A stretch of 64,000 bases of DNA from NCBI RefSeq assembly GCF_002367995.1, contig NZ_AP018207.1, forward strand, positions 7,860,199 to 7,924,198, in the 5' to 3' direction. This DNA comes from Calothrix brevissima NIES-22. GTDB lineage: Bacteria; Cyanobacteriota; Cyanobacteriia; Cyanobacteriales; Nostocaceae. This document shows, piece by piece, positions 1-64,000 of the stretch; within the stretch, counting starts at the first letter, position 1; each line of letters starts with the position of its first letter. Made by a program: the position numbers and the translations under genes. The notes under the pieces are model-generated. The model did no database searches. It saw nothing but the letters and a program-made list of their open reading frames with translations, and was not told the DNA's origin.

Positions 1-3000
1 TTCCGTCTGCGCTTCCAGCAAACTGCAACCGGATGGATACAAAAGTTAGACGATGATAGCCGAGTTTTAAATTTTGATGTTGTTGATTTTACTGCTGTTT
101 CGCCAACAGAATTATCAGCCCAACTGCAAACCATTGCTAGTCAATTTCAAGCTCAACTAAATTTAGCCACCGGGACTCTGTTCCGCGCCGTCTACTTCCA
201 AACTGATGAACATACCAGCGATAAGCTATTACTAATTATTCATCACCTCATCGTTGACGGGATTTCCTGGCGCGTCATTTTACAAGATTTAGCTACAGCT
301 TGTAATGCTTTACAACAACAACAAGAAATTTCCTTAGCTACTCATAGCATCGGCTTCCCACAGTGGACTCAACACCTACATCATCTAACAGAAAATTCCA
401 CCTGGGAAGAAGAAGTTAATTTCTGGAAACAGCAATATATTGATAATACGCAACTTCCTTTAGACTTTCCCGACAACATCGCCAACAACACAGAAATTTC
501 TGCCAGTCAAATAGAGTGCAATTTCAGCCAAGAAGAAACTGCAAGCCTGTTGTATGAATTACCCCGCACCCACAAAGTCAGAATTCAAGAAGTTCTTTTG
601 ACTGCTTTACTATCAGCAGTTACAGAATGGACAGGGGAAGCTAACATCTTAATTGCCCTCGAAAGTCACGGTAGAGAAAGCGATTTTACAGCAATTGATA
701 TTTCTGATGCTGTCGGCTGGTTTACATCTCTCTTCCCTATAAAATTAGAGAACAAAGGCGATATTTTCGCGAACTTAGCCAGTGTTAAAGAACAGTTGCG
801 GAATTTGCCTAATAATGGCTTTGCATACGGTATCCTGGCACAAAACCCAGAATTCGCCTTGACTTTACCACCAATTCCTGAAGGTATCCTGTTTAATTAT
901 TTGGGACAGTTTGATGAAAATATTTCCCCAACTGCACCCTTTACCCCAGCGACTGAAGATGTAGGACTATCCCGCCACCCAGAAAATCGGCGTGCTTTTC
1001 AACTAGAAATTACTAGTTTAATTGCTAACGGAAAATTACAAATGCGGTTTGGTTTTAGCAAAGCTTTGCATCGAGAAGCAACAATACATCATTTAGCAGA
1101 TAATTTCGCCAAGCATTTACAGCTACTATTAACAACTAGCCGCCAGCAAGCATATAGTTTTACCCCTGCAGATTTTCCCCTAGCTGGAATCAATGGAGAA
1201 CAATTAACTATAGCTTTAGCCGGAAATATTGATGTCGAAGATATTTATCCTCTGTCCCCTGTGCAAGAGGGAATACTTTTCCATAGCAATTACGAATCAG
1301 ATAAAGATGTTTACCTGCAACAGGTGAGTGGAGAAATAGCAGGAATTCTCGATATCGAAACTTTTAAAAATGCTTGGGAAGCTTGTATTAACCGCCATCA
1401 AAGTTTACGCGCTTCCTTTGTTTGGCAAGATTTACCCCGACCATTACAGCGTATTCACCGCCATGTAAATTTACCTTTTGTCTATGCAGATTGGCGTGAT
1501 TTTAATGCTGAAGAAATAGCCGATAAATGGTCATTATTACTCACAACAGACCGCCAGCAAAAAATATCGCCAGAAACAGCGCCACTGATGCGGATGACTT
1601 TAGTGAGAACCGAAACAGAAAAATGGCGTTTCTTGTGGACTCACCATCATTTATTGTTAGATGGCTGGTCATTACCGCTAGTTTTTCAAGATGCGATCGC
1701 ATTTTACCAAGCTAATACCCAACCTCCAACTTTACCCCAACCGCCGATTTACCGCGATTTTATCGCTTGGTTACAAAAACAAGATTCTAGTTCCGCAGTC
1801 TCTTTCTGGCGAGAAGAATTAAGCGGTGTCCGGGAAGCTACAAATTTAGGTATAAAAAACAACTCAAGCGAAGATTACCAAACCTTACAAACTGCCATCC
1901 CCCAAGAAATTTACAGCCAACTCAAAGCCTTTGCCCAAAAACAGCAAGTAACATTAAGTACTTTAATTCAAGCGGCTTGGGGTATTTTGTTGAGTCGATA
2001 TAGCGGTAGCGAGGAAGTAATTTTTGGTGTCACCGTATCGGGACGCGCCACTGAATTATCCGGCTTTGCAGAGATGGTGGGTTTATTTATTAATACCCTA
2101 CCCTTACGCCTGAAATTAGATGCAGACACACCTTTTGGACAATGGTTAAACTCACTACGCGATCGCTTATCAGCAATCAATCAATATTCTTTCACTCGCT
2201 TAGTAGATATTCAAGCCTGGAGTGACATTCCCAGGGGAGAACCGTTATTTGCATCGATTGTGGTATACGAAAATTACCCAGTCTCCGAAAGTTTACGTGA
2301 TAATCCAGGTGAATTGGCAATTCATTCTGTAGAATCTCTAGAGAAAAATCATTATCCCATCAGCCTTTACGCCTTACCAGGAGATGACTTAACGCTGAAA
2401 ATTGCTTTTGGGCAGGACATCGGCAGCAAGGAAGAAAGGCAACAAATACTACAATATCTCACTCAGATATTAACCAGTATTGCCACAGCAAATCCCCAAT
2501 TTATCGGTGATATTGGCTTATTGTCTCCACAGGAAATTACCAATTTACCACAGCCAATCACCCATTCCCAACTACCAATTACCCCCATACATCAATTATT
2601 CAGCCAACAAGCCGCTCAAACTCCCAATGTGATCGCAATTTTTCCTGACCTCACCTATGCAGATATAGAACGCCAATCGAACCAAGTCGCCAATGCACTA
2701 TTGCAACTAGGCGTCACGCGGGAAACTTTGGTAGCGGTATGTTTAGAACGTCATGCAGGTTTGCCCATCGCCCTGTTAGGTATTATGAAAGCAGGTGCAG
2801 CATACTTACCACTAGATCCTACCTTCCCCCGCGATCGCCTTTCTTGGATGCTGGCAGACAGTGGAGTAACGGCAATTATTACCGAAGCTAAAATTGCTAC
2901 TCAAATACCAGATTCATCAGCAAAAGTTCTGTTGTTAGATGATCTATCTTCCCAACCAGATACAGCGCCTCTGGCGGTTGTGGGTAACAATCATTTAGCC

Positions 3001-4404
3001 TATGTTATCTATACTTCCGGCTCCACTGGCAAACCCAAGGGAGTACAAATCCACCATGAATCTGTAGTCAATTTCCTCCTCAGTTTCCAAGCCAAACTCA
3101 ACCTGACATCTACGGATACCCTAGTAGCAGTAACGACAATCTCCTTTGACATTGCCGGATTAGAGTTATTCTTACCTTTAATTACTGGTGCTAAATTAGT
3201 CATCGCTGATAAAGAAACCACCAAAGATGGCTTTAAGCTAGCTCAACTATTGCAAACATCCCAAGCCACCATCATGCAAGCCACCCCTAGCACTTGGCGA
3301 TTACTGTTAACCGCAGGTTGGGAACCACAGGATAATTTCTGCATTCTCTGCGGTGGGGAAGCCATCCCCGTTGAGTTAGCAGCTACTCTTCTCAACTCCC
3401 AGGTGGCACTGTGGAATGTTTACGGGCCGACAGAAACCACAATTTGGTCTACCGTTAAGCAAATTCAGCAACCAGAAGATGCGCTTTCTATCGGTCGGGC
3501 AATTGATAACACCTCAATTTATATTTTAGATAAGGCTGGTAATCCCGTTCCTCAAGGGATTGTCGGTGAATTGTTCATTGGCGGAATCGGATTAGCAAGG
3601 GGTTATCGCCAAAAACCAGATTTAACCGCAGATAGATTTGTCCCCAATCCTTTTGCAACAAATCCAGGCGAGAGATTATATCGTACCGGTGATTTAGCGC
3701 GCTGGTTAGGAAATGGTGAAATTGAATTTTTGGGACGCAGCGATTACCAAGTGAAAATTCGCGGTTATCGTATCGAATTAGGCGAAATTGAAACCATTTT
3801 AGAAACCCATCCAGCGATCGCGCAAGCTATTGTCCAAGCCATTGATGATACTGTCGGTAAAACACTAGTTGCCTATTTAGTTGTGAAATCAGGAATCGCA
3901 GCACCGACTGAAGAAAATCTGCGATCGCATATCTTAGCAACACTGCCTGATTATATGTTACCTGCCGCCTGGGTATTTCTGGATGCCATGCCTTTAACAC
4001 CGAATAATAAAATCGATCGGCGTGCATTACCATTACCAAATCAATCAGATTATCGCCAAGAATATCTAGCACCAAGAAATTCCATTGAAGAAGCATTAAC
4101 CTATATTTGGCAAGAAATTTTACCAGTTGAGAAAGTCGGAGTCACAGACAACTTTTTCCAACTCGGCGGACATTCTCTGTTAGCGGCGCAAGTTCATGCA
4201 CGCATCAGAAAAATCTTCTTAATTGATTTGGAATTACGCGAACTTTTTGACACGGTAACAATTGAAAAAATGGCACAACTTCTATTAGTAAAAGAACCGG
4301 AATCAGGACGTACTGAAAAAATCGCTAAAGCCTTTTTACGCCTAAAACAAATGACACCAGAAGAAAAAGCCAAACTTCTAGAAGCCAAGCGAAAGCTTAA
4401 TTAA
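1..4404 (+). CDS. Nonribosomal peptide synthetase, C-terminal part: E-C-A(Gly)-T
   Basis: Open from the first base, so the N-terminus is missing; 1,467 residues are visible. An epimerization domain comes first (HHLIVDGISW near residue 81, ESHGRE near 221, VGWFTS, FNYLGQFD near 298), so the preceding residue leaves as a D-amino acid. A condensation domain follows (YPLSPVQEGILF near 417, HHLLLDGW near 549), then an adenylation domain (YTSGSTGKPKG near 1004, YGPTETT near 1141). Reading its specificity residues against GrsA gives D-I-L-Q-L-G-V-I-W, the glycine-type code. A carrier domain (LGGHSLL near 1388) ends the protein. There is no thioesterase, so the chain passes to another synthetase. The C-terminal tail MTPEEKAKLLEAKRK is a likely docking segment. 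Confidence 0.95.
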   Translation, partial: FRLRFQQTATGWIQKLDDDSRVLNFDVVDFTAVSPTELSAQLQTIASQFQAQLNLATGTLFRAVYFQTDEHTSDKLLLIIHHLIVDGISWRVILQDLATACNALQQQQEISLATHSIGFPQWTQHLHHLTENSTWEEEVNFWKQQYIDNTQLPLDFPDNIANNTEISASQIECNFSQEETASLLYELPRTHKVRIQEVLLTALLSAVTEWTGEANILIALESHGRESDFTAIDISDAVGWFTSLFPIKLENKGDIFANLASVKEQLRNLPNNGFAYGILAQNPEFALTLPPIPEGILFNYLGQFDENISPTAPFTPATEDVGLSRHPENRRAFQLEITSLIANGKLQMRFGFSKALHREATIHHLADNFAKHLQLLLTTSRQQAYSFTPADFPLAGINGEQLTIALAGNIDVEDIYPLSPVQEGILFHSNYESDKDVYLQQVSGEIAGILDIETFKNAWEACINRHQSLRASFVWQDLPRPLQRIHRHVNLPFVYADWRDFNAEEIADKWSLLLTTDRQQKISPETAPLMRMTLVRTETEKWRFLWTHHHLLLDGWSLPLVFQDAIAFYQANTQPPTLPQPPIYRDFIAWLQKQDSSSAVSFWREELSGVREATNLGIKNNSSEDYQTLQTAIPQEIYSQLKAFAQKQQVTLSTLIQAAWGILLSRYSGSEEVIFGVTVSGRATELSGFAEMVGLFINTLPLRLKLDADTPFGQWLNSLRDRLSAINQYSFTRLVDIQAWSDIPRGEPLFASIVVYENYPVSESLRDNPGELAIHSVESLEKNHYPISLYALPGDDLTLKIAFGQDIGSKEERQQILQYLTQILTSIATANPQFIGDIGLLSPQEITNLPQPITHSQLPITPIHQLFSQQAAQTPNVIAIFPDLTYADIERQSNQVANALLQLGVTRETLVAVCLERHAGLPIALLGIMKAGAAYLPLDPTFPRDRLSWMLADSGVTAIITEAKIATQIPDSSAKVLLLDDLSSQPDTAPLAVVGNNHLAYVIYTSGSTGKPKGVQIHHESVVNFLLSFQAKLNLTSTDTLVAVTTISFDIAGLELFLPLITGAKLVIADKETTKDGFKLAQLLQTSQATIMQATPSTWRLLLTAGWEPQDNFCILCGGEAIPVELAATLLNSQVALWNVYGPTETTIWSTVKQIQQPEDALSIGRAIDNTSIYILDKAGNPVPQGIVGELFIGGIGLARGYRQKPDLTADRFVPNPFATNPGERLYRTGDLARWLGNGEIEFLGRSDYQVKIRGYRIELGEIETILETHPAIAQAIVQAIDDTVGKTLVAYLVVKSGIAAPTEENLRSHILATLPDYMLPAAWVFLDAMPLTPNNKIDRRALPLPNQSDYRQEYLAPRNSIEEALTYIWQEILPVEKVGVTDNFFQLGGHSLLAAQVHARIRKIFLIDLELRELFDTVTIEKMAQLLLVKEPESGRTEKIAKAFLRLKQMTPEEKAKLLEAKRKLN

Positions 4405-4423
4405 TAGTTTAGCTAGAAAATAG

Positions 4424-4451
4424 GGTTGACGGTTGACGGTTGACGGTTGAC
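4424..4451. repeat. STRR, four copies of GGTTGAC
   Basis: Four perfect tandem heptamers lie just downstream of the synthetase stop codon. Heptameric short tandem repeats are typical of heterocystous cyanobacterial intergenic DNA. Confidence 0.9.
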
Positions 4452-4525
4452 TGTTCAGATGAATAGCTAACTAATAAATCCCCATTTAATATAAACATCC
4501 ACCTAATTATTTGGGAAAATAACTA

Positions 4526-4588
4526 CAAATGACAAATGACAAATGACAAATGACAAATGACCACTGACCACTGACCACTGACAAATGA
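4526..4588. repeat. STRR, CAAATGA and CCACTGA heptamers
   Basis: Five tandem CAAATGA units are followed by three CCACTGA units and one more CAAATGA. The array runs directly into the next gene; the ATG at 4585 is itself inside a repeat unit, so array length changes would alter that gene's upstream region. Confidence 0.9.
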
Positions 4589-4593
4589 CAAAA

Positions 4594-5682
4594 ATGAAAA
4601 AATTACTTGTTACTGGATCATCAGGATTAATCGGTTCGGAAGTTTGCCAATATTTTGCTAATCAAGGTTGGTTTATTCATGGTATTGATAATAACCAAAG
4701 AGCAGTTTTTTTTGGCCCCCAAGGCGATACACGCTGGAATCAAAAACGCTTAGAATCGCAAATTAAAGGCTTTGTACATCACGAAATAGATATACGCGAT
4801 CGCGCCGCAATTTTAGACATAATTTATAGCATCAAACCAGATGCGATCGTGCATACAGCAGCCCAACCCAGCCACGATTTAGCCGCTTCAATTCCCTTTG
4901 ATGATTTTGAAACCAATGCTGTAGGAACGCTTAATCTTTTAGAAGCGACTCGTCAATTTGCTCCAGAAGCGCCTTTTGTCCATATGTCAACCAATAAAGT
5001 ATATGGAGATGCGCCCAATCAAATCCCCATGATAGAGTTAGCAACCAGGTGGGATTATGCCGAACCTAACTATCAGCATGGTATATCAGAATCTTTTTCC
5101 ATTGACCAATCAAAACATTCTATTTTTGGTGCTTCTAAAGTGGCTGCGGATATTATGGTGCAAGAATATGGGCGTTATTTTGGGCTACAAACTTGCTGCT
5201 TGCGCGGTGGCTGTTTAACCGGGCCTAATCATTCTGGCGTAGAATTACACGGTTTCCTCAGTTATTTAGTCAAATGCAACTTAGAAGGGCGCACTTATCA
5301 AATATTTGGGTATAAAGGTAAGCAAGTAAGGGATAACATTCATTCTTTTGATGTAGCCCGGTTGATAGATGAGTTTATCAAGTCACCTCGCTGCGGAGAG
5401 GTTTATAACTTAGGAGGTGGTAAAGATAATACCTGTTCAATTTTGGAAGCATTTGATATTGTATCTTCCCTGACGAATAAAAAAATGATTTTTGTGTATA
5501 GAGATGAACACAGGCAAGGGGATCACAAATGTTATTATAGTAACTTAGACAAAATCAAAACCCATTATCCCAATTGGTCTATAACTAAAAACTTAGAATT
5601 TATATTTTCCGAAATCGTTGCCGCTTGGTCTGATAAATTAACACCAAATCAGCATAATGAAATATGTAAATCAACTAATTGA
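4594..5682 (+). CDS. NAD-dependent nucleotide-sugar epimerase (CDP-paratose 2-epimerase-like SDR)
   Basis: Extended short-chain dehydrogenase of about 362 residues. An N-terminal Rossmann motif ([11 protein letters not shown]), the MSTNKVYGD segment and the [12 protein letters not shown] segment resemble CDP-paratose/CDP-tyvelose epimerases. The usual YxxxK catalytic pair reads FGASK, Phe in place of Tyr, as I recall for some relatives. The likely role is making an activated sugar for the glycosylated peptide. An in-frame ATG at 4585 lies inside an STRR unit; I prefer 4594, which begins MKKLLVTG, though neither start has a clear Shine-Dalgarno. The 3' end overlaps the downstream MFS gene by 26 bases, indicating an operon. 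Confidence 0.85.
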
Positions 5683-7024
5683 ATTAATTCGCGAACTCCG
5701 CACCTTTACTCTTTTCTGGCTCGGACAGTCCCTATCAGAAATTGGTACGCGCTTAACAGGATTTGGCTTGAGTATCTGGGTTTATCAAAACACTCACGCT
5801 GTAGCCCAATTAAGCTTAGTTTTATTTTTTACTACCTTACCTGGTGTATTAATCACTCCCTTTGTGGGTGCATTAGTAGATAAATGGAATCGCAAATGGA
5901 CAATTATTTTTAGTGAAATCGGCGCATCTCTAGTTACATTATCACTAGCCTTATTGCTACTAACTGATAATTTACAACTCTGGCATACCTATGTAGCTGC
6001 ATTTTTCACCTCAGTCTGCGGTTCTTTTCAAATGACAGCCAAAGCCGCCGCTTTACCGATGATGGTTCCTAGTAATCAAATGGGTAGAGCCAATGGTTTG
6101 ATACTTTTTAGTTCCGCAGTAGGACAATTAGCTGCACCAGTTTTAGCAGGTTTGATCATTGTTAATTTCCAACTCCAAGGCTTGTTACTAATTGATTTTT
6201 GTAGCTATTTTATTGGACTGGTGACATTATTAATAATTGATATTCCTCAACCAGAACCTAGCGTACTATCAACCAGAGGATTGACTGCTATTATTAAGGA
6301 CATTATTTACGGCTGGGAAAACATTTCTTCCCGGCTTTTTTTAATGATTATCATGGCATTCATGAGCATTAATTCTTTTGTTAATGGCATGATTACAGTT
6401 TTGATTAATCCCTTGATATTATCCTTTTCTACCGCCACAACATTTGGCAGCGTCATGTCAATTGCTGGTTGTGGGATGGCGGCTGGTAGTATGTTTATGA
6501 GTATTTGGGGAGGAGGAAAAAAATATCTTTCTTCTCTATTTATATTTGCGGCTTTAAATGGCATAGGTTTAATAATTGCTGGGATAAAACCCTCTATTCC
6601 AATCATCACCTTGGGGATAACTATATCGTTTTTTACCCTGCCGATTATTCTCAGTATTAATAATACAATTTGGCAAAATAGCCTAAACCCTAGCGTTCAA
6701 GGAAGAGTACTAGGACTATTCTACACTGTCACAGGTTTAGCAGCAGCTTTTGGTAATCTTGGTGCTAGTCCACTTACAGACAAAATTTTAGAACCGATGC
6801 TGGAACCTGATGGCATTCTTGCTAACAGTATTGGCAAATTAATTGAAACAGGTTCCGGTAGAGGAATTGGTTTTTTAATGATTATAGCAGGTCTGCTGAT
6901 GTTAGTGGTATCTATCAGTTTATATAGTTATTTTATCTTTCAACCTACTGATAAGGAGTTTTTAAATGCTGAGAATAAAATTGCAGATTCTGCGCCAATA
7001 AATACCTTGAGTGAGCAAAATTAA
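5657..7024 (+). CDS. MFS transporter (MFS_3/EntS-like exporter)
   Basis: 455 residues, about 12 hydrophobic segments, with the cytoplasmic loop motif [11 protein letters not shown] typical of major facilitator exporters. It overlaps the epimerase gene by 26 bases and reads in the same direction. It resembles the second MFS gene of this window at 27,402 (shared GRVLGL/GRVFAL and GSGRGIG/GPGRGIG segments), so the two are probably paralogues. A likely role is export of the peptide product or an intermediate; the substrate cannot be read from sequence. Confidence 0.85.
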
Positions 7025-7026
7025 AT

Positions 7027-7164
7027 ATTGTAATCATTGCTTCTGATTCAGTGATTGAGCCTCGTTCCATCACGACCAAACAAATCCCATCTAACTCACT
7101 TGTAATAGGAATTCCTGCTAAAGTGGTGCGGACAAACATAACTTGGTTATTTGAATCTATGTAG
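7027..7164 (+). pseudogene. Remnant of a hexapeptide-repeat acyltransferase (C-terminal end)
   Basis: A 45-codon stretch open from 7015 and ending at TAG 7162-7164 reads as the tail of a left-handed beta-helix acetyltransferase, including the diagnostic IPSNSLVIGIPAKVVR. No start codon or upstream hexapeptide repeats precede it; the frame begins inside the end of the MFS gene. I read it as the leftover 3' end of a deleted sugar O-acetyltransferase gene. Family recognition rests on one motif plus the terminal position, which is how these proteins normally end. Confidence 0.7.
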
Positions 7165-7213
7165 TGCTGTTCCTGGCTATAGGAATACTTCTATAAGTAA
7201 ATATCTGTCATCA

Positions 7214-8845
7214 ATGAACCAACCGCAATTACTAATAAAAACAAATCCGCCAAATTGGTTAAAAATTTTAGTAATAATCATCATCGGATTAAGCATTTTC
7301 TTTCGCTTTACAAATTTAGGACAAAAAATCTATTGCGGTGATGAAAATTGGACATCTGTATCAATCTCTGGACACACAGTAGCCGAATTACAACAAGAAG
7401 CTGCTGATAGTAAAGGCACAATTCCTATTACCACATTTAGCAAATATCAACACATCAATCAAGAGCGGGGTGTGGCTGATACAGTCAATTACTTAATTAC
7501 CTCAGACCCCCAACATCCTCCTTTATATTACGTCTTGGTGAGATTATGGGCGCAAGTATTTGGAGATTCACCTACTGGGGTGAGAAGTTTATCAGCAATT
7601 ATCAGTATCTTAATATTTCCTACTATATATTGGCTGTGTTTAGAATTGTTTGATTCTGCAATTGTGGGATGGGTGGCGATGGCTTTAATGGCTGTTTCTC
7701 CCTTGCAGCTTTACTTTGCTCAAGAAGCACGTCAGTACAGTTTGTGGATGTTAGAAATTGTAGTATCGAGTGCAGCTTTATTGCGAGCTATTAGACAAGA
7801 AAATAAAAGTAATTGGGCTATTTATAGCCTGACATTAGTCTTGGGTTTATATACTCATTTATTCACAGTTTTAATAATGATAGTTCATTGTATTTATGTA
7901 ATTATTAACCAACAGTTTCGTTTCCACAAAACCCTACTCAATTATCTTCTAGCGACGATTGTCGCTTTTTTAATGTTTTTGCCCTGGCTGAATGTGATTA
8001 TACAACATCTTCACACAGCAATATCGTTAACTTCAGGGTATGCAATTAAATGGATAAATAATCCTTTTGAGCTAATCGCTATTTTTATAATTCGAGTTAC
8101 CCGGACATTTTTTGATCTTAATTTAAGTTTATCTCTAGGATTGTGGAGTAGCTTGGAACTGGAAGGGCCTGTAATTTATACTATATCTGAATTAATATTT
8201 AGTTTAATTTTAATCACTTATCTAGTATATTTCTTTTTCAGGAATTTTCGGAATAAACCAGTCATACTAGTTTTTTTATTAGGTCTGATTCCTGGTAGTT
8301 TATTGATTGCATCTGACCTATTTACTGGCGGTATCCGCTCGATTCAAATTCGCTACCAGTTACCTTTATGTATCAGCCTAGAAATTCTTGTAGCCTATGT
8401 TGTAGCTTTCTACATTTTTCAAGAAAAAACTTGGATACAGAAAATTAGCCAATTGATGATCGTGGTATTATTAATAGGCGGTTTGATTTCTGATGTCAAT
8501 TTTTTTAAGACTAGTAATTGGTGGATACAATCGAGCAGCACGTTGATTAAAGAAACATCTGAATTCATTAAAAAATTAGATAAACCTTTATTGGTAACTA
8601 ATAACAGTCCTATTAATTTAGGAGCAATCTTAGCCTTAAGTAATTATTTACCAAAACTTCCTTTATTGCCAAGGGCTGATGATGATATGCGACCCATTAA
8701 GCAAAATTACAATCAGATTGTTTTTATGTACAACAATAGTAGTTTATTTCATCAAATAGAGCAGGATAAGCAATATGATTTAAAAGTAATCAGAGTATTG
8801 AATCCGCCACCAGGAGGTTTGTGGGAATTTGCAAAAATTGAGTAG
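7214..8845 (+). CDS. GT39/ArnT-like membrane glycosyltransferase
   Basis: About 543 residues with many hydrophobic helices. It has an early acidic CGDENW motif in the first extracytoplasmic loop and the YFAQEARQYSLW segment typical of PMT_2/GT39 transferases that use polyprenyl-phosphate sugars. An in-frame ATG at 7151 would add 21 residues encoded partly by the acyltransferase remnant, so the ATG at 7214 (MNQPQLL) is preferred. With the GtrA protein and polyprenyl-phosphate GT2 that follow, it forms a plausible three-gene set for sugar transfer at the membrane. Confidence 0.75.
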   Translation: MNQPQLLIKTNPPNWLKILVIIIIGLSIFFRFTNLGQKIYCGDENWTSVSISGHTVAELQQEAADSKGTIPITTFSKYQHINQERGVADTVNYLITSDPQHPPLYYVLVRLWAQVFGDSPTGVRSLSAIISILIFPTIYWLCLELFDSAIVGWVAMALMAVSPLQLYFAQEARQYSLWMLEIVVSSAALLRAIRQENKSNWAIYSLTLVLGLYTHLFTVLIMIVHCIYVIINQQFRFHKTLLNYLLATIVAFLMFLPWLNVIIQHLHTAISLTSGYAIKWINNPFELIAIFIIRVTRTFFDLNLSLSLGLWSSLELEGPVIYTISELIFSLILITYLVYFFFRNFRNKPVILVFLLGLIPGSLLIASDLFTGGIRSIQIRYQLPLCISLEILVAYVVAFYIFQEKTWIQKISQLMIVVLLIGGLISDVNFFKTSNWWIQSSSTLIKETSEFIKKLDKPLLVTNNSPINLGAILALSNYLPKLPLLPRADDDMRPIKQNYNQIVFMYNNSSLFHQIEQDKQYDLKVIRVLNPPPGGLWEFAKIE

Positions 8846-8917
8846 TTATGAGCAATATCTTGGATAGCATAAATGTTATTTTTGATGGAGTGATAATGAC
8901 AAGCAAGAATAATTGTC

Positions 8918-9388
8918 ATGAATAATGGCGAAATTTATGAACTCATGATCCCACTGAGTTTACATCGTTTATGGGTATTGATTAGTCGGCTAATTCGTTT
9001 CGCCATCGTGGGTTTTAGTGGCGTATTTATAGATTTAGGAGGGTTTTATTTTCTGCATGGTTTATTAAGTTTATCTTTAATTACAGGTGCAATGATTTCC
9101 ACAGAGTTAGCAATCATCAATAATTTTATCTGGAACGATATGTGGACGTTTGGCGATGTCTCAACGCCAAAAAAATTAGTTACTCAAAAACTCCAAAGAT
9201 TTGCCAAATTTAACCTGATTTGTTTAGTGGGTATGCTAGTAAATGTTGTAATTGTAAATTTTTTAGTTAATAAATTTACAATGAATGAATATATGGCAAA
9301 ATTAGTAGCAATTATTTGTGTGACATTCTGGAATTTTGGCATCAATTTGAGGTGGAACTGGCAAATTAAATATACAACTGAATCATGA
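8918..9388 (+). CDS. GtrA-like membrane protein
   Basis: 156 residues with about four hydrophobic helices and the GtrA-family pattern (FAIVGFSGVFIDLG near the start, NNFIWNDMWTF in the middle, FWNFGINLRWNW near the end). GtrA proteins are thought to flip or carry polyprenyl-phosphate-linked sugars. The gene overlaps the next one by four bases (ATGA), so translation is probably coupled. An alternative start at 8945 would remove nine residues. Confidence 0.85.
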   Translation: MNNGEIYELMIPLSLHRLWVLISRLIRFAIVGFSGVFIDLGGFYFLHGLLSLSLITGAMISTELAIINNFIWNDMWTFGDVSTPKKLVTQKLQRFAKFNLICLVGMLVNVVIVNFLVNKFTMNEYMAKLVAIICVTFWNFGINLRWNWQIKYTTES

Positions 9389-10176
9389 TTGCTAATAAAT
9401 CAAAACCTTTGATACCAGTGCCTTCAGGGGCAATGAAAATTCCTTTATTTTCCGAAATTCCAAAACTCCATGAGCCAGTTTATCTCTCGCTAATTATCCC
9501 CACCTATAACGAAAGTAAGAACATCTTGGCAGTGGTTCATGTGTTGAGCTATTTGCTTGATGAAGCCTTACCAAATAATTACGAATTGATTGTGATTGAT
9601 GATGACAGTCCCGATCGCACTTGGGAAATTGCCCAGCAACTAACCAGAGATTATCCTTACCTGCGTGTGATGCGTCGTCAGGAAGAACGAGGCTTGTCTA
9701 CGGCGGTGATTCGAGGTTGGCAGGTAGCTCAAGGAGAAATATTAGGGGTAATTGATGGTGATTTACAACATCCGCCAGAGGTGTTACTCAAGCTATTAGA
9801 CGTGATCGCCCAAGATGCAGATTTAGCTGTTGCTAGTCGTCACGTTCCCGGCGGTGGAACCAGTGATTGGCAAATACATCGGCGGTTTTTGTCACGGGGA
9901 GCGCAATTTTTGGGATTGCTGATTTTACCCAGTGTTCTCAGCCGTGTTTGCGATCCCATGAGTGGTTATTTCTTAGTGCGTCGAGATGCGATCGCACAAA
10001 AGTTAATGAATCCCCTTGGCTACAAAATCTTGATTGAAATCCTCAAGCGAGGTGAAATCAATCAAATTGCTGAAGTCGGCTATGTTTTTGTTGAACGTCA
10101 AGAAGGAGCCAGTAAGGTTACGTGGCGACAATATTTAGAGTATCTGATGCATTTGTTTCAACTACGTTTTTCCTAG
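9385..10176 (+). CDS. Polyprenyl-phosphate glycosyltransferase, GT2 (DPM1-like)
   Basis: 263 residues with a GT-A fold: LIIPTYNE near residue 32, VIDDDSPDRTWE with the first acidic motif, and DGDLQHPP as the metal-binding DXD. There is no long hydrophobic tail, so it resembles soluble dolichol-phosphate-mannose synthases. It would load a sugar from a nucleotide donor onto polyprenyl phosphate for the GtrA protein and the GT39 transferase encoded just upstream, with which it is co-directional and overlapping. Confidence 0.85.
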   Translation: MIANKSKPLIPVPSGAMKIPLFSEIPKLHEPVYLSLIIPTYNESKNILAVVHVLSYLLDEALPNNYELIVIDDDSPDRTWEIAQQLTRDYPYLRVMRRQEERGLSTAVIRGWQVAQGEILGVIDGDLQHPPEVLLKLLDVIAQDADLAVASRHVPGGGTSDWQIHRRFLSRGAQFLGLLILPSVLSRVCDPMSGYFLVRRDAIAQKLMNPLGYKILIEILKRGEINQIAEVGYVFVERQEGASKVTWRQYLEYLMHLFQLRFS

Positions 10177-10232
10177 TAGAATCGCCAGCTATTTTGTTTT
10201 AGTTTCTTTTGAGTTTAATGGAGGTATATATC

Positions 10233-11261
10233 ATGGCAAAAGTTACTGCTACAGTCTACGATACAGTTGATCCCTACCAGCGGGTTATAGATATAGTTCA
10301 TCAAGCTTGGAAAACTAGAGATCGGGAAGTTTGGGCTAACAACATTCAGGACTTGATTACCCCTGATGCAGTCATTCTTGATGCTGGATGTGGACTAGGA
10401 AGATTACTTCCTCGGTTTTGGCAAGCTAAAAAGATTGTTTTAGTTGAACCCGATCGGAAGAGATTTTTGCACGCTTCTGTGGTAGCCAATTGTCTACTTA
10501 ACTCAGATGAAGAATTATTAGAAAAATTAAAAGATGACGGTTTTTGGCAAACTCAAGAATATGAGAATTTATTGCAAGCAGCCTATACATCACCAGTCAA
10601 AAGTGATAAAGTCCATTTTTTGAATGATGTTATGCAAAGTCCCACAATTGGGCAATATGGAAAATTTGACCTCATCGTTTGCTCCCACATTTTTGAACAT
10701 ATTTCTTTAGATATTATTCAAGAAAGTATTGCTGCTTTTTATAATTTGCTCAAACCAAATGGCTCTTTAGTAATATTTGCTTGCAAATCTCCCATCCTCT
10801 ATCACAAGAAAGCCAGTAAAGAGTTTGATCATCAACATTTACTAATTACACGGTCAGAATTTGCCGAAATTTGTCAAGGCGGCCCTGATGCTGGTTTAGG
10901 CATTCGTTATCTACCTTTTGACCTGTTACAAACCATCCTGGCTAATCCATTTAATCCCAGTTTGCAAGAGACATTTCCAGAGGAATTCAAATCAGAATCA
11001 GCATATTATCAACTCCCTAATCAACCGCTATTCACTATCAAGCAATGGGAAGCCTACCATTCTGAGTTTTATACTCATAAAACTCAGAATGTCGGTACAT
11101 ATATTGAATATCCTCAAATTCAAGCGCGTCTCTATAGACCAATTAAACCAATAGAGAGTGTAGCTGAGATATTAGATCTAGAACACCAAGTGAATCAAAA
11201 TGAAACTTTAAAGAAAATGCATTTAATTGATATGGTTGTAGTTGCAAAGAAAAATGAATAA
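10233..11261 (+). CDS. Class I SAM-dependent methyltransferase
   Basis: 342 residues with motif I VILDAGCGLGRLLP and an acidic VEPDRKR strand end, followed by DLIVCSHIFEHIS. The family is clear, the substrate is not. The ATG at 10233 is chosen over one at 10209 because a strong Shine-Dalgarno (GGAGG at 10220-10224) lies nine bases before it. It may methylate the sugar or peptide made by the surrounding cluster. Confidence 0.85.
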   Translation: MAKVTATVYDTVDPYQRVIDIVHQAWKTRDREVWANNIQDLITPDAVILDAGCGLGRLLPRFWQAKKIVLVEPDRKRFLHASVVANCLLNSDEELLEKLKDDGFWQTQEYENLLQAAYTSPVKSDKVHFLNDVMQSPTIGQYGKFDLIVCSHIFEHISLDIIQESIAAFYNLLKPNGSLVIFACKSPILYHKKASKEFDHQHLLITRSEFAEICQGGPDAGLGIRYLPFDLLQTILANPFNPSLQETFPEEFKSESAYYQLPNQPLFTIKQWEAYHSEFYTHKTQNVGTYIEYPQIQARLYRPIKPIESVAEILDLEHQVNQNETLKKMHLIDMVVVAKKNE

Positions 11262-11644
11262 TGATACTTTACAACCCAAAAGTTGCTGATAATTATTGCT
11301 GATTTTTGGCATTTGCATAAGTCTAAAATAGACAATTTGGTAGCTAAATTCAATAAAAAAATTGGTATTTACTTATGTAAGTAGGGCGGTGCAATTAAAC
11401 ATAGCTGGCAAGGGCTGTCATTAGTCATTAGTCATTTGTCATTGGTAAAGGTTTCAAGCCAATTTACGTTTCTTAACATAGTTTGGTTTTTTTCCACCGA
11501 CTTACTTATACAAAAAAGCATTAACGATTTTCCTGCCAAATAATAAACTAAATCCATACTGTTAATCAGCAACCTCAATATTAATAACTTCACTGAAAAT
11601 AAATTGTTTACCAGCGTACCATCTTTAACTCATAGGAATGCCAT
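11262..11644. other. Intergenic gap with an STRR at 11417-11444
   Basis: A 383-base gap without a supportable gene. It contains four tandem GTCATTN heptamers at 11417-11444. The remainder is AT-rich and probably holds the promoter of the GH13 gene; I could not identify a specific site. Confidence 0.6.
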
Positions 11645-13690
11645 ATGCGCTATTTTGATGAATACTGTGAAGTACATCTAGACCCGACAATTGCACCTTA
11701 TAATTGGGTGTTTAGAACTAACGAAAAAATCTCAATTAAATTTGGCGTTCACTTATCTAAAAATCCTGATTATGGTCAGATAATCTATGAGTTAAATGAT
11801 GGTCAAGGATATTGCGATGTAGATCGCATCAATACAGAAACTGAAAGCGTCAACGAAAACGGCTACAAAATATTCTCAGTCAACCTCCCCCAAATCATCA
11901 ATGGGGGAGGTTATCGCTACAGATTAGGTTATGTAGATATTGATGGTACTGAACATACCAGAGAGCGATCGCAGTTTTTATTTGTCTGCGATGAAGCACC
12001 CCGTTCAATGGCGGAAATCCCCTCTGAGTTTTTAGGCTATGTGAGCGATCGCCCTCTTTACGGGCCTAAACCTAAGTTAGCCATGACATCTAGCCCCAAT
12101 GATTGGGGAGCGCGTTTATTTTACTCGATCATCATCGATCGATTTGCACGCGCAGCAGACAACAGTCGTGCGGGGATGAGTGCAGTTAACTACGATCCCA
12201 CATCACCCTATGCAAGTCATGGCGGGACAATTCGCGGTGTGATTGAGCAGATAGATTATATAAAATCATTGGGAATTCGCGCTATTATTCTCAGCCCTGT
12301 CTATGTGAATGCGCCCGATGGCTATCATGGCTATCATCCCATTCATTTGTTGATGGTCGATCCGCGTCTAGGTACCATTGAATGTCTGCGGGAACTGGTG
12401 AAAAAAGCTCATGAATCGGATATTGCCGTCATTTTAGACGTTGTTAACAATCATCTTGCAGATAGTATCAATTGGGAAGAGTATGGCGGCCCGGTGGGGG
12501 GTGAGTTTAAGTATGTCCAAGGCGATGATTGTGCAGTCATGCCTTATCCCATAGAAGCACGCAATACATGTCTGTTTCACGGGCCAGAATACACCGATAT
12601 GGTCAATCAAAGACTCTTTGGTTTTCTGGAAGATTGGCGCACTGAAACAACTTATGTCCGTGAATTATTAATTCAACACCTCAAATATTGGATTGCAGAA
12701 ACAGATATTGATGGTTTTCGTTACGATTCAGCCCGTCACATTGGTCTGGATTTTTGGGAGCCTTGTGTAGAAGAGATATCAAGATATGCTAGCTATTTAG
12801 GTAAAAAGCAGTTTCTCCAAATAGCTGAACATGCAGGAAGTACTCATGAAGAAGTCATCGAATATAATAACGCCAAATTCACCAATTTGATTGACTATCC
12901 TACCTACTATGCCATCAAACATTCACTCCATGATGGCAATTGGTTAGAGGGTTTGGCAGATTATTTTTGTTGCTTTCTCGCACCATCACAACCATATCAT
13001 GCTGGTTGGCAGAACAATATTATGTTCCTGGATAATCAAGACACAACCAGAATTTTACATCTATTTTTGAGTCGTGTAAAAAATTTAGACGACTCCAGAG
13101 TTCGATTCCATTTTGGACTAGCTTGTTTAATTTTAGGGCCGCAAATACCTTCTATTTATCAAGGAACAGAGCAAGAATTTTCTGGGGCTTTAGGGTTGCA
13201 TCAAAAACCGGATACAGGAGAGTGGATTGGCCATGATTGCTACGTGCGAGAAGATATGTTTGAGAACCCTGCTTGTGTCTGGGAGTTTGGGCCAATTAAC
13301 CGCAAAACTTTTGAACCATATCATAAAAATCACCCAACTTTTAAACTAATTCGACAACTAGCCGAAATTAGACGACAAAATCCACTAATTCACAGTGGAA
13401 CCCGCACCCTATTATGTTCTAGGAATCACGGACTCTGGTGTGTACTAATTCATGGTACAGGTAATGAGCAGCCACTGTTTGTGGCAATGAATTTAGGTGC
13501 TGCTCCCACCTTTGAAGAAACTTTCAAAATTCCTCATTGGTATGGAGATTTTTCTGGTGTTGATATGCTGATTAATACTGCGGCTGGCGTATTCAATCTT
13601 GTAGAAGGTGGTATGAGAATTAAACTTCCACCATTTACATTTGTTTTAGGAAGGCTCGTGTCAAGTGACAATAACATATCAAACCATTAA
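11645..13690 (+). CDS. GH13 alpha-amylase-family glycoside hydrolase
   Basis: 681 residues with an N-terminal beta-rich domain, then a GH13 barrel. Region I reads ILDVVNNHLAD, region II DGFRYDSARH with the nucleophile Asp, region III QIAEHAG with the acid/base Glu, and region IV FLDNQDTTR with the third Asp. All three catalytic acids are present, though region IV has NQD rather than the common NHD. There is no signal peptide, so it is cytoplasmic. It sits inside the peptide cluster in the same direction as its neighbours, an uncommon companion for NRPS genes. It could be a glycogen enzyme or a glycosyl-transferring member; the sequence does not decide. Confidence 0.9.
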   Translation: MRYFDEYCEVHLDPTIAPYNWVFRTNEKISIKFGVHLSKNPDYGQIIYELNDGQGYCDVDRINTETESVNENGYKIFSVNLPQIINGGGYRYRLGYVDIDGTEHTRERSQFLFVCDEAPRSMAEIPSEFLGYVSDRPLYGPKPKLAMTSSPNDWGARLFYSIIIDRFARAADNSRAGMSAVNYDPTSPYASHGGTIRGVIEQIDYIKSLGIRAIILSPVYVNAPDGYHGYHPIHLLMVDPRLGTIECLRELVKKAHESDIAVILDVVNNHLADSINWEEYGGPVGGEFKYVQGDDCAVMPYPIEARNTCLFHGPEYTDMVNQRLFGFLEDWRTETTYVRELLIQHLKYWIAETDIDGFRYDSARHIGLDFWEPCVEEISRYASYLGKKQFLQIAEHAGSTHEEVIEYNNAKFTNLIDYPTYYAIKHSLHDGNWLEGLADYFCCFLAPSQPYHAGWQNNIMFLDNQDTTRILHLFLSRVKNLDDSRVRFHFGLACLILGPQIPSIYQGTEQEFSGALGLHQKPDTGEWIGHDCYVREDMFENPACVWEFGPINRKTFEPYHKNHPTFKLIRQLAEIRRQNPLIHSGTRTLLCSRNHGLWCVLIHGTGNEQPLFVAMNLGAAPTFEETFKIPHWYGDFSGVDMLINTAAGVFNLVEGGMRIKLPPFTFVLGRLVSSDNNISNH

Positions 13691-13743
13691 AAAATGTAGA
13701 GAAGTTTTACGAAACGTCTCTACTTGGCTTTTAGTTAAATGTA

Positions 13744-14142
13744 TTAGACCTCTCCAAAAAACAAACTCTCCCGCAAACCTACTCGCGTTATAATGTGATT
13801 TTTCCTTGAATAACATGAGTCAACTTCGAGTACATATAGAAAAATATCCCCAGGAAACTCAGAGGTTATTAGGATTAGGTTATGAGTAGCTCATGTCAAA
13901 ATGAATCTTCTATGACCCCTTATAGATAATAAAAAGCCTGAAGTGTTTGTGCAAGTTGAGTGTTAGCCATTTTATAAAAATTCGGATTTTGGCAAAACTA
14001 GCTGCGGAGAGCCAAATTTCGAGTATATTTACTCTTGCGGAATATGGGTTACAAAACTCGCATCATCAAAGCCGTCCCATCAGAAAGCAGTCAGATAAAA
14101 CCCAAACAGGAAAAGAGTTTGGAGTTTTTTGGAGATGTCTAA
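13744..14142. mobile_element. Non-autonomous IS-derived element (MITE-like)
   Basis: About 399 bases bounded by imperfect inverted repeats: TTAGACCTCTCCAAAAAAC on the left and its near-complement on the right, each flanked by TA, a possible target duplication. The interior carries a transposase start (13815-13889) that stops after 24 codons and other unrecognised open stretches. It fills the gap between the GH13 gene and the oxygenase gene. Confidence 0.7.
13815..13889 (+). pseudogene. Transposase N-terminal remnant
   Basis: The 24-codon reading MSQLRVHIEKYPQETQRLLG resembles the N-terminus of IS5-type DDE transposases common in Nostoc (the YPxETxRLLG motif) and then hits a stop. It lies inside the inverted-repeat element and explains that element's origin. 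The assignment is from memory of the family. Confidence 0.55.
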
Positions 14143-14153
14143 TAGAAAGGAAC

Positions 14154-15041
14154 CTAACTCCAATAGTAAATAGCATCATGCTCTTTCGAGAAAGATAGAA
14201 ATCCACCGATAGTCATCCTGGCGCGACTACCTACTGTTGGTGCAATACAGTGGTAAAAACGACCACCATCAAATAGCACCATGTCGCCAATACCTGGTTT
14301 GAAGCTCATGCTTCCGTACTGATGATCAAATACCTGATGTGATTGTTGGTATAAGCGAGCACCATATCCAGAATTCGAGTTTGTGTCATCAAAGAGTAAT
14401 TCTTCCCCGTCCCACTCTAGTCCATAGATAACTAGTTCCCCACCAGCTTCTGGGAGTACTAGGGGAATAAAGAAACTGAGCTGGTCAGTAGTATCGACTA
14501 TAGTTCTTAAATGCTCACTTTGAGGACTATTCAAAAAATCGTTACCCACATGGATGGGAAATTCATGATCTGTTGGTAACTTGCGGATGGTAGCTGGAAT
14601 GTATGTTTCTCCTTGAGTCCCTTTGGGTACTTTTACTGACAGTCCTCCAGAAAGAGAGCGCAAAACAAATTCCATTCGCTCTTCAAAGTCTAGTGTTCCT
14701 TGAAACAAGGTCGCGCACTTTTGCCGAAAAACGGCTGCATAATTGAAGTATTGCTGCAAACCAGAGTCGCAGAAGACAATGTTTTCCCCTAAAGTATATG
14801 CTCCTTTGATAGCTTCAGCAAACTTAGAGTCTAAAATCTCGCTCATACCACCTTCATTCTTTTCTAAGCGAGACACAATTAGCTCAACAGCATCACGAGG
14901 TAAAACGTCACGGATAATCATACCCTCGAAGCTGCGGTTGAACAACATATCTTGCAAAGCACTGGAATATTTTTCTATTTCTGATACATGAATATCAAGA
15001 AAGTTAAACAGTGGTTCCTTGGCAACAACAGTTTTAGGCAT
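14154..15041 (-). CDS. 2-oxoglutarate/Fe(II)-dependent oxygenase (prolyl hydroxylase-like)
   Basis: 295 residues. Candidate iron ligands are in FPIHVGNDF in the middle and the distal His in YHCIAPTVGSRARMT, where the following Arg would bind 2-oxoglutarate. This is a double-stranded beta-helix oxygenase. It lies between the cluster's synthetases but is transcribed divergently from the two-module synthetase, sharing a 582-base upstream region. A likely role is hydroxylation of the lipid or an amino acid of the product; this is inferred from position only. Confidence 0.7.
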   Translation of the reverse strand: MPKTVVAKEPLFNFLDIHVSEIEKYSSALQDMLFNRSFEGMIIRDVLPRDAVELIVSRLEKNEGGMSEILDSKFAEAIKGAYTLGENIVFCDSGLQQYFNYAAVFRQKCATLFQGTLDFEERMEFVLRSLSGGLSVKVPKGTQGETYIPATIRKLPTDHEFPIHVGNDFLNSPQSEHLRTIVDTTDQLSFFIPLVLPEAGGELVIYGLEWDGEELLFDDTNSNSGYGARLYQQSHQVFDHQYGSMSFKPGIGDMVLFDGGRFYHCIAPTVGSRARMTIGGFLSFSKEHDAIYYWS

Positions 15042-15623
15042 AATCTACTGTTCAATGTTTTTTTGTAAAAATATTGCACTAGGAATAAGTGAAAGCATTT
15101 AGTCTATGCAGATGCTTGCTCACTACTTAAGATAACTTTATTACATAACCATATATCTTAGTTTTTTGTCAACTCTCCAATGCCTAGCTGATTATTATTT
15201 TTGTATACTGATAAGTAAGTATTATATTTTTTCATTGTGAATTCAGATCATAAAATGAAGCTATGTAAAATTTTCATATGCATGTAAAATTTTAAACATG
15301 TTTGTTTTATGATGCTGTCAAAAGTTTTTTGTGCTGCCATCTTCTTTGTGTATAGGGCTGTTGGATGTGAGTCTTAAAAAACTAAATATATGCAAGATAC
15401 TATTAAAAAATTCGAGTTGCTGAATAATTGTATGATTATTGGTTCGCGCAAAGGCGCAAAGATGCGACCCTTAACCTTGGTTGAAAATCTCAATTTATCC
15501 CGCAACTATGCAACACAAAAACATTTAATTATTCGCCAAGTAGATATGACTTGTTGCTAAAAGCCAATTAACATCAGGCTTTTAAGTTCGAGGAATTGCA
15601 GTTTTTTAGGAAATTATTACATC
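15042..15623. other. Divergent promoter region of oxygenase and synthetase genes
   Basis: 582 bases between two divergent genes, AT-rich, with no supportable gene. A 56-codon open stretch at 15390-15560 overlaps repeat-like DNA and is not called. This region must contain the promoters of both genes; no specific operator could be recognised. Confidence 0.5.
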
Positions 15624-18600
15624 GTGAATAAAATATTACCATTGTCAATCACCCAAAGGGAAATCTATATTGACCAAATGATGTGGTTAGAAGGTTCCCA
15701 TCTGAATATTGGTGCTACTGTAACAGTTTTGGGTGCATTTGATATTGAGATTTTCAATTATGCAATGAATCAGGTAATTCGCTGTCATCCAGGTTTACGG
15801 ACGCGAATTTATGAATGGGAAGGAAAGCCTTTACAAATTATTGCACCGCACAACAACGTAGCAGTAAAATTAGTTGATTTCTCTAGTTATGAAAACAGCG
15901 AAAAAGTTGCTGAAGAATATATAAATAAAGAATTTACTCAACCTTTTAGCTTTGGCGAACATAACCCACTAGTTGATTTTCAATTAATTCGCACCAGTAA
16001 CCAAAAACACATCATTTTTGCGAAATATCATCATGCAATTACCGATGGTTGGGGAACTTCTATATTTTTCCGGGAAGTCATTAAAACTTACAACCAAATT
16101 ATTCACGATGGAGTTGATACCCAAACCGAACAAGATTGTTATTTAACTGAATATCTTCAGGAAGAATCAGAGTATTTAATATCACGAAATTATCCGCGCG
16201 ATCGCGATTATTGGAAACAGCGTCTAACTGGTATTTCTCCTCAAGTTTTCCCCCAAATTACAGCCGCAGGATTAACAGGCGATCGCCAAGCAATTTATAT
16301 TTCCCGCGAGCAGTATAATCGCGTAAATACTTTATGTCAAGAAATCCAATCGAATGCGTTTCATTTTATTTTAGGCTTAATCGCCGTTTGTTTAACTAAT
16401 CGTTACCAAAAGCCAGATTTAACTGTGGGTTTATCTCTCCTTAATCGCAATAAGAAAAGCTTTAAGGATGCTATTGGCTTATTTGTCAGTACGATTCCTT
16501 TCCGCGTGCCAGTAAATAGCAATGAAACAGTTCACCAACTATTAGATAATATCCGTTCCTTATTGCGTCAAGATTATCGCCATCAACGCTTCCCTCTAGG
16601 AGAAATTAAGCGCCTAGCAGGGTTACAATTAAATAGTAAAGAACATTTATTTGAAGTTTATTTATCCTACGAAAGACACGATTACAACGAATGTTTTGCT
16701 GATAGTGAAACAAGCTGCGTACCTTTGTACAGTGGACAACAAAAAGTTCCACTGATTATTTATGTCCGGGAATACGCCGAACACAGCGATATTAAAATCG
16801 ATTTTGACTATAATCTTTCCTATTTAGATGCTGAAACAGTCAGCCAGATAGTGACAGATTTTAAAAATTTGTTTACTAATGCTATAGAAAGATTAGAAAA
16901 GCCAATTTCTAGTCTGGTTGGTAAATCGCCAGAAGCCAATAATTATAACATTATTCAACCAGAAATTTCTCTGGATATTTCCAGCGATGAAACATTAGTT
17001 TCAGCATTTGCAACTACCGCCGCTACATATCCAGAAAACCCCGCAGTTAAGTTTAATAAAAATACCCTCACCTACGCTGAATTAAATAGTAAAGCTAATC
17101 GCTTGGCGAATTATTTAATCAGTCAAGGAGTTCAACCGGGAACGCGCGTAGGGATATGTTTAGAACGTTCAGAAAATATAGTAATTGCCATTTTAGGTAT
17201 CCTGAAAATAGGTGCAGCTTATGTACCTATAGATCCTCAATCTCCCGCTACTCGTCTGCAATTAATTCTCCAAGATAGCGGAATTTCTGCATTGATTTCT
17301 GAACCAGGAATTTTATCAGCATTAACTAACAAAGAAATCTTAGGTTTCACTCTCCCATCTCTAGAAGATGAACTAATTAATCAACCAGATACAGCGCCAG
17401 AAGTTGTCATTAAACCGGAATTTCCTGCTTATATTATTTACACTAGCGGTTCCACTGGTACGCCTAAAGGTTGTATCGTCACTCATAGAAACGCCATTCG
17501 GTTAATGCGTTCCACAGAACCTTGGTTTGGCTTTAACGATAAAGATATTTGGACGCTGTTTCATTCCTTCGCTTTTGACTTTTCTGTGTGGGAATTATGG
17601 GGTGCTTTACTTTACGGAGGTAAGGTAATTATTGTACCTTTCTGGTTAAGCAGAACGCCAGAAAGTTTCCGCGAATTCCTCACCACCGAACGGGTAACTG
17701 TTCTCAATCAAACTCCTTCCGCTTTCTATCAACTAATTCGCGCTGATGAAGCGAGTGTAGGAAAATTGGCGTTACGTTATGTCATCTTTGGTGGTGAAGC
17801 TTTAGATTTTCCCACTTTACGTCCTTGGTTAGAAAAGTACGGCGATAAAAACCCGCGTTTAATTAATATGTACGGGATTACAGAAACTACCGTTCATGTA
17901 ACTTATCGCCCGATTTCTCGGCAAGATTTGACAGGAAATGCTAGTGTTATCGGTAGAGAAATTCCTGACTTACAGGTATATTTACTTGATGACAAATTAC
18001 AACCAGTTGCTGATGGTTTACCAGGGGAAATATATGTAGCTGGTGCTGGGGTGACTAGCGGTTATTTAAATCGTCCTGAATTGACAGCAGAAAGGTTTTT
18101 ATCTAATCCTTTTGGTAGTGGAAGAATTTACCGCAGTGGTGATTTAGGGCGGAGATTAGCCAACGGGGATTTAGAATATTTAGGAAGGATAGATCAACAA
18201 GTTAAAATTCGCGGTTTTCGGATTGAATTAGGAGAAATTCAAGCAGCGTTAACATCCCATTCTCAAGTGCGGGAAGCGGTGATTGTCACTGATGAATGGG
18301 AAGCCGAAAATCGCTTAGTTGCTTATTATGTTCCTGGGGAAACTAACCCCACAGCTAATGAATTGCGTCAGCATTTAAAAACTAAGCTCCCTGATTACAT
18401 GATACCCGCAGCTTATGTGAGTTTAGATGCTTTCCCCCTGAATGTTAACGGGAAAATTGACAATAAAGCCTTACCCGCTCCAGATTGGAATTTGTTAAGG
18501 GTAGAAGAAAATTATATAGCCGCTCGTAACGCCAATGAGGAAACTTTATGTGCAATTGTCGCTGCTACTTTGGGGATAGAAAAAGTCGGAATTGACGATA

Positions 18601-21600
18601 ATTTCTTTGATATTGGTGGCGATTCTATTTTAGCTTTACAAGTCATCGCTAAAGCCAAAAAAGCTGGTTTTGCAATTTCCGCGCGAGAACTTTATGAATC
18701 AGCGACGGTGCGTCAATTAGCTACGAAAAAAGCAGCAGTTGCAGTATCTAATAATAATATTAGTGACAATCCGACGGTTAACTTACTATCAGCAGCAGAT
18801 AGACAAAGCTTACCAAAAGATGCAGCCGATGCTTATCCCCTTTCGAGTTTACAGGCGGGAATGCTTTATCACACAGAAATGCATCCCGAATCGGCAATTT
18901 TCCATCAAATTTTCACCTTTGATTTACATCTGAGCTATTCTGAAGTAGCCTGGAAAAAAGCGATCGCGGATATTTGTGATGCTCATCCAGTATTGCGGAC
19001 TTCCTTCCATTGGACAGGATACAGCACTCCCATCCAAATTGTTCACACTCAAGTAGAATTACCTTTAACGATTGTCGATTTGCGGGATTTGGCAGCAAAC
19101 GCCCGGCAAAAAGTGGCAGAATGGATTGAATCAGAAAAAAATCGCGCCTTTGATATTACCAAACCCCCCTTATTCCGGTTCCAAATTCACAGACTCGCTG
19201 ACACTGAACTCAGCTTTAGCTTTAGTTTTCACCATGTCATTCTTGATGGTTGGAGTGTCGCGACGTTGTTAACGCAACTGTTACAGCGTTATGTGCAGTA
19301 TTTAGCATCAGACACCGTTCCGGCTTTGACAATACCGGAGATTAATTACAAAGATTTTATCGCCCAAGAACAACAAGCGATCGCATCTGGACAAATGCGA
19401 GAATTTTGGCAACAATATCTGAGTAATTTAGAAGTTACCACCCTCCCCCGTCTGAATATCCAGAAATCCCAGACAACCTCTCTACAACGTCAACTAAAGC
19501 GGGTATCTATTAATATAGATGCACAATTAAGCGAAAAAATCCGCCAATTAGCCAAAAAAGCTGGCGTTCCCCTAAAAACAGCACTTTTAGCCGTGCATTT
19601 GCGCGTTATCTCCTTTATAACTGGACAAAAAGAAGTTGTTACTGGTAACGTCAGCAATGGAAGATTAGAAACCCTCGACAGCCAAAACTTGTTAGGATTA
19701 TTCGTCAATACAATTCCCTTCCGCATGGATTTAACATCGGGAACCTGGCTAGAATTAATTCAATCAGTATTCCGTGCGGAAAGTGACATGCTTCCGCATC
19801 GCAACTTTCCCCTCGCCGAAATGCAACGCTTGATTGATAAGCGTCCCTTGTTTGAAGTCGGATTTAACTATGTGCATTTCCACGTATACGAAGGGTTGCT
19901 GAATTTACCGCAAATATCAGTCCAGAACATTGATATTTTTGAAGAAACAGACTTTCCCTTCTTGGTAGAATTTTGTTTAGTTCCCGGAAGCAGCGCTTTG
20001 CAATTGAATTTAATCTATGATGTAGAACAGTTTACGGCTGCACAGGTTGAGCAATATAGCCAATATTATCAAGCCGCTTTGACAGATATTGCTACCAATA
20101 CCCACACACATTACCACAGGCGATCGCTTCTCTCACCCACAGAACGGCAAAACTTACTCCAAGCTGCTAACAGCAATCCTGCTAACTTCCCCTCTGGTGA
20201 TACCCTCATCTCTGCCTTTAGCCAAGCAGTAGCAGAATATACAGATAAAATCGCCCTGGTTTGGCAAGAAACCACCCTCACCTTTGGCGAACTAGAAACC
20301 CGCGCCAATCGTCTCGCCCATTACCTCCAAAGTCAAGGCGTAGGGACAGAAAGCTTGGTAGGGCTGTGTTTAGAGCGATCCGAACAATTAATCGTTGCCA
20401 TTTTAGCCATCCTCAAAGCTGGCGGTGCTTACGTTCCCATTGATCCCAGTTACCCAAGCGATCGCATAGAATTTCTTTTACAAGATAGCGGCGTTGTTTT
20501 ACTCTTAACTGAGCAATCAGTAATATCACAGATTCCTCAATCTGATACCAAAATCATCATTCTGGAAAATATCGTTCCCCAGTTAGAAACTTACAGCGCC
20601 GATGCTTTAGCTGTGCAGATATTACCAGAACATCCCGCCTATGTAATTTATACAAGTGGTTCCACAGGCAAACCCAAAGGCTGTATTGTTACCCACGCCA
20701 ATGTGATGCGCCTACTCAAAGCCACCGAATCTTGGTTTGCATTTAATAGCGAAGATGTTTGGACTTTATTCCACTCCTACGCCTTTGACTTCTCTGTGTG
20801 GGAACTGTGGGGAGCTTTATTATATGGTGGTCGAGTAGTTGTAGTCCCCTACTGGACAAGTCGCTCGCCAAAAGACTTTTTACAACTACTAGAAAATCAG
20901 CAAGTCACAGTATTAAATCAAACACCATCAGCCTTCAGGCAATTAATCCAAGCAGCGAGTCAAGAGCAGCCAAAACTACCTTTACGCTACGTAATCTTTG
21001 GTGGAGAAGCCTTAGAACTATCAAGCCTACAACCTTGGTTTGAGTTATATGGCGACGCACAACCAAAATTGATTAATATGTACGGTATCACCGAAACCAC
21101 CGTTCATGTCACCTATAGACCGATTACCCAGACAGATATCAGCGCCAATCGCGGAAGCGTTATCGGTCAACCCATCCCCGATTTACATCTATATATATTA
21201 GATGAGAATCTAGAACCAACCCCCGTAGGAACTCCTGGGGAAATCTATATTGGTGGTGCGGGAGTGACGCGGGGTTATCTCCATCAACCTCGTCTGAGTG
21301 CAGAAAGATTTATTCCTGACCCCTTTGCTAAAACTTTAGGTAGCCGTCTATACCGCAGTGGTGACATAGGGCGGCGGTTACCAGACGGTGAACTAGAATA
21401 TCTCGGACGCGCCGACCGACAAGTGAAAATACGCGGTTTTCGCATAGAAACTGGGGAAATTAGCGCCGTTCTCAACAGTCATCCCCAAGTCAAAGAAGGC
21501 TTTGTCCTTTTGCGTAAATTTGCTAATGGAGATAAAAAGCTAGTTGCTTACTTTACTTCTAATACAGAGTCAGATTTGACAACGGTATTAGCAGAGTATT

Positions 21601-22052
21601 TAAAAAGCAAACTTCCAGATTATATGATTCCCGCCGCCTTTGTGCCACTAGCAACCATTCCCTTGACGGTAAACGGTAAACTAGACCAAAAAGCCTTACC
21701 ATTACCCAATGGGAATGCAAGCAGTAAACCTTACATTTCACCCAGAACCGACCAAGAAGCCACTATTTGTGGATTAATGGCGAGTTTACTAAACTTAGAA
21801 CGGGTAGGAGTCAACGATGACTTCTTTGAAATTGGCGGAGATTCCCTGTTAGTCACACAACTAGCCATCCGTCTGCGTCAAACCTATGACAGCGAATTTC
21901 CCCTACCGCAACTATTCACCCATCGTACCCCAGAAGCGATCGCGCTTTTACTAGAAAATTCCTCAAGGGTGCAAACCACCAGCGAAATCCCCAAAGCAAC
22001 TCGTCAACGCCGTTCTGTAAACTTAAGTGATGACGGCATTTTAGTTAATTAA
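15624..22052 (+). CDS. Two-module nonribosomal peptide synthetase C-A(Thr)-T-C-A(Thr)-T
   Basis: 2,142 residues starting at GTG 15624 with a weak AGGA upstream. Order: condensation (HHAITDGW near residue 136), adenylation (YTSGSTGTPKG near 606, FDFSVWE near 651), carrier (IGGDSILALQ near 995), condensation (YPLSSLQAGMLYH near 1071, HHVILDGW near 1203), adenylation (YTSGSTGKPKG near 1676), carrier (IGGDSLLVTQ near 2067). Both A domains give D-F-W-N-I-G-M-V-H, the threonine code, and are very alike, suggesting module duplication. The N-terminal condensation domain without a loading module fits acylation of the first Thr by a fatty acid. There is no thioesterase or epimerase, so the chain must move to another synthetase. 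Confidence 0.95.
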   Translation: MNKILPLSITQREIYIDQMMWLEGSHLNIGATVTVLGAFDIEIFNYAMNQVIRCHPGLRTRIYEWEGKPLQIIAPHNNVAVKLVDFSSYENSEKVAEEYINKEFTQPFSFGEHNPLVDFQLIRTSNQKHIIFAKYHHAITDGWGTSIFFREVIKTYNQIIHDGVDTQTEQDCYLTEYLQEESEYLISRNYPRDRDYWKQRLTGISPQVFPQITAAGLTGDRQAIYISREQYNRVNTLCQEIQSNAFHFILGLIAVCLTNRYQKPDLTVGLSLLNRNKKSFKDAIGLFVSTIPFRVPVNSNETVHQLLDNIRSLLRQDYRHQRFPLGEIKRLAGLQLNSKEHLFEVYLSYERHDYNECFADSETSCVPLYSGQQKVPLIIYVREYAEHSDIKIDFDYNLSYLDAETVSQIVTDFKNLFTNAIERLEKPISSLVGKSPEANNYNIIQPEISLDISSDETLVSAFATTAATYPENPAVKFNKNTLTYAELNSKANRLANYLISQGVQPGTRVGICLERSENIVIAILGILKIGAAYVPIDPQSPATRLQLILQDSGISALISEPGILSALTNKEILGFTLPSLEDELINQPDTAPEVVIKPEFPAYIIYTSGSTGTPKGCIVTHRNAIRLMRSTEPWFGFNDKDIWTLFHSFAFDFSVWELWGALLYGGKVIIVPFWLSRTPESFREFLTTERVTVLNQTPSAFYQLIRADEASVGKLALRYVIFGGEALDFPTLRPWLEKYGDKNPRLINMYGITETTVHVTYRPISRQDLTGNASVIGREIPDLQVYLLDDKLQPVADGLPGEIYVAGAGVTSGYLNRPELTAERFLSNPFGSGRIYRSGDLGRRLANGDLEYLGRIDQQVKIRGFRIELGEIQAALTSHSQVREAVIVTDEWEAENRLVAYYVPGETNPTANELRQHLKTKLPDYMIPAAYVSLDAFPLNVNGKIDNKALPAPDWNLLRVEENYIAARNANEETLCAIVAATLGIEKVGIDDNFFDIGGDSILALQVIAKAKKAGFAISARELYESATVRQLATKKAAVAVSNNNISDNPTVNLLSAADRQSLPKDAADAYPLSSLQAGMLYHTEMHPESAIFHQIFTFDLHLSYSEVAWKKAIADICDAHPVLRTSFHWTGYSTPIQIVHTQVELPLTIVDLRDLAANARQKVAEWIESEKNRAFDITKPPLFRFQIHRLADTELSFSFSFHHVILDGWSVATLLTQLLQRYVQYLASDTVPALTIPEINYKDFIAQEQQAIASGQMREFWQQYLSNLEVTTLPRLNIQKSQTTSLQRQLKRVSINIDAQLSEKIRQLAKKAGVPLKTALLAVHLRVISFITGQKEVVTGNVSNGRLETLDSQNLLGLFVNTIPFRMDLTSGTWLELIQSVFRAESDMLPHRNFPLAEMQRLIDKRPLFEVGFNYVHFHVYEGLLNLPQISVQNIDIFEETDFPFLVEFCLVPGSSALQLNLIYDVEQFTAAQVEQYSQYYQAALTDIATNTHTHYHRRSLLSPTERQNLLQAANSNPANFPSGDTLISAFSQAVAEYTDKIALVWQETTLTFGELETRANRLAHYLQSQGVGTESLVGLCLERSEQLIVAILAILKAGGAYVPIDPSYPSDRIEFLLQDSGVVLLLTEQSVISQIPQSDTKIIILENIVPQLETYSADALAVQILPEHPAYVIYTSGSTGKPKGCIVTHANVMRLLKATESWFAFNSEDVWTLFHSYAFDFSVWELWGALLYGGRVVVVPYWTSRSPKDFLQLLENQQVTVLNQTPSAFRQLIQAASQEQPKLPLRYVIFGGEALELSSLQPWFELYGDAQPKLINMYGITETTVHVTYRPITQTDISANRGSVIGQPIPDLHLYILDENLEPTPVGTPGEIYIGGAGVTRGYLHQPRLSAERFIPDPFAKTLGSRLYRSGDIGRRLPDGELEYLGRADRQVKIRGFRIETGEISAVLNSHPQVKEGFVLLRKFANGDKKLVAYFTSNTESDLTTVLAEYLKSKLPDYMIPAAFVPLATIPLTVNGKLDQKALPLPNGNASSKPYISPRTDQEATICGLMASLLNLERVGVNDDFFEIGGDSLLVTQLAIRLRQTYDSEFPLPQLFTHRTPEAIALLLENSSRVQTTSEIPKATRQRRSVNLSDDGILVN

Positions 22053-22090
22053 AATTACCGCTTGTAAACCTATAAAGGAGACTAAAAATC

Positions 22091-22312
22091 ATGGCTAACA
22101 ACGAACAAAACGACGAAACTATATATCTTGTAGTCGTCAATCATGAAGAACAATATTCAATTTGGCCGCAATGGAAACAAGAATTACCATTAGGATGGAA
22201 AGCAGTAGGCAAAGAAGGTACTAAAACCGAATGTTTAGCCTATATCGAAGAAGTCTGGACTGATATGCGTCCTTTAAGCCTCCGCCAAGCCATGCAAGAA
22301 TCATCCAAATAA
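22091..22312 (+). CDS. MbtH-like protein
   Basis: 73 residues with the family landmarks: [19 protein letters not shown] and [10 protein letters not shown] with the conserved tryptophans. MbtH proteins bind NRPS adenylation domains and are needed for their folding or activity. The gene starts 38 bases after the two-module synthetase, with a good AAAGGAGA Shine-Dalgarno, and is certainly part of its operon. Threonine-activating domains are among those often requiring such a partner. Confidence 0.97.
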
Positions 22313-22377
22313 ACAACTGCTAACCAGAGAATAGGGAATTAACTAATTCCCTATTCCCAATTACCCATTCCCAAACC

Positions 22378-23115
22378 ATGAGCAAAATTCCCAAAATCAT
22401 CCATCAGATTTTTTTTCTAGGAGAAGCCGCAATCCCCAAAAATTACCGTTGTTATCAGCAAACAGTTTTGCAAAATCATCCCCATTGGGAATATCAATTT
22501 TGGGATGAAGCCAAAGCCAGAAAATTTATGGAATCAAATTATTCCTGGTTTCTTCCTATATTTGATGCTTATCCCCATGATATTCAACGTCGTGATGCTA
22601 TCCGTTATTTTATCCTTTATCACTATGGCGGATTTTATCTTGATATGGATGTTGAATGTCTCAAACCCCTGGATGATTTATTAGCAGATTTTGAATTAGT
22701 TTTATCAAAATTGGTGGGATTTAGTAATGCGATTATGGGTAGTATTCCCAACCATCCCCTATGGTTAAAAGTATTTGCAGAATTAGAAAAACGTCAACAT
22801 AATTTAGATCATAAAACCATGCCCTTGTATGTCGGCTACAGCACCGGGCCGATTATGTTAAATGATTGCGTAGTCGCTGGTAAATTTGCTCAAAATTCCA
22901 CCGTGCTTGTGTGTCCAGGATACATTTTTGAACCAGGCGCACCAATGGAACTTAACGGTAAAATCTTCAAAAGTCAGCCTAACTCACAGACCTATACAAT
23001 ACACCACATGACTACTTCTTGGTTGCCCAAAAAAGACCAAATAATTAGAGTTTTATTCGGTATAATTGTCGAACCATACTGGTTCTTTCGCTCGTTGCTC
23101 AAAGGTGTGCTTTAA
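22378..23115 (+). CDS. GT32-type glycosyltransferase (capsular/OCH1-like)
   Basis: 245 residues with the GT32 signature: IPKIIHQIFFLG at the N-terminus, RRDAIRYFILYHYGGFYLDMDVE with the DXD metal motif, and a C-terminal YTIHHMTTSW segment. Such enzymes transfer hexoses from nucleotide donors. Its place directly after the MbtH gene suggests it glycosylates the peptide or its lipid. It reads in the same direction with a 65-base spacer. Confidence 0.88.
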   Translation: MSKIPKIIHQIFFLGEAAIPKNYRCYQQTVLQNHPHWEYQFWDEAKARKFMESNYSWFLPIFDAYPHDIQRRDAIRYFILYHYGGFYLDMDVECLKPLDDLLADFELVLSKLVGFSNAIMGSIPNHPLWLKVFAELEKRQHNLDHKTMPLYVGYSTGPIMLNDCVVAGKFAQNSTVLVCPGYIFEPGAPMELNGKIFKSQPNSQTYTIHHMTTSWLPKKDQIIRVLFGIIVEPYWFFRSLLKGVL

Positions 23116-23223
23116 TTATTTTATGAGGGTTTTATCAAAAAGAATATTATTTTAATCAAAAGTTAAAATTCTTAAATTTAATACTCACTGAGTATAATAC
23201 ATACCTAATCATAGGTAAAAATC

Positions 23224-24087
23224 ATGACTATCAATGCACAAAATAAATTTGATAAAACATCAATCAATCAAATTGAACGTATTCATAAACCTCAAGTAGA
23301 TGAGTTTAGAAAAAAAATTTTTTCTTCAAGAAAACCAGTGATTATTACTGGCACAGTAACTGATTGGAAATCATATAGTTTATGGTCAATTGAGTATTTA
23401 AACAATGTTGTAGGTAATAAAGAAACTAATGTCAATATTTCCCAAAACAAAATATTTACTTTTGATCCACAAGCTCAATTTACTATAACTAGTAAAAAAA
23501 TGAATTTTACTGATTTCACAGATTGGATTGCCCAAAAAAAAACAACAAACGAATACTATTATCTCCAGCAAAGTTCAATTAAGACCAGCTTTCCCGAACT
23601 ACTTCCAGATATTGAAGTTCCAGATTATATTGAGCAAAAATTATTCATTATTGCAAATCTGTGGATAGGTACTGGTGGTAATATATCACCATTACATTAT
23701 GATATGTCAGAAAACTTTTTATGTCAGTTGCGTGGTCGAAAGCGGGTTTTGCTGTTTGAACCAAACCAAACTTCTCTACTATATCCTTTTCCCGCACATT
23801 CAAAAATACCACACATGAGCCAATTAAATATTGACCAAATTGACATTGATAAATTTCCTAAATTTCAAAAAGCAAAATACATAGACTGTATGCTGGAGCC
23901 TGGTGAAATGCTTTTTATTCCAGCTTTTTGGTGGCACCAAGTTTACTCTCTCGATCAGCTAAATATTGCTATTAACTTCTGGTGGAAAACTAATTTTAAA
24001 GAGTATTTGAAACCAAATGGAAGACGATTGGTATCACAGATACCTCGTCTGATTTGGCAAAATATTAAGAATTTTGCAGGGCTTTAA
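23224..24087 (+). CDS. Cupin-like/JmjC-domain Fe(II)/2OG oxygenase
   Basis: 287 residues matching Cupin_8/JmjC proteins: an RKPVIITGTVTDW start, the metal motif SPLHYDMSENF (HxD) and the distal His in FIPAFWWHQVYS. Intact ligands suggest an active hydroxylase. It follows the GT32 gene after 108 bases and precedes a convergent gene. With the oxygenase at 14,154 it gives the cluster two candidate hydroxylases. Confidence 0.85.
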   Translation: MTINAQNKFDKTSINQIERIHKPQVDEFRKKIFSSRKPVIITGTVTDWKSYSLWSIEYLNNVVGNKETNVNISQNKIFTFDPQAQFTITSKKMNFTDFTDWIAQKKTTNEYYYLQQSSIKTSFPELLPDIEVPDYIEQKLFIIANLWIGTGGNISPLHYDMSENFLCQLRGRKRVLLFEPNQTSLLYPFPAHSKIPHMSQLNIDQIDIDKFPKFQKAKYIDCMLEPGEMLFIPAFWWHQVYSLDQLNIAINFWWKTNFKEYLKPNGRRLVSQIPRLIWQNIKNFAGL

Positions 24088-24181
24088 TACCTTGAACCTG
24101 GAAGTAGGTAAAAGTAGTAGCAAAAAAATTCGTCTTAAAAATTCGTCTTGTTCATCAAATAATTATCTCAGAGAGAGATTA

Positions 24182-25393
24182 TCATGGTTGTAAAGATTTA
24201 TTTACATACACATACCGCCAAATCTCATCCACTGCGCGTTTAACTCCACCCGCAGCACGACAAGCATCACTCAAACGACCACTATTAACGCGAAAAGAAT
24301 TATCATGAAAAATTTGCTGTGCTGTTTGTTGTAAATTTTCCACAGTTATATCTTCTAACATCATCATAATTCCTGCACCCTGCTCTTCAATCCGCCGGGA
24401 AATAATTTCTTGCTCATAAGTTTGTGGAACTGCAATCATTGGTACCGCATACCAAACAGCTTCCCTAGTTCCACCGCCGCCTCCATGCATAATAAATAAA
24501 CTAGCACGCTCTAAAATTTGTAATTGGGGAACAGTACCTGTAGGTCGAATAATAAAGTTGTCGGGAATATCTCCTAAAAGGCTGATATCCATAGTCGGAC
24601 TTAATACCATGATTACCTGAGCATCGGTGTTACCAAAAGCCTGAATACAACTGCGGTAAAATGGTAAACCAGGGTCATGAATATTGCCAAAGGAAATCAA
24701 GATTAGCTTGTCTTTTTGCAATTTCTCTAAGTCGAAATCATATTCCCTAGCGCGTACCGGATTACAAGGGCCGACAAAATGAAACCGTTCGTCAAATTTA
24801 TGGCTATAAGGTTGTAATTCTGGCGGTAAATAACAAATGTTGAGCGGTTCAATATTCGTAAATGTATCCACAAATTTTATTGGCGCGACACCATAAGTTT
24901 CTCGAATTTTTCTTTGATATTGACGATAGTGTTTCATCCCCGCAACCGCCTGTTTTAAAAACACTGGGAGTTTCTTTCTTAACCATTGACATTCATAGAA
25001 AGTTTGGGGAGTAAAAGCAGCTGTCGCAATAGAATTAACAGCAGGAATATGCAGTAATTGTGCCACCAATCTTCCCCAAAGACAGAGGGAGTCATGAATA
25101 ATATAATCTGGCTTTTCTGCACGCACTGATTCTAAAAGTGCTGGGAGCATTTGGTCAGCGCACCAAGTCAGGGAAGGTACTAAAGACATTTCATTTTCAG
25201 ATGGTGGCGCGGTTGCCGGATTTATTGGTGGATAGCAACGAAAAGAGGCTCCCAAATTCTCTATTTCTTGCTGAAAAGGCGGAGCTTCATAATAAATTAC
25301 TTCTTCGCCTCGATTAATCAATTCAGTCATCAATCCCAAGGTAGGAATTACATGTCCTGCTGCTGAAACGTTCATAAAAATTACGCGACCCAT
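24182..25393 (-). CDS. GT1-family (UGT/MGT-like) glycosyltransferase
   Basis: 403 residues with a GT-B fold: an N-terminal VSAAGHVIPTLGL acceptor-domain start and the donor-binding MHGGGGGTREAVWYAVPMI. Members of this macrolide-glycosyltransferase family decorate natural products. It is transcribed towards the JmjC gene and probably together with the ABC transporter upstream of it (26-base gap). It would be a second cytoplasmic sugar transferase for the peptide product. Confidence 0.9.
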   Translation of the reverse strand: MGRVIFMNVSAAGHVIPTLGLMTELINRGEEVIYYEAPPFQQEIENLGASFRCYPPINPATAPPSENEMSLVPSLTWCADQMLPALLESVRAEKPDYIIHDSLCLWGRLVAQLLHIPAVNSIATAAFTPQTFYECQWLRKKLPVFLKQAVAGMKHYRQYQRKIRETYGVAPIKFVDTFTNIEPLNICYLPPELQPYSHKFDERFHFVGPCNPVRAREYDFDLEKLQKDKLILISFGNIHDPGLPFYRSCIQAFGNTDAQVIMVLSPTMDISLLGDIPDNFIIRPTGTVPQLQILERASLFIMHGGGGGTREAVWYAVPMIAVPQTYEQEIISRRIEEQGAGIMMMLEDITVENLQQTAQQIFHDNSFRVNSGRLSDACRAAGGVKRAVDEIWRYVYVNKSLQP

Positions 25394-25419
25394 AAAATAT
25401 ACCCCGCTATTTCGAGTAA

Positions 25420-27072
25420 TTAAAGATTAAGAATTACTTGATGATATTTCTGAAGACTAGGACGATGACCAACACTAATAAAAGTTGTCCCTGTATCTAC
25501 TAAAAGACTATAAAGATGTTCTTCGTTGTTGACATCTAAAGCACTCGTAGCTTCGTCTAAAATAGCATATTTAGGTTTAGTAACTAATAACCGCGCAAAG
25601 GCTAGCCTTTGTTGTTCTCCCAAAGATAAAATATCACTCCAATCTTGCTCTACATCCAAACCACCAAATCTGGTTCCTAAATCTGATAAATTGACTAGAT
25701 AAAGAACTTTCTCCAATTCTTGATCGCTGATATCAACCTGGTCGTTAGGATAAATTAACTGCTCCCGTAGAGTCCCTAAAATCATGTAAGGACGCTGGGG
25801 TAAAAATAGCATTTCTTCTAATTTAGGACGGACAATTACACCAGTTCCGGAATTCCATAAACCAGCTAAAGCACGCAATAAAGAACTTTTTCCACAACCG
25901 CTATCTCCCATAATTAATAATCCCTGTCCTGATTCTAGGGATAAAGAGAGATTTTTCACCAGATTTTTTTGATAATTAGGTGTCTGGACTGTCAAGTTTT
26001 CAAAAGCTAAACGACTGTCGTTGACTATATCAATATTTCTGGTACTATCTATTTGTTTTCTGGGCTGATTGAAATATTCCGAAAATACATAGAGGCGGTT
26101 AATGGAAGCAGCAAATTTGGTAAATTTTTCAAACTGATACATAATCAAATTGACAGAAAAAGCTACTTGACCAAAAGCACCACTTGCTTCTGTAACTTTT
26201 CCTACTTCAATTTCTCCAGAGAGAATTTGGTTACCTAAAATTAAGGCGGGGATAATTAAAGTCAGATAACCAAATTGATTTTTAAAGATATTTAAGTATA
26301 CTTCTGACCATAACATCAACTTCTGAAAATTCCTATATACCTGTGCAAAAATAAATTTAACTTTATGAGATTCTTGGGAGATGCCATTATAAAAGGCTAT
26401 AGATTCGGCATTTTCTCTAATGCGGATTAAACCGAAACGAAAGTTAGCTTCTTTTTTTAGCTGTTCAATATTTAATTGGGTTAATTTTCTGCCATAAAGA
26501 ACAATAGTAATTGTGTAGGCTAATAGAGAATAAATTACCAGCGCTATAACTAGATTGGCTGAAATAGACCAAAGAATTATACTAAAAGCCAAAACCACCA
26601 ATATAGATTCAATAATATTCACTAAAAACTGCATAGATTGTTGGCAGAAATTAGCGACATCTTCAGCAATCCGTTGGTCTGGGTTATCTATATCTTTGTG
26701 GAAGTTACTGAGGTTGTAAAAATTGCGATCGCGGAAATATTGATTGAGTAAATAATGGGTGAGCCATTTTCGCCAATAAAGTCCTATTCTCTCCCGCAAA
26801 TAGCTATAACCAGAGTTCAGGAAGCCAAAGAAGATAATCCCCCCAAAGGCCATTAGTATTCCTTGCCAGAATCTAGTACGATCTTGAGCAGCTAGGGCAG
26901 AAATTAAATCTCCTTGGATAGTATTTAATAACACCTTAACCTGGGTATTAGCGAATAAGAGTACTCCCAGTATTGTGAACAAAGCTAATACATTAAATTT
27001 TTCGCTACTTAACCAATAAAGTTTAGCGATCGCCCAAAACTGTTGGACTGCTGTGCAGTTGAATCGATTCAT
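25420..27072 (-). CDS. ABC transporter, fused permease-ATPase (SbmA/ABCD-like)
   Basis: 550 residues: about six membrane helices in the first 320 residues (ABC_membrane_2 type, SYLRERIGLYWRKWLT), then a nucleotide-binding domain with Walker A GDSGCGKSS, signature SLGEQQRLAFARLL and Walker B YAILDEATSALD. This half-transporter family is frequent beside cyanobacterial peptide synthetases and fits export of the product. It probably shares a transcript with the GT1 gene downstream. Confidence 0.9.
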   Translation of the reverse strand: MNRFNCTAVQQFWAIAKLYWLSSEKFNVLALFTILGVLLFANTQVKVLLNTIQGDLISALAAQDRTRFWQGILMAFGGIIFFGFLNSGYSYLRERIGLYWRKWLTHYLLNQYFRDRNFYNLSNFHKDIDNPDQRIAEDVANFCQQSMQFLVNIIESILVVLAFSIILWSISANLVIALVIYSLLAYTITIVLYGRKLTQLNIEQLKKEANFRFGLIRIRENAESIAFYNGISQESHKVKFIFAQVYRNFQKLMLWSEVYLNIFKNQFGYLTLIIPALILGNQILSGEIEVGKVTEASGAFGQVAFSVNLIMYQFEKFTKFAASINRLYVFSEYFNQPRKQIDSTRNIDIVNDSRLAFENLTVQTPNYQKNLVKNLSLSLESGQGLLIMGDSGCGKSSLLRALAGLWNSGTGVIVRPKLEEMLFLPQRPYMILGTLREQLIYPNDQVDISDQELEKVLYLVNLSDLGTRFGGLDVEQDWSDILSLGEQQRLAFARLLVTKPKYAILDEATSALDVNNEEHLYSLLVDTGTTFISVGHRPSLQKYHQVILNL

Positions 27073-27401
27073 GTGTATATTATCTAGATTTGTCTAATTT
27101 GCAGGATTTATATAACTTTTTTCTATATATCCTGCTGTGGAGATTGCCTAACGAAAAAGTCAAAGCCTCAAACTCTAGCCCCATGAATACTGCTACGTAA
27201 CCTATAATCGAAGTGATAATTGTATTTAAGAATACTTTCTTATCCCTAATAAGCGATCGCCAGCTTCATTCTTAGATACTGACCAAGGTATGATTATTTG
27301 AGTTATCTGCATTGCTATAAATTAAGTAGTAATACCAGGATTGACTAAGCAAGTATCAATATAATACAAGTTGACGTTAAAATTCTAAATTTAGAGAAAA
27401 A
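27073..27401. other. Divergent promoter region, ABC transporter and MFS genes
   Basis: 329 AT-rich bases between two divergent transporter genes. One HIP1 palindrome is visible near 27,255. There is no supportable gene or RNA, and no specific operator recognised. Confidence 0.5.
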
Positions 27402-28718
27402 ATGCGTATTTTTTCATTTATTTGGTTAGGACAACTATTTGCAATGATTGGGTTATGGATGACCGGGTTTGCTTTAGATATCTCAGTCTTTAAGCAAACT
27501 GGCTCTGCTACCCAATTCGCTTTCCTGACAATTAGTTTGACAATTCCCACAATCTTGATTTCCCCCATAGCCGGAACATTGGTAGATCTTTGGGATCGTC
27601 GCTGGACAATGATTATTAGTCATATTTGTACAGGACTGTGTACCCTAACTTTGATAGTCCTAGTCAGCATGGGGAAGCTAGAAATTTGGCAAATCTACCT
27701 CAACAATATTTTGATATCTATTATTAGTACTTTCCATGCACCTGCCTATAAGGCTTCTATAACCTCTTTAGTAGCACCAGAAGATTTACCACGAGTCAGT
27801 GGTATGTTGCAACTAGGCATTGGTATTCAGCAAATCATCTCACCGTTAATTGCTGGAACTATGTTAGAAATTGTGGGAATCAAAGGGATTCTCGCGATCA
27901 ACTTGTCAACATTACTGGTTGCTATTATTACCCTGCTGTTGGTGCGATTTGGTGAAATTAGTCAGGCTGTTGATGTCGATCAAGATGCTCCTGCTGTCTC
28001 ATTTTGGCAAAAAATGGTCTATGGTTGGACTTATTTGCTAGAGCGTCCCGGACTATCAAGCTTTTTGATTCTCTTTACTATCTACCAATTCTTAGTTGGC
28101 TTCGTGAGTGTATTGGTTTATCCTCTGATACTTTGTGTGTCTACACCAGCCGACTTAGGAAAAATCACCTTTATGAGCGGTATTGGTATGATTGTGGGGG
28201 GTATTGCAATCAGCAGTTGGAAGCATAATTGGCAGAATTTAATTAACCCGATTTTGATTGCCATGTCCTTGAGTGGGGTGTGGATTGCGCTAGCTGGGTT
28301 GCGTCCCTCCATCACCCAAATGGCGATCGCTACTTTATTGTTCTTCTTAACTTCACCTTTTATTAGTGCGAGTATACAAGTTATCCTCCAGACAAAAGTG
28401 GACGAACATGTCCAAGGAAGAGTCTTTGCATTGATAGGTGCTATATCCGGATCTGCTGTTCCCCTAGCGGCGATTTTTGCAGGCCCTCTGGCTGACTATG
28501 TATTCGAGCCATTGATGGCTTTTAATGGCCCTTGGTCTACGCAATTAGTCGGACAGTTAATTGGTTCTGGGCCTGGTCGCGGTATTGGGCTACTATTTGT
28601 CATAGTTGGGTTTTTTGTCTTTTTAGCAGCAATAATTGCATACCAATACCCAGCCATCCGCCAACTAGGCGATAATATGCCAGATTATGGACAATTACCC
28701 GAACCGGAAAACCAATAG
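27402..28718 (+). CDS. MFS transporter (MFS_3 family)
   Basis: 438 residues, about 12 membrane helices, loop motif GTLVDLWDRRW. It resembles the MFS protein at 5,657 in length, loop motifs and the C-terminal GSGPGRGIGLLFVIVG stretch. It is divergent from the ABC exporter and is the last gene that looks linked to the peptide cluster. The substrate is unknown. Confidence 0.85.
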   Translation: MRIFSFIWLGQLFAMIGLWMTGFALDISVFKQTGSATQFAFLTISLTIPTILISPIAGTLVDLWDRRWTMIISHICTGLCTLTLIVLVSMGKLEIWQIYLNNILISIISTFHAPAYKASITSLVAPEDLPRVSGMLQLGIGIQQIISPLIAGTMLEIVGIKGILAINLSTLLVAIITLLLVRFGEISQAVDVDQDAPAVSFWQKMVYGWTYLLERPGLSSFLILFTIYQFLVGFVSVLVYPLILCVSTPADLGKITFMSGIGMIVGGIAISSWKHNWQNLINPILIAMSLSGVWIALAGLRPSITQMAIATLLFFLTSPFISASIQVILQTKVDEHVQGRVFALIGAISGSAVPLAAIFAGPLADYVFEPLMAFNGPWSTQLVGQLIGSGPGRGIGLLFVIVGFFVFLAAIIAYQYPAIRQLGDNMPDYGQLPEPENQ

Positions 28719-29120
28719 TAACGCTACTGAGTAAGTTAAAAGTCAAAAGTCAAAAGTCAAAAGAATTACAGCAGATTGCAAGTTAGTGAGATCCAGATAA
28801 TTGTTGATTGTAGGGGCATAGCAATGCCCATACGTGTCAACTTAAGCTAAAAGCTATATACGGCGCGTGTTGTACAAAAACTTTCGCCCTCATCCCCTAA
28901 CCCCTTCTCCCCCAGTCCAAGGGGAATTAAATCTCTTGCTCCCCTCTCCCAGTGGGAGAGGGGCTGGGGGTGAGGGCAAAAAGCTTGCTACAAAGCGGGT
29001 TTCGCGTTAAGTTGACACCAATGAGCACTGCCATGCCCTTATAGTTATCTGTCCTCACTATGACCTTACAATGATCTGTACCTCAGCAACTTGCAATCTG
29101 CTGTCTTTATTGTAGATAAT
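28719..29120. repeat. Intergenic repeats: AGTCAAA STRR and a G/C-rich palindrome
   Basis: The gap holds three tandem AGTCAAA units from 28741 and a 92-base imperfect palindrome (28886-28977) starting GCCCTCATCCCC and ending TGGGGGTGAGGGC, a dispersed repeat type common in filamentous cyanobacteria. Another short GTAGGGGCAT-type palindrome lies near 28,812. No gene is visible. Confidence 0.8.
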
Positions 29121-29924
29121 ATGAAAAAGACTAAATTAACAAATAATGCTGGTAAATTAACTGCATTTTTAGTTCTAATTACAATTATACTTACACCTTT
29201 TGTCATAGTCAATCCAGGAGAACGGGGCGTATTAATGGAATTTGGCCGAGTTCAACAGACAATTTTACCAGAGGGTATACATGCAATCATTCCTCTGGTG
29301 AATACAGTTCAAAAAATTAACGTGAGAATTCAAAAACAAGAAATATCTGCGGAAGCTTCTTCTAAAGATTTACAAGATATTTTTACTGATGTAGCTTTGA
29401 ACTGGCACATTATTCCTGATGAGGCGAATCTAATTTTTCAGGAAATTGGTGATGAAAAGGATGTAGTGGAGAAAATTATTAATCCCGCAGTCGAAGAAGT
29501 TTTAAAAGCAGTTGTCGCCAAGTATACAGCAGAAGAAGTAGTGACCAAAAGAGGCGAAGTCAAATCGAGTGTTGACAATGCATTAACTGCAAGATTGCAT
29601 GGCTACCATATTGCAGTTGATGACATTTCACTAGTGCATGTAAATTTTTCCGATCGCTTTAGTGAAGCTGTTGAGGCGAAACAAATTGCTGAACAAGATG
29701 CAAAAAGAGCAGACTTTCTCGCTTTAAAAGCAGTTAAAGAAGCAGAAGCCAAGGTGAATTTAGCTAGGGGAGAAGCAGAAATTAATAGATTATTACATGA
29801 TAGTTTAACGCCGGAAATTATTGAAAGACAAGCAATTCAAAAGTGGGATGGTAAATTACCTTTAATTATGACTAAGGATACACCAAAATTGTTAAATCCC
29901 AGCGAAATTCTTAAGCTAAAATGA
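29121..29924 (+). CDS. Prohibitin/SPFH-domain membrane protein
   Basis: About 267 residues: an N-terminal membrane helix (FLVLITIILTPFVIV), then the SPFH domain beginning VNPGERGVLMEFGRV, and a charged helical tail (EAKQIAEQDAKRADFLA). SPFH proteins form ring or scaffold assemblies on membranes, often regulating proteases. The ATG at 29121 is preferred over 29091 because it begins right before the helix. No functional partner is adjacent. Confidence 0.88.
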   Translation: MKKTKLTNNAGKLTAFLVLITIILTPFVIVNPGERGVLMEFGRVQQTILPEGIHAIIPLVNTVQKINVRIQKQEISAEASSKDLQDIFTDVALNWHIIPDEANLIFQEIGDEKDVVEKIINPAVEEVLKAVVAKYTAEEVVTKRGEVKSSVDNALTARLHGYHIAVDDISLVHVNFSDRFSEAVEAKQIAEQDAKRADFLALKAVKEAEAKVNLARGEAEINRLLHDSLTPEIIERQAIQKWDGKLPLIMTKDTPKLLNPSEILKLK

Positions 29925-30037
29925 AGATAATAATTTGAAAATTAACTAGCTTTATATGTAGGGGAGCCAGTGCGTTGCGGAGGTTACCTCCGTTATAGCA
30001 ACTGGCGTTGTGTTGTCGCGTAGCTCAACGCACCGAA

Positions 30038-30757
30038 TTAATTATTTACTTTCCTAGCATGAGCATAAATAAAATAATGCTCAGTGACTTTGACATCAGC
30101 AATAAAACCAACTTGTGACAGATGATTTTGCAATTCATCTGGCTGATAAAAGATTTTCACAATTTGAAATTCTTGTCCGTCATTTAACTTGCGGTTTTTG
30201 TATATACTGCCGTCATCATTTAAAATATGATTATTAGCTGTAGATGTGGGTTCAAAGCGAGAGTCAATCATCAATAATCGCCCGCCAAAACGCACAGATT
30301 GATAGACTTTAGTTAAAAAAGATATCAATAATTCTGGTGGAATGTGAGATAACCAGAAAGAGAAAAATACTAAATCATATTCAGCGTCAGGTTCCCAAGT
30401 AAATAAATCAACTTGCTGATATTCTATATGGGGTGAGTTTAATTTGCTGCGATTAATGGCAATTACTTCGGCTGAAGCATCAATTGCAGTAATTCTATTA
30501 CCAATTTTTAACAGTTCTTGCGTCCAAATTCCAGTTCCGCAAGCTAACTCTAATATTTTCTCTGGTTGTCCAATTTGTAGTAAAGCTTGTTTAACAATTT
30601 CAACTTCTTTAAACCAACGCTGGTTTAGTTCCTCACCGCGATTGTAACGATTAAGACGATAGAACCATTCATCATATTCATTGGCTCTGGCACTATAATA
30701 GGCAATTTGTTGTTGCAGAATGCTTTCACTAAGCGTTTTAGAAGAAGAATCACTCAT
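30038..30757 (-). CDS. Class I SAM-dependent methyltransferase
   Basis: 239 residues with motif I ILELACGTGIWTQEL, an acidic second strand (ITAIDASAE) and DLVFFSFWLSHIP. The substrate is unknown. It is divergent from another methyltransferase gene 120 bases away, which it resembles only at motif level. A dispersed palindromic repeat with GTGCGTTGCG/CAACGCACCG arms precedes its 3' end (about 29,969-30,034). Confidence 0.85.
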   Translation of the reverse strand: MSDSSSKTLSESILQQQIAYYSARANEYDEWFYRLNRYNRGEELNQRWFKEVEIVKQALLQIGQPEKILELACGTGIWTQELLKIGNRITAIDASAEVIAINRSKLNSPHIEYQQVDLFTWEPDAEYDLVFFSFWLSHIPPELLISFLTKVYQSVRFGGRLLMIDSRFEPTSTANNHILNDDGSIYKNRKLNDGQEFQIVKIFYQPDELQNHLSQVGFIADVKVTEHYFIYAHARKVNN

Positions 30758-30877
30758 TAAATTTGACGCTAAATTACTATATTTATGTAAATATACCGTA
30801 TTGTACTAAAATAATCCGCTTAGTTGCTTTTGCAAGTAATATTTTCTATATTTTTAACTATCACGAGAGTGTCAGAT

Positions 30878-31657
30878 ATGCCTCTTTATGATTCAATTGG
30901 TAAACAATATACAAAAACTCGCGTTTCTGACTATCGCATTATCCAAAAGATAATTGATTTACTCAATTTACTACCTGGTAGTATTATCGCTGATATTGGT
31001 GCGGGAACTGGTGGTTACTCGCAAGCGTTAGCAAATCAAGGATTTTCTGTTTATGCGGTTGAACCATCATCTGTAATGCGTCAACAAGGTTCAGAACATC
31101 CACAAGTTAAATGGTTTGCTGGGTATGCAGAGGCTTTACCTTTACCCGATAAATCTGTTGATGGGGTAATTAGTATTTTAACAATTCATCATTTCACAAA
31201 TTTAGAGAAATCATTTCAAGAAATGCACCGAATTATTCAGAAAGGGCCAATTGTATTGTTAAGTTTTGATATTAGATTGGCGACAAAAATTTGGCTGTAT
31301 GATTACTTTCCTTGGATGTGGGAAGATGCAATAAAATTTTTACCACTGCACGAACTTACAAGTTTAATTGAGCAGAATACTCAAAGAGTAGTTGAAGCCA
31401 TACCTTTGATTTTACCCTATGATTTATCTGATTTATTTGCCGCAGCAGCTTGGCGGCGTCCTGAGTTATATCTTCAGCCGGAAGTGCGTGCAGGAATATC
31501 TTCTTTTGCTTTGGGTAATCCTGATTTGATTGCATCTGGGGTGAAATCTCTCGCAGCAGATTTAAGTAGTGGAAAATGGGATGCAAAGTATGGAGAAATT
31601 CGTCAGTTAAATGAGATTGATTTAGGATATCGTTTTTTGAAAGCGACGATTGAATAG
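30878..31657 (+). CDS. Class I SAM-dependent methyltransferase (Methyltransf_11 type)
   Basis: About 259 residues with motif I IADIGAGTGGYSQAL, VYAVEPSS and LPLPDKSVDGVISILTIHHF. An earlier in-frame start at 30824 adds 18 residues of hydrophobic non-family sequence, so the ATG at 30878 (MPLYDSIG) is used. The substrate is unknown. Confidence 0.85.
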   Translation: MPLYDSIGKQYTKTRVSDYRIIQKIIDLLNLLPGSIIADIGAGTGGYSQALANQGFSVYAVEPSSVMRQQGSEHPQVKWFAGYAEALPLPDKSVDGVISILTIHHFTNLEKSFQEMHRIIQKGPIVLLSFDIRLATKIWLYDYFPWMWEDAIKFLPLHELTSLIEQNTQRVVEAIPLILPYDLSDLFAAAAWRRPELYLQPEVRAGISSFALGNPDLIASGVKSLAADLSSGKWDAKYGEIRQLNEIDLGYRFLKATIE

Positions 31658-31817
31658 CTTGGCTGATGCAATTGCTATATTATATTGATTCTGTAGTGAT
31701 GACTAAAGTCCTCACTACAAATTTAATTATGAAAACCTAGCTGAACAAAAATTAGTGGTGCGTTGCGCTACGCGACAACACACCCTACATTTTGAGATAT
31801 TTTGATATTTTGATTTT

Positions 31818-32621
31818 TTAATTTGAAGGTGTGAATAACTCAATTGTACCAGTTGACTGATTTTGTGTTTGGGATTTCCGTAATGTAATAAATGCGAGAA
31901 TAGCTATTACTGTAAGATATATACGTTGTAACCAAACATTGCTCAATTTAAGAGTTAAACTGCCGCCAATTATGCCACCAATAAACATGGTAGTTCCGAG
32001 AATTATACCTAAGTTGTAATCAACTATTCCTTGCTGTAAAAAAATTATTGTTGCTATCAAGGAGGAAAATATATTGATAAATTTAGTAGTAGCGATCGCT
32101 TCTACAAATGACATGCGAAATAGCATTATATATGCAGCAGTAAGTAGGGTGACATAACCACCACTAAAAAAACCTCCATAAATACCCAATATAAATGTGA
32201 CTACATAGCCAGCAATTTCGGCAATTCGTGGTGGAATAGCAGTAGATGGGGTAACTCCAGCATGACGATTAATGACTGATAATATCGCTACTATGATCAT
32301 GGAAGGAGAAATGATTAATGGCATTGATTTACTAGGTAAAATCAGTACCAATAATGCGCCTAAACATGAGCCGACTATTGTTAATAAAGTGAGTAAGGGT
32401 AACCGTTGAGGGTTAATTACTTTTTTACCAATAAAAGGTAAGGTTCCACCAATACTCATCAAAGTGAGTGCAAACATATTGGTAGCGATCGCAGTTCGCG
32501 GTTCTACACCAAATTCCAGCATTACAGGTACAGTAATCAAGGATGTGCTACCAGCAATCACGCTAACAATGCTGGCTGAAAAAAATATCCCAGCCAGCAG
32601 AATTATCTGCAAAATATCCAC
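31818..32621 (-). CDS. TauE/SafE-family membrane transporter
   Basis: 267 residues with about eight hydrophobic helices in two halves and the family's glycine-rich VIAGSTSLITVPVML and GGFFSGGYVTLL segments. The family exports sulfite or sulfoacetate or takes up related anions. It stands alone; the preceding gap holds a GTAGTGATGACTAAAG...CTCAC-type palindrome near 31,693. Confidence 0.88.
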   Translation of the reverse strand: MDILQIILLAGIFFSASIVSVIAGSTSLITVPVMLEFGVEPRTAIATNMFALTLMSIGGTLPFIGKKVINPQRLPLLTLLTIVGSCLGALLVLILPSKSMPLIISPSMIIVAILSVINRHAGVTPSTAIPPRIAEIAGYVVTFILGIYGGFFSGGYVTLLTAAYIMLFRMSFVEAIATTKFINIFSSLIATIIFLQQGIVDYNLGIILGTTMFIGGIIGGSLTLKLSNVWLQRIYLTVIAILAFITLRKSQTQNQSTGTIELFTPSN

Positions 32622-32796
32622 AATTTAATTTGCCAAAAACTTGTATTTAGTATTCTATGAGTTGATTTCTTAATTATTTACTTACTTATTAATTCTTAAA
32701 AATTGCAACATTTTATACCAATATTCTTAGTAAGAACTAGCTGATGTTGGTAACAAATAAGTTGGTAAATTATCTCCTAATTCAAAATAAAAAAGT

Positions 32797-33495
32797 TTAC
32801 TTTTGAGCAACTATCTTTTGGATTATTTGTCTGCGTCTATCTTGACGATTTTGGCTAGCAGTCTTGACGCTATCGATGACATTATCCGGTGCAGTTTGGG
32901 GAGAACCACTGTTAAAAGGCGGTTGAGGATTGTATTCTATTCCTAGTTGAATTGATTGCGCAGTGGCTTCTCCGTATAATTGAGCAGCGATGACTAATGC
33001 AAAGTCAATTCCTGATGTCACACCACCGCCTGTAATGCGATCGCGATCGATGACTACTCTTTGCGGTACTACCTCAACGCCAAACAACGCCAACAAATCT
33101 AGAGATAGCCAGTGAGTAGTGGCGCGATAACCTTGGAGTAGCCCAGCAGCAGCTAATAGCAAAGAACCTGTACAAACAGATGTGACATAGCGAGCTGTTT
33201 GCGCTTGAGTTTTGAGAAAGTCCAGAAAATCCCTATCTTCTAGTTTGGCATCAATACCCGGCCCGCCAGGGACAAATAACACATCCACAGGTGGGGATTG
33301 CGCAAAGGTGGTGTCAGGTAAAAACCGCAAACCGCGATCGCTTTGGATTGGTTCTAGAGTTTCTGCTAGTAGGTATAACTTTGTATTTGGTAATTTAGCA
33401 AAAACTTCATAAGGCCCGGTAAAATCTAACTGCGTTATATTGGGAAATATGACAATTCCTATGGATATAGCAGGGTTATGCTCTGCGTTACTCAT
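32797..33495 (-). CDS. DJ-1/PfpI-family protein (isonitrile hydratase-like)
   Basis: 232 residues with the nucleophile elbow VTSVCTGSLLLAAAG carrying the catalytic Cys, an FVPGGPG loop and TGGGVTSGIDFAL near the C-terminus. The ThiJ/PfpI group includes isonitrile hydratases, which this most resembles in layout. There is no AraC helix-turn-helix domain attached. It is a single gene facing away from the small ORF at 33,746. Confidence 0.85.
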   Translation of the reverse strand: MSNAEHNPAISIGIVIFPNITQLDFTGPYEVFAKLPNTKLYLLAETLEPIQSDRGLRFLPDTTFAQSPPVDVLFVPGGPGIDAKLEDRDFLDFLKTQAQTARYVTSVCTGSLLLAAAGLLQGYRATTHWLSLDLLALFGVEVVPQRVVIDRDRITGGGVTSGIDFALVIAAQLYGEATAQSIQLGIEYNPQPPFNSGSPQTAPDNVIDSVKTASQNRQDRRRQIIQKIVAQK

Positions 33496-33745
33496 GATTT
33501 TTTAAAGTTTTTAAATCAATCACATATCTTTTTTATATCTTAATTTTTTGTTAACAAATATTTTAATAAAAAACACATTAGCAATTTAAAAGCGCTTTTA
33601 GTCAAGATATGTTTAAATAGATTATATACTTTAATAATTTTTTATGGTAAAAATACGTACACTTTTTATTGAAGCATCGAATATTATTTAATCTATGAAA
33701 TAAGTAATCAATTATCTATTAGCTAAATATAAAGAGAAACATTTT

Positions 33746-33958
33746 ATGAGTAAAAAACAACAAGAAACAGTATTATGGATAGATTTGATGCGTGAGAGGC
33801 TGAAATATTCAGCGAATGGCTTATATGTTTTAGAAATTGAATATTATTTAAATAAAATTGCCGAAAATTTGCATGATGACAGGCTAGTTGATGATTGTAT
33901 CTACAACCTGCAAATGTTACGCATTCAAAGACAACAGGAAATTTCTCACTTAAATTAG
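33746..33958 (+). CDS. Small conserved-looking hypothetical protein
   Basis: 70 residues, mixed charged and helical, no membrane segment, no recognised domain (MSKKQQETVLWIDLM start). A reasonable AAAGAGAAA lies upstream of the ATG. It is flanked by long AT-rich gaps and has no operon partner. It is probably a real gene because the frame is compact and protein-like. Confidence 0.55.
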   Translation: MSKKQQETVLWIDLMRERLKYSANGLYVLEIEYYLNKIAENLHDDRLVDDCIYNLQMLRIQRQQEISHLN

Positions 33959-34191
33959 TTTAAGCGAGCTTAGATTTGTCCATTTAATAGCTTTTATTGT
34001 TTGTCGCCTTCACAGTGGGTGGGGGTATATCCGTAAGTATCTACGCCGTGCGGTTTGTGGAAAAGCGATCGCACTACAAGATTTTGCTTCGATCTCGTAT
34101 TTTTATCTGAAGGAATAATTTTTATATAAACTTTTATCGCCGGGGCATAGCTCAAGTCTACTTTAGTAGACTCAAAATTTTGACGTATATA

Positions 34192-34333
34192 TAGTAGTCT
34201 GTCGCATTAATTCTGTGGAGTAAGTTTCTTCTTCTTTTCTCTTACTTTGTGTACTTCGCGTCTACCCTGCGGGAACGACTTCGTCGAATGTGGTTCGTTT
34301 TTTACTCCTCGAAATTTTTGCGACAGACTACTA
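34192..34333. repeat. Inverted-repeat element (MITE-like), 142 bp
   Basis: Perfect 15-base terminal arms, TAGTAGTCTGTCGCA on the left and its complement on the right, enclose a stretch with the CTTCGCGTCTACCCTGCGGG-type sequence often seen in Nostoc repeats. It lies within the 559-base gap 33959-34517, where nothing else could be supported except a likely promoter for the gene at 34,518. Confidence 0.75.
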
Positions 34334-34517
34334 GGCTAGATCTGAATATGTAAATTTATGTAAAACTAATAGTTAGTGTAACTAAACAAGGTTGTATTTG
34401 TTTCAACAGCAAAAAACTGTGAAACATCACCTTGACTAGCTGCTCCTCCCTAACACTTAGCCCTAGTTTCTACCCCTGACATCATAAAATCAAACCTGGA
34501 TAGCTGAAGGCATAAAG

Positions 34518-35351
34518 ATGATTAAAGAAATAACTCGTCGCAACTTTATCGCAACTGCTAGCCTTGCTACAGGCTTTGCTTTAGCAGTACAGCCTGTGAC
34601 AGCAAAAGTCATCACCACCGATTCTCAAGGATTAGTCGCAGGTGCGGTGAAAATTCCTGTAGCAGATGGAGAAATTCCCGCTTATAGAGCGCAACCAGCC
34701 ACAGGTGAGAATTTCCCGATTGTGCTGGTGATTCAAGAAATCTTTGGCGTACACGAGCATATTCAAGATATTACCCGCCGCTTTGCCAAGTTGGGATATT
34801 TAGCGATCGCTCCTGAATTATTTATCCGGCAGGGTGATGTGTCAAAATTAAGCAATATTGACGAAATTCGCCCGATAGTAGCCAAAGTTCCCGATGCTCA
34901 GGTATTATCTGATTTAGATGCTACTTTAGCTTGGGCGGCAAAATCTGCCAAGGGTAATGCCCAGCGAGTCGGAATTACGGGTTTTTGCTGGGGTGGGCGA
35001 ATTACTTGGTTATATGCAGCACATAATCCCCAAGTGAAAGCTGGTGTAGCTTGGTATGGCAGACTAGTAGGTAATGCAACAGAACTGCAACCCACGCATC
35101 CTGTTGATATTGCTGCAAAGCTAACAGTTCCCGTACTGGGATTGTATGGCGGTAAGGATACAGGCATTACTTTAGATACAGTAGAGCAAATGCGCGATCG
35201 CTTAAAGTCTAGCAGTAGCAAATCGCAAATTATTGTCTACCCCGATGCACCCCACGCTTTTTATGCAGATTATCGTCCTTCCTACCGCGAAAAAGAAGCA
35301 AAAGAAGGTTGGAAACGCCTGCAAGCTTGGTTTAAACAGCATGGGTTGTAA
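34518..35351 (+). CDS. Dienelactone hydrolase family protein, Tat signal
   Basis: 277 residues. The N-terminus ([18 protein letters not shown]) is a twin-arginine signal, so it is exported folded. The alpha/beta hydrolase part has the Cys nucleophile in ITGFCWGGR, a GGKDTG acid loop and the His in [14 protein letters not shown], all matching dienelactone hydrolases. A related cytoplasmic copy lies in the nifD element at 50,584. The physiological ester is unknown. Confidence 0.9.
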
Positions 35352-35479
35352 AAACTGCTGAGTACATTAAGGGCACAATATGTTGTGCCCTTAACTATAT
35401 AGTCAATTTTCCATCCCCGTGAGGGGTAAGAGATTCAACACAAGTTTTCATTTACATCAGGGAAGATGCGATCGCTTCC

Positions 35480-35614
35480 AATACTGCTCGGTTAAGGAAA
35501 ATTGTAGATTGGGTTGAGGCTCTGCGAAACCCAACAGAGCTACCCAAATGTTGGGTTTCGTTCCTCAACCCAACCTACGCAGGTTAAGGTTTTTGAGCTT
35601 AACCGAGCAGTATT
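35480..35614. repeat. MITE-like inverted repeat flanked by GCGATCGCTTC
   Basis: 17-base perfect inverted arms (AATACTGCTCGGTTAAG) bound a 135-base element containing a second nested palindrome of CCCAAC/GTTGGG type. Directly outside, the same 11 bases GCGATCGCTTC occur at 35468-35478 and 35615-35625, which may be a target duplication or two copies of the abundant HIP1 motif. Confidence 0.75.
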
Positions 35615-35643
35615 GCGATCGCTTCTACAATTCAAATAATGTT

Positions 35644-35720
35644 GGCGACACATCAATATATCCTAGAGGGCATGGCATTGCCATGCCCCTACAATCTGTC
35701 GCATTCTTTTTTCAAATTGG
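35644..35720 (+). repeat. Dispersed 77-bp palindromic repeat, copy 1
   Basis: Begins GGCGACACATCAATATAT, has a GGCATGGCATTGCCATGCC core and ends CGCATTC...CAAATTGG. The same unit occurs at 37016-37091 (same orientation) and 41907-41983 (inverted). It ends just before the stop codon of the convergent gene at 35,740. Confidence 0.85.
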
Positions 35721-35739
35721 GATAAAGTCCAAAATTGAA

Positions 35740-36846
35740 TCACTGCTTGCGTTGTACATAGCTAACCCCATCCAGCCAAATCACACTCTTGGGATCTTGC
35801 GGATCTGTAATCAGAATGCGCCGCTCGCTAGATTTATCATCGTAAGTAATGTACAGTGTTAACCCCTGAACGCGATAGGTACCGCGCTGATTTGGTGCGA
35901 CACTGTTGGTAGCAACTGATTCGTTACTTGCACCTGCACCTTGACCGCGTAGAACTCGTCCATCGGGGAAAAAGCGATATTGTTGCCATGCTACCACGGA
36001 ATCACTACCGCCAATCGCTACGTTTCCTGTACCGGAGAGTGAGCGAAATAAGCCGTTAAGTTTGAAATTATCTGGTAATTTAGGATATGTCTTGGAAAAA
36101 GGTAAGGCTTTCCACTCGCCCTTTTCGGCTAGTTCTAGTTTGCCACCTTGACGCCGCCAACGAGTCCATTCATCTGGGTTAGCGCGTTTGTGGGCTGCAA
36201 TTCCACCTTTAAAAGACAACCCTTCCACATTAGTTAAAGCCTCACCGTTACGAAACAGCACTACAGGATAAATATCAGTAGTTAAAAAGCCACCAATACC
36301 CATTTTTGTCCGGGAATTGAAGCCAAAGCTATCAATTTGCTTGGCAATTTCGTTATCTCCTGGGGAAGTAGCAGCTTCAGGTTTTTTCGCAGCTGGTTGC
36401 GGAGCTTTTTTCGGCGTTTTCGGCGGTTGACTTCCTGATGAAATGATTTGCGGCGATACCTTAGCAAATTGAGCATCGGGTAATTGTGACAAAGATACAG
36501 CCACAGTACAAACATCTACATTGGCGCGTTGACTGGTAACTGGTTTAATAATTGCTTCTAAAGCTGTGTCTAGTTGTTGTTTTTGAGTAGGGTATTGATC
36601 GAATTCCGGTAAACGCGCGCGGATTTGGGCGACACCGTTGGCTTTTTCCCAAGCTTGAACTTTAGCCGCATCTCCAGCATTAAAGCCGCTACCTTGCTGA
36701 CATTGGCTAGCAAAGTAATCGAATGCTCTTACTACTAGCGCCGCCTTCATAAAGGCTTCACTGGTGATGTCAGGATTTTGCCCATAGACAGCCTGCGCCC
36801 CAGCTAGTGACATTAGCAAAGTCATGGCGATCGCATTTACTCGCAT
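35740..36846 (-). CDS. Hypothetical secreted protein
   Basis: About 368 residues with an N-terminal signal peptide (TLLMSLAGAQAVYG, cleavage likely after the Ala/Gly stretch), a helical first part, a Pro/Lys/Ala-rich linker near residues 155-180 and a beta-rich C-terminal domain (GTYRVQGLTLYITYDD near the end). I do not recognise the family. The start MRVNAIAM is preferred to an in-frame Met four codons earlier. It is probably a periplasmic or cell-surface protein. Confidence 0.75.
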   Translation of the reverse strand: MRVNAIAMTLLMSLAGAQAVYGQNPDITSEAFMKAALVVRAFDYFASQCQQGSGFNAGDAAKVQAWEKANGVAQIRARLPEFDQYPTQKQQLDTALEAIIKPVTSQRANVDVCTVAVSLSQLPDAQFAKVSPQIISSGSQPPKTPKKAPQPAAKKPEAATSPGDNEIAKQIDSFGFNSRTKMGIGGFLTTDIYPVVLFRNGEALTNVEGLSFKGGIAAHKRANPDEWTRWRRQGGKLELAEKGEWKALPFSKTYPKLPDNFKLNGLFRSLSGTGNVAIGGSDSVVAWQQYRFFPDGRVLRGQGAGASNESVATNSVAPNQRGTYRVQGLTLYITYDDKSSERRILITDPQDPKSVIWLDGVSYVQRKQ

Positions 36847-37244
36847 ACAAACCCCCATATCATGACGTTAACGGTGGAATTAAACGACAGTAGATATGTA
36901 TAGCACCTACTCATGCAGATTATGCCTATTTTATGCGTGCCAATGCAACTTGATGCGGCCATCGCACATCACGCAATTTTGTAGTCAGGACTTCAGTCCT
37001 GATTTGCGGACTAAAGCGACACATCAATATATTCTAGAGGGCAAGGCATTGCCTTCCCCCTATAATCTGTCGCATTCTTGTTTCAAATTGGTATTAACTC
37101 CCCAACAATTTCATCTTTGATCGTCGGCAAATTCACTGATTACTCAATACTCAACTGTACTACCTCATCTAGTGAAACTAGCAATGTCAGGAAATTTAGG
37201 AATTGCTACTATTTTGCCGTCGAGATTAATATCAGGTGCATATC
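36847..37244. other. Intergenic gap with two dispersed palindromes
   Basis: A 398-base gap. It contains a GTAGTCAGGACTTCAGTCCTGA-like palindrome near 36,981 followed by copy 2 of the 77-bp repeat. No gene is supported. Confidence 0.6.
37016..37091 (+). repeat. Dispersed 77-bp palindromic repeat, copy 2
   Basis: Same ends as the copy at 35644 with a variant core (GGCAAGGCATTGCC). Compensating changes in the two arms are only partial, so this copy's hairpin is less perfect. Confidence 0.85.
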
Positions 37245-37490
37245 ATGACAGAATCCAACCGCATCAACAAAGATAAATTTACCTATCCTCGTAGTCGTTA
37301 CTATGGGCAAGTCAAACCAGAGAATTTAGTATTTAATGCCAATCTCCAAGAATTTTCGCAAAAAGTTGGTTATATCTCCAGCCTAGAAACCAACGGTAAA
37401 CTTTCACCAGAGGAAGCTTACGAGCAGATTAAAACAGTGTGGAAGCAGTTAAAAAAATCGAAAAAGGAATTAGGAATTACTAGTAAGTAA
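37245..37490 (+). CDS. Small hypothetical protein
   Basis: About 81 residues starting MTESNRINKDKFTYPRSRYY; charged, Lys-rich C-terminal helix, no membrane segment. I recall similar short proteins in many filamentous cyanobacteria but know no function. The ATG at 37245 is preferred over a GTG nine bases upstream. Confidence 0.7.
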   Translation: MTESNRINKDKFTYPRSRYYGQVKPENLVFNANLQEFSQKVGYISSLETNGKLSPEEAYEQIKTVWKQLKKSKKELGITSK

Positions 37491-37520
37491 AATTTCCTTT
37501 TTCCTTTATTACTGAATAAT

Positions 37521-38270
37521 TTACCAATATTGCAATGTTGGGCGAATGAGAATCTCATTCACGTTGACACGTGGCGGTTGTGTCACAGCATAAGCGATCG
37601 CGGCAGCAATATCTTCACTTTCTAAAGGCGTCAGGGAACGACGGCGTTCTTCCATGTTTTGTTTGGCTACAGGATCGGAAATGCGATCGTTAATCTCTGT
37701 ATTCACTAAACCAGGTTCAATAATAGTTACGCGGATATGATCCTGACAAACTTCTTGGCGCAAGGCTTCTGAAAAACCATTCACGCCCCATTTAGTAGCG
37801 TTATATACACCAATTCCTGGTCTTGCTGTGCGCCCAGCAACCGATGAAATATTCACGATATGCCCCGCACCTTGAGCTTTTAAAATTGGTAAGACGGCAT
37901 GGGTAACATAAAGCAATCCCAATAAATTGAGATTAATCATATCTTTCCAATCTGCGGTATTTCCCCCATCAATAGCACCCACAGCCGCAATCCCTGCATT
38001 ATTCACCAGGATATCTATCCGCCCAAATTCTGTTTTTGTCTTGTGGACTAAATTCTGTACTTGAGCTTTATCTGTGACATCAGTAATAATTGGTAGAGCT
38101 TTACCGCCAGTAGTAGCAATTTTTTCTGCCAGGGTATTTAAGCGATCGCCTCTGCGTGCAGCCAATACTACTGCTGCACCATCATTTGCTAGAGCTATGG
38201 CTGTAGCTTCGCCAATACCGGAAGAAGCCCCGGTAATAATTGCAACTTTGCCGTCTAATTTATTTGTCAT
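37521..38270 (-). CDS. SDR family oxidoreductase
   Basis: 249 residues, classical short-chain dehydrogenase: TGASSGIGEATA cofactor loop, NNAGIA, catalytic Ser in NISSVAG and YNATKWG (YxxxK). Closest in feel to YdfG/serine-dehydrogenase-like enzymes. It is transcribed directly after the O-methyltransferase gene with a six-base gap, so the two form an operon. Confidence 0.92.
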   Translation of the reverse strand: MTNKLDGKVAIITGASSGIGEATAIALANDGAAVVLAARRGDRLNTLAEKIATTGGKALPIITDVTDKAQVQNLVHKTKTEFGRIDILVNNAGIAAVGAIDGGNTADWKDMINLNLLGLLYVTHAVLPILKAQGAGHIVNISSVAGRTARPGIGVYNATKWGVNGFSEALRQEVCQDHIRVTIIEPGLVNTEINDRISDPVAKQNMEERRRSLTPLESEDIAAAIAYAVTQPPRVNVNEILIRPTLQYW

Positions 38271-38276
38271 GATTAA

Positions 38277-38942
38277 TTAACGCTTAATTGCTAAAGTCAG
38301 TCCATCGGCTATGGAAATCAAGCTTAAATCTATCCGCTCATCTTGATGCAGCTTTTGATTAAACTCTCGAATCGCATTAGTAGCAGAGTCTTGCACCTCT
38401 GCGTTTGCTGCTCGTCCAGACCAGAGTACGTTATCAACAGCAATTAATCCACCTGGTCTAATTAACTGTAACACTCTTTCGTAATAAGCATAATAGTTTT
38501 CCTTATCCGCATCAATAAAAGCAAAATCAAAGGTTTCTGCTTCACCTGCTGATAATAATTTATCTAAAGTCTCCGTTGCTGGAGCCAATCGCAGGTCAAT
38601 TTTATCTGCTACACCAGCTGCTTGCCAATAACGCCGAGCAATATCGGTAAATTCTTCACTCACATCACAAGCAATGATTTTACCGTCAGCTGGTAACGAT
38701 AAAGCAACGCTTAAAGAACTATAACCTGTGAAAACTCCTAACTCCAGAGTCTTCTTTGCGCCAATCAGCTTAACTAAAAAACCGAGAAACTGTCCTTGCT
38801 CTGGCGCTACCTGCATATTTGCTCTGGGATGACGCGCTGTCTCTTCCCGCAGTTTAAAGAGTAATTCTGGTTCGCGCAAAGAGATAGACAACAGATACTC
38901 ATAAAGTTCGTTAGATAGATGCAGCGTTTTACTACGAGTCAT
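38277..38942 (-). CDS. O-methyltransferase (caffeoyl-CoA type)
   Basis: 221 residues with LELGVFTGYSSLSVALSLP, the FAFIDADKENYYAYY metal/substrate segment and VDNVLWSGRA, all signatures of cation-dependent class I O-methyltransferases. It is the first gene of a two-gene operon with the SDR. The natural acceptor is unknown. Confidence 0.92.
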   Translation of the reverse strand: MTRSKTLHLSNELYEYLLSISLREPELLFKLREETARHPRANMQVAPEQGQFLGFLVKLIGAKKTLELGVFTGYSSLSVALSLPADGKIIACDVSEEFTDIARRYWQAAGVADKIDLRLAPATETLDKLLSAGEAETFDFAFIDADKENYYAYYERVLQLIRPGGLIAVDNVLWSGRAANAEVQDSATNAIREFNQKLHQDERIDLSLISIADGLTLAIKR

Positions 38943-39096
38943 AGGGCTTTTGGGATTGTTACAGGTAATTTTCAGCCTTAGCTTACCCGAATTAGGGAAT
39001 TTTGAATTCTGGCATTGGGCTGATATAGTTTATAATGTACATTAAATCTATCGACTTAGAGTATTTTATTTTTTTGCATCGAAGGAAGACAGCGAA

Positions 39097-39348
39097 ATGG
39101 CATTAGCCCAAAACATCAGTATCCCAGACAATCAAACAGTAAATCGCCCTTTATTCTCAAAGAAACCGCTAGCCATCGCCGCCTTATTACATCGGCTATG
39201 GTGGCACACTAAAGGGTATACAACAGTTTTGGGGATGATGGTGCTGACATTTGGCAGTTTGGGTTTTTTATACATCTATGTTTCCGCTAAGAAGTTCACC
39301 CAAATATCTCAGCATCGTCCTGTTGTAGAAAATAATGAGTATAGATAA
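39097..39348 (+). CDS. Small single-span membrane protein
   Basis: 83 residues with one membrane helix in the C-terminal half (VLGMMVLTFGSLGFLYIYV). It overlaps the next gene by 14 bases, which indicates translational coupling and a shared role with the PhnD-like protein. The family is not recognised. Confidence 0.7.
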   Translation: MALAQNISIPDNQTVNRPLFSKKPLAIAALLHRLWWHTKGYTTVLGMMVLTFGSLGFLYIYVSAKKFTQISQHRPVVENNEYR

Positions 39349-40138
39349 AAGGTTGCGAATAGTATCTTACCTAGCGCCTAATTGGTTCGGATTTTATCAA
39401 GCGATCGCAGCTTATTTAAGTCGGATTTTACCACTAGAAACCCAACTACAGCAAAGCCAAATCGATCCCTTAGAAGATCCAAAGTTATTTCAAGACCAAA
39501 TAGACCTAGCTTTTATTTGTGGCTTACCACTAATTCGCTATAGTCAAATAGTCTCTCACCAATTGCAGACATTAGTTGCACCTGTGATGACATCATCACG
39601 CTATCACAACTTGCCGATTTACTATGCAGATGTGATTGTCAACGCTCGTAGTCATATCCAGAAGTTTGCAGATTTATCGGGTAAAACATTTTGCTATAAC
39701 GATGCAGGTTCTAACAGTGGTTACAATTTACTCTGTCATCGCTTACTTCAAGAAACAGATCCGGAAAATTTCTTTGGTAAGACTATACAATCTGGCTTTC
39801 ATCAGCGTTCAATTCGCTGGGTAGTAGAGGGATTAGCAGATTGTGCAGCCATTGACAGCGTGGTATTAGAACAGGAATTAGAAAACTCTCCCGAATTATC
39901 ACAGCACTTGCGTGTGGTGGATGCTTTAGGCCCTTCTCCTATGCCACCTTTAGTAGTAGCACAGCGTTTAGGTATCGCTTTAATTGAACAAATGCGGTTA
40001 GCATTACTGCAACCCGATGCAGAGTTGCAAGCAATCATGGCAGAATTTGGAGTTAAGCGTTTTGCTGCGGTTGAATTAGAAGATTATCAAATACTTAACC
40101 AAATTTACCGTACCCGCGCTTGTGTAAGCTTGTCTTAA
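39335..40138 (+). CDS. PhnD-like phosphate/phosphonate-type substrate-binding protein
   Basis: 267 residues of periplasmic-binding-protein-like fold (Phosphonate-bd/PhnD group): FICGLPLIRYS near the start, NDAGSNSGYNLLCHRLL and SGFHQRSIRWVVEGLADCAAID in the middle. It has no signal peptide of its own. The small membrane protein overlapping its start could be its partner. No permease or ATPase genes are next to it. Confidence 0.8.
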   Translation: MSIDKRLRIVSYLAPNWFGFYQAIAAYLSRILPLETQLQQSQIDPLEDPKLFQDQIDLAFICGLPLIRYSQIVSHQLQTLVAPVMTSSRYHNLPIYYADVIVNARSHIQKFADLSGKTFCYNDAGSNSGYNLLCHRLLQETDPENFFGKTIQSGFHQRSIRWVVEGLADCAAIDSVVLEQELENSPELSQHLRVVDALGPSPMPPLVVAQRLGIALIEQMRLALLQPDAELQAIMAEFGVKRFAAVELEDYQILNQIYRTRACVSLS

Positions 40139-40479
40139 ATATAAAATTTCACGCTAGAAGTATAGATAATTGTAAGGGCATGGCACTGCCATGCCCCTAC
40201 CTGTGTACCTCATTTACCTGAAATACGCTGTATATGCGGTGAACTCTTCTTGATTTCTCTTCCTTTGTGCCCTTAGTGTCTTTGCGGTTCGTTTTTTAAC
40301 CTTCAAAATTACAGCAGTTTTCACCTATTTAAACCAGATCTGTCGTAGGGGCACGGCACTAGTCAAATTATTGTATGTACCAAAAGATTGTCGGTGCCGT
40401 GCCCCTACAGCGTGGTCTATTTACCTGAAAATAGCTGTAATGCGATAGACCAAAAGCATGTAAATTTTGTTACTTTCCA
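40139..40479. repeat. Intergenic gap with GTAGGGGCA-type palindromes
   Basis: 341 bases of repeats: a GGGCATGGCACTGCCATGCCC hairpin near 40,172 and a larger inverted repeat 40345-40408 with 15-base arms GTAGGGGCACGGCAC. A CTTTGCGGTTCGTT-type fragment lies between. There is no gene. Confidence 0.75.
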
Positions 40480-41730
40480 TTAAGCTGTAATCCCGTAAAT
40501 CCGATTCTGCTGTTGTGCCAAAAACAGAGCATCTTGATAAACTTGCTCAAACAATACTCGCTGTGCATGACTACCGCCAATTTCCTGGAGGCGCGACAAT
40601 ACAGGCTTGAGTTCTACAACTGTTCTATAGAAATCACCTTGAGCATGAGCTACCATTCCTCTAGCTGCGGGGATTGCTACCTCTAACCAACCTCTTTTCA
40701 GGAAAGGATTGATAGTCAAAGCATGGTGTTGCATACTCTCTAACATCTGATTTGCTCGTTGATGATATCCAGCTTTGGCAAAGGCATAGACATAATGCAA
40801 ATCTTGAAATGGTAATGCATGTTCGCCAATGCGGTTGTCAAGATAATTACTCATATCTTGCCAGCGATCGCCTACATTTACCCGGCGTAATTCTAAACGC
40901 CACAACAATGAAATTGCCCCTACTTGGTCTTTAGGCGATTGTTTGTTTGCACGTTCCCAAACGTGAGTATCGTAAAGCTTAAGTACTTTTTCGTAATTTT
41001 TTTGCTCTAAATAATACAGTGCAATATGCCACCAATTATGAGTGTAGAGCATAGAATTGCAGTTTTCCCAGGTATCTGCAAAAGCCTCCATCCAAGCTAT
41101 ACCCTCACTAACTCTTCCCTGAGTTTCCATCACATGAGCGATCGCATGATGCGCCCAAGGATCGTATTTATTGAGAGCGATCGCTTGACGCGCTATTTTT
41201 TCTGCTGCATTCAGTTGGTGACATTGTTCTAAACCAAACGCCACCATTCCATATAAATAATGCTGTTCTAAATTACTTGGTAATACTTTCTGGGCAATTT
41301 GTAATAATTTATCTTTGTCGCCTATGTAAAAATAATGATATTGTCCCTGTTGTACCGAGATTAAATCGCGGGGAAATTTATCGGTGATTTCTTCGTGAAT
41401 TGCGATCGCCACATCAATCTGCTGATTTGCCCAAGCTAAAATAGCCTGCACATATAACTTTTCTCTCGTCGTTGTCTGAGCTAAATATTTTTGTGCAGCT
41501 TGCAGATATGGTTGTGCTTGCTTCCAAGCTTGGCTATTTTCTTGACTCAAATAATAAGCTGCTGCATAACCATGCGCTAATGCACAAGTGGGATCGGCTG
41601 CAATAGCTTGCAAAATCGCTGTTTCTGCATCTCTGCCATAGCCAAGCGCTTGCTCGATAAAATTATTAATAGCCGCGATCGCTTTGGCTGAATCTGTCGT
41701 GACAATCAGTCCTTGTGCATCTTTGAGCAT
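40480..41730 (-). CDS. Tetratricopeptide-repeat protein
   Basis: About 416 residues, all-helical with TPR-like units (for example AILQAIAADPTCALAHGYAAAYY and the KIARQAIALNKYDPWAHHAIAHV stretch). It resembles the TPR_38-type proteins widely found in bacteria. There is no signal or membrane segment. The start MLKDAQG is preferred to one seven codons earlier. Role unknown. Confidence 0.8.
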   Translation of the reverse strand: MLKDAQGLIVTTDSAKAIAAINNFIEQALGYGRDAETAILQAIAADPTCALAHGYAAAYYLSQENSQAWKQAQPYLQAAQKYLAQTTTREKLYVQAILAWANQQIDVAIAIHEEITDKFPRDLISVQQGQYHYFYIGDKDKLLQIAQKVLPSNLEQHYLYGMVAFGLEQCHQLNAAEKIARQAIALNKYDPWAHHAIAHVMETQGRVSEGIAWMEAFADTWENCNSMLYTHNWWHIALYYLEQKNYEKVLKLYDTHVWERANKQSPKDQVGAISLLWRLELRRVNVGDRWQDMSNYLDNRIGEHALPFQDLHYVYAFAKAGYHQRANQMLESMQHHALTINPFLKRGWLEVAIPAARGMVAHAQGDFYRTVVELKPVLSRLQEIGGSHAQRVLFEQVYQDALFLAQQQNRIYGITA

Positions 41731-42110
41731 AATTAATTCCTTACACCACAATCTATAGAGGTGCTAATAGCATCTCCAACTAAAAGCTTGATTGTAAAAT
41801 ACGGTAAATCGGTCGAGTAATGTGCTTATTCCTTTGAGTATGTCATATCCATCAAAAAACCGCAAGCGATAAACTACTAAAATCCGATAGATAAATAGTA
41901 TTTAATCCAATTTAAAAAAAGAATGCGATAACCGGGTAGGGGCAAGGCATTGCCTTGCCCTCTAGAATATATTGATGTGTCGCCAAAATTATATAAACCA
42001 ACCTAAAAGCAAAATTTGCTCCCTGAGCGCAGTCGAAGGGAGCGCAGCCACAGGGAGCAAAAAAAGTAAAAGGATAAATTGTCTGTAGAGTTAACGATCA
42101 ATAAAATCCA
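41731..42110. other. Intergenic gap with a dispersed repeat
   Basis: 380 bases. The 77-bp repeat copy 3 occupies 41907-41983; after it comes a CTCCCTGAGCGCAGTCGAAGGGAG hairpin-like sequence near 42,019. No gene is seen. Confidence 0.6.
41907..41983 (-). repeat. Dispersed 77-bp palindromic repeat, copy 3 (inverted)
   Basis: The reverse-oriented copy of the unit at 35644 and 37016, with a well-paired GGCAAGGCATTGCCTTGCC core. Confidence 0.85.
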
Positions 42111-42536
42111 TCACTCCAGTATAAAACTATTCAAATAATCTAGAGGCACAGTAAACACATAATAGAGTACACCACCGCCGAGAAGAACTACAGCCAAGCT
42201 AGCAAGCAATATCCAACGGTCTGGAGGTTGATAAGTATCCTCGTCAATATCACGACGAACAGCGAAATAATGCTGAGTTGAAAGTAACACTGTTAACACG
42301 CCAACCAACGCAAATGCTAACCCCAACTTCCAACCACTACCAGGCGGTTGCGGTGCTAAAGGCGGACGAATAATCCGCAACCTGACAATTAACACCCCAA
42401 AACCCATGAGTGCAATCCCACTTCGCATCCAAGCTAAATAAGTACGCTCATTTGCCAAATGATCCCGCACCCTATCCGATCTATATTTCTTTTTTTCTAC
42501 AATCTTTTGTGCCAATTCTTTTGCTTCTGTCTTCAT
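42111..42536 (-). CDS. YidH-family (DUF202) membrane protein
   Basis: 141 residues with the DUF202 start RDHLANERTYLAWMRSGIALMGFGVLIVRLR and three hydrophobic helices. It is a small inner-membrane protein of unknown role. It is divergent from the LysR gene. Confidence 0.88.
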   Translation of the reverse strand: MKTEAKELAQKIVEKKKYRSDRVRDHLANERTYLAWMRSGIALMGFGVLIVRLRIIRPPLAPQPPGSGWKLGLAFALVGVLTVLLSTQHYFAVRRDIDEDTYQPPDRWILLASLAVVLLGGGVLYYVFTVPLDYLNSFILE

Positions 42537-42913
42537 TACATTTAAATCTTCAACTAACTGGCTAAAATGCGTCTACGGACTTCCCAGTAAAAAATATTTC
42601 CTGATAACAGTCAACGACTCGAAGCGGAATAATTGATTTTTCGGAGTTACCCTACTCGCTGTATAACACCTCACATTTAAAATTGTGTTTAAATCTTCTG
42701 TATAAGCATAGTTTCAGTCTATAACTCCTTCCAAATCAAAGCAAACAGTCTTTTTTGTTAAATTCATAGACTGAATTTATGGTTGTGCAGCTCATACATA
42801 TAACCATAATAACCATATCACGAACATATACAAATAACTACAGTTATCCGCTAAATTTAGCGTATAATGCTTTTCAGGTAATTAATAAACTAACCAAGCT
42901 GCACATAGTCCCA
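42537..42913. other. Divergent upstream region of DUF202 and LysR genes
   Basis: 377 AT-rich bases with no supportable gene. An open frame extends the LysR gene upstream to 42779 but lacks protein-like character. The LysR regulator would normally bind in this interval; I could not fix a T-N11-A box with confidence. Confidence 0.45.
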
Positions 42914-43849
42914 ATGACGCTGGAACAGTTGCGAATTTTTTTAGCCGTAGCGGAAATGTTGCACTTTACTCGTGCAGCCGAAACACTTTACATTACTCAG
43001 CCAGCAGTGAGTGCGGCGATTCAAAGCTTAGAGACAGAATATGGTGTGCGGTTATTTCATCGCATTGGCCGTCATATAGAAATCACAGATGCAGGTAAAT
43101 TATTACAGCGTGAAGCGCAAAAGATTCTTGACCATGTAGAGTTAACCAAACGCGGCTTAAAAGAGTTAAATAATTTACAACGTGGAGAGTTAAAAATAGG
43201 TGCAAGCCTCACCGTTGGTAACTATTGGCTACCCGAAAAAATTAGTCAATTTAAGCAATTATATCCTGGTATTTTTATTAATTGTAAGTTAGGTAACGCA
43301 GAAGAAATTTGTGAAGGAACTGCTGTAGGTATCTATGATTTAGGTTTAGTCACGGGAGATATTAAACCATCATTACAGCAATCTTTAGAGAAAGCAGAAA
43401 TAGGACGCGATCGCCTGCAAATTGTTGTCGGTAAATCTCACCCTTGGTATGGGCGTAATGAAGTTTATCTAGAGGAATTATTTAATACCGGTTGGGTAAT
43501 GCGCGAGTCTGGTTCCGGCGCACAGCAAATATTTCATCACGCCTTAGAAAGTTGGGGAATTGAACCCAGTAACTTAGATGTTGTCCTTAACCTCACTACC
43601 AGCGAAATGGTAAAATCTGTCGTCGAAAGCGGCGTAGGTGCAGCCGCAATTCCCGAATCAATGGTGAAAAAAGAATTACAATTAGGAACCTTACACGCTG
43701 TGCAAATTATTAATAGGCAAAAAAAATGTCATAACAAATTAGAAATTGTCCAGCCTGTGTGGAAACTCAAACACCGTCAACGGTTTCACACCAGAGTTAT
43801 GAGCGCCTTTGAGGATATGCTGATTCAAGAAGATATCCAAGTTGCTTAA
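42914..43849 (+). CDS. LysR-family transcriptional regulator
   Basis: About 311 residues. The N-terminal helix-turn-helix is textbook LysR (MTLEQLRIFLAVAEMLHFTRAAETLYITQPAVSAAIQ split over residues 1-36), followed by a substrate-binding domain (GELKIGASLTVGNYWLP). The start at 42914 is chosen because LysR proteins begin at this motif. It is the last gene before the nifK breakpoint, about 100 bases away. The effector and targets are unknown. Confidence 0.93.
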   Translation: MTLEQLRIFLAVAEMLHFTRAAETLYITQPAVSAAIQSLETEYGVRLFHRIGRHIEITDAGKLLQREAQKILDHVELTKRGLKELNNLQRGELKIGASLTVGNYWLPEKISQFKQLYPGIFINCKLGNAEEICEGTAVGIYDLGLVTGDIKPSLQQSLEKAEIGRDRLQIVVGKSHPWYGRNEVYLEELFNTGWVMRESGSGAQQIFHHALESWGIEPSNLDVVLNLTTSEMVKSVVESGVGAAAIPESMVKKELQLGTLHAVQIINRQKKCHNKLEIVQPVWKLKHRQRFHTRVMSAFEDMLIQEDIQVA

Positions 43850-43934
43850 GTTAAAGCGGAAATTAAAATGTTATAAATAATACTTGTAACTAGATTTTGT
43901 GGCGCTAATTGCGATCGCGCCTCATAACTTACAA

Positions 43935-45239
43935 TTAACCTGATAGCCAACGCATTAGAGAACGTAAGTGCCACAAGTCTTTACCTGCCCAGATTTTAGC
44001 TTCCTTACCGAAGGGGCTAGAATCTAGCAATGCTTGAAGTTCTTTTTCAAATACATCGTTGGAGTTGTGAACCAAAATGTGAACAGGTTCAGCACCCAAT
44101 TCCAACATGAAGCCAACAACACTGTAAACCAAATCAGGATCGCCGTAGATAGCGAAGCGCTTACCGTGAACCCAAGCATGGGAGTCAGTCATAGCATCAA
44201 CTGCACGACCGCGTTCGATTTCTAGCTCTTCAGGAATGGGTTTACCAGTCAGTTCGCTGAGTTTGATTAGGAACTCATCAGTAGCTTTAATGCCCCAAGG
44301 ACGAGAAACAACTACATCTTGCTTCCATTCTTTAGCGATGTAATCACGGGTCTTAGGAGTAGAATGAGCTTGCAGAACAACTGTAGCCTTAGCATTAATT
44401 GCATCTGCTGCATCTTCTAACTTAGTACCACCTGGGTACATATCGAATTCACCTGTGTTAGGTGCATCCAAATAATCGCTGTTGTCAGAAAGAATGGTGT
44501 AGTCGATACCGAACAGAGAAGCAATACGTTTTACTTCCCGGAGGTTACCAACGTAGGTGTCAAAACCAGAGATGAAGTTAATTTTGCCATTGCTGGTGGA
44601 TTTCTTCTTACCTGCGGTTAAGGTAGAAAGAATTCCCTTCATCATGTTGTCGTAACCAGTGATGTGGGAACCAACAAAGCTAGGAGTGTGAGCGTAAGGA
44701 ACTGGGAAATCTTGAGGAACTGAACCAGCACTCTTAGCGTTGTTAATAAACGCTTGTAAGTCATCCCCGATAACCTCAGCCATACAGGTGGTGCAGACTG
44801 CAATCATTTTGGGCTTGTACAGAGTGTAAGAGTTTGCCAAGCCATCAATCATGTTTTGCAGACCACCGAACACGGCTGCGTCTTCAGTCATGGAAGAAGA
44901 CACACCAGAGAATGGTTCTTTGTAGTGACGGGTTAAGTGGGTACGGAAGTAAGCCACGCAACCTTGAGAACCTTGAACGAAAGGTAAAGTACCTTCAAAA
45001 CCAACCGCAGCGAACATAGCGCCTAAAGGTTGGCAACCTTTAGCAGGGTTAACTGTTAAAGCTTCACGAGCGAAGTTCTTTTCACGATAATCCCAGCTTT
45101 TTGTCCATTCCGCAACTCTTTCTACTTCTGCGGGATCGTGACCGTTTTCAAACTCTTTCTTGTTTTGGAAAAGTTGTTTGTACTCCGGTTGGTGGAATAG
45201 CTCTACGTGGTCTTGAATTTTATCTGGATTCTGAGGCAT
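43935..45239 (-). CDS. nifK: nifK 5' part, nitrogenase MoFe protein beta subunit (interrupted)
   Basis: 434 residues, of which about the first 428 are NifK. The P-cluster cysteines are present in [20 protein letters not shown] and [12 protein letters not shown]. The protein follows the family up to KDLWHLRSL and then reads MRWLSG and a stop. The normal protein is about 510 residues and continues with a phenylalanine-rich FTEP-type stretch, so about 80 C-terminal residues are missing, including conserved C-terminal segments. No other frame downstream resumes the family, so this is a clean DNA junction and not a frameshift. As it stands the gene cannot give a normal subunit. Confidence 0.92.
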
Positions 45240-45414
45240 TTCTGGATCTCCAAGCTGACTGAATTCGTGACTGACTGGTCAAAGATGAGGATTTCTAGCG
45301 GATTGAGTCACGAGAGTTGCAGGTGGGGAGCGGGAATATTAATCAAAACTCAAAATGCAAAACCAAAATTTCCATTTTAATTTTTAGTTTTGAATCTTGG
45401 ATTCCCAATTCCCC

Positions 45415-45435
45415 CCTGGGGTTTTCAGCCCCAGG
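45415..45435. terminator. Hairpin in nifD-nifK spacer
   Basis: Perfect 7-bp stem CCTGGGG/CCCCAGG with a 7-base loop, 29 bases after the nifD stop codon. There is no U-run on the nif strand, so it is more likely an mRNA stability or processing hairpin than a terminator. Confidence 0.6.
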
Positions 45436-45463
45436 CCCCTTCTAATCTCTCGATTTCATGTCC

Positions 45464-45608
45464 TTAAACGGTAGCTTTAGCCTTAGCTCCAGCTTTCTTG
45501 CTCCAAGGAGCACCAATTAAACCCCAGGTTGGGCTGTTGAGTGCCAAATCCATATCACGAGCGAAGATAGCAAATCCGTCATAACCGTGATAAGGGCCGG
45601 AGTAATCC
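45464..45608 (-). CDS. nifD: nifD 3' part (45 codons after the element)
   Basis: The minus strand reads [15 protein letters not shown] through AKAKATV and a TAA stop at 45464, the normal C-terminus of NifD. It begins at the 11-bp core repeat. Joining it through that repeat to the 5' part at 56729 keeps the frame exactly (TCC GGC CCT) and gives a 498-residue protein. Confidence 0.95.
45598..45608. repeat. nifD element core repeat, nifK-proximal copy
   Basis: CGGAGTAATCC on the plus strand. It is identical to 56729-56739 and overlaps the serine and glycine codons of NifD. Confidence 0.97.
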
Positions 45609-45747
45609 TTTTTATGCTTCAATGACTTTCAGTAGCCTAATGTTCGCCGCAATCAATGTCAGTTTCAAACATTGTTCGCCCAGAACACATTTATTTTTAG
45701 GCTAAATCTAGGCTAAAGATACCGCAATGCATAACCAGGGTCAAACA

Positions 45748-45898
45748 ATTTTAGATTTTGGATTTTAGATTTTAGATTGAATGCAGCCACTCTTGGGTTG
45801 CAGCTTGAGGATTTGAGATTGAGGATTTTAGATTTGTTTCGCCCACGGGTGCTTGAAACAAGGAATAATCCAAAATCCAAAATTTAAAATCTAAAATT
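45748..45898. repeat. Inverted repeat just upstream of xisA
   Basis: About 30-base arms built of ATTTTAGATTTTGG-type sequence (45748-45778 and 45867-45898) enclose about 90 bases. It ends right before codons that read like the original XisA N-terminus. A similar AAAATCCAAAATCTAAAAT repeat lies between nifU and nifS. Confidence 0.75.
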
Positions 45899-46008
45899 CA
45901 GAGGGTCAAGACAAATATCAACAAGCTTTTGCTGACTTAGAGCCAGTTTCGTCTACCGATGGCAGTTTTTTCGGCTCAAGTCTGCAAGCACAGCAGCAAA
46001 GAGAACAC

Positions 46009-47310
46009 ATGAGAACAAAAGTCTTGCAAGAGTTAGAGAAAGTAAATCTGCGTTTGAAGTCTGCAAAGACAAAGGTAACAATTCGCGAATCTAATGGAAG
46101 TCTGCAATTACGGGCGACGTTACCAATTAAACCGGGGGATACAGATAAAAATGGGACTGGGAGAAAGCAATATAATATTAGTTTAAATATTCCCGCCAAC
46201 TTAGATGGACTGAAAACGGCGGAAGAAGAAGCTTATGAATTAGGTAAGTTAATTGCACGGCATACCTTTGAATGGAATGATAAATATTTAGGTACTGAGG
46301 CGATTAAAAAAGATTTTCAAACTGTAGGAGAATTACTCGCCAAGTTTGAAGATGAGTATTTTAAAACTCATAAACGCACTACTAAAAGCGAACATACATT
46401 TTTTTATTATTTTTCAAGGACACAGAGATTTACTAATTCTCAAGATATCGCCACGGCAGAAAATTTGATAAGTGCGATTGAAAAAATTGATAAAGAATGG
46501 GCTAAATATAATGCAGCTAGAGCCATAGCAGCATTTTGCCAAACATTTAAAATCGAAATTGATTTATCTAAATATTCTAAAATGCCCGATCGCAATTCTC
46601 GCAACATTCCCACCGACGGGGAAATAGCCACCGGAATTGCCAAGTTTGAAGAGTATCTGCATACTAGAGGTAATCAAGTAAACCAAGAAGTGAAAGATAG
46701 CTGGCAGCTTTGGCGCTGGACTTATGGTATGTTAGCAGTTTTTGGTTTACGTCCACGAGAATTATTTATTAATCCCGATATTGATTGGTGGTTGAGTCAA
46801 GAGAATATAGATTTTACGTGGAAAGTCCATAAAGACTGTAAGACTGGGGAAAGGCAAGCTTTACCTTTATATAAACAATGGATTGCAGAATTTGATTTAA
46901 GAAATCCCAGGTATTTAGAAATGCTGGCGACAGCGATTAGTAAAAAAGATAAAAATAATCATGCAGAAATCACAGCTTTAACCCAAAGAGTTAGTTGGTG
47001 GTTTCGGAAAATTGGCTTAGATTTTAAGCCTTACGATTTACGCCATGCTTGGGCAATTAGAGCGCATATTTTAGGCATACCAATTAAAGCGGCGGCAGAT
47101 AATTTAGGGCATAGCGTGCAAGTGCATACCCAAACTTATCAGCGTTGGTTTTCGCTGGATATGCGGAAGTTGGCGATTAATCAAGCTTTGAGTAAACGGG
47201 ATGAAGTGGAATTGATTAGGGAAGAGAATGCAAAGTTGCGGATGGAGAATGAAAAGTTGAAGTTGGAAATTGAGAAGTTGAAAATGGAGTTAGTTTATAA
47301 GCGGAGTTAA
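46009..47310 (+). CDS. xisA: XisA, tyrosine recombinase of the nifD element
   Basis: 433 residues. Recombinase motifs: Arg in AVFGLRPRELF, YDLRHAWAIRAH (Tyr where most relatives have His, as I recall for Anabaena XisA), LGHS, and the nucleophile Tyr in TQTYQRW. The C-terminus is a charged coiled coil. It lies about 400 bases inside the nifK-proximal border, as in Anabaena. The same frame continues upstream to 45895 and reads EGQDKYQQAFADLEPVS and on to QQQREH, matching my memory of the longer Anabaena XisA, but no ATG, GTG or TTG is available there. I therefore place the start at 46009. Confidence 0.95.
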   Translation: MRTKVLQELEKVNLRLKSAKTKVTIRESNGSLQLRATLPIKPGDTDKNGTGRKQYNISLNIPANLDGLKTAEEEAYELGKLIARHTFEWNDKYLGTEAIKKDFQTVGELLAKFEDEYFKTHKRTTKSEHTFFYYFSRTQRFTNSQDIATAENLISAIEKIDKEWAKYNAARAIAAFCQTFKIEIDLSKYSKMPDRNSRNIPTDGEIATGIAKFEEYLHTRGNQVNQEVKDSWQLWRWTYGMLAVFGLRPRELFINPDIDWWLSQENIDFTWKVHKDCKTGERQALPLYKQWIAEFDLRNPRYLEMLATAISKKDKNNHAEITALTQRVSWWFRKIGLDFKPYDLRHAWAIRAHILGIPIKAAADNLGHSVQVHTQTYQRWFSLDMRKLAINQALSKRDEVELIREENAKLRMENEKLKLEIEKLKMELVYKRS

Positions 47311-47382
47311 ACTATCTCCATCAATAATCTTTGTTTCTTAGGATATGTTATGATAAATTAATAGATTTTTATCAATTAATTT

Positions 47383-47667
47383 ATGCAAACCATTGATATT
47401 GGAACGTTAATTGTGAAATCACCAGAAACTCTAGGGGGTCGTCCTCGTATCGCTGGTACAAGAGTTTCTGTTCAACGAATTACAGCTTGGTACAAGCTTG
47501 GGTTAAATGCAGAAGAAATTGCTGAACGTATGGGCAATATTAATCTGGCACAGGTTTATGCTGCCTTAACTTATTATCATGCTAATCGGCAGGAAATTGA
47601 AGAATATATTGCTGCGGAAAAAGCAGATTATGAGAGATTAGCTAAGGAAATGGGGCAAAGCATATGA
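47383..47667 (+). CDS. DUF433-family antitoxin
   Basis: 94 residues with the DUF433 pattern GGRPRIAGTRVSVQRI and LAQVYAALTYYHANR, a small helix-turn-helix antitoxin type. It overlaps the next gene by four bases (ATGA), the usual arrangement for a VapB-like antitoxin and its toxin. Confidence 0.9.
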   Translation: MQTIDIGTLIVKSPETLGGRPRIAGTRVSVQRITAWYKLGLNAEEIAERMGNINLAQVYAALTYYHANRQEIEEYIAAEKADYERLAKEMGQSI

Positions 47668-48032
47668 GTCAAATTCGATTATTTATTGATGAAGACTCAA
47701 TGGATCAGCGTTTTATTCAAGCATTGAGGGCGCGGGGAGTAGATGTTACTACTGTTGCTGAAGTTGAAACCATTAGTTCAAGTGATAAAGAACAATTGAA
47801 CTTAGCAACTGAACTTCAACGAGTATTATATACGTTTAATGTTGGTGACTTTTGTCAATTGCATAGAGTTTATATCGAAGAAAATATAAGTCATACAGGT
47901 ATTATAATTTCTTCTCAAGATTACTCTATTGGAGAACAAATGAGAAGAGTACTCAAGTTGATGGCAACTAAGTCAGCCGAAGAGATGATAAATGAATTAG
48001 TATTTTTAAGTTTTTATTCCGAAGCAACATAA
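47664..48032 (+). CDS. DUF5615-family PIN-like toxin
   Basis: 122 residues starting IRLFIDEDSMDQRFIQALRARGVDV, with a central YTFNVGDFCQLH segment. DUF5615 (Mut7-C/PIN-like) proteins pair with DUF433 antitoxins and are predicted RNases. The acidic residues expected at the active site (DED near the start, D in GDF) are present. Confidence 0.88.
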   Translation: MSQIRLFIDEDSMDQRFIQALRARGVDVTTVAEVETISSSDKEQLNLATELQRVLYTFNVGDFCQLHRVYIEENISHTGIIISSQDYSIGEQMRRVLKLMATKSAEEMINELVFLSFYSEAT

Positions 48033-48134
48033 GTAAATTCACAGCAGATTCCACAATAATCAAAAGATTTATATAAACGAAATGCTGTATTCAGCAAATT
48101 CTTCAAGCATTAAGACTTAAGAAAGTAGAGGAAT

Positions 48135-48401
48135 ATGGCACGAGTAACCCTAAATCAAATACTGCATCAGCTTGAAAGTTTGGAAATAGAAGAACTTCAG
48201 CAGCTTAATCAGATGATTCAAAAATATCTTGCTAATAAAGAAGAAGAAGCTGTTAAGCAAGCAGCTTTTCACCAAGCTTTAATCGATGCTGGCTTAGTGA
48301 AGCATATCAAGCACCCTTTATATGAACCAATAACGGAGAGGAAATTAATTCAGATTGAGGGTCAACCTATTTCTGAAACTATTATTGAGGAACGCCGTTA
48401 G
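48135..48401 (+). CDS. Antitoxin-like small protein
   Basis: 88 residues, helical and charged (LNQILHQLESLEIEELQQLNQMIQ). It is followed with no gap (TAGATG) by a truncated PIN-domain start, so it is read as the antitoxin of a broken VapBC-like pair. The family is not certain. Confidence 0.65.
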   Translation: MARVTLNQILHQLESLEIEELQQLNQMIQKYLANKEEEAVKQAAFHQALIDAGLVKHIKHPLYEPITERKLIQIEGQPISETIIEERR

Positions 48402-48491
48402 ATGGCAATTTATTGTATAGATAGTAACGCATTTGTTAAGCTTTATATTAGCCAAACTGGATTAGCGTCATTGTTGATATTATTTGATTAA
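48402..48491 (+). pseudogene. Truncated PIN-domain toxin
   Basis: 29 codons reading MAIYCIDSNAFVKLYISQTG, the start of a PIN-domain RNase with its first catalytic Asp (IDSNAFVK), then diverging and stopping. Full-length members are about 130-150 residues. It is abutted by the antitoxin-like gene. Confidence 0.75.
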
Positions 48492-48587
48492 ATCATGCTT
48501 CGATTCGTAAATTCATATAAATCATTTTTAGATTTATATTTTTAAACTTCAAGCAATTTTCATGCTTTTTAAGCAAAAATACGGTCG

Positions 48588-49397
48588 ATGATCGCTGCAT
48601 CTAGAAGCGTAGTATTGGGTATTACCTTTGTTTACTCGCTTTTTATGGTGCAATACGTTCAAGGTTCAACTAATTCTGAAGATAAAATTCGCAAATTATT
48701 CCCTATTCTTGGCCAATCAACTGTATACGGAACACTACCTGTCATTAATCGTTATGGAGCCTTACTTTCAAACGTAATTGGTTACGCAACGGTCAATGAA
48801 GAGTACATCGTGCAAAAGGTTATTTCTGATCATCAGGAAAAAAAGAAAGCTGAAGCTGCTGCATGGCGTTTGGGAGTTGGCTTATTAACTACTTTTATGG
48901 GTTTGGGAAACGGCTTTCAACTAACAGATGCCTTGTACGGATTTGCTGCTGGTACGATTGCGGGAAAGGTCAGCGATGCTCTACAAGATTTAGATGGTCA
49001 ACAGTTAAAAGAACTGGGATTAGAGTGGGTGAACAATCCAAGATCATATCTGTACCATCGCAAACGACATCGAGGTGATGCTGTACGCAGATTGCTAATG
49101 CTCCTACCTCATCCACAGACAGGTGTTCCATGTACTTACTTTGGAATTCAGTTTCCAGATGGGTATGTAGCTCATCTATCATTGATGCCTCAACAAAGCG
49201 ATTCTGAATCGCCAGGAAATAGTTTATTCTGCACAAATGGTAGTGGATTTGACGTTGACATGTTACCTAAGAGGCAGACATTAGGAATGATTATTTGTGA
49301 TTCAGGTCAGCAGCTACCTGTAGAATTCTGGAGTAACGGCTCTAGTAACTCTGTTGTGGCAATTCCATATAAAGCTCCTCACCATTCAATTTACTAA
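48588..49397 (+). CDS. Hypothetical protein, first gene of an unknown trio
   Basis: 269 residues. The N-terminus is hydrophobic (SVVLGITFVYSLFMV); a second Gly-rich hydrophobic stretch (GVGLLTTFMGLGNGF) lies near residue 100 and a basic YLYHRKRHRGDAVRR segment near 160. The C-terminal part is beta-rich. I do not recognise it. It is followed after five bases by the second member. Confidence 0.7.
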   Translation: MIAASRSVVLGITFVYSLFMVQYVQGSTNSEDKIRKLFPILGQSTVYGTLPVINRYGALLSNVIGYATVNEEYIVQKVISDHQEKKKAEAAAWRLGVGLLTTFMGLGNGFQLTDALYGFAAGTIAGKVSDALQDLDGQQLKELGLEWVNNPRSYLYHRKRHRGDAVRRLLMLLPHPQTGVPCTYFGIQFPDGYVAHLSLMPQQSDSESPGNSLFCTNGSGFDVDMLPKRQTLGMIICDSGQQLPVEFWSNGSSNSVVAIPYKAPHHSIY

Positions 49398-49402
49398 TAG
49401 TT

Positions 49403-49630
49403 ATGAGTTCAATTATCCGTAAAAATGCTTTGAATACTTTGGAAGATAATCGTTGGGGTGACTTTCAACGCGGTGCGAGAAATCGTCGAATTATTGCAAT
49501 TGGTTCAACTATAGTATTTGCAATTATCTCTTGGATATTGCAGAGCATCTTACCTCTTCTTATAGGTGAAATAATTCTTTGGTTTTCCCTCAAACTTTGG
49601 CTTAAAAAAAGGCAAAAAAGTAATGTCTAG
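49403..49630 (+). CDS. Hypothetical small membrane protein, second gene of the trio
   Basis: 75 residues: a polar, basic N-terminus (RWGDFQRGARNRR), then two adjoining hydrophobic helices and a basic end (LKKRQKSNV). It overlaps the third gene by eight bases. Family unknown. Confidence 0.65.
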   Translation: MSSIIRKNALNTLEDNRWGDFQRGARNRRIIAIGSTIVFAIISWILQSILPLLIGEIILWFSLKLWLKKRQKSNV

Positions 49631-50006
49631 CTATGATTCTTTACCTAAAGACTTGAAAAACTATCTTAGTTCTCGATTTACAGCACATGGTCTTGATCCA
49701 GAGCTTGCCTATGATAACCTTGTTCCCTGGGAGGTTAAATTACAAGGGCCAGATATGGTTCGAGAGTTTATGCACCACAAGCATATCTCTCATATTTATC
49801 CCCAGAGCGAATATCCAGACTTAGCCGACGAAATTGATAATGTTTTTCTAGAAGACCCCTATGAAAACTTATCTCGCGGATGCAATGTAGCTACACCTAG
49901 CGAATTATTCAATGCTCGATTGGATAACACAATAGATGCGTTCGATAGAGACTGGAACGATGACGGAATTTTAGATGGAGGTATATTTGATTCAATCTTT
50001 TCATAA
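49623..50006 (+). CDS. Hypothetical acidic protein, third gene of the trio
   Basis: 127 residues, strongly acidic (DLADEIDNVFLEDPYENL and a DRDWNDDGILDGG tail), no membrane segment. The overlap with the previous gene means coupled translation. An acidic soluble partner of a basic membrane protein fits an immunity or regulatory role, but this is inference. Confidence 0.65.
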   Translation: MSSYDSLPKDLKNYLSSRFTAHGLDPELAYDNLVPWEVKLQGPDMVREFMHHKHISHIYPQSEYPDLADEIDNVFLEDPYENLSRGCNVATPSELFNARLDNTIDAFDRDWNDDGILDGGIFDSIFS

Positions 50007-50157
50007 ACTGTAATACCGTGATGCTGACTTTTAAGTGCGATCGCATTTTTACAAAAGAGCGATCGCACTTCACTCGCTGCCAATCCTTGGATTTTATGGG
50101 TTAAAATGAGAAAAATTCAAGAGATACCTCAGTTTTTACCTATTAATAATTTGTGAT

Positions 50158-50421
50158 ATGCCTCTAAATGAGTTGCTAGCGGCTGTTAGTAAGCTAACCC
50201 ATCAAGACAAACTGCGCCTGATGCATTTTCTCTTGCTGGAAGTAGCAAGGGAAGAAGGATGCAATTTAGAATCTATTGATAATCAAAATCAGGAAAATGT
50301 GCTATTACAGCAACTAGAATCAACTGAAGCAGTTGTATGGTCTCCTTATGAAGCGTATGAAGCTGCTCAGACATTATCTGAACTGTTGATAGCAGGACAA
50401 AATCAACACAAGCACCTCTAA
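50158..50421 (+). CDS. Small antitoxin-like hypothetical protein
   Basis: 87 residues beginning MPLNELLAAVSKLTHQDKL, a helical N-terminal half of a type common in cyanobacterial small antitoxin-like proteins. A 25-codon fragment follows at 50433. The function is not established. Confidence 0.6.
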   Translation: MPLNELLAAVSKLTHQDKLRLMHFLLLEVAREEGCNLESIDNQNQENVLLQQLESTEAVVWSPYEAYEAAQTLSELLIAGQNQHKHL

Positions 50422-50432
50422 TTCTCGGACAC

Positions 50433-50510
50433 ATGAATTTTTTTACAGAGTTTGATGTTTGTTTTTACCGCGCTGATTTAGCTTTTGAGGTGCGTCCTAG
50501 AAGAAAGTAA
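50433..50510 (+). pseudogene. Short fragment downstream of the 87-residue gene
   Basis: 25 codons (MNFFTEFDVCFYRADLAFEV...) then a stop. It is in the position of a toxin or partner gene and is probably a broken remnant. The family is not recognised. Confidence 0.35.
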
Positions 50511-50583
50511 ACTGCTGCTCATCTCTATAAAAACAGTCAGAATAGATACATTCCCTAACTGTTCTCACAGCAGAGGTAATCAG

Positions 50584-51303
50584 GTGCAAATCGAACAAAC
50601 CGAAGTAATAATTCCTACCCCCGACGGACAAATGCCGGCTTGGTTGTGTACCCATGCTGAAGGTAAACGCCAGCCAGCCGTTATCTTGTTAATGGAAGCA
50701 TTTGGTTTAACATCGCACATTCGCGACATAGCAGTGCGAATTGCTAAAGAAGGTTACGTAGTTCTCGCGCCAGATTTGTACTATCGGGAGTTACCTAATA
50801 ACAAATTTGCTTACGATGAAGTTGAGTCAGCGATGGCGATGATGTATCGTCTCGATTTTGGTAAACCCATGAAAGAAGATATGCAGGCGGCGTTGACTTA
50901 TGTAAAATCACGCACTGATGTGTATCCCGATAAGGTTGGCATGACTGGCTTTTGCTTAGGTGGGGGTTTGAGTTTTTTCACCGCTTGCTATTTATCAGCA
51001 GAGATTACGGCGGCGGCTCCTTTCTACGGTATGGTTCTTGATGAGTGGTTGGTAGAGGCAAAAAATATTACAGTACCAATTTACTTATTTTTTGGCGGTG
51101 TCGATCCATTTATTCCCAGCGATCGCATCCAGCAAGTTGAGTCTCGCTTACAAGAACTCGGTAAAGAATACAGTATAAAAGTTTATCCTGACGCCGATCA
51201 TGGGTTTTTCTGTAATGAGCGTTCTTCCTACAATCCCGTAGCGGCTGAAGATGCTTGGCGTGAATTGACACAGTTTTTCCGCAAACATCTCCAAGAAAAA
51301 TAA
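50584..51303 (+). CDS. Dienelactone hydrolase family protein
   Basis: 239 residues if begun at GTG 50584 (VQIEQTEVIIPTPDG), the usual family start; an upstream ATG at 50485 adds 33 non-family residues. Nucleophile Cys in MTGFCLGGGLSFF, acid in GGVDPFIPSD, His in YPDADHGFFCNERSSY. It is cytoplasmic. It is a metabolic cargo gene of the nifD element. Confidence 0.9.
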   Translation: MQIEQTEVIIPTPDGQMPAWLCTHAEGKRQPAVILLMEAFGLTSHIRDIAVRIAKEGYVVLAPDLYYRELPNNKFAYDEVESAMAMMYRLDFGKPMKEDMQAALTYVKSRTDVYPDKVGMTGFCLGGGLSFFTACYLSAEITAAAPFYGMVLDEWLVEAKNITVPIYLFFGGVDPFIPSDRIQQVESRLQELGKEYSIKVYPDADHGFFCNERSSYNPVAAEDAWRELTQFFRKHLQEK

Positions 51304-51488
51304 CCAATTTCGTAGTCAGCGCTGAAGTTCTGACTACGGAATCATTCACACCAAAGCGATCGCATTCCTTGAACAGGAAAACTTTAAATACCAACATTTA
51401 TGTAATATTACGTAGCGATGATTGCCCCTACTGCTGGTTACAATTGTGAGGTTATTTGTAGTTTAAGCATGAGGGAGAGAAGCATTCA

Positions 51489-52154
51489 ATGGCGCTTTTG
51501 GAAACAATTATTGAATTAGTTATTGATAAAATCTTGATTGGTGGCATTGTCTTAGTAGCTGGACACTGGGTGAACAAAAGATTTGAGATATTTAAGAGTG
51601 AAACTAATGAAAAATATCATCAAAGACAATTAATTGCTGAACTAGAACATCAACAACAGCAACAAATCTCTGAATTAGAAAATCAGATTGCTGTAGCTCG
51701 GCATAATGCAGAGATTGAGTTTATCGAAAGACAAATATCTGAGTTCTACTGGCCGATATACTTAAGGCTAGAGAAAGATAATGTCATGTGGAAACGAATT
51801 AAGTCTTTGAGTTCGGACGCAAATGTTTTACCTGAAGCCGCTAGTTTGGCTATAGAAAAGGATTTTATCCTGAAAAATCATCAAGAAATAGTTGAGATTA
51901 TTGAATCAAAAATTCATTTAGCTGAAAACGCCATGAATGGCAAAGACTTGATCAATGAGCTATTAAAATATATCAAACATGTTGCAGTCTACAAAACAAT
52001 CCGTTCTGTCAAAGAACTGCAAAAATTTAATCCTGTTGATATGCAGGAACCATTTCCCGACAAGCTTTTTCCCTTAATTGAAAACAACTTTCGGGAGTTA
52101 CAGCAAAGGTATCAGTATCTGAGAACTATTAAATTTGGGGAGTTTGAAAAGTAA
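51489..52154 (+). CDS. Hypothetical membrane-anchored coiled-coil protein
   Basis: 221 residues: one N-terminal hydrophobic segment (KILIGGIVLVAGHWV) followed by a long Gln/Glu-rich coiled coil (LEHQQQQQISELENQIAVA) and a helical C-terminus. No catalytic motif. Its end overlaps a convergent truncated gene by 57 bases. Confidence 0.65.
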   Translation: MALLETIIELVIDKILIGGIVLVAGHWVNKRFEIFKSETNEKYHQRQLIAELEHQQQQQISELENQIAVARHNAEIEFIERQISEFYWPIYLRLEKDNVMWKRIKSLSSDANVLPEAASLAIEKDFILKNHQEIVEIIESKIHLAENAMNGKDLINELLKYIKHVAVYKTIRSVKELQKFNPVDMQEPFPDKLFPLIENNFRELQQRYQYLRTIKFGEFEK

Positions 52155-52499
52155 GCTTATGCAGATAAAAAGCCTGTTGGCGATCGCGTGCACACACAGA
52201 CTTGATTGTTCGGCGTTGCTCCATTGTGGGATGATTTTGGAATTTGCATCAACAATAATCACAGCGTCTCCCCATCTCAGCAACACCGATTTTTTTAACG
52301 CTTCTGTTGTCATTAAGTCCCGCATCACCCGAAATACGACTTCGCTAAAGTCTCTAGCATCATAAAGATCCGCAAATCCGCTTCTTACCATCACCTTTTC
52401 TAGGAACGAGCGATTTCCATCCGCGATCGCAGTCCGAGCATCTTCAGTTTCTGTCGGGTCAACTTCAGGAATGTTTTTTCTAAATGTTTGATCGGGCAT
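52098..52499 (-). pseudogene. DUF2267-like gene with a replaced 3' end
   Basis: The 133-residue frame reads a DUF2267-like segment in its middle (FLEKVMVRSGFADLYDARDF, FRVMRDLMTTEALKK) and then an unrelated hydrophobic tail that runs antisense into the neighbouring gene. The 3' half of the family is missing, so I treat it as broken. Confidence 0.55.
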
Positions 52500-52681
52500 A
52501 GTTCTCTCTTTATTAATCTTGAGTCTTTATGCTTACCTATGTAAGGTCGCACAAATCAAAAACACTTGGTCTCATCCAGAAGTTGGAGATGTCATCTATC
52601 CAAAAGTAAGAAATTCAGTCACTAAATTTCCTCTGGCTAGTTTCAAAGCAGAATAGCTGAGGATTTGATACCATAATCAAA

Positions 52682-53299
52682 ATGAGCGATCGCAGTCTTG
52701 AGCAGATATGCAAACTTCCTATGACAAAGCGCAAGAAAAGCAATCTCCAGTGGATTAAAGAAACCCTTGAACTCAAACCCGATCATCGTTGGGAATCGCC
52801 ATCAGGCTACAAAATCTTTGTAGCCAATCGCGGCGCTGTTCGCTTCAATGTACCCCAAAATTGGGTTTTTGAGCCACAAGAAAAATCTTTCAAGTTCATG
52901 GACAAAAAACCACCCAATGATGATTGCTGTCTAGAAGTATCTTTTAACCAACTTCCGCCGAATGATTGGAGTATGTTTCCCCTCAAAGCCACCTTGCGCA
53001 AAGTCATGGAAGATGACAGCCGCAACGTCATTGAAAGGGGAGAAATTATTACTGTCAAGCGCCAAACTGCCAAAATTGTCTGGACGGAAATTAAATTTAT
53101 CGATACCCAAACCGAACCAAGAGACGCTTTTTCCCGGACTTGTATTGGTTTAGGTTCAAATATTCAATGTTTAATTACATTCGATTATTGGGCGGATCAA
53201 GCAGAAGAATTAACACCAATTTGGGATGAAGTAATTCGCAGTTTAACGCTGGGATTATATATCCGCGATCCTCGCACTGGTTTAGCTTATCCAGATTAA
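52682..53299 (+). CDS. Hypothetical protein
   Basis: 205 residues with a beta-rich pattern (YKIFVANRGAVRFNVPQNWVF). No signal peptide or membrane segment. I recall similar proteins in cyanobacteria without a known role. The start codon overlaps a HIP1 site. Confidence 0.7.
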   Translation: MSDRSLEQICKLPMTKRKKSNLQWIKETLELKPDHRWESPSGYKIFVANRGAVRFNVPQNWVFEPQEKSFKFMDKKPPNDDCCLEVSFNQLPPNDWSMFPLKATLRKVMEDDSRNVIERGEIITVKRQTAKIVWTEIKFIDTQTEPRDAFSRTCIGLGSNIQCLITFDYWADQAEELTPIWDEVIRSLTLGLYIRDPRTGLAYPD

Positions 53300-53319
53300 A
53301 CGCCAACACAAAAAGATAA

Positions 53320-53646
53320 CTACTTTAATCTCTGCAAATGCGCTTGTCCCCAATTGCAGAGTACATTTAATATTGGTATCAAACTCAGACCATAATCTGT
53401 AAATGAGTATTCAACTTTTGGGGGAATTTCTGAATACACTGTTCGCTCAACAATCCCATCTTTTTCTAGTTCTCGTAGCTGTTGACTTAAAACTTTCTCA
53501 CTAATATTTGGAATCAATCGTTTTAATTGACTAAAACGCCTACTTTCATCTTTCAAATGCCACAAAATTAAAATTTTCCACTTACCACCCAAAACCTTTA
53601 GTGTTGTTTGCACAAAGACTGTACCCTCAGTCTGTATTTCTGTCAT
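53320..53646 (-). CDS. HxlR-family transcriptional regulator
   Basis: 108 residues, a winged helix of the HxlR type: VLGGKWKILILWHL, FSQLKRLIPNISEKVLSQQLRELEKDG and VEYSFTDYG. It has no cysteine at the usual redox position near the N-terminus. It is divergent from an SDR gene, with a perfect palindrome between them, and probably controls both. Confidence 0.93.
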   Translation of the reverse strand: MTEIQTEGTVFVQTTLKVLGGKWKILILWHLKDESRRFSQLKRLIPNISEKVLSQQLRELEKDGIVERTVYSEIPPKVEYSFTDYGLSLIPILNVLCNWGQAHLQRLK

Positions 53647-53666
53647 TGATACTCTTCCTCAATTGC

Positions 53667-53684
53667 ACTTACAAAAAAGTAAGT
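53667..53684. promoter_or_regulatory. Candidate HxlR operator
   Basis: Perfect inverted repeat ACTTAC-AAAAAA-GTAAGT in the 90-base gap between the HxlR gene and the SDR gene. HxlR-type regulators bind TACTT/AAGTA-like palindromes, so this is the natural site. Confidence 0.6.
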
Positions 53685-53750
53685 ACTTCCACAAAAATTC
53701 ATCTTAGTATACCTTGGTAATCGTTTAATCCATAAGTGAGGCAACGAGAA

Positions 53751-54488
53751 ATGCAGCTAGAAAACGCTGTTGCTTTAGTCACAGGCGCTAATGGAGGAAT
53801 TGGTAAATATTTTGTCGAAGCACTGCGCGCAGCCGGAGCATCTCGGATTTATGCAGGCGCGAGAAATCCCAAATCCCTAGATGCGATCGCTTCCACAGAT
53901 CCGCAACGGATTATTCCCATTTCACTTGATATTATTGATGAAAAATCCGTAATTGCTGCCGCAGATAAGTGTGGTGATGTGAATTTACTAATTAATAATG
54001 CAGGTATTGGGTTACTCAAAGGATTTATCTCTGCAACAGATATTTCCAGTGCCAGAGCCGAAATAGAAGTTAATTATTTTGGTACCCTCAATATGTGCCG
54101 CGCATTTGCCCCAGTTTTGCAAGCTAATGGTGGTGGCGCGATTGTTAATATGCTTACCATTTTAGCAAAAGTTAATTTGCCTCTGAATGCTTCTTACTGT
54201 GCTTCTAAAGCAGCAGCTTTATTAATGACTCAAGGCATTAGAGCTGAACTCGCAGCCCAAGGTACATTAGTAATCGGAGTTATGCCAGGAACCGTAGATA
54301 CAGAAGCCAGTAAACATTTTCCCCCGCCCAAAGTTGCACCCGAAATCGTTGCCCAAACAGCGTTACAAGCTGTGATTGATGAAGTAGAGGATGTTTACCC
54401 TGGCGAGCAAGCTATGCAAATGGCAGCCCAATTACTCCAAGATCCTAAAGCATTAGAGAAAGCAATGGCAGCAATGTTGCCAAATTAA
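53751..54488 (+). CDS. SDR family oxidoreductase
   Basis: About 245 residues: VTGANGGIGKYFVEAL, NNAGIG and the catalytic YCASK (YxxxK); the Ser position reads NMLTIL, so the usual catalytic Ser is Thr or absent, worth checking. The ATG at 53751 is preferred over the GTG at 53736 from the family's length. It is controlled, most likely, by the divergent HxlR regulator. Confidence 0.88.
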   Translation: MQLENAVALVTGANGGIGKYFVEALRAAGASRIYAGARNPKSLDAIASTDPQRIIPISLDIIDEKSVIAAADKCGDVNLLINNAGIGLLKGFISATDISSARAEIEVNYFGTLNMCRAFAPVLQANGGGAIVNMLTILAKVNLPLNASYCASKAAALLMTQGIRAELAAQGTLVIGVMPGTVDTEASKHFPPPKVAPEIVAQTALQAVIDEVEDVYPGEQAMQMAAQLLQDPKALEKAMAAMLPN

Positions 54489-54598
54489 TTTAATTGAGAG
54501 TTGAGTACAGATTATCGTTGATTGTAGGGGCAATGGCACTGCCATGCCCCGAAGCGCGCACCTAATTTACCTGCAAGATGCTGTATATAGGATTATTT

Positions 54599-54889
54599 CT
54601 ATGTAGAAAATATAAAATGTCTAATTAAACCTAATATCAATAAATGTCCTGGGTAGAATGCATAAAACCATCTAGCCCTTGGCCCTTGCTTACCATTGAA
54701 TTGCAAGACAATAATACCTGCAAAAATTGCCAAATTTTGCGCCAGAGAATTCCCAGAAGCGACGAATGCAACAAAATGCAGAATACACCAGTAAAGCGCC
54801 CATATTGCGGGCTTGAGTTTATCGGTTAGAGACATTAAAAAAAATATAGATGTATAAATATATGCCCCTAATATTTTTGAATGCAACAA
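54599..54889 (-). pseudogene. C-terminal fragment of a TraX-family protein
   Basis: 96 codons of hydrophobic sequence ending GPRARWFYAFYPGHLLILGLIRHF, the end of TraX-type membrane acetyltransferases, which are about 230-250 residues. The frame opens at a TTG with nothing family-like upstream, so the N-terminal half is lost. Confidence 0.65.
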
Positions 54890-55096
54890 GCAACAAAGGT
54901 AGAGCTAAATGCTTAAGGCAATTGCATCGGTATTTCAATCTGAAATTTAGCACCTGCTCCCGGTGTAGAAATACAGTATTGATGCATATTCATGCGATCG
55001 CATTTATCATCAAGGCAATTCAATGATTTTTTGAGTGCGATCGCCAAATTCTTGATAATCATATAATACATATATAATTTTTTAAAATTTTCCGCT

Positions 55097-55681
55097 ATGA
55101 CAACATTTGATAATCAACTAGAAAGCGTTTATGCCAAAGACCGTCAAGAATGGCGAGAATGGTTACAGAGAAATCATCATAGTTCTATAGGTGTGTGGCT
55201 AATATACTACAAAGTCAAAAGTGGTAAACCAAGCATTAAATATAGCGAAGCCGTCAAAGAAGCCTTATGTTTTGGCTGGATTGATAGTAAAGTCAAAACT
55301 ATAGATACAGAACGTTATATGCAAATATTTACACCCCGCAAACCAAAAAGTGTTTGGTCAAAATTAAACAAGCAATATATCGAAGAACTCATCACCCAAA
55401 ATTTGATGACTGAAGCAGGGCTAAAAAAAATTGAAACTGCAAAAGAAAATGGTTCATGGAGCAGCTTAGATGCGATTGAAGCATTAACAATTCCCGCAGA
55501 TTTACAACTAGCATTAACAGCTAATGAAACAGCCAATAAGTATTTTGAGGCGTTGAGTAAATCATCCAAGAAAAATATTCTTTCGTGGATTGAGAGCGCT
55601 AAACGTCCAGAAACAAGGTTAAAGAGAATTCAGCAAACCATAATTTCAGTAGCGCAGAATAAAAATCCCTTAAGCCGCTAA
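55097..55681 (+). CDS. YdeI/OmpD-associated family protein
   Basis: 194 residues with the family pattern REWLQRNHHSSIGVWLIYYK, EALCFGWIDSK, FTPRKPKSVWSKLNK and a C-terminal KRPETRLKRIQ. The group is sometimes named bacteriocin-protection proteins; the molecular role is not known. Confidence 0.88.
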   Translation: MTTFDNQLESVYAKDRQEWREWLQRNHHSSIGVWLIYYKVKSGKPSIKYSEAVKEALCFGWIDSKVKTIDTERYMQIFTPRKPKSVWSKLNKQYIEELITQNLMTEAGLKKIETAKENGSWSSLDAIEALTIPADLQLALTANETANKYFEALSKSSKKNILSWIESAKRPETRLKRIQQTIISVAQNKNPLSR

Positions 55682-55828
55682 GATTAGGGATTGGTAACTT
55701 AAATAACACCAGCTTGAAATTTAGCGATCGCATTTCTCATAATGCCTGAAATATGACGACCTTTTTCAAAACTCTTTTTGCATGAAAGCAATGATATCTT
55801 CAACATTGTTGGCGAAAGCAAACACGTT

Positions 55829-56185
55829 TCATTCAAAATTCAAGACTATATCTAACGCCGCACGAATTGTTTCCCAATATTCATTTTCCAAAATTCCGAT
55901 CAACCCCAATATCCGACTATGATCAACACTGCGAATTTGTGCAACATCAATATAACGGTCTTGGTCTAAACCATTGTTGGTTGTAGCTTTAACGTTTACT
56001 ACATAAGGAGCATTTTTCGTTCCCGGTCGAAATGGCATCACAATAGTTAAAGAACCATATTGATTCATCACATCATTTTGAACTATAAGACAAGAACGTG
56101 TTTTTTGGGCTTCTGCACCCACTGTTGGATCAAGTTTTACCCAGCGAATTTCCCCGCGTCGATAAGCTAAAATACCATTTGGCAT
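55829..56185 (-). CDS. MazF/PemK-type toxin
   Basis: 118 residues of the PemK family: RRGEIRWVKLDPTVGAEAQKTRSCLIVQND and a VAQIRSVDHSRI C-terminal motif. An mRNA interferase by family. Its ATG overlaps the antitoxin stop by one base (TAATG). Confidence 0.93.
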   Translation of the reverse strand: MPNGILAYRRGEIRWVKLDPTVGAEAQKTRSCLIVQNDVMNQYGSLTIVMPFRPGTKNAPYVVNVKATTNNGLDQDRYIDVAQIRSVDHSRILGLIGILENEYWETIRAALDIVLNFE

Positions 56186-56424
56186 TATTCAATACCATCT
56201 CCAACAACAGAATCCCAAGCTGCTATCTCTGCTTGATATTCAGGATTTTTGGCATCTTCTTTGAGCGCTGCGATCATTTCTGCTTCCAAAACAGTACGAC
56301 GGTGTTTTGCTAAAACAGAGTTTATATAGCTACTGCGGTTAGGCGTATCTCCAACTGACGCAGCCTTGCGGTCAATAAAAGCAAGAATGTCATCATCAAT
56401 AGTGATAGTAACTTTCTTAGCCAA
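56185..56424 (-). CDS. Ribbon-helix-helix antitoxin
   Basis: 79 residues starting KKVTITIDDDILAFIDRKA, with RSSYINSVL, a MetJ/Arc-type DNA-binding antitoxin, and an acidic C-terminal half. It is the first gene of the toxin operon next to the nifD element's nifH-proximal border. Confidence 0.92.
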   Translation of the reverse strand: MAKKVTITIDDDILAFIDRKAASVGDTPNRSSYINSVLAKHRRTVLEAEMIAALKEDAKNPEYQAEIAAWDSVVGDGIE

Positions 56425-56708
56425 AAGTATTACTCCTTAATCTTACTAAAATGCCTTACTGATTTATCATATATTATAAAGATAATTCGATACTTTTTAA
56501 TCTAAAAAATGTCATTCAAAATAGTTTTTAGTTTAACAGTTTTAATTTAAAACTCATGCCAGCAAAATCTCAAAACCAGACAGAATCAGGGTTATATTGT
56601 CTCAAGCATCAAAAAAGGTTGTTAGTAGATAACGCTGTAAATTAAATTTAGGCTAGAAATAGACGCTTTTTTCTCCCGCCGCCAAAAAACCTGTTAAAAT
56701 CTTGAGTT

Positions 56709-58091
56709 CTAGGGGCGATCGCTAGGTTCGGAGTAATCCCAAGAGTGCATTTGACGGAAAGGAAGACCCATCTTTTGGAAAACGTACTTCTCTTTCACAC
56801 CAGAAGCAATCAAATCTGGCTTGAGTGCTTTAACAAACTCTTCAAATTCGTAAGCGGTCACGTCGTCATAAACGATGGTGCCGTTGTCGATGTAGTGAGT
56901 GGTACGTTTGTAGTCGTCGTTATGAGCAAACTCATAACCAGTACCAATCATCTTCATACCTAGGTCGTAGAAAGCGGGTACAACGTGGCGAGGACGTAGA
57001 CCACCAACCATCATAGCGACGGTCTTACCTTCCAAACGGGGGCGATATTTCTTAATAATCGCATCCATTGTGGGCTGGTACTTAGCAATGATCTTCTCAG
57101 CGTTTTCTTGGATCTTAGAGTCAAACTTAGAAGCGATTTCCCGTAAGGATTCAGCAATCTTAGTAGGCCCAAAGAAGTTGTATTCTAACCAGGGAATACC
57201 ATACTTCTCTTCCATGTGACGGCTGATGTAGTTCATCGACCGGTAGCAGTGGATGAGGTTAATTTTTACGTTTGGTGTCAGCATCATTTCGTTGATGGTG
57301 CCATCACCAGACCACTGAGCAACTACACGTAAGCCTAATTCTTCTAACAGAATCCGGCTAGCCCAAGCATCACCACCGATGTTGTAGTCACCAATAATAG
57401 CTACGTCATAAGGAGTAGAATCGAAAGGCAGTGTACCGTCTTTCTTGGCTTGGTCGGCTCTGGGGAATACCCAGTCACGAATTTGGTCGTTAGCAATGTG
57501 GTGACCCAAAGACTGAGAAACACCACGGAAGCCTTCGCAACGTACAGGAATAACAGGCTTGTTAATTTCTTTAGCTGCTTTCTTAGCTACTGCTTCGATG
57601 TCATCCCCAATCAAACCGATGGGACATTCAGATTGAATAGAAACACCACGGCTGAGGGGGAACAGTACTTCGAGTTCTTGAATCAGCTTTAAGAGTTTTT
57701 TGTCACCACCGAAAACGATGTCTCTTTCTTGGAAGTCGGAGGTGAAGTGCATGGTACCAAAGGTATCAACACCAGTTGTACCAATGTAGTAGTTACGACG
57801 ACCAGACCAAGACCAGTAACCGCAACCTACAGGCCCGTGGCTGATGTGGATCATGTCCTTAATAGGGCCCCAAACCACACCTTTAGAACCTGCATAAGCA
57901 CAACCACGAGCGGTCATTACACCAGGTAAAGATTTGATGTTAGACTTAACGCCGCAGTCAGACTTGCCTTCTTCGTATACATTTAAGTGCTTTTCCCGTT
58001 TTTTAGCTGCTTTTTCGGGATAGGCTTGGAGAACTTCTTTAATTAGTTCTTTTCTTTCGTCAACGATATTCTTGTTTTCTGGAGGAGTCAT
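56709..58091 (-). CDS. nifD: nifD 5' part, nitrogenase MoFe protein alpha subunit (interrupted)
   Basis: 460 residues as read, 454 of them native; the last six (EPSDRP) come from the element. P-cluster cysteines in [16 protein letters not shown] and SECPIGLIG; FeMo-cofactor Cys in [12 protein letters not shown] and His in RQMHSWDYS, which lies immediately before the break. Joined through the 11-bp core to 45464-45597 it gives a 498-residue protein, so the gene is intact after excision. Confidence 0.97.
56729..56739. repeat. nifD element core repeat, nifH-proximal copy
   Basis: CGGAGTAATCC, identical to 45598-45608. It overlaps the Tyr-Ser codons of DYS. Confidence 0.97.
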
Positions 58092-58132
58092 TTCTTGTCT
58101 CTCTTGCTCCTAAGGAACCGGGATAGTCAGGG

Positions 58133-58172
58133 TAGGGGAAATCCCCTATGGGGTTGGGGACTCTTAGTCCCC
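58133..58172. other. Two hairpins in the nifH-nifD spacer
   Basis: TAGGGG-AAAT-CCCCTA (58133-58148) and GGGGACT-CTT-AGTCCCC (58156-58172), both perfect. They lie in the nifH-nifD transcript and probably act in mRNA processing or stability, which would help nifH be more abundant than nifD. There is no U-run after either on the nif strand. Confidence 0.65.
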
Positions 58173-58251
58173 GTGGGGGATAGAAATTAGATCAAAGGTA
58201 AAAGGGAAGTGATGTAGGTGTTCCCTTTTCCTAAAACTTTGCTTACTGAGC

Positions 58252-59488
<1,237 letters not shown>

Positions 59489-59845
59489 TTACTTGTTCAA
59501 AATAGCGCCTTTGACATTGGAGACGCGAGCCATTGCAGCGCTGATATCATCAGCAGATACTCCATTGGCTGCCATTGCATCGCTGAGGTGTTTAGCAACC
59601 ACATCAAAGTGTTGGGGCTGGATGTTCATACCAGTATGGGTTTTATCCATTGGGCGACCTGCATATTGCTTGGGCCCTTCCAGTAACTGAGCTACGAATG
59701 CAACAAAGTGACCGCGTTGCTTCGCCATATCTGTCTTAGCGAAGAAAGTATTCACGCTGCTGTCTGCTTGAATGCGTTTGTGCAAATCTGCAACTACTTT
59801 ATCGAGAGTGGCTTGTCCACCAATTTTTTCGTACAGTGCGCTCAT
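59489..59845 (-). CDS. glbN: glbN, cyanoglobin (truncated hemoglobin)
   Basis: 118 residues, group I truncated hemoglobin: MSALYEKIGGQATLDKVV, the proximal His in HFDVVAKHLSDAM, and GPKQYAGRPM. It lies between nifU and nifH as in Nostoc commune. It is a candidate oxygen scavenger or electron-transfer protein for nitrogen fixation. Confidence 0.95.
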   Translation of the reverse strand: MSALYEKIGGQATLDKVVADLHKRIQADSSVNTFFAKTDMAKQRGHFVAFVAQLLEGPKQYAGRPMDKTHTGMNIQPQHFDVVAKHLSDAMAANGVSADDISAAMARVSNVKGAILNK

Positions 59846-60036
59846 ATCCTCATTCCTTTGAAGCGAGTTGGATTATGGAAATCGCAATTAGGCGTTGAAT
59901 ACTTGCCTATGTGCTTAAGCTGTCTGTTGTGGGTAGGATTTAATTCATTGATGTGAAGTGAATTGTCTCGGTCAAATCCTACTTTCTGTTTCTTTGAGTC
60001 TTGCACATTAGGTGTATTTGTGTGGTGCGTAAAGCT

Positions 60037-60954
60037 TTATAGCAGTGGCTCGACGGCTTCAACTATCAGGTTCTTGCTGACACGATCCTGCAATCTGGCT
60101 TCTATGGCAATCTTGAGAGTTGCTGTGCTGCTAGAACAAGAACCACATGCTCCTTGAAGCAGAACCTTGACGCGATCGCCGTCAACATCGTAAAGTTCAA
60201 CATCTCCACCATCAGCAATCAGAACAGGTCTGACTTCTTCATCTAAGACCTTTTGAATCAGTGCAATCTTTTGCACATTTGTGAGTCCGAGTTGTGATTG
60301 TTTACCAGTAGCAATATCGGTTGCAACTTTCACGCCGTAGTTGTTGATTGCAGGTGTTGCGGCTTCTTGCTGAACTTCTTTAATAATATCATCAATATTC
60401 GCCAAACAGGAACCGCATCCGCCACCAGCTTTCACATAATTTGTTACCTGTTCCGCATCAGTGAGGTTATTTTCCAAAATCACGCGCCGAATTTTGGCTT
60501 CGCTGATACCAAAGCAGCTACAAATTAATGCGCCTTCATCATCGTCATCATGAGCCGCCAAGGGAATGCCACGATAGTTATAGATAGCCGCTTCTAGGGC
60601 TTCTTGTCCCATGACAGAGCAGTGCATTTTCGCTTCTGGCAATCCGCCCAGATATTCTGCAATGTCTTTATTCGATACATTGAGGGCTTCATCTAAGGTT
60701 AAACCCTTAATCATTTCGGTTAAAGCGCTGGAAGATGCGATCGCACTTGTGCAGCCAAAAGTTTGAAAGCGGGCATCAAGAATCTTATCGCTAGCGACTT
60801 CAACTTTCAGGTGTAGTCTTAAAGCATCACCACAAGCAATGCTTCCTACTTCCCCAGTCGCTACCTTCACCCCAGTTTCTTCAGCTTCTTCGATGACTCC
60901 CTGATTCTTGGGATTGTAAAACAATTCTAATACTTTATCTGTGTAGTCCCACAT
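60037..60954 (-). CDS. nifU: nifU, Fe-S cluster scaffold
   Basis: 305 residues with three domains: IscU-like N-terminus (SIACGDALR, FGCTSAIAS and the MHCSVMG cysteine), a central 2Fe-2S part (LICSCFGIS and GGGCGSCLANI) and a C-terminal Nfu domain (GACGSCSSS). Domain cysteines are present. Full-length and followed by glbN. Confidence 0.97.
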   Translation of the reverse strand: MWDYTDKVLELFYNPKNQGVIEEAEETGVKVATGEVGSIACGDALRLHLKVEVASDKILDARFQTFGCTSAIASSSALTEMIKGLTLDEALNVSNKDIAEYLGGLPEAKMHCSVMGQEALEAAIYNYRGIPLAAHDDDDEGALICSCFGISEAKIRRVILENNLTDAEQVTNYVKAGGGCGSCLANIDDIIKEVQQEAATPAINNYGVKVATDIATGKQSQLGLTNVQKIALIQKVLDEEVRPVLIADGGDVELYDVDGDRVKVLLQGACGSCSSSTATLKIAIEARLQDRVSKNLIVEAVEPLL

Positions 60955-60962
60955 AGCCGATT

Positions 60963-61107
60963 TAGGATTTTAGAGTTTGGATTTTGAATTGGGGGATTGG
61001 GCATTGGGCATTGGGCAATTCAATTTTGGATTTTGGATTTCCGATTTTGGATTAGGTTTAAATCTAAAATCCAAAATCTAAAATCTAAAATTCCTAGCCC
61101 CTAGCCT
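60963..61107. repeat. nifS-nifU spacer repeats
   Basis: ATTTTGGATTTTGGATTT-type sequence and its complement form an inverted repeat, preceded by TTGGGCA tandem heptamers near 61,000 and followed by CTAGCCC-type heptamers to about 61,127. The nifS stop codon (61108) is inside the last array. Confidence 0.8.
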
Positions 61108-62322
61108 CTAGCCCCTAGTCCCTAGCAATGTTTGTTCTTGCGCTTGCAGCCAGCCAGCTTCATCATTTTTGAAGGGTGAAAGGGCACGCAAACGTTCGAC
61201 AATTTCTGGCATAACCGCAATTACTTGATCGATTTCGGCTTCTGTGGTGTAGCGACAGAGGCTAAAGCGGATGGAACCGTGTAAAGTGGTGTAGGGTAAG
61301 CCCATTGCCCGCAATACGTGGGAAGGTTCCAAAGAGCCAGATGTACAAGCTGAACCGGATGAGGCACAGATACCGTATTTGTTAAGCAGTAGCAGAATGG
61401 CTTCGCCTTCAATGTATTTGAAGCCAATGTTGGTGGTGTTGGGCAATCTCTGTGTTGTATCGCCGTTAACTTCACAGTCAGGAATTTGAGCGAGTAAGGT
61501 TTGTTCTAGGCGATCGCGCAGCCTTCTTTCTCTCTTAGTCGCTTCTTCTAAATGTAACATTTCCAGTTCGGCAGCTTTACCGAGAGCAATAATGCCTGGA
61601 ACGTTCTCTGTTCCCGCACGCCGCCCCCGTTCTTGATGTCCACCAATTAAGAAGGGACGGAATCTGACACCGCGTCGGATATACAAAGCACCAATTCCTT
61701 TGGGTGCGTGTATTTTGTGACCAGATAAGGTCAGCATATCTACGGTGCTATTCTTCAGATTTAGGGGGATTTTGCCCACTGCTTGCACCGCATCAACGTG
61801 AAATAAAGCACCATATTCTTTGGCACGTAAGCCAATTTGCTCGATGGGGAAAACCACGCCAGTTTCGTTATTGGCATACATTGTGGTTACCAAAGCTGTG
61901 TTACCTGTCAAGGAAGCTTCTAACTCATTGAGATCCAATTGTCCCTGACGATTTACCGAAAGATAGGTAACACTGTAACCTTGGGTTTCTAATTGTTTGC
62001 AGACATTCAGTACTGCTGGGTGTTCAACTTGAGTTGTAATAATGTGGCGTTTGTCTGGTTGTGCCAACAGTGCAGCGCGAATTGCTGCATTATCACCTTC
62101 AGTACCGCAACTAGTGTAGACAATTTCTGACTCATCTGCTCCCAGAAGGGCTGCAAGTTGTTCTCTTGCTGTTTTCACTGCTTTGGCAAGTTGTCCGCCA
62201 AAGGTATGCATACTAGAGGGATTGCCGTAATATTCCGTTAAGTAGGGCAATATCAGCTCTACAACTTCTGGATCTACCTTTGTGGTGGCATTATTATCGA
62301 GATAAATGCAGTTGCTTTGCAT
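61108..62322 (-). CDS. nifS: nifS, cysteine desulfurase
   Basis: 404 residues, PLP fold with the Lys in LSGHKIHAPKG and the reactive Cys in CASSGSACTSGS. Supplies sulfur to NifU. The last residues (LLGTRG and stop) are encoded by the tandem CTAGGGG-type repeat downstream, so the C-terminus has probably been changed by repeat growth. Confidence 0.97.
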   Translation of the reverse strand: MQSNCIYLDNNATTKVDPEVVELILPYLTEYYGNPSSMHTFGGQLAKAVKTAREQLAALLGADESEIVYTSCGTEGDNAAIRAALLAQPDKRHIITTQVEHPAVLNVCKQLETQGYSVTYLSVNRQGQLDLNELEASLTGNTALVTTMYANNETGVVFPIEQIGLRAKEYGALFHVDAVQAVGKIPLNLKNSTVDMLTLSGHKIHAPKGIGALYIRRGVRFRPFLIGGHQERGRRAGTENVPGIIALGKAAELEMLHLEEATKRERRLRDRLEQTLLAQIPDCEVNGDTTQRLPNTTNIGFKYIEGEAILLLLNKYGICASSGSACTSGSLEPSHVLRAMGLPYTTLHGSIRFSLCRYTTEAEIDQVIAVMPEIVERLRALSPFKNDEAGWLQAQEQTLLGTRG

Positions 62323-62469
62323 TGGCTTTAATTTAGGAATTATGAATTATCAAAGATGAAAGATGAAGGGAGAAAGGTGAAGTATCAAGCTAGTCTTTCA
62401 CAGGCAGTTTGAGCATCTCTGCCTTATTTTTCCGTGGAATTCTAGATTTAATACTTCATCCCTTATATT

Positions 62470-62532
62470 TTATCCCTCATAGTTCACCTGGGGTTGACGC
62501 TTTTGTAACTGCTCAGAGAATTTCTGAGAATA
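62470..62532 (-). CDS. fdxN: fdxN 3' part (20 codons)
   Basis: The minus strand reads YSQKFSEQLQKRQPQVNYEG then TAA, the C-terminus of the bacterial-type ferredoxin FdxN found upstream of nifS. It begins at TATTC (62528-62532), the core site of the fdxN element. Upstream codons are element sequence, so fdxN is split and its 5' part lies beyond the window. Confidence 0.88.
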   Translation of the reverse strand, partial: YSQKFSEQLQKRQPQVNYEG

Positions 62533-64000
62533 GAAGCATCTACTATCAAATATAATAAAGGTTGTGTCTATGCGCTGTTATGGAAAGTTGGGGTTACGCA
62601 AGGGTTAGCGGTGAGGAGCAGCAAACAGATAAAGGTGCGTTGCGTAAACAAATAGAACGCTTGCAAAATGCTGGTTGTTCCAAAGTTTACTGGGATATTC
62701 AGTCACGGACAACGGAAGTTAGGGAAGGGTTACAACAATTAATTAATGACTTGAAGACATCTGCAAAAGGTAAGGTAATATCTCTGCAATTTACCCGCAT
62801 CGATCGCATTGGTTCATCATCGCGTTTATTTTATTCATTGTTAGAGGTATTGCGTTCCAAGGGAATTAAGCTTATAGCTTTAGATCAAGGAGTCGATCCA
62901 GACAGTTTGGGTGGAGAATTAACCATTGATATGTTGCTGGCTGCTGCTAAATTTGAGGTGAGAATGGTAACTGAGAGATTAAAAAGCGAACGCCGTCATC
63001 GAGTTACTCAAGGGAAAAGTCACCGCGTTGCGCCATTGGGTTACCGCATCCACAACGATAAATATGTACGTGATAATTCTCCATGCGTTTGCTTGTTAGA
63101 AGGGCGAAGAGAGTTAACTGTATCAGACGTAGCTAGATATATTTTTAATACTTTTTTTGAATGCGGTTCAGTTGCGGCAACCGTGCGTAAATTACATTCA
63201 GATTTTGGTATAGAAACAAAAGCTTTTGATTGGCATAAGCCAGAAAAATCTTCACGAATTATCAACGATGAAGACTTAGATATAATTGTCTTTACACCAG
63301 CTAAAGCTAATCATCCTTTGCGTTATCCTTGGTCTGGTTTGAGATGGTCAATTCCTGGTTTAAAAGCATTATTAGTTAACCCTGTTTATGCAGGAGGTTT
63401 ACCTTTTGATACTTATGTGAAATCTAAAGGAAAGCGCAAACATTTTGATGAATGGAAGGTGAAATGGGGAACCCATGATGATGAAGCCATTATTACCTGT
63501 GCCGAACACGAACAAATCAAACAAATTATTCGCGGTAATCGTCATAATCGATGGGCTTCTAGAGAAGATAATGAGGTTAACCCCTTTTCTAATTTAATTA
63601 AATGCGCTCATTGTGGAGGTTCAATGACGCGCCATGCCAAACGAGTAGATAAGCAGGGGCAAGCTATTTATTATTATCAGTGTCGCTTGTATAAAGCAGG
63701 TAATTGTAATCATAAAAATATGATTTCCTCAAAAATTTTAGATATTCAAGTGGCAGATTTATTATCACAAGAAGCCGAACGGTTAGCTAACTTAGTAGAA
63801 GCAGATAAACCACCGATAATAGAAGAACCGCCAGAAGTGAAAACTCTCCGTGCATCGCTGAATAATCTAGAAATTTTACCACCGAGTTCGGCAATAGAAC
63901 AAATTAAAAATGACATCAAAGAACAAATTGCGATCGCACTGGGAACAATTAATAATCTATCTAGAGAATCTTTGATTGCTAAAGAACGTATTATTAAGGC
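62528..64000. mobile_element. fdxN element, partial (right edge cut)
   Basis: The border is the TATTC core (GAATA at 62528-62532 on this strand). xisF begins 48 bases inside, as in Anabaena. The other border and xisH/xisI are outside the window, so the size is unknown. Confidence 0.88.
62580..64000 (+). CDS. xisF: XisF, large serine recombinase of the fdxN element, partial
   Basis: 473 codons, open to the window end. Catalytic Ser at residue 10 in GYARVSGEEQ, resolvase core (FTRIDRIGSSSRLF), then a recombinase domain and a zinc-ribbon CAHCGGS...YYQC. It is divergent from the nif operon. It would cut at TATTC and restore fdxN. Confidence 0.93.
   Translation, partial: MESWGYARVSGEEQQTDKGALRKQIERLQNAGCSKVYWDIQSRTTEVREGLQQLINDLKTSAKGKVISLQFTRIDRIGSSSRLFYSLLEVLRSKGIKLIALDQGVDPDSLGGELTIDMLLAAAKFEVRMVTERLKSERRHRVTQGKSHRVAPLGYRIHNDKYVRDNSPCVCLLEGRRELTVSDVARYIFNTFFECGSVAATVRKLHSDFGIETKAFDWHKPEKSSRIINDEDLDIIVFTPAKANHPLRYPWSGLRWSIPGLKALLVNPVYAGGLPFDTYVKSKGKRKHFDEWKVKWGTHDDEAIITCAEHEQIKQIIRGNRHNRWASREDNEVNPFSNLIKCAHCGGSMTRHAKRVDKQGQAIYYYQCRLYKAGNCNHKNMISSKILDIQVADLLSQEAERLANLVEADKPPIIEEPPEVKTLRASLNNLEILPPSSAIEQIKNDIKEQIAIALGTINNLSRESLIAKERIIK

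Follow-up and report, generated by a model that had tools for sequence, protein, structure and literature searches.

It is an open question why heterocystous cyanobacteria keep DNA elements inside their nitrogenase genes. The available excerpt of the main survey (PMC4874684; Hilton, Meeks and Zehr 2016) records eight nifK elements and reports elements of up to nearly 1 Mb. As described there, nifK elements have in common an interrupted nifK, perfect short repeats and an opposite-oriented, XisF-related recombinase at one end. The same excerpt reports that XisH and XisI are required along with XisF in Anabaena 7120, and places seven elements with opposed gene halves under 'odd assembly', calling them likely mis-assembly (PMC4874684). 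For Anabaena variabilis, the accessible text of PMC4284476 states that almost no transcript from downstream of the nifD element is left unless the element is excised, that nif1 works in heterocysts only, and that nif2, with its fused nifE-N, works in vegetative cells under anoxia. The nearest published precedent for a cargo product restricted to vegetative cells, as far as the accessible part of PMC1079853 goes, is CYP110, encoded on the nifD element and detectable in vegetative cells but not in heterocysts.

The locus described here lies in a 9.26-Mb genome of 9 contigs, that of Calothrix brevissima NIES-22. The window, meaning the whole stretch of 64,000 nucleotides analysed (C1:7860199-7924198), contains the right part of a nifK interruption element of 115,787 bp which, very probably, XisK excises at heterocyst formation, restoring a 511-residue NifK with loss of the cargo. 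Given the size range in PMC4874684, size alone is not new. The cargo sets the element apart: an NRPS cluster, a cpc3-type operon and sulfonate genes, no such cargo being named for nifK elements in the excerpt of that survey. The nifK element itself is therefore of a known kind, and what is new is its cargo, parts of which recur in other genera, and a scrambled form in sister species.

In the proposed sequence of events, nifK would be split by 115,787 bp in the vegetative cell. At heterocyst formation XisK would join two GTTCTCT cores, giving the 511-residue NifK and releasing the nifK element, probably as a circle. Excised element DNA may persist in that form. The elements in nifD and nifE, and probably one at fdxN, would have to leave in the same cell. 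Along with the nifK element the cell would shed the NRPS glycopeptide-type cluster, the sulfur-sparing phycocyanin operon and the sulfonate-use block; as this cargo leaves with the element, the heterocyst chromosome would lose genes suited to a photosynthetic vegetative cell. Making of the peptide product in vegetative cells only, as the original prediction proposed, would follow the same logic.

The split nifK gene and its recombinase

The nifK ORF of the window (43935-45239, minus strand, 434 aa) is authentic to about codon 427/428: it reads as NifK up to LRSL, then continues with MRWLSG and a stop. In a nifK model search of the genome it matched positions 1-433 only of TIGR01286, positions 428-516 being matched 115.8 kb further left on that contig and strand, at C1:7788118-7788381. 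No nifK 3' match was found by this search in the left 43.9 kb of the window. The original prediction had described NifK as normal to LRSL and then ended, with about 80 C-terminal residues missing and nothing in those 43.9 kb to resume it; this was accurate, the exact figure being 84-85 residues. It had also expected a nifK 3' end left of the window with a recombinase nearby, and both were found there, xisK starting about 40 bp inside the element at its nifK 3' end.

A perfect short direct repeat, GTTCTCT, marks both junctions. One copy, at window 43957-43963 (minus strand), overlaps the stretch 43,945-43,975 for which a shared repeat had been forecast, and the other lies at C1:7788368-7788374, ~71.8 kb left of the window. 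This core is short and was located because the protein alignment predicts its place; the inverted arms are, at the level of sequence, the stronger sign of a putative attachment site. The left arm, AATGCGTTGGCTATCAGGTTAATT (window 43933-43956, minus strand), pairs with an inverted right arm at the other end of the element. These element-side 24-base arms are identical at 20 of 24 positions; among 100,000 pairs drawn at random from the element, 1 paired as well. The core-to-core distance is 115,787 bp, and window 1-43956 (unstranded) is the right part of an element extending left beyond the window to C1:7788374, which supports, at the level of sequence, the excision-type element of more than 43 kb that had been proposed. 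Joined in silico at the core, the nifK halves give an open frame of 511 residues. The junction DNA (window 43850-44300) has a single occurrence in the genome, no rejoined nifK1 copy is present in the assembly, and no tRNA genes were found in six stretches spanning the element.

The nifK 3' fragment (85 codons) has no start codon of its own, yet the number of synonymous differences from each of five congeners, including G004 with its intact nifK, is 16-20 and that of non-synonymous ones 0; evidently the fragment remains in use, translated within NifK. The nifK 5' and nifE 5' parts are likewise conserved in the congener comparison. An uninterrupted nifK, that is, an empty site, is present in three of the eight genomes of the genus. 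Four congeners keep arms and core at both nifK junctions.

The recombinase gene xisK (C1:7788415-7789977) reads away from nifK, a position and orientation that fit the rule given in the excerpt of PMC4874684. Its 520-aa product is a large serine recombinase (PF00239, PF07508 and PF13408), XisF-related, 51% identical to the XisF-type protein of the same genome and orthologous to the recombinases of other nifK elements. The fdxN element of Anabaena 7120, with XisF, likewise has a large serine recombinase but occupies another gene and another site. A relative at least 72% identical occurs in 34 of 145 family genomes, the next best being 54% identical, and in all 34 the nifK 3' part lies within 2 kb of xisK on the same contig. 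In a second collection, nifK 3' is present in 32 of the 33 named loci with xisK, the remaining locus being incomplete. This constant proximity indicates that xisK marks the nifK site. Two crude patterns for XisH and XisI, a weak test, had no match across 200 kb. On the xisK contig of Brasilonema bromeliae an XisH-like ORF can be seen by eye (L195 4347-4793), with phycoerythrin genes nearby. The idea that congener xisK genes are pseudogenes was discarded, as the in-frame TGA at alignment position 2 lies ahead of their start codon.

Other nif genes are interrupted as well. The nifD gene has a 3' piece at window 45464-45620 (minus strand; edges approximate, by eye) and a 5' part at 56709-58091 (minus strand), and its element carries an xisA-like recombinase (46009-47310, plus strand) that has no Pfam match and was named by position and by a tyrosine-recombinase-like motif. 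The nifE gene, left of the window, is split too, into a 5' part (C1:7786891-7787457) and a 3' part (C1:7779754-7780542), with a serine recombinase of the nifE element at C1:7785427-7786833, all in operon direction; a nifE split near residue 190 is found in 8 of 29 other xisK genomes. The sequence suggests a candidate fdxN element near nifS. An XisF-type recombinase adjoins nifS (window 62562-64000; region up to C1:7939069), and ferredoxin and nifB-like frames were noted by eye ~15 kb beyond it.

Cargo between the nifK halves

The ~56-kb NRPS cluster (C1:7833077-7888916, about window -27,121 to 28,718) is contained entirely in the DNA that separates the nifK halves, and the earlier placement of a peptide cluster in the interrupting DNA was thus correct. 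It comprises four NRPS genes with, by Pfam count, 9 adenylation, 12 condensation and 9 carrier domains, together with a thioesterase, glycosyltransferases, exporters, a WelO5-family halogenase and a methyltransferase domain located in the two-module, thioesterase-bearing NRPS. The window begins within one NRPS gene (3' end at 1-4404, plus strand; whole gene C1:7853665-7864602, 3645 aa, with 3 A, 4 C and 3 T domains). On the same strand lie cluster genes for an epimerase, an MFS exporter, a PMT-type glycosyltransferase, GtrA and GT2 (4585-10176) and for a methyltransferase and an alpha-amylase-family protein (10209-13690). The WelO5-family, carrier-independent halogenase (14154-15041, minus strand; PF22814, E 3.7e-113) is followed by a 2142-aa NRPS (15624-22052, plus strand; 2 A, 2 C, 2 T) and by glycosyltransferase, cupin, UDP-glycosyltransferase, ABC exporter and MFS genes of the cluster (22378-28718, unstranded). 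Ordinary genes fill the DNA up to the right end of the element (29091-43849, unstranded): Band_7, methyltransferases, TauE, DJ-1, dienelactone hydrolase, SDR, phosphonate-binding, DUF202, LysR and two genes without a Pfam match.

Presumably the cluster resembles hassallidin-type glycolipopeptide clusters. These share with it 9 adenylation domains, a methyltransferase domain in a thioesterase-bearing NRPS and glycosyltransferases, and the presence of a WelO5-family halogenase sets the nifK-element cluster apart. This halogenase is absent among the matches listed for the elements of Hassallia and Plectonema. A plasmid of conjugative type, plasmid1 of Aulosira laxa NIES-50 (AP018308.1 223629-274258; L179 from 225000), has four matching NRPS genes and 88-96.5% DNA identity to the NRPS core, which indicates that the cluster is mobile. 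In protein, the 2142-aa NRPS is 96.5% identical to the Aulosira plasmid gene and 69% identical to a gene beside xisK in Hassallia. On the Aulosira plasmid the accessory genes of the cluster are partly different, and a PKS adjoins.

A phycocyanin operon (C1:7810337-7813769) encodes CpcB, CpcA and two linkers. The four proteins contain 0 internal Met, and 2 (CpcB), 1 (CpcA), 0 and 0 Cys; the two nearest other CpcB copies in the genome contain about 6 internal Met per protein (6 in one; 7 in the other, whose frame is over-long). The C-phycocyanin alpha model scores above its cut-off in this operon. A Met-free phycocyanin is the signature of cpc3, the sulfur-starvation phycocyanin. The cpc3 of Calothrix PCC 7601 shares the Met and Cys depletion, whereas the operon here is located within a nif element. 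On its sequence the operon appears to be of cpc3 type and putatively sulfur-sparing. Around it are SsuA, SsuC, SsuD and SsuE, which all exceed their curated cut-offs, SsuB and TauD-like proteins, which do not, and, nearby, an FAD oxidoreductase and a ferredoxin. The locus thereby links a nif element with cargo whose cell-type logic is plausible, covering antenna, sulfur scavenging and secondary metabolism.

nifK elements in other genomes and competing readings

Among the 34 genomes with xisK, the nifK halves are in direct orientation on one contig in 18, with elements of 4.2-115.8 kb, and opposed in 4. In the other 12 they are on separate contigs or, for G101 and G136, no separate 5' half is listed. 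The intact nifK of G101 is not an excised form of its split one, the two contigs being merely 83-90% identical. The closest named relative by xisK (95%), Tolypothrix FACHB-123, has a nifK element of 14.8 kb in the same orientation, both sides of which match both sides of the 115.8-kb element. It is without the ~102-kb middle (C1:7791347-7893839), save for one 288-base match, and without about 5.8 kb at the right end. Between nifK 3' and xisK, FACHB-123 has ~4.2 kb of its own, unmatched DNA (L106 5746-9954).

Cargo was compared in 27 of the 29 other-genus xisK genomes, leaving out G027 and Westiellopsis prolifica, at thresholds of 58% identity or NRPS in 17 genomes and 50% in 10; the material included whole elements and stretches running to a contig end, several of only 2-9 kb. 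At these thresholds, common cargo is present in five. No shared cargo was found at the thresholds used in the remaining 22, some of them represented by stretches of 2-9 kb, bar weak general NRPS-type matches in G139 and G066.

This scatter is one of the grounds for a reading that is compatible with excision, in which the element leaves while its cargo is random passenger DNA whose loss is invisible to selection. The chances for and against it seem to us evenly balanced. The wide size range of the elements, the absence of the middle from FACHB-123 and the mobility of the NRPS core are all in keeping with it, but the cargo that does recur is harder to accommodate. In Hassallia byssoidea, four NRPS genes (69-73%, nearly full length) and 11 of the 16 accessory genes of the NRPS cluster lie within 56 kb adjoining xisK and nifK 3', the nifK 5' half being on a separate contig. 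In Plectonema radiosum, a 26.9-kb element with both ends on one contig contains a cluster remnant, made up of NRPS fragments and nine accessory-gene matches, two of them partial. These two genomes belong to the same genus, another than that of the window genome, so the NRPS cargo may be one event.

The sulfonate block also recurs. In Brasilonema bromeliae eight of its genes come after xisK, in the same order and on the same strands as in the window genome, with two more partial matches; these genes do not include cpc3, and nifK 5' is on a separate contig. The aldo-keto reductase of the block is found in two more, closed elements, those of Scytonema tolypothrichoides and Calothrix NIES-4101. 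Seen by eye, the Brasilonema xisK contig continues to phycoerythrin genes and a chorismate synthase-like gene. Shared cargo may reflect common descent, repeated capture or selection. As parts of the cargo recur by or in nifK elements of a few other-genus genomes, selection on it becomes testable. Recent capture of the cargo from the chromosome was also considered, and is weakened by the collinear block beside xisK in Brasilonema.

It is very improbable that unrelated DNA was joined between the nifK halves by an assembly error. Besides the missing middle in FACHB-123, this reading could appeal to the seven congeners, in all of which the cpc3/sulfonate block is matched at other places among the matches listed: chromosomal and far from nif in Nostoc carneum NIES-2107 (G001), G002 and G007, and on other contigs than nif in four drafts. 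N. carneum and G007 have a collinear block, and the two genes on either side of the NRPS cluster in the window genome are direct neighbours in G007. Against this stand the arms and core kept in four congeners, the order of the eight Brasilonema genes, and the left flank (7788200-7792423), where no long near-identical repeat appears among 41 listed matches (40 of 268 candidates scored); the right flank was compared only against the surrounding 200 kb. An assembly join, named in the original prediction as evidence against it, is accordingly unlikely.

A complete second nifK had been named in the same way. One does exist, within an intact nifHDK cluster at C1:7953-7961 kb with full nifH, nifD and nifK frames, a fused nifE-nifN frame of 963 aa and no element. 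It might be taken to mean that nif1 is decaying, its split nifK dead and the second cluster in its place; the substitution pattern of the nifK 3' fragment rules this out to within a very slight residual likelihood. Conservation of nifK 5' and nifE 5' argues the same way, as do the open frames of xisK, xisE and xisA. The second nifK is present in four of the eight genomes of the genus, including N. carneum and G003, and absent from G002 and G007, whose sole nifK is split, a further point against decay. By analogy with Anabaena variabilis, the second nifK appears to be nif2-type and not a replacement for nif1, and as part of such a cluster it does not refute excision. Finally, a simple insertion of 116 kb of foreign DNA is ruled out by the cpc3/sulfonate block lying elsewhere in seven of seven congeners among the matches listed, and is also contradicted by the 14.8-kb version in FACHB-123.

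Scrambled nif operons in relatives

In three congeners, N. carneum, G007 and G002, the operon reads nifK5', a stretch, an inverted block, a stretch, nifE3' and nifN. The inverted block holds xisE, nifE5', nifK3' and xisK (L062-L063, L064-L065 and L066-L067), and the attachment arms are retained at both nifK junctions. The draft of Nostoc linckia FACHB-104 (G003) is consistent with this order as far as its contigs permit. In silico, inversion at the nifK cores (4.9-10.5 kb) followed by excision at the nifE repeats (12.3-17.6 kb) yields a NifK of 511 and a NifE of 461-469 residues in all three genomes, and the reverse route, nifE inversion first and nifK excision second, yields identical proteins.

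We lean, with moderate confidence, towards a scrambled nif operon in these relatives that would be repaired in each developing heterocyst by one site-specific inversion and one excision, in either order; the window element would be an unscrambled, cargo-rich relative. If true, bacterial genes would here be unscrambled in two steps, roughly as in ciliates. N. carneum is among the strains in which it becomes PCR-checkable. A search by title and abstract opening, with most subscription journals outside its coverage, found no paper on an inversion restoring a nif gene or on a cpc3 operon in a nif element.

The 'odd assembly' elements in the excerpt of PMC4874684 have opposite-facing halves, as do N. 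carneum, G002, G007 and Westiellopsis prolifica. Unlike those, the scrambled arrangement recurs in three genomes (of 4, 7 and 20 contigs), where an inversion and an excision resolve it; this suggests that opposite-facing gene halves can be genuine and resolvable. G004, whose nifK and nifE are clean, groups with G003 among the scrambled genomes (support 0.999) in a tree where G000, G005 and G006 were taken as outgroup and deeper branch support is 0.842. If unscrambled genes can also be fixed in the germ line, such a position is to be expected; a repeated origin or a gene replacement may also account for it. In Westiellopsis prolifica, nifD3'-nifK5' is inverted between nifD5' and xisK-nifK3' (L103 3435-19711).
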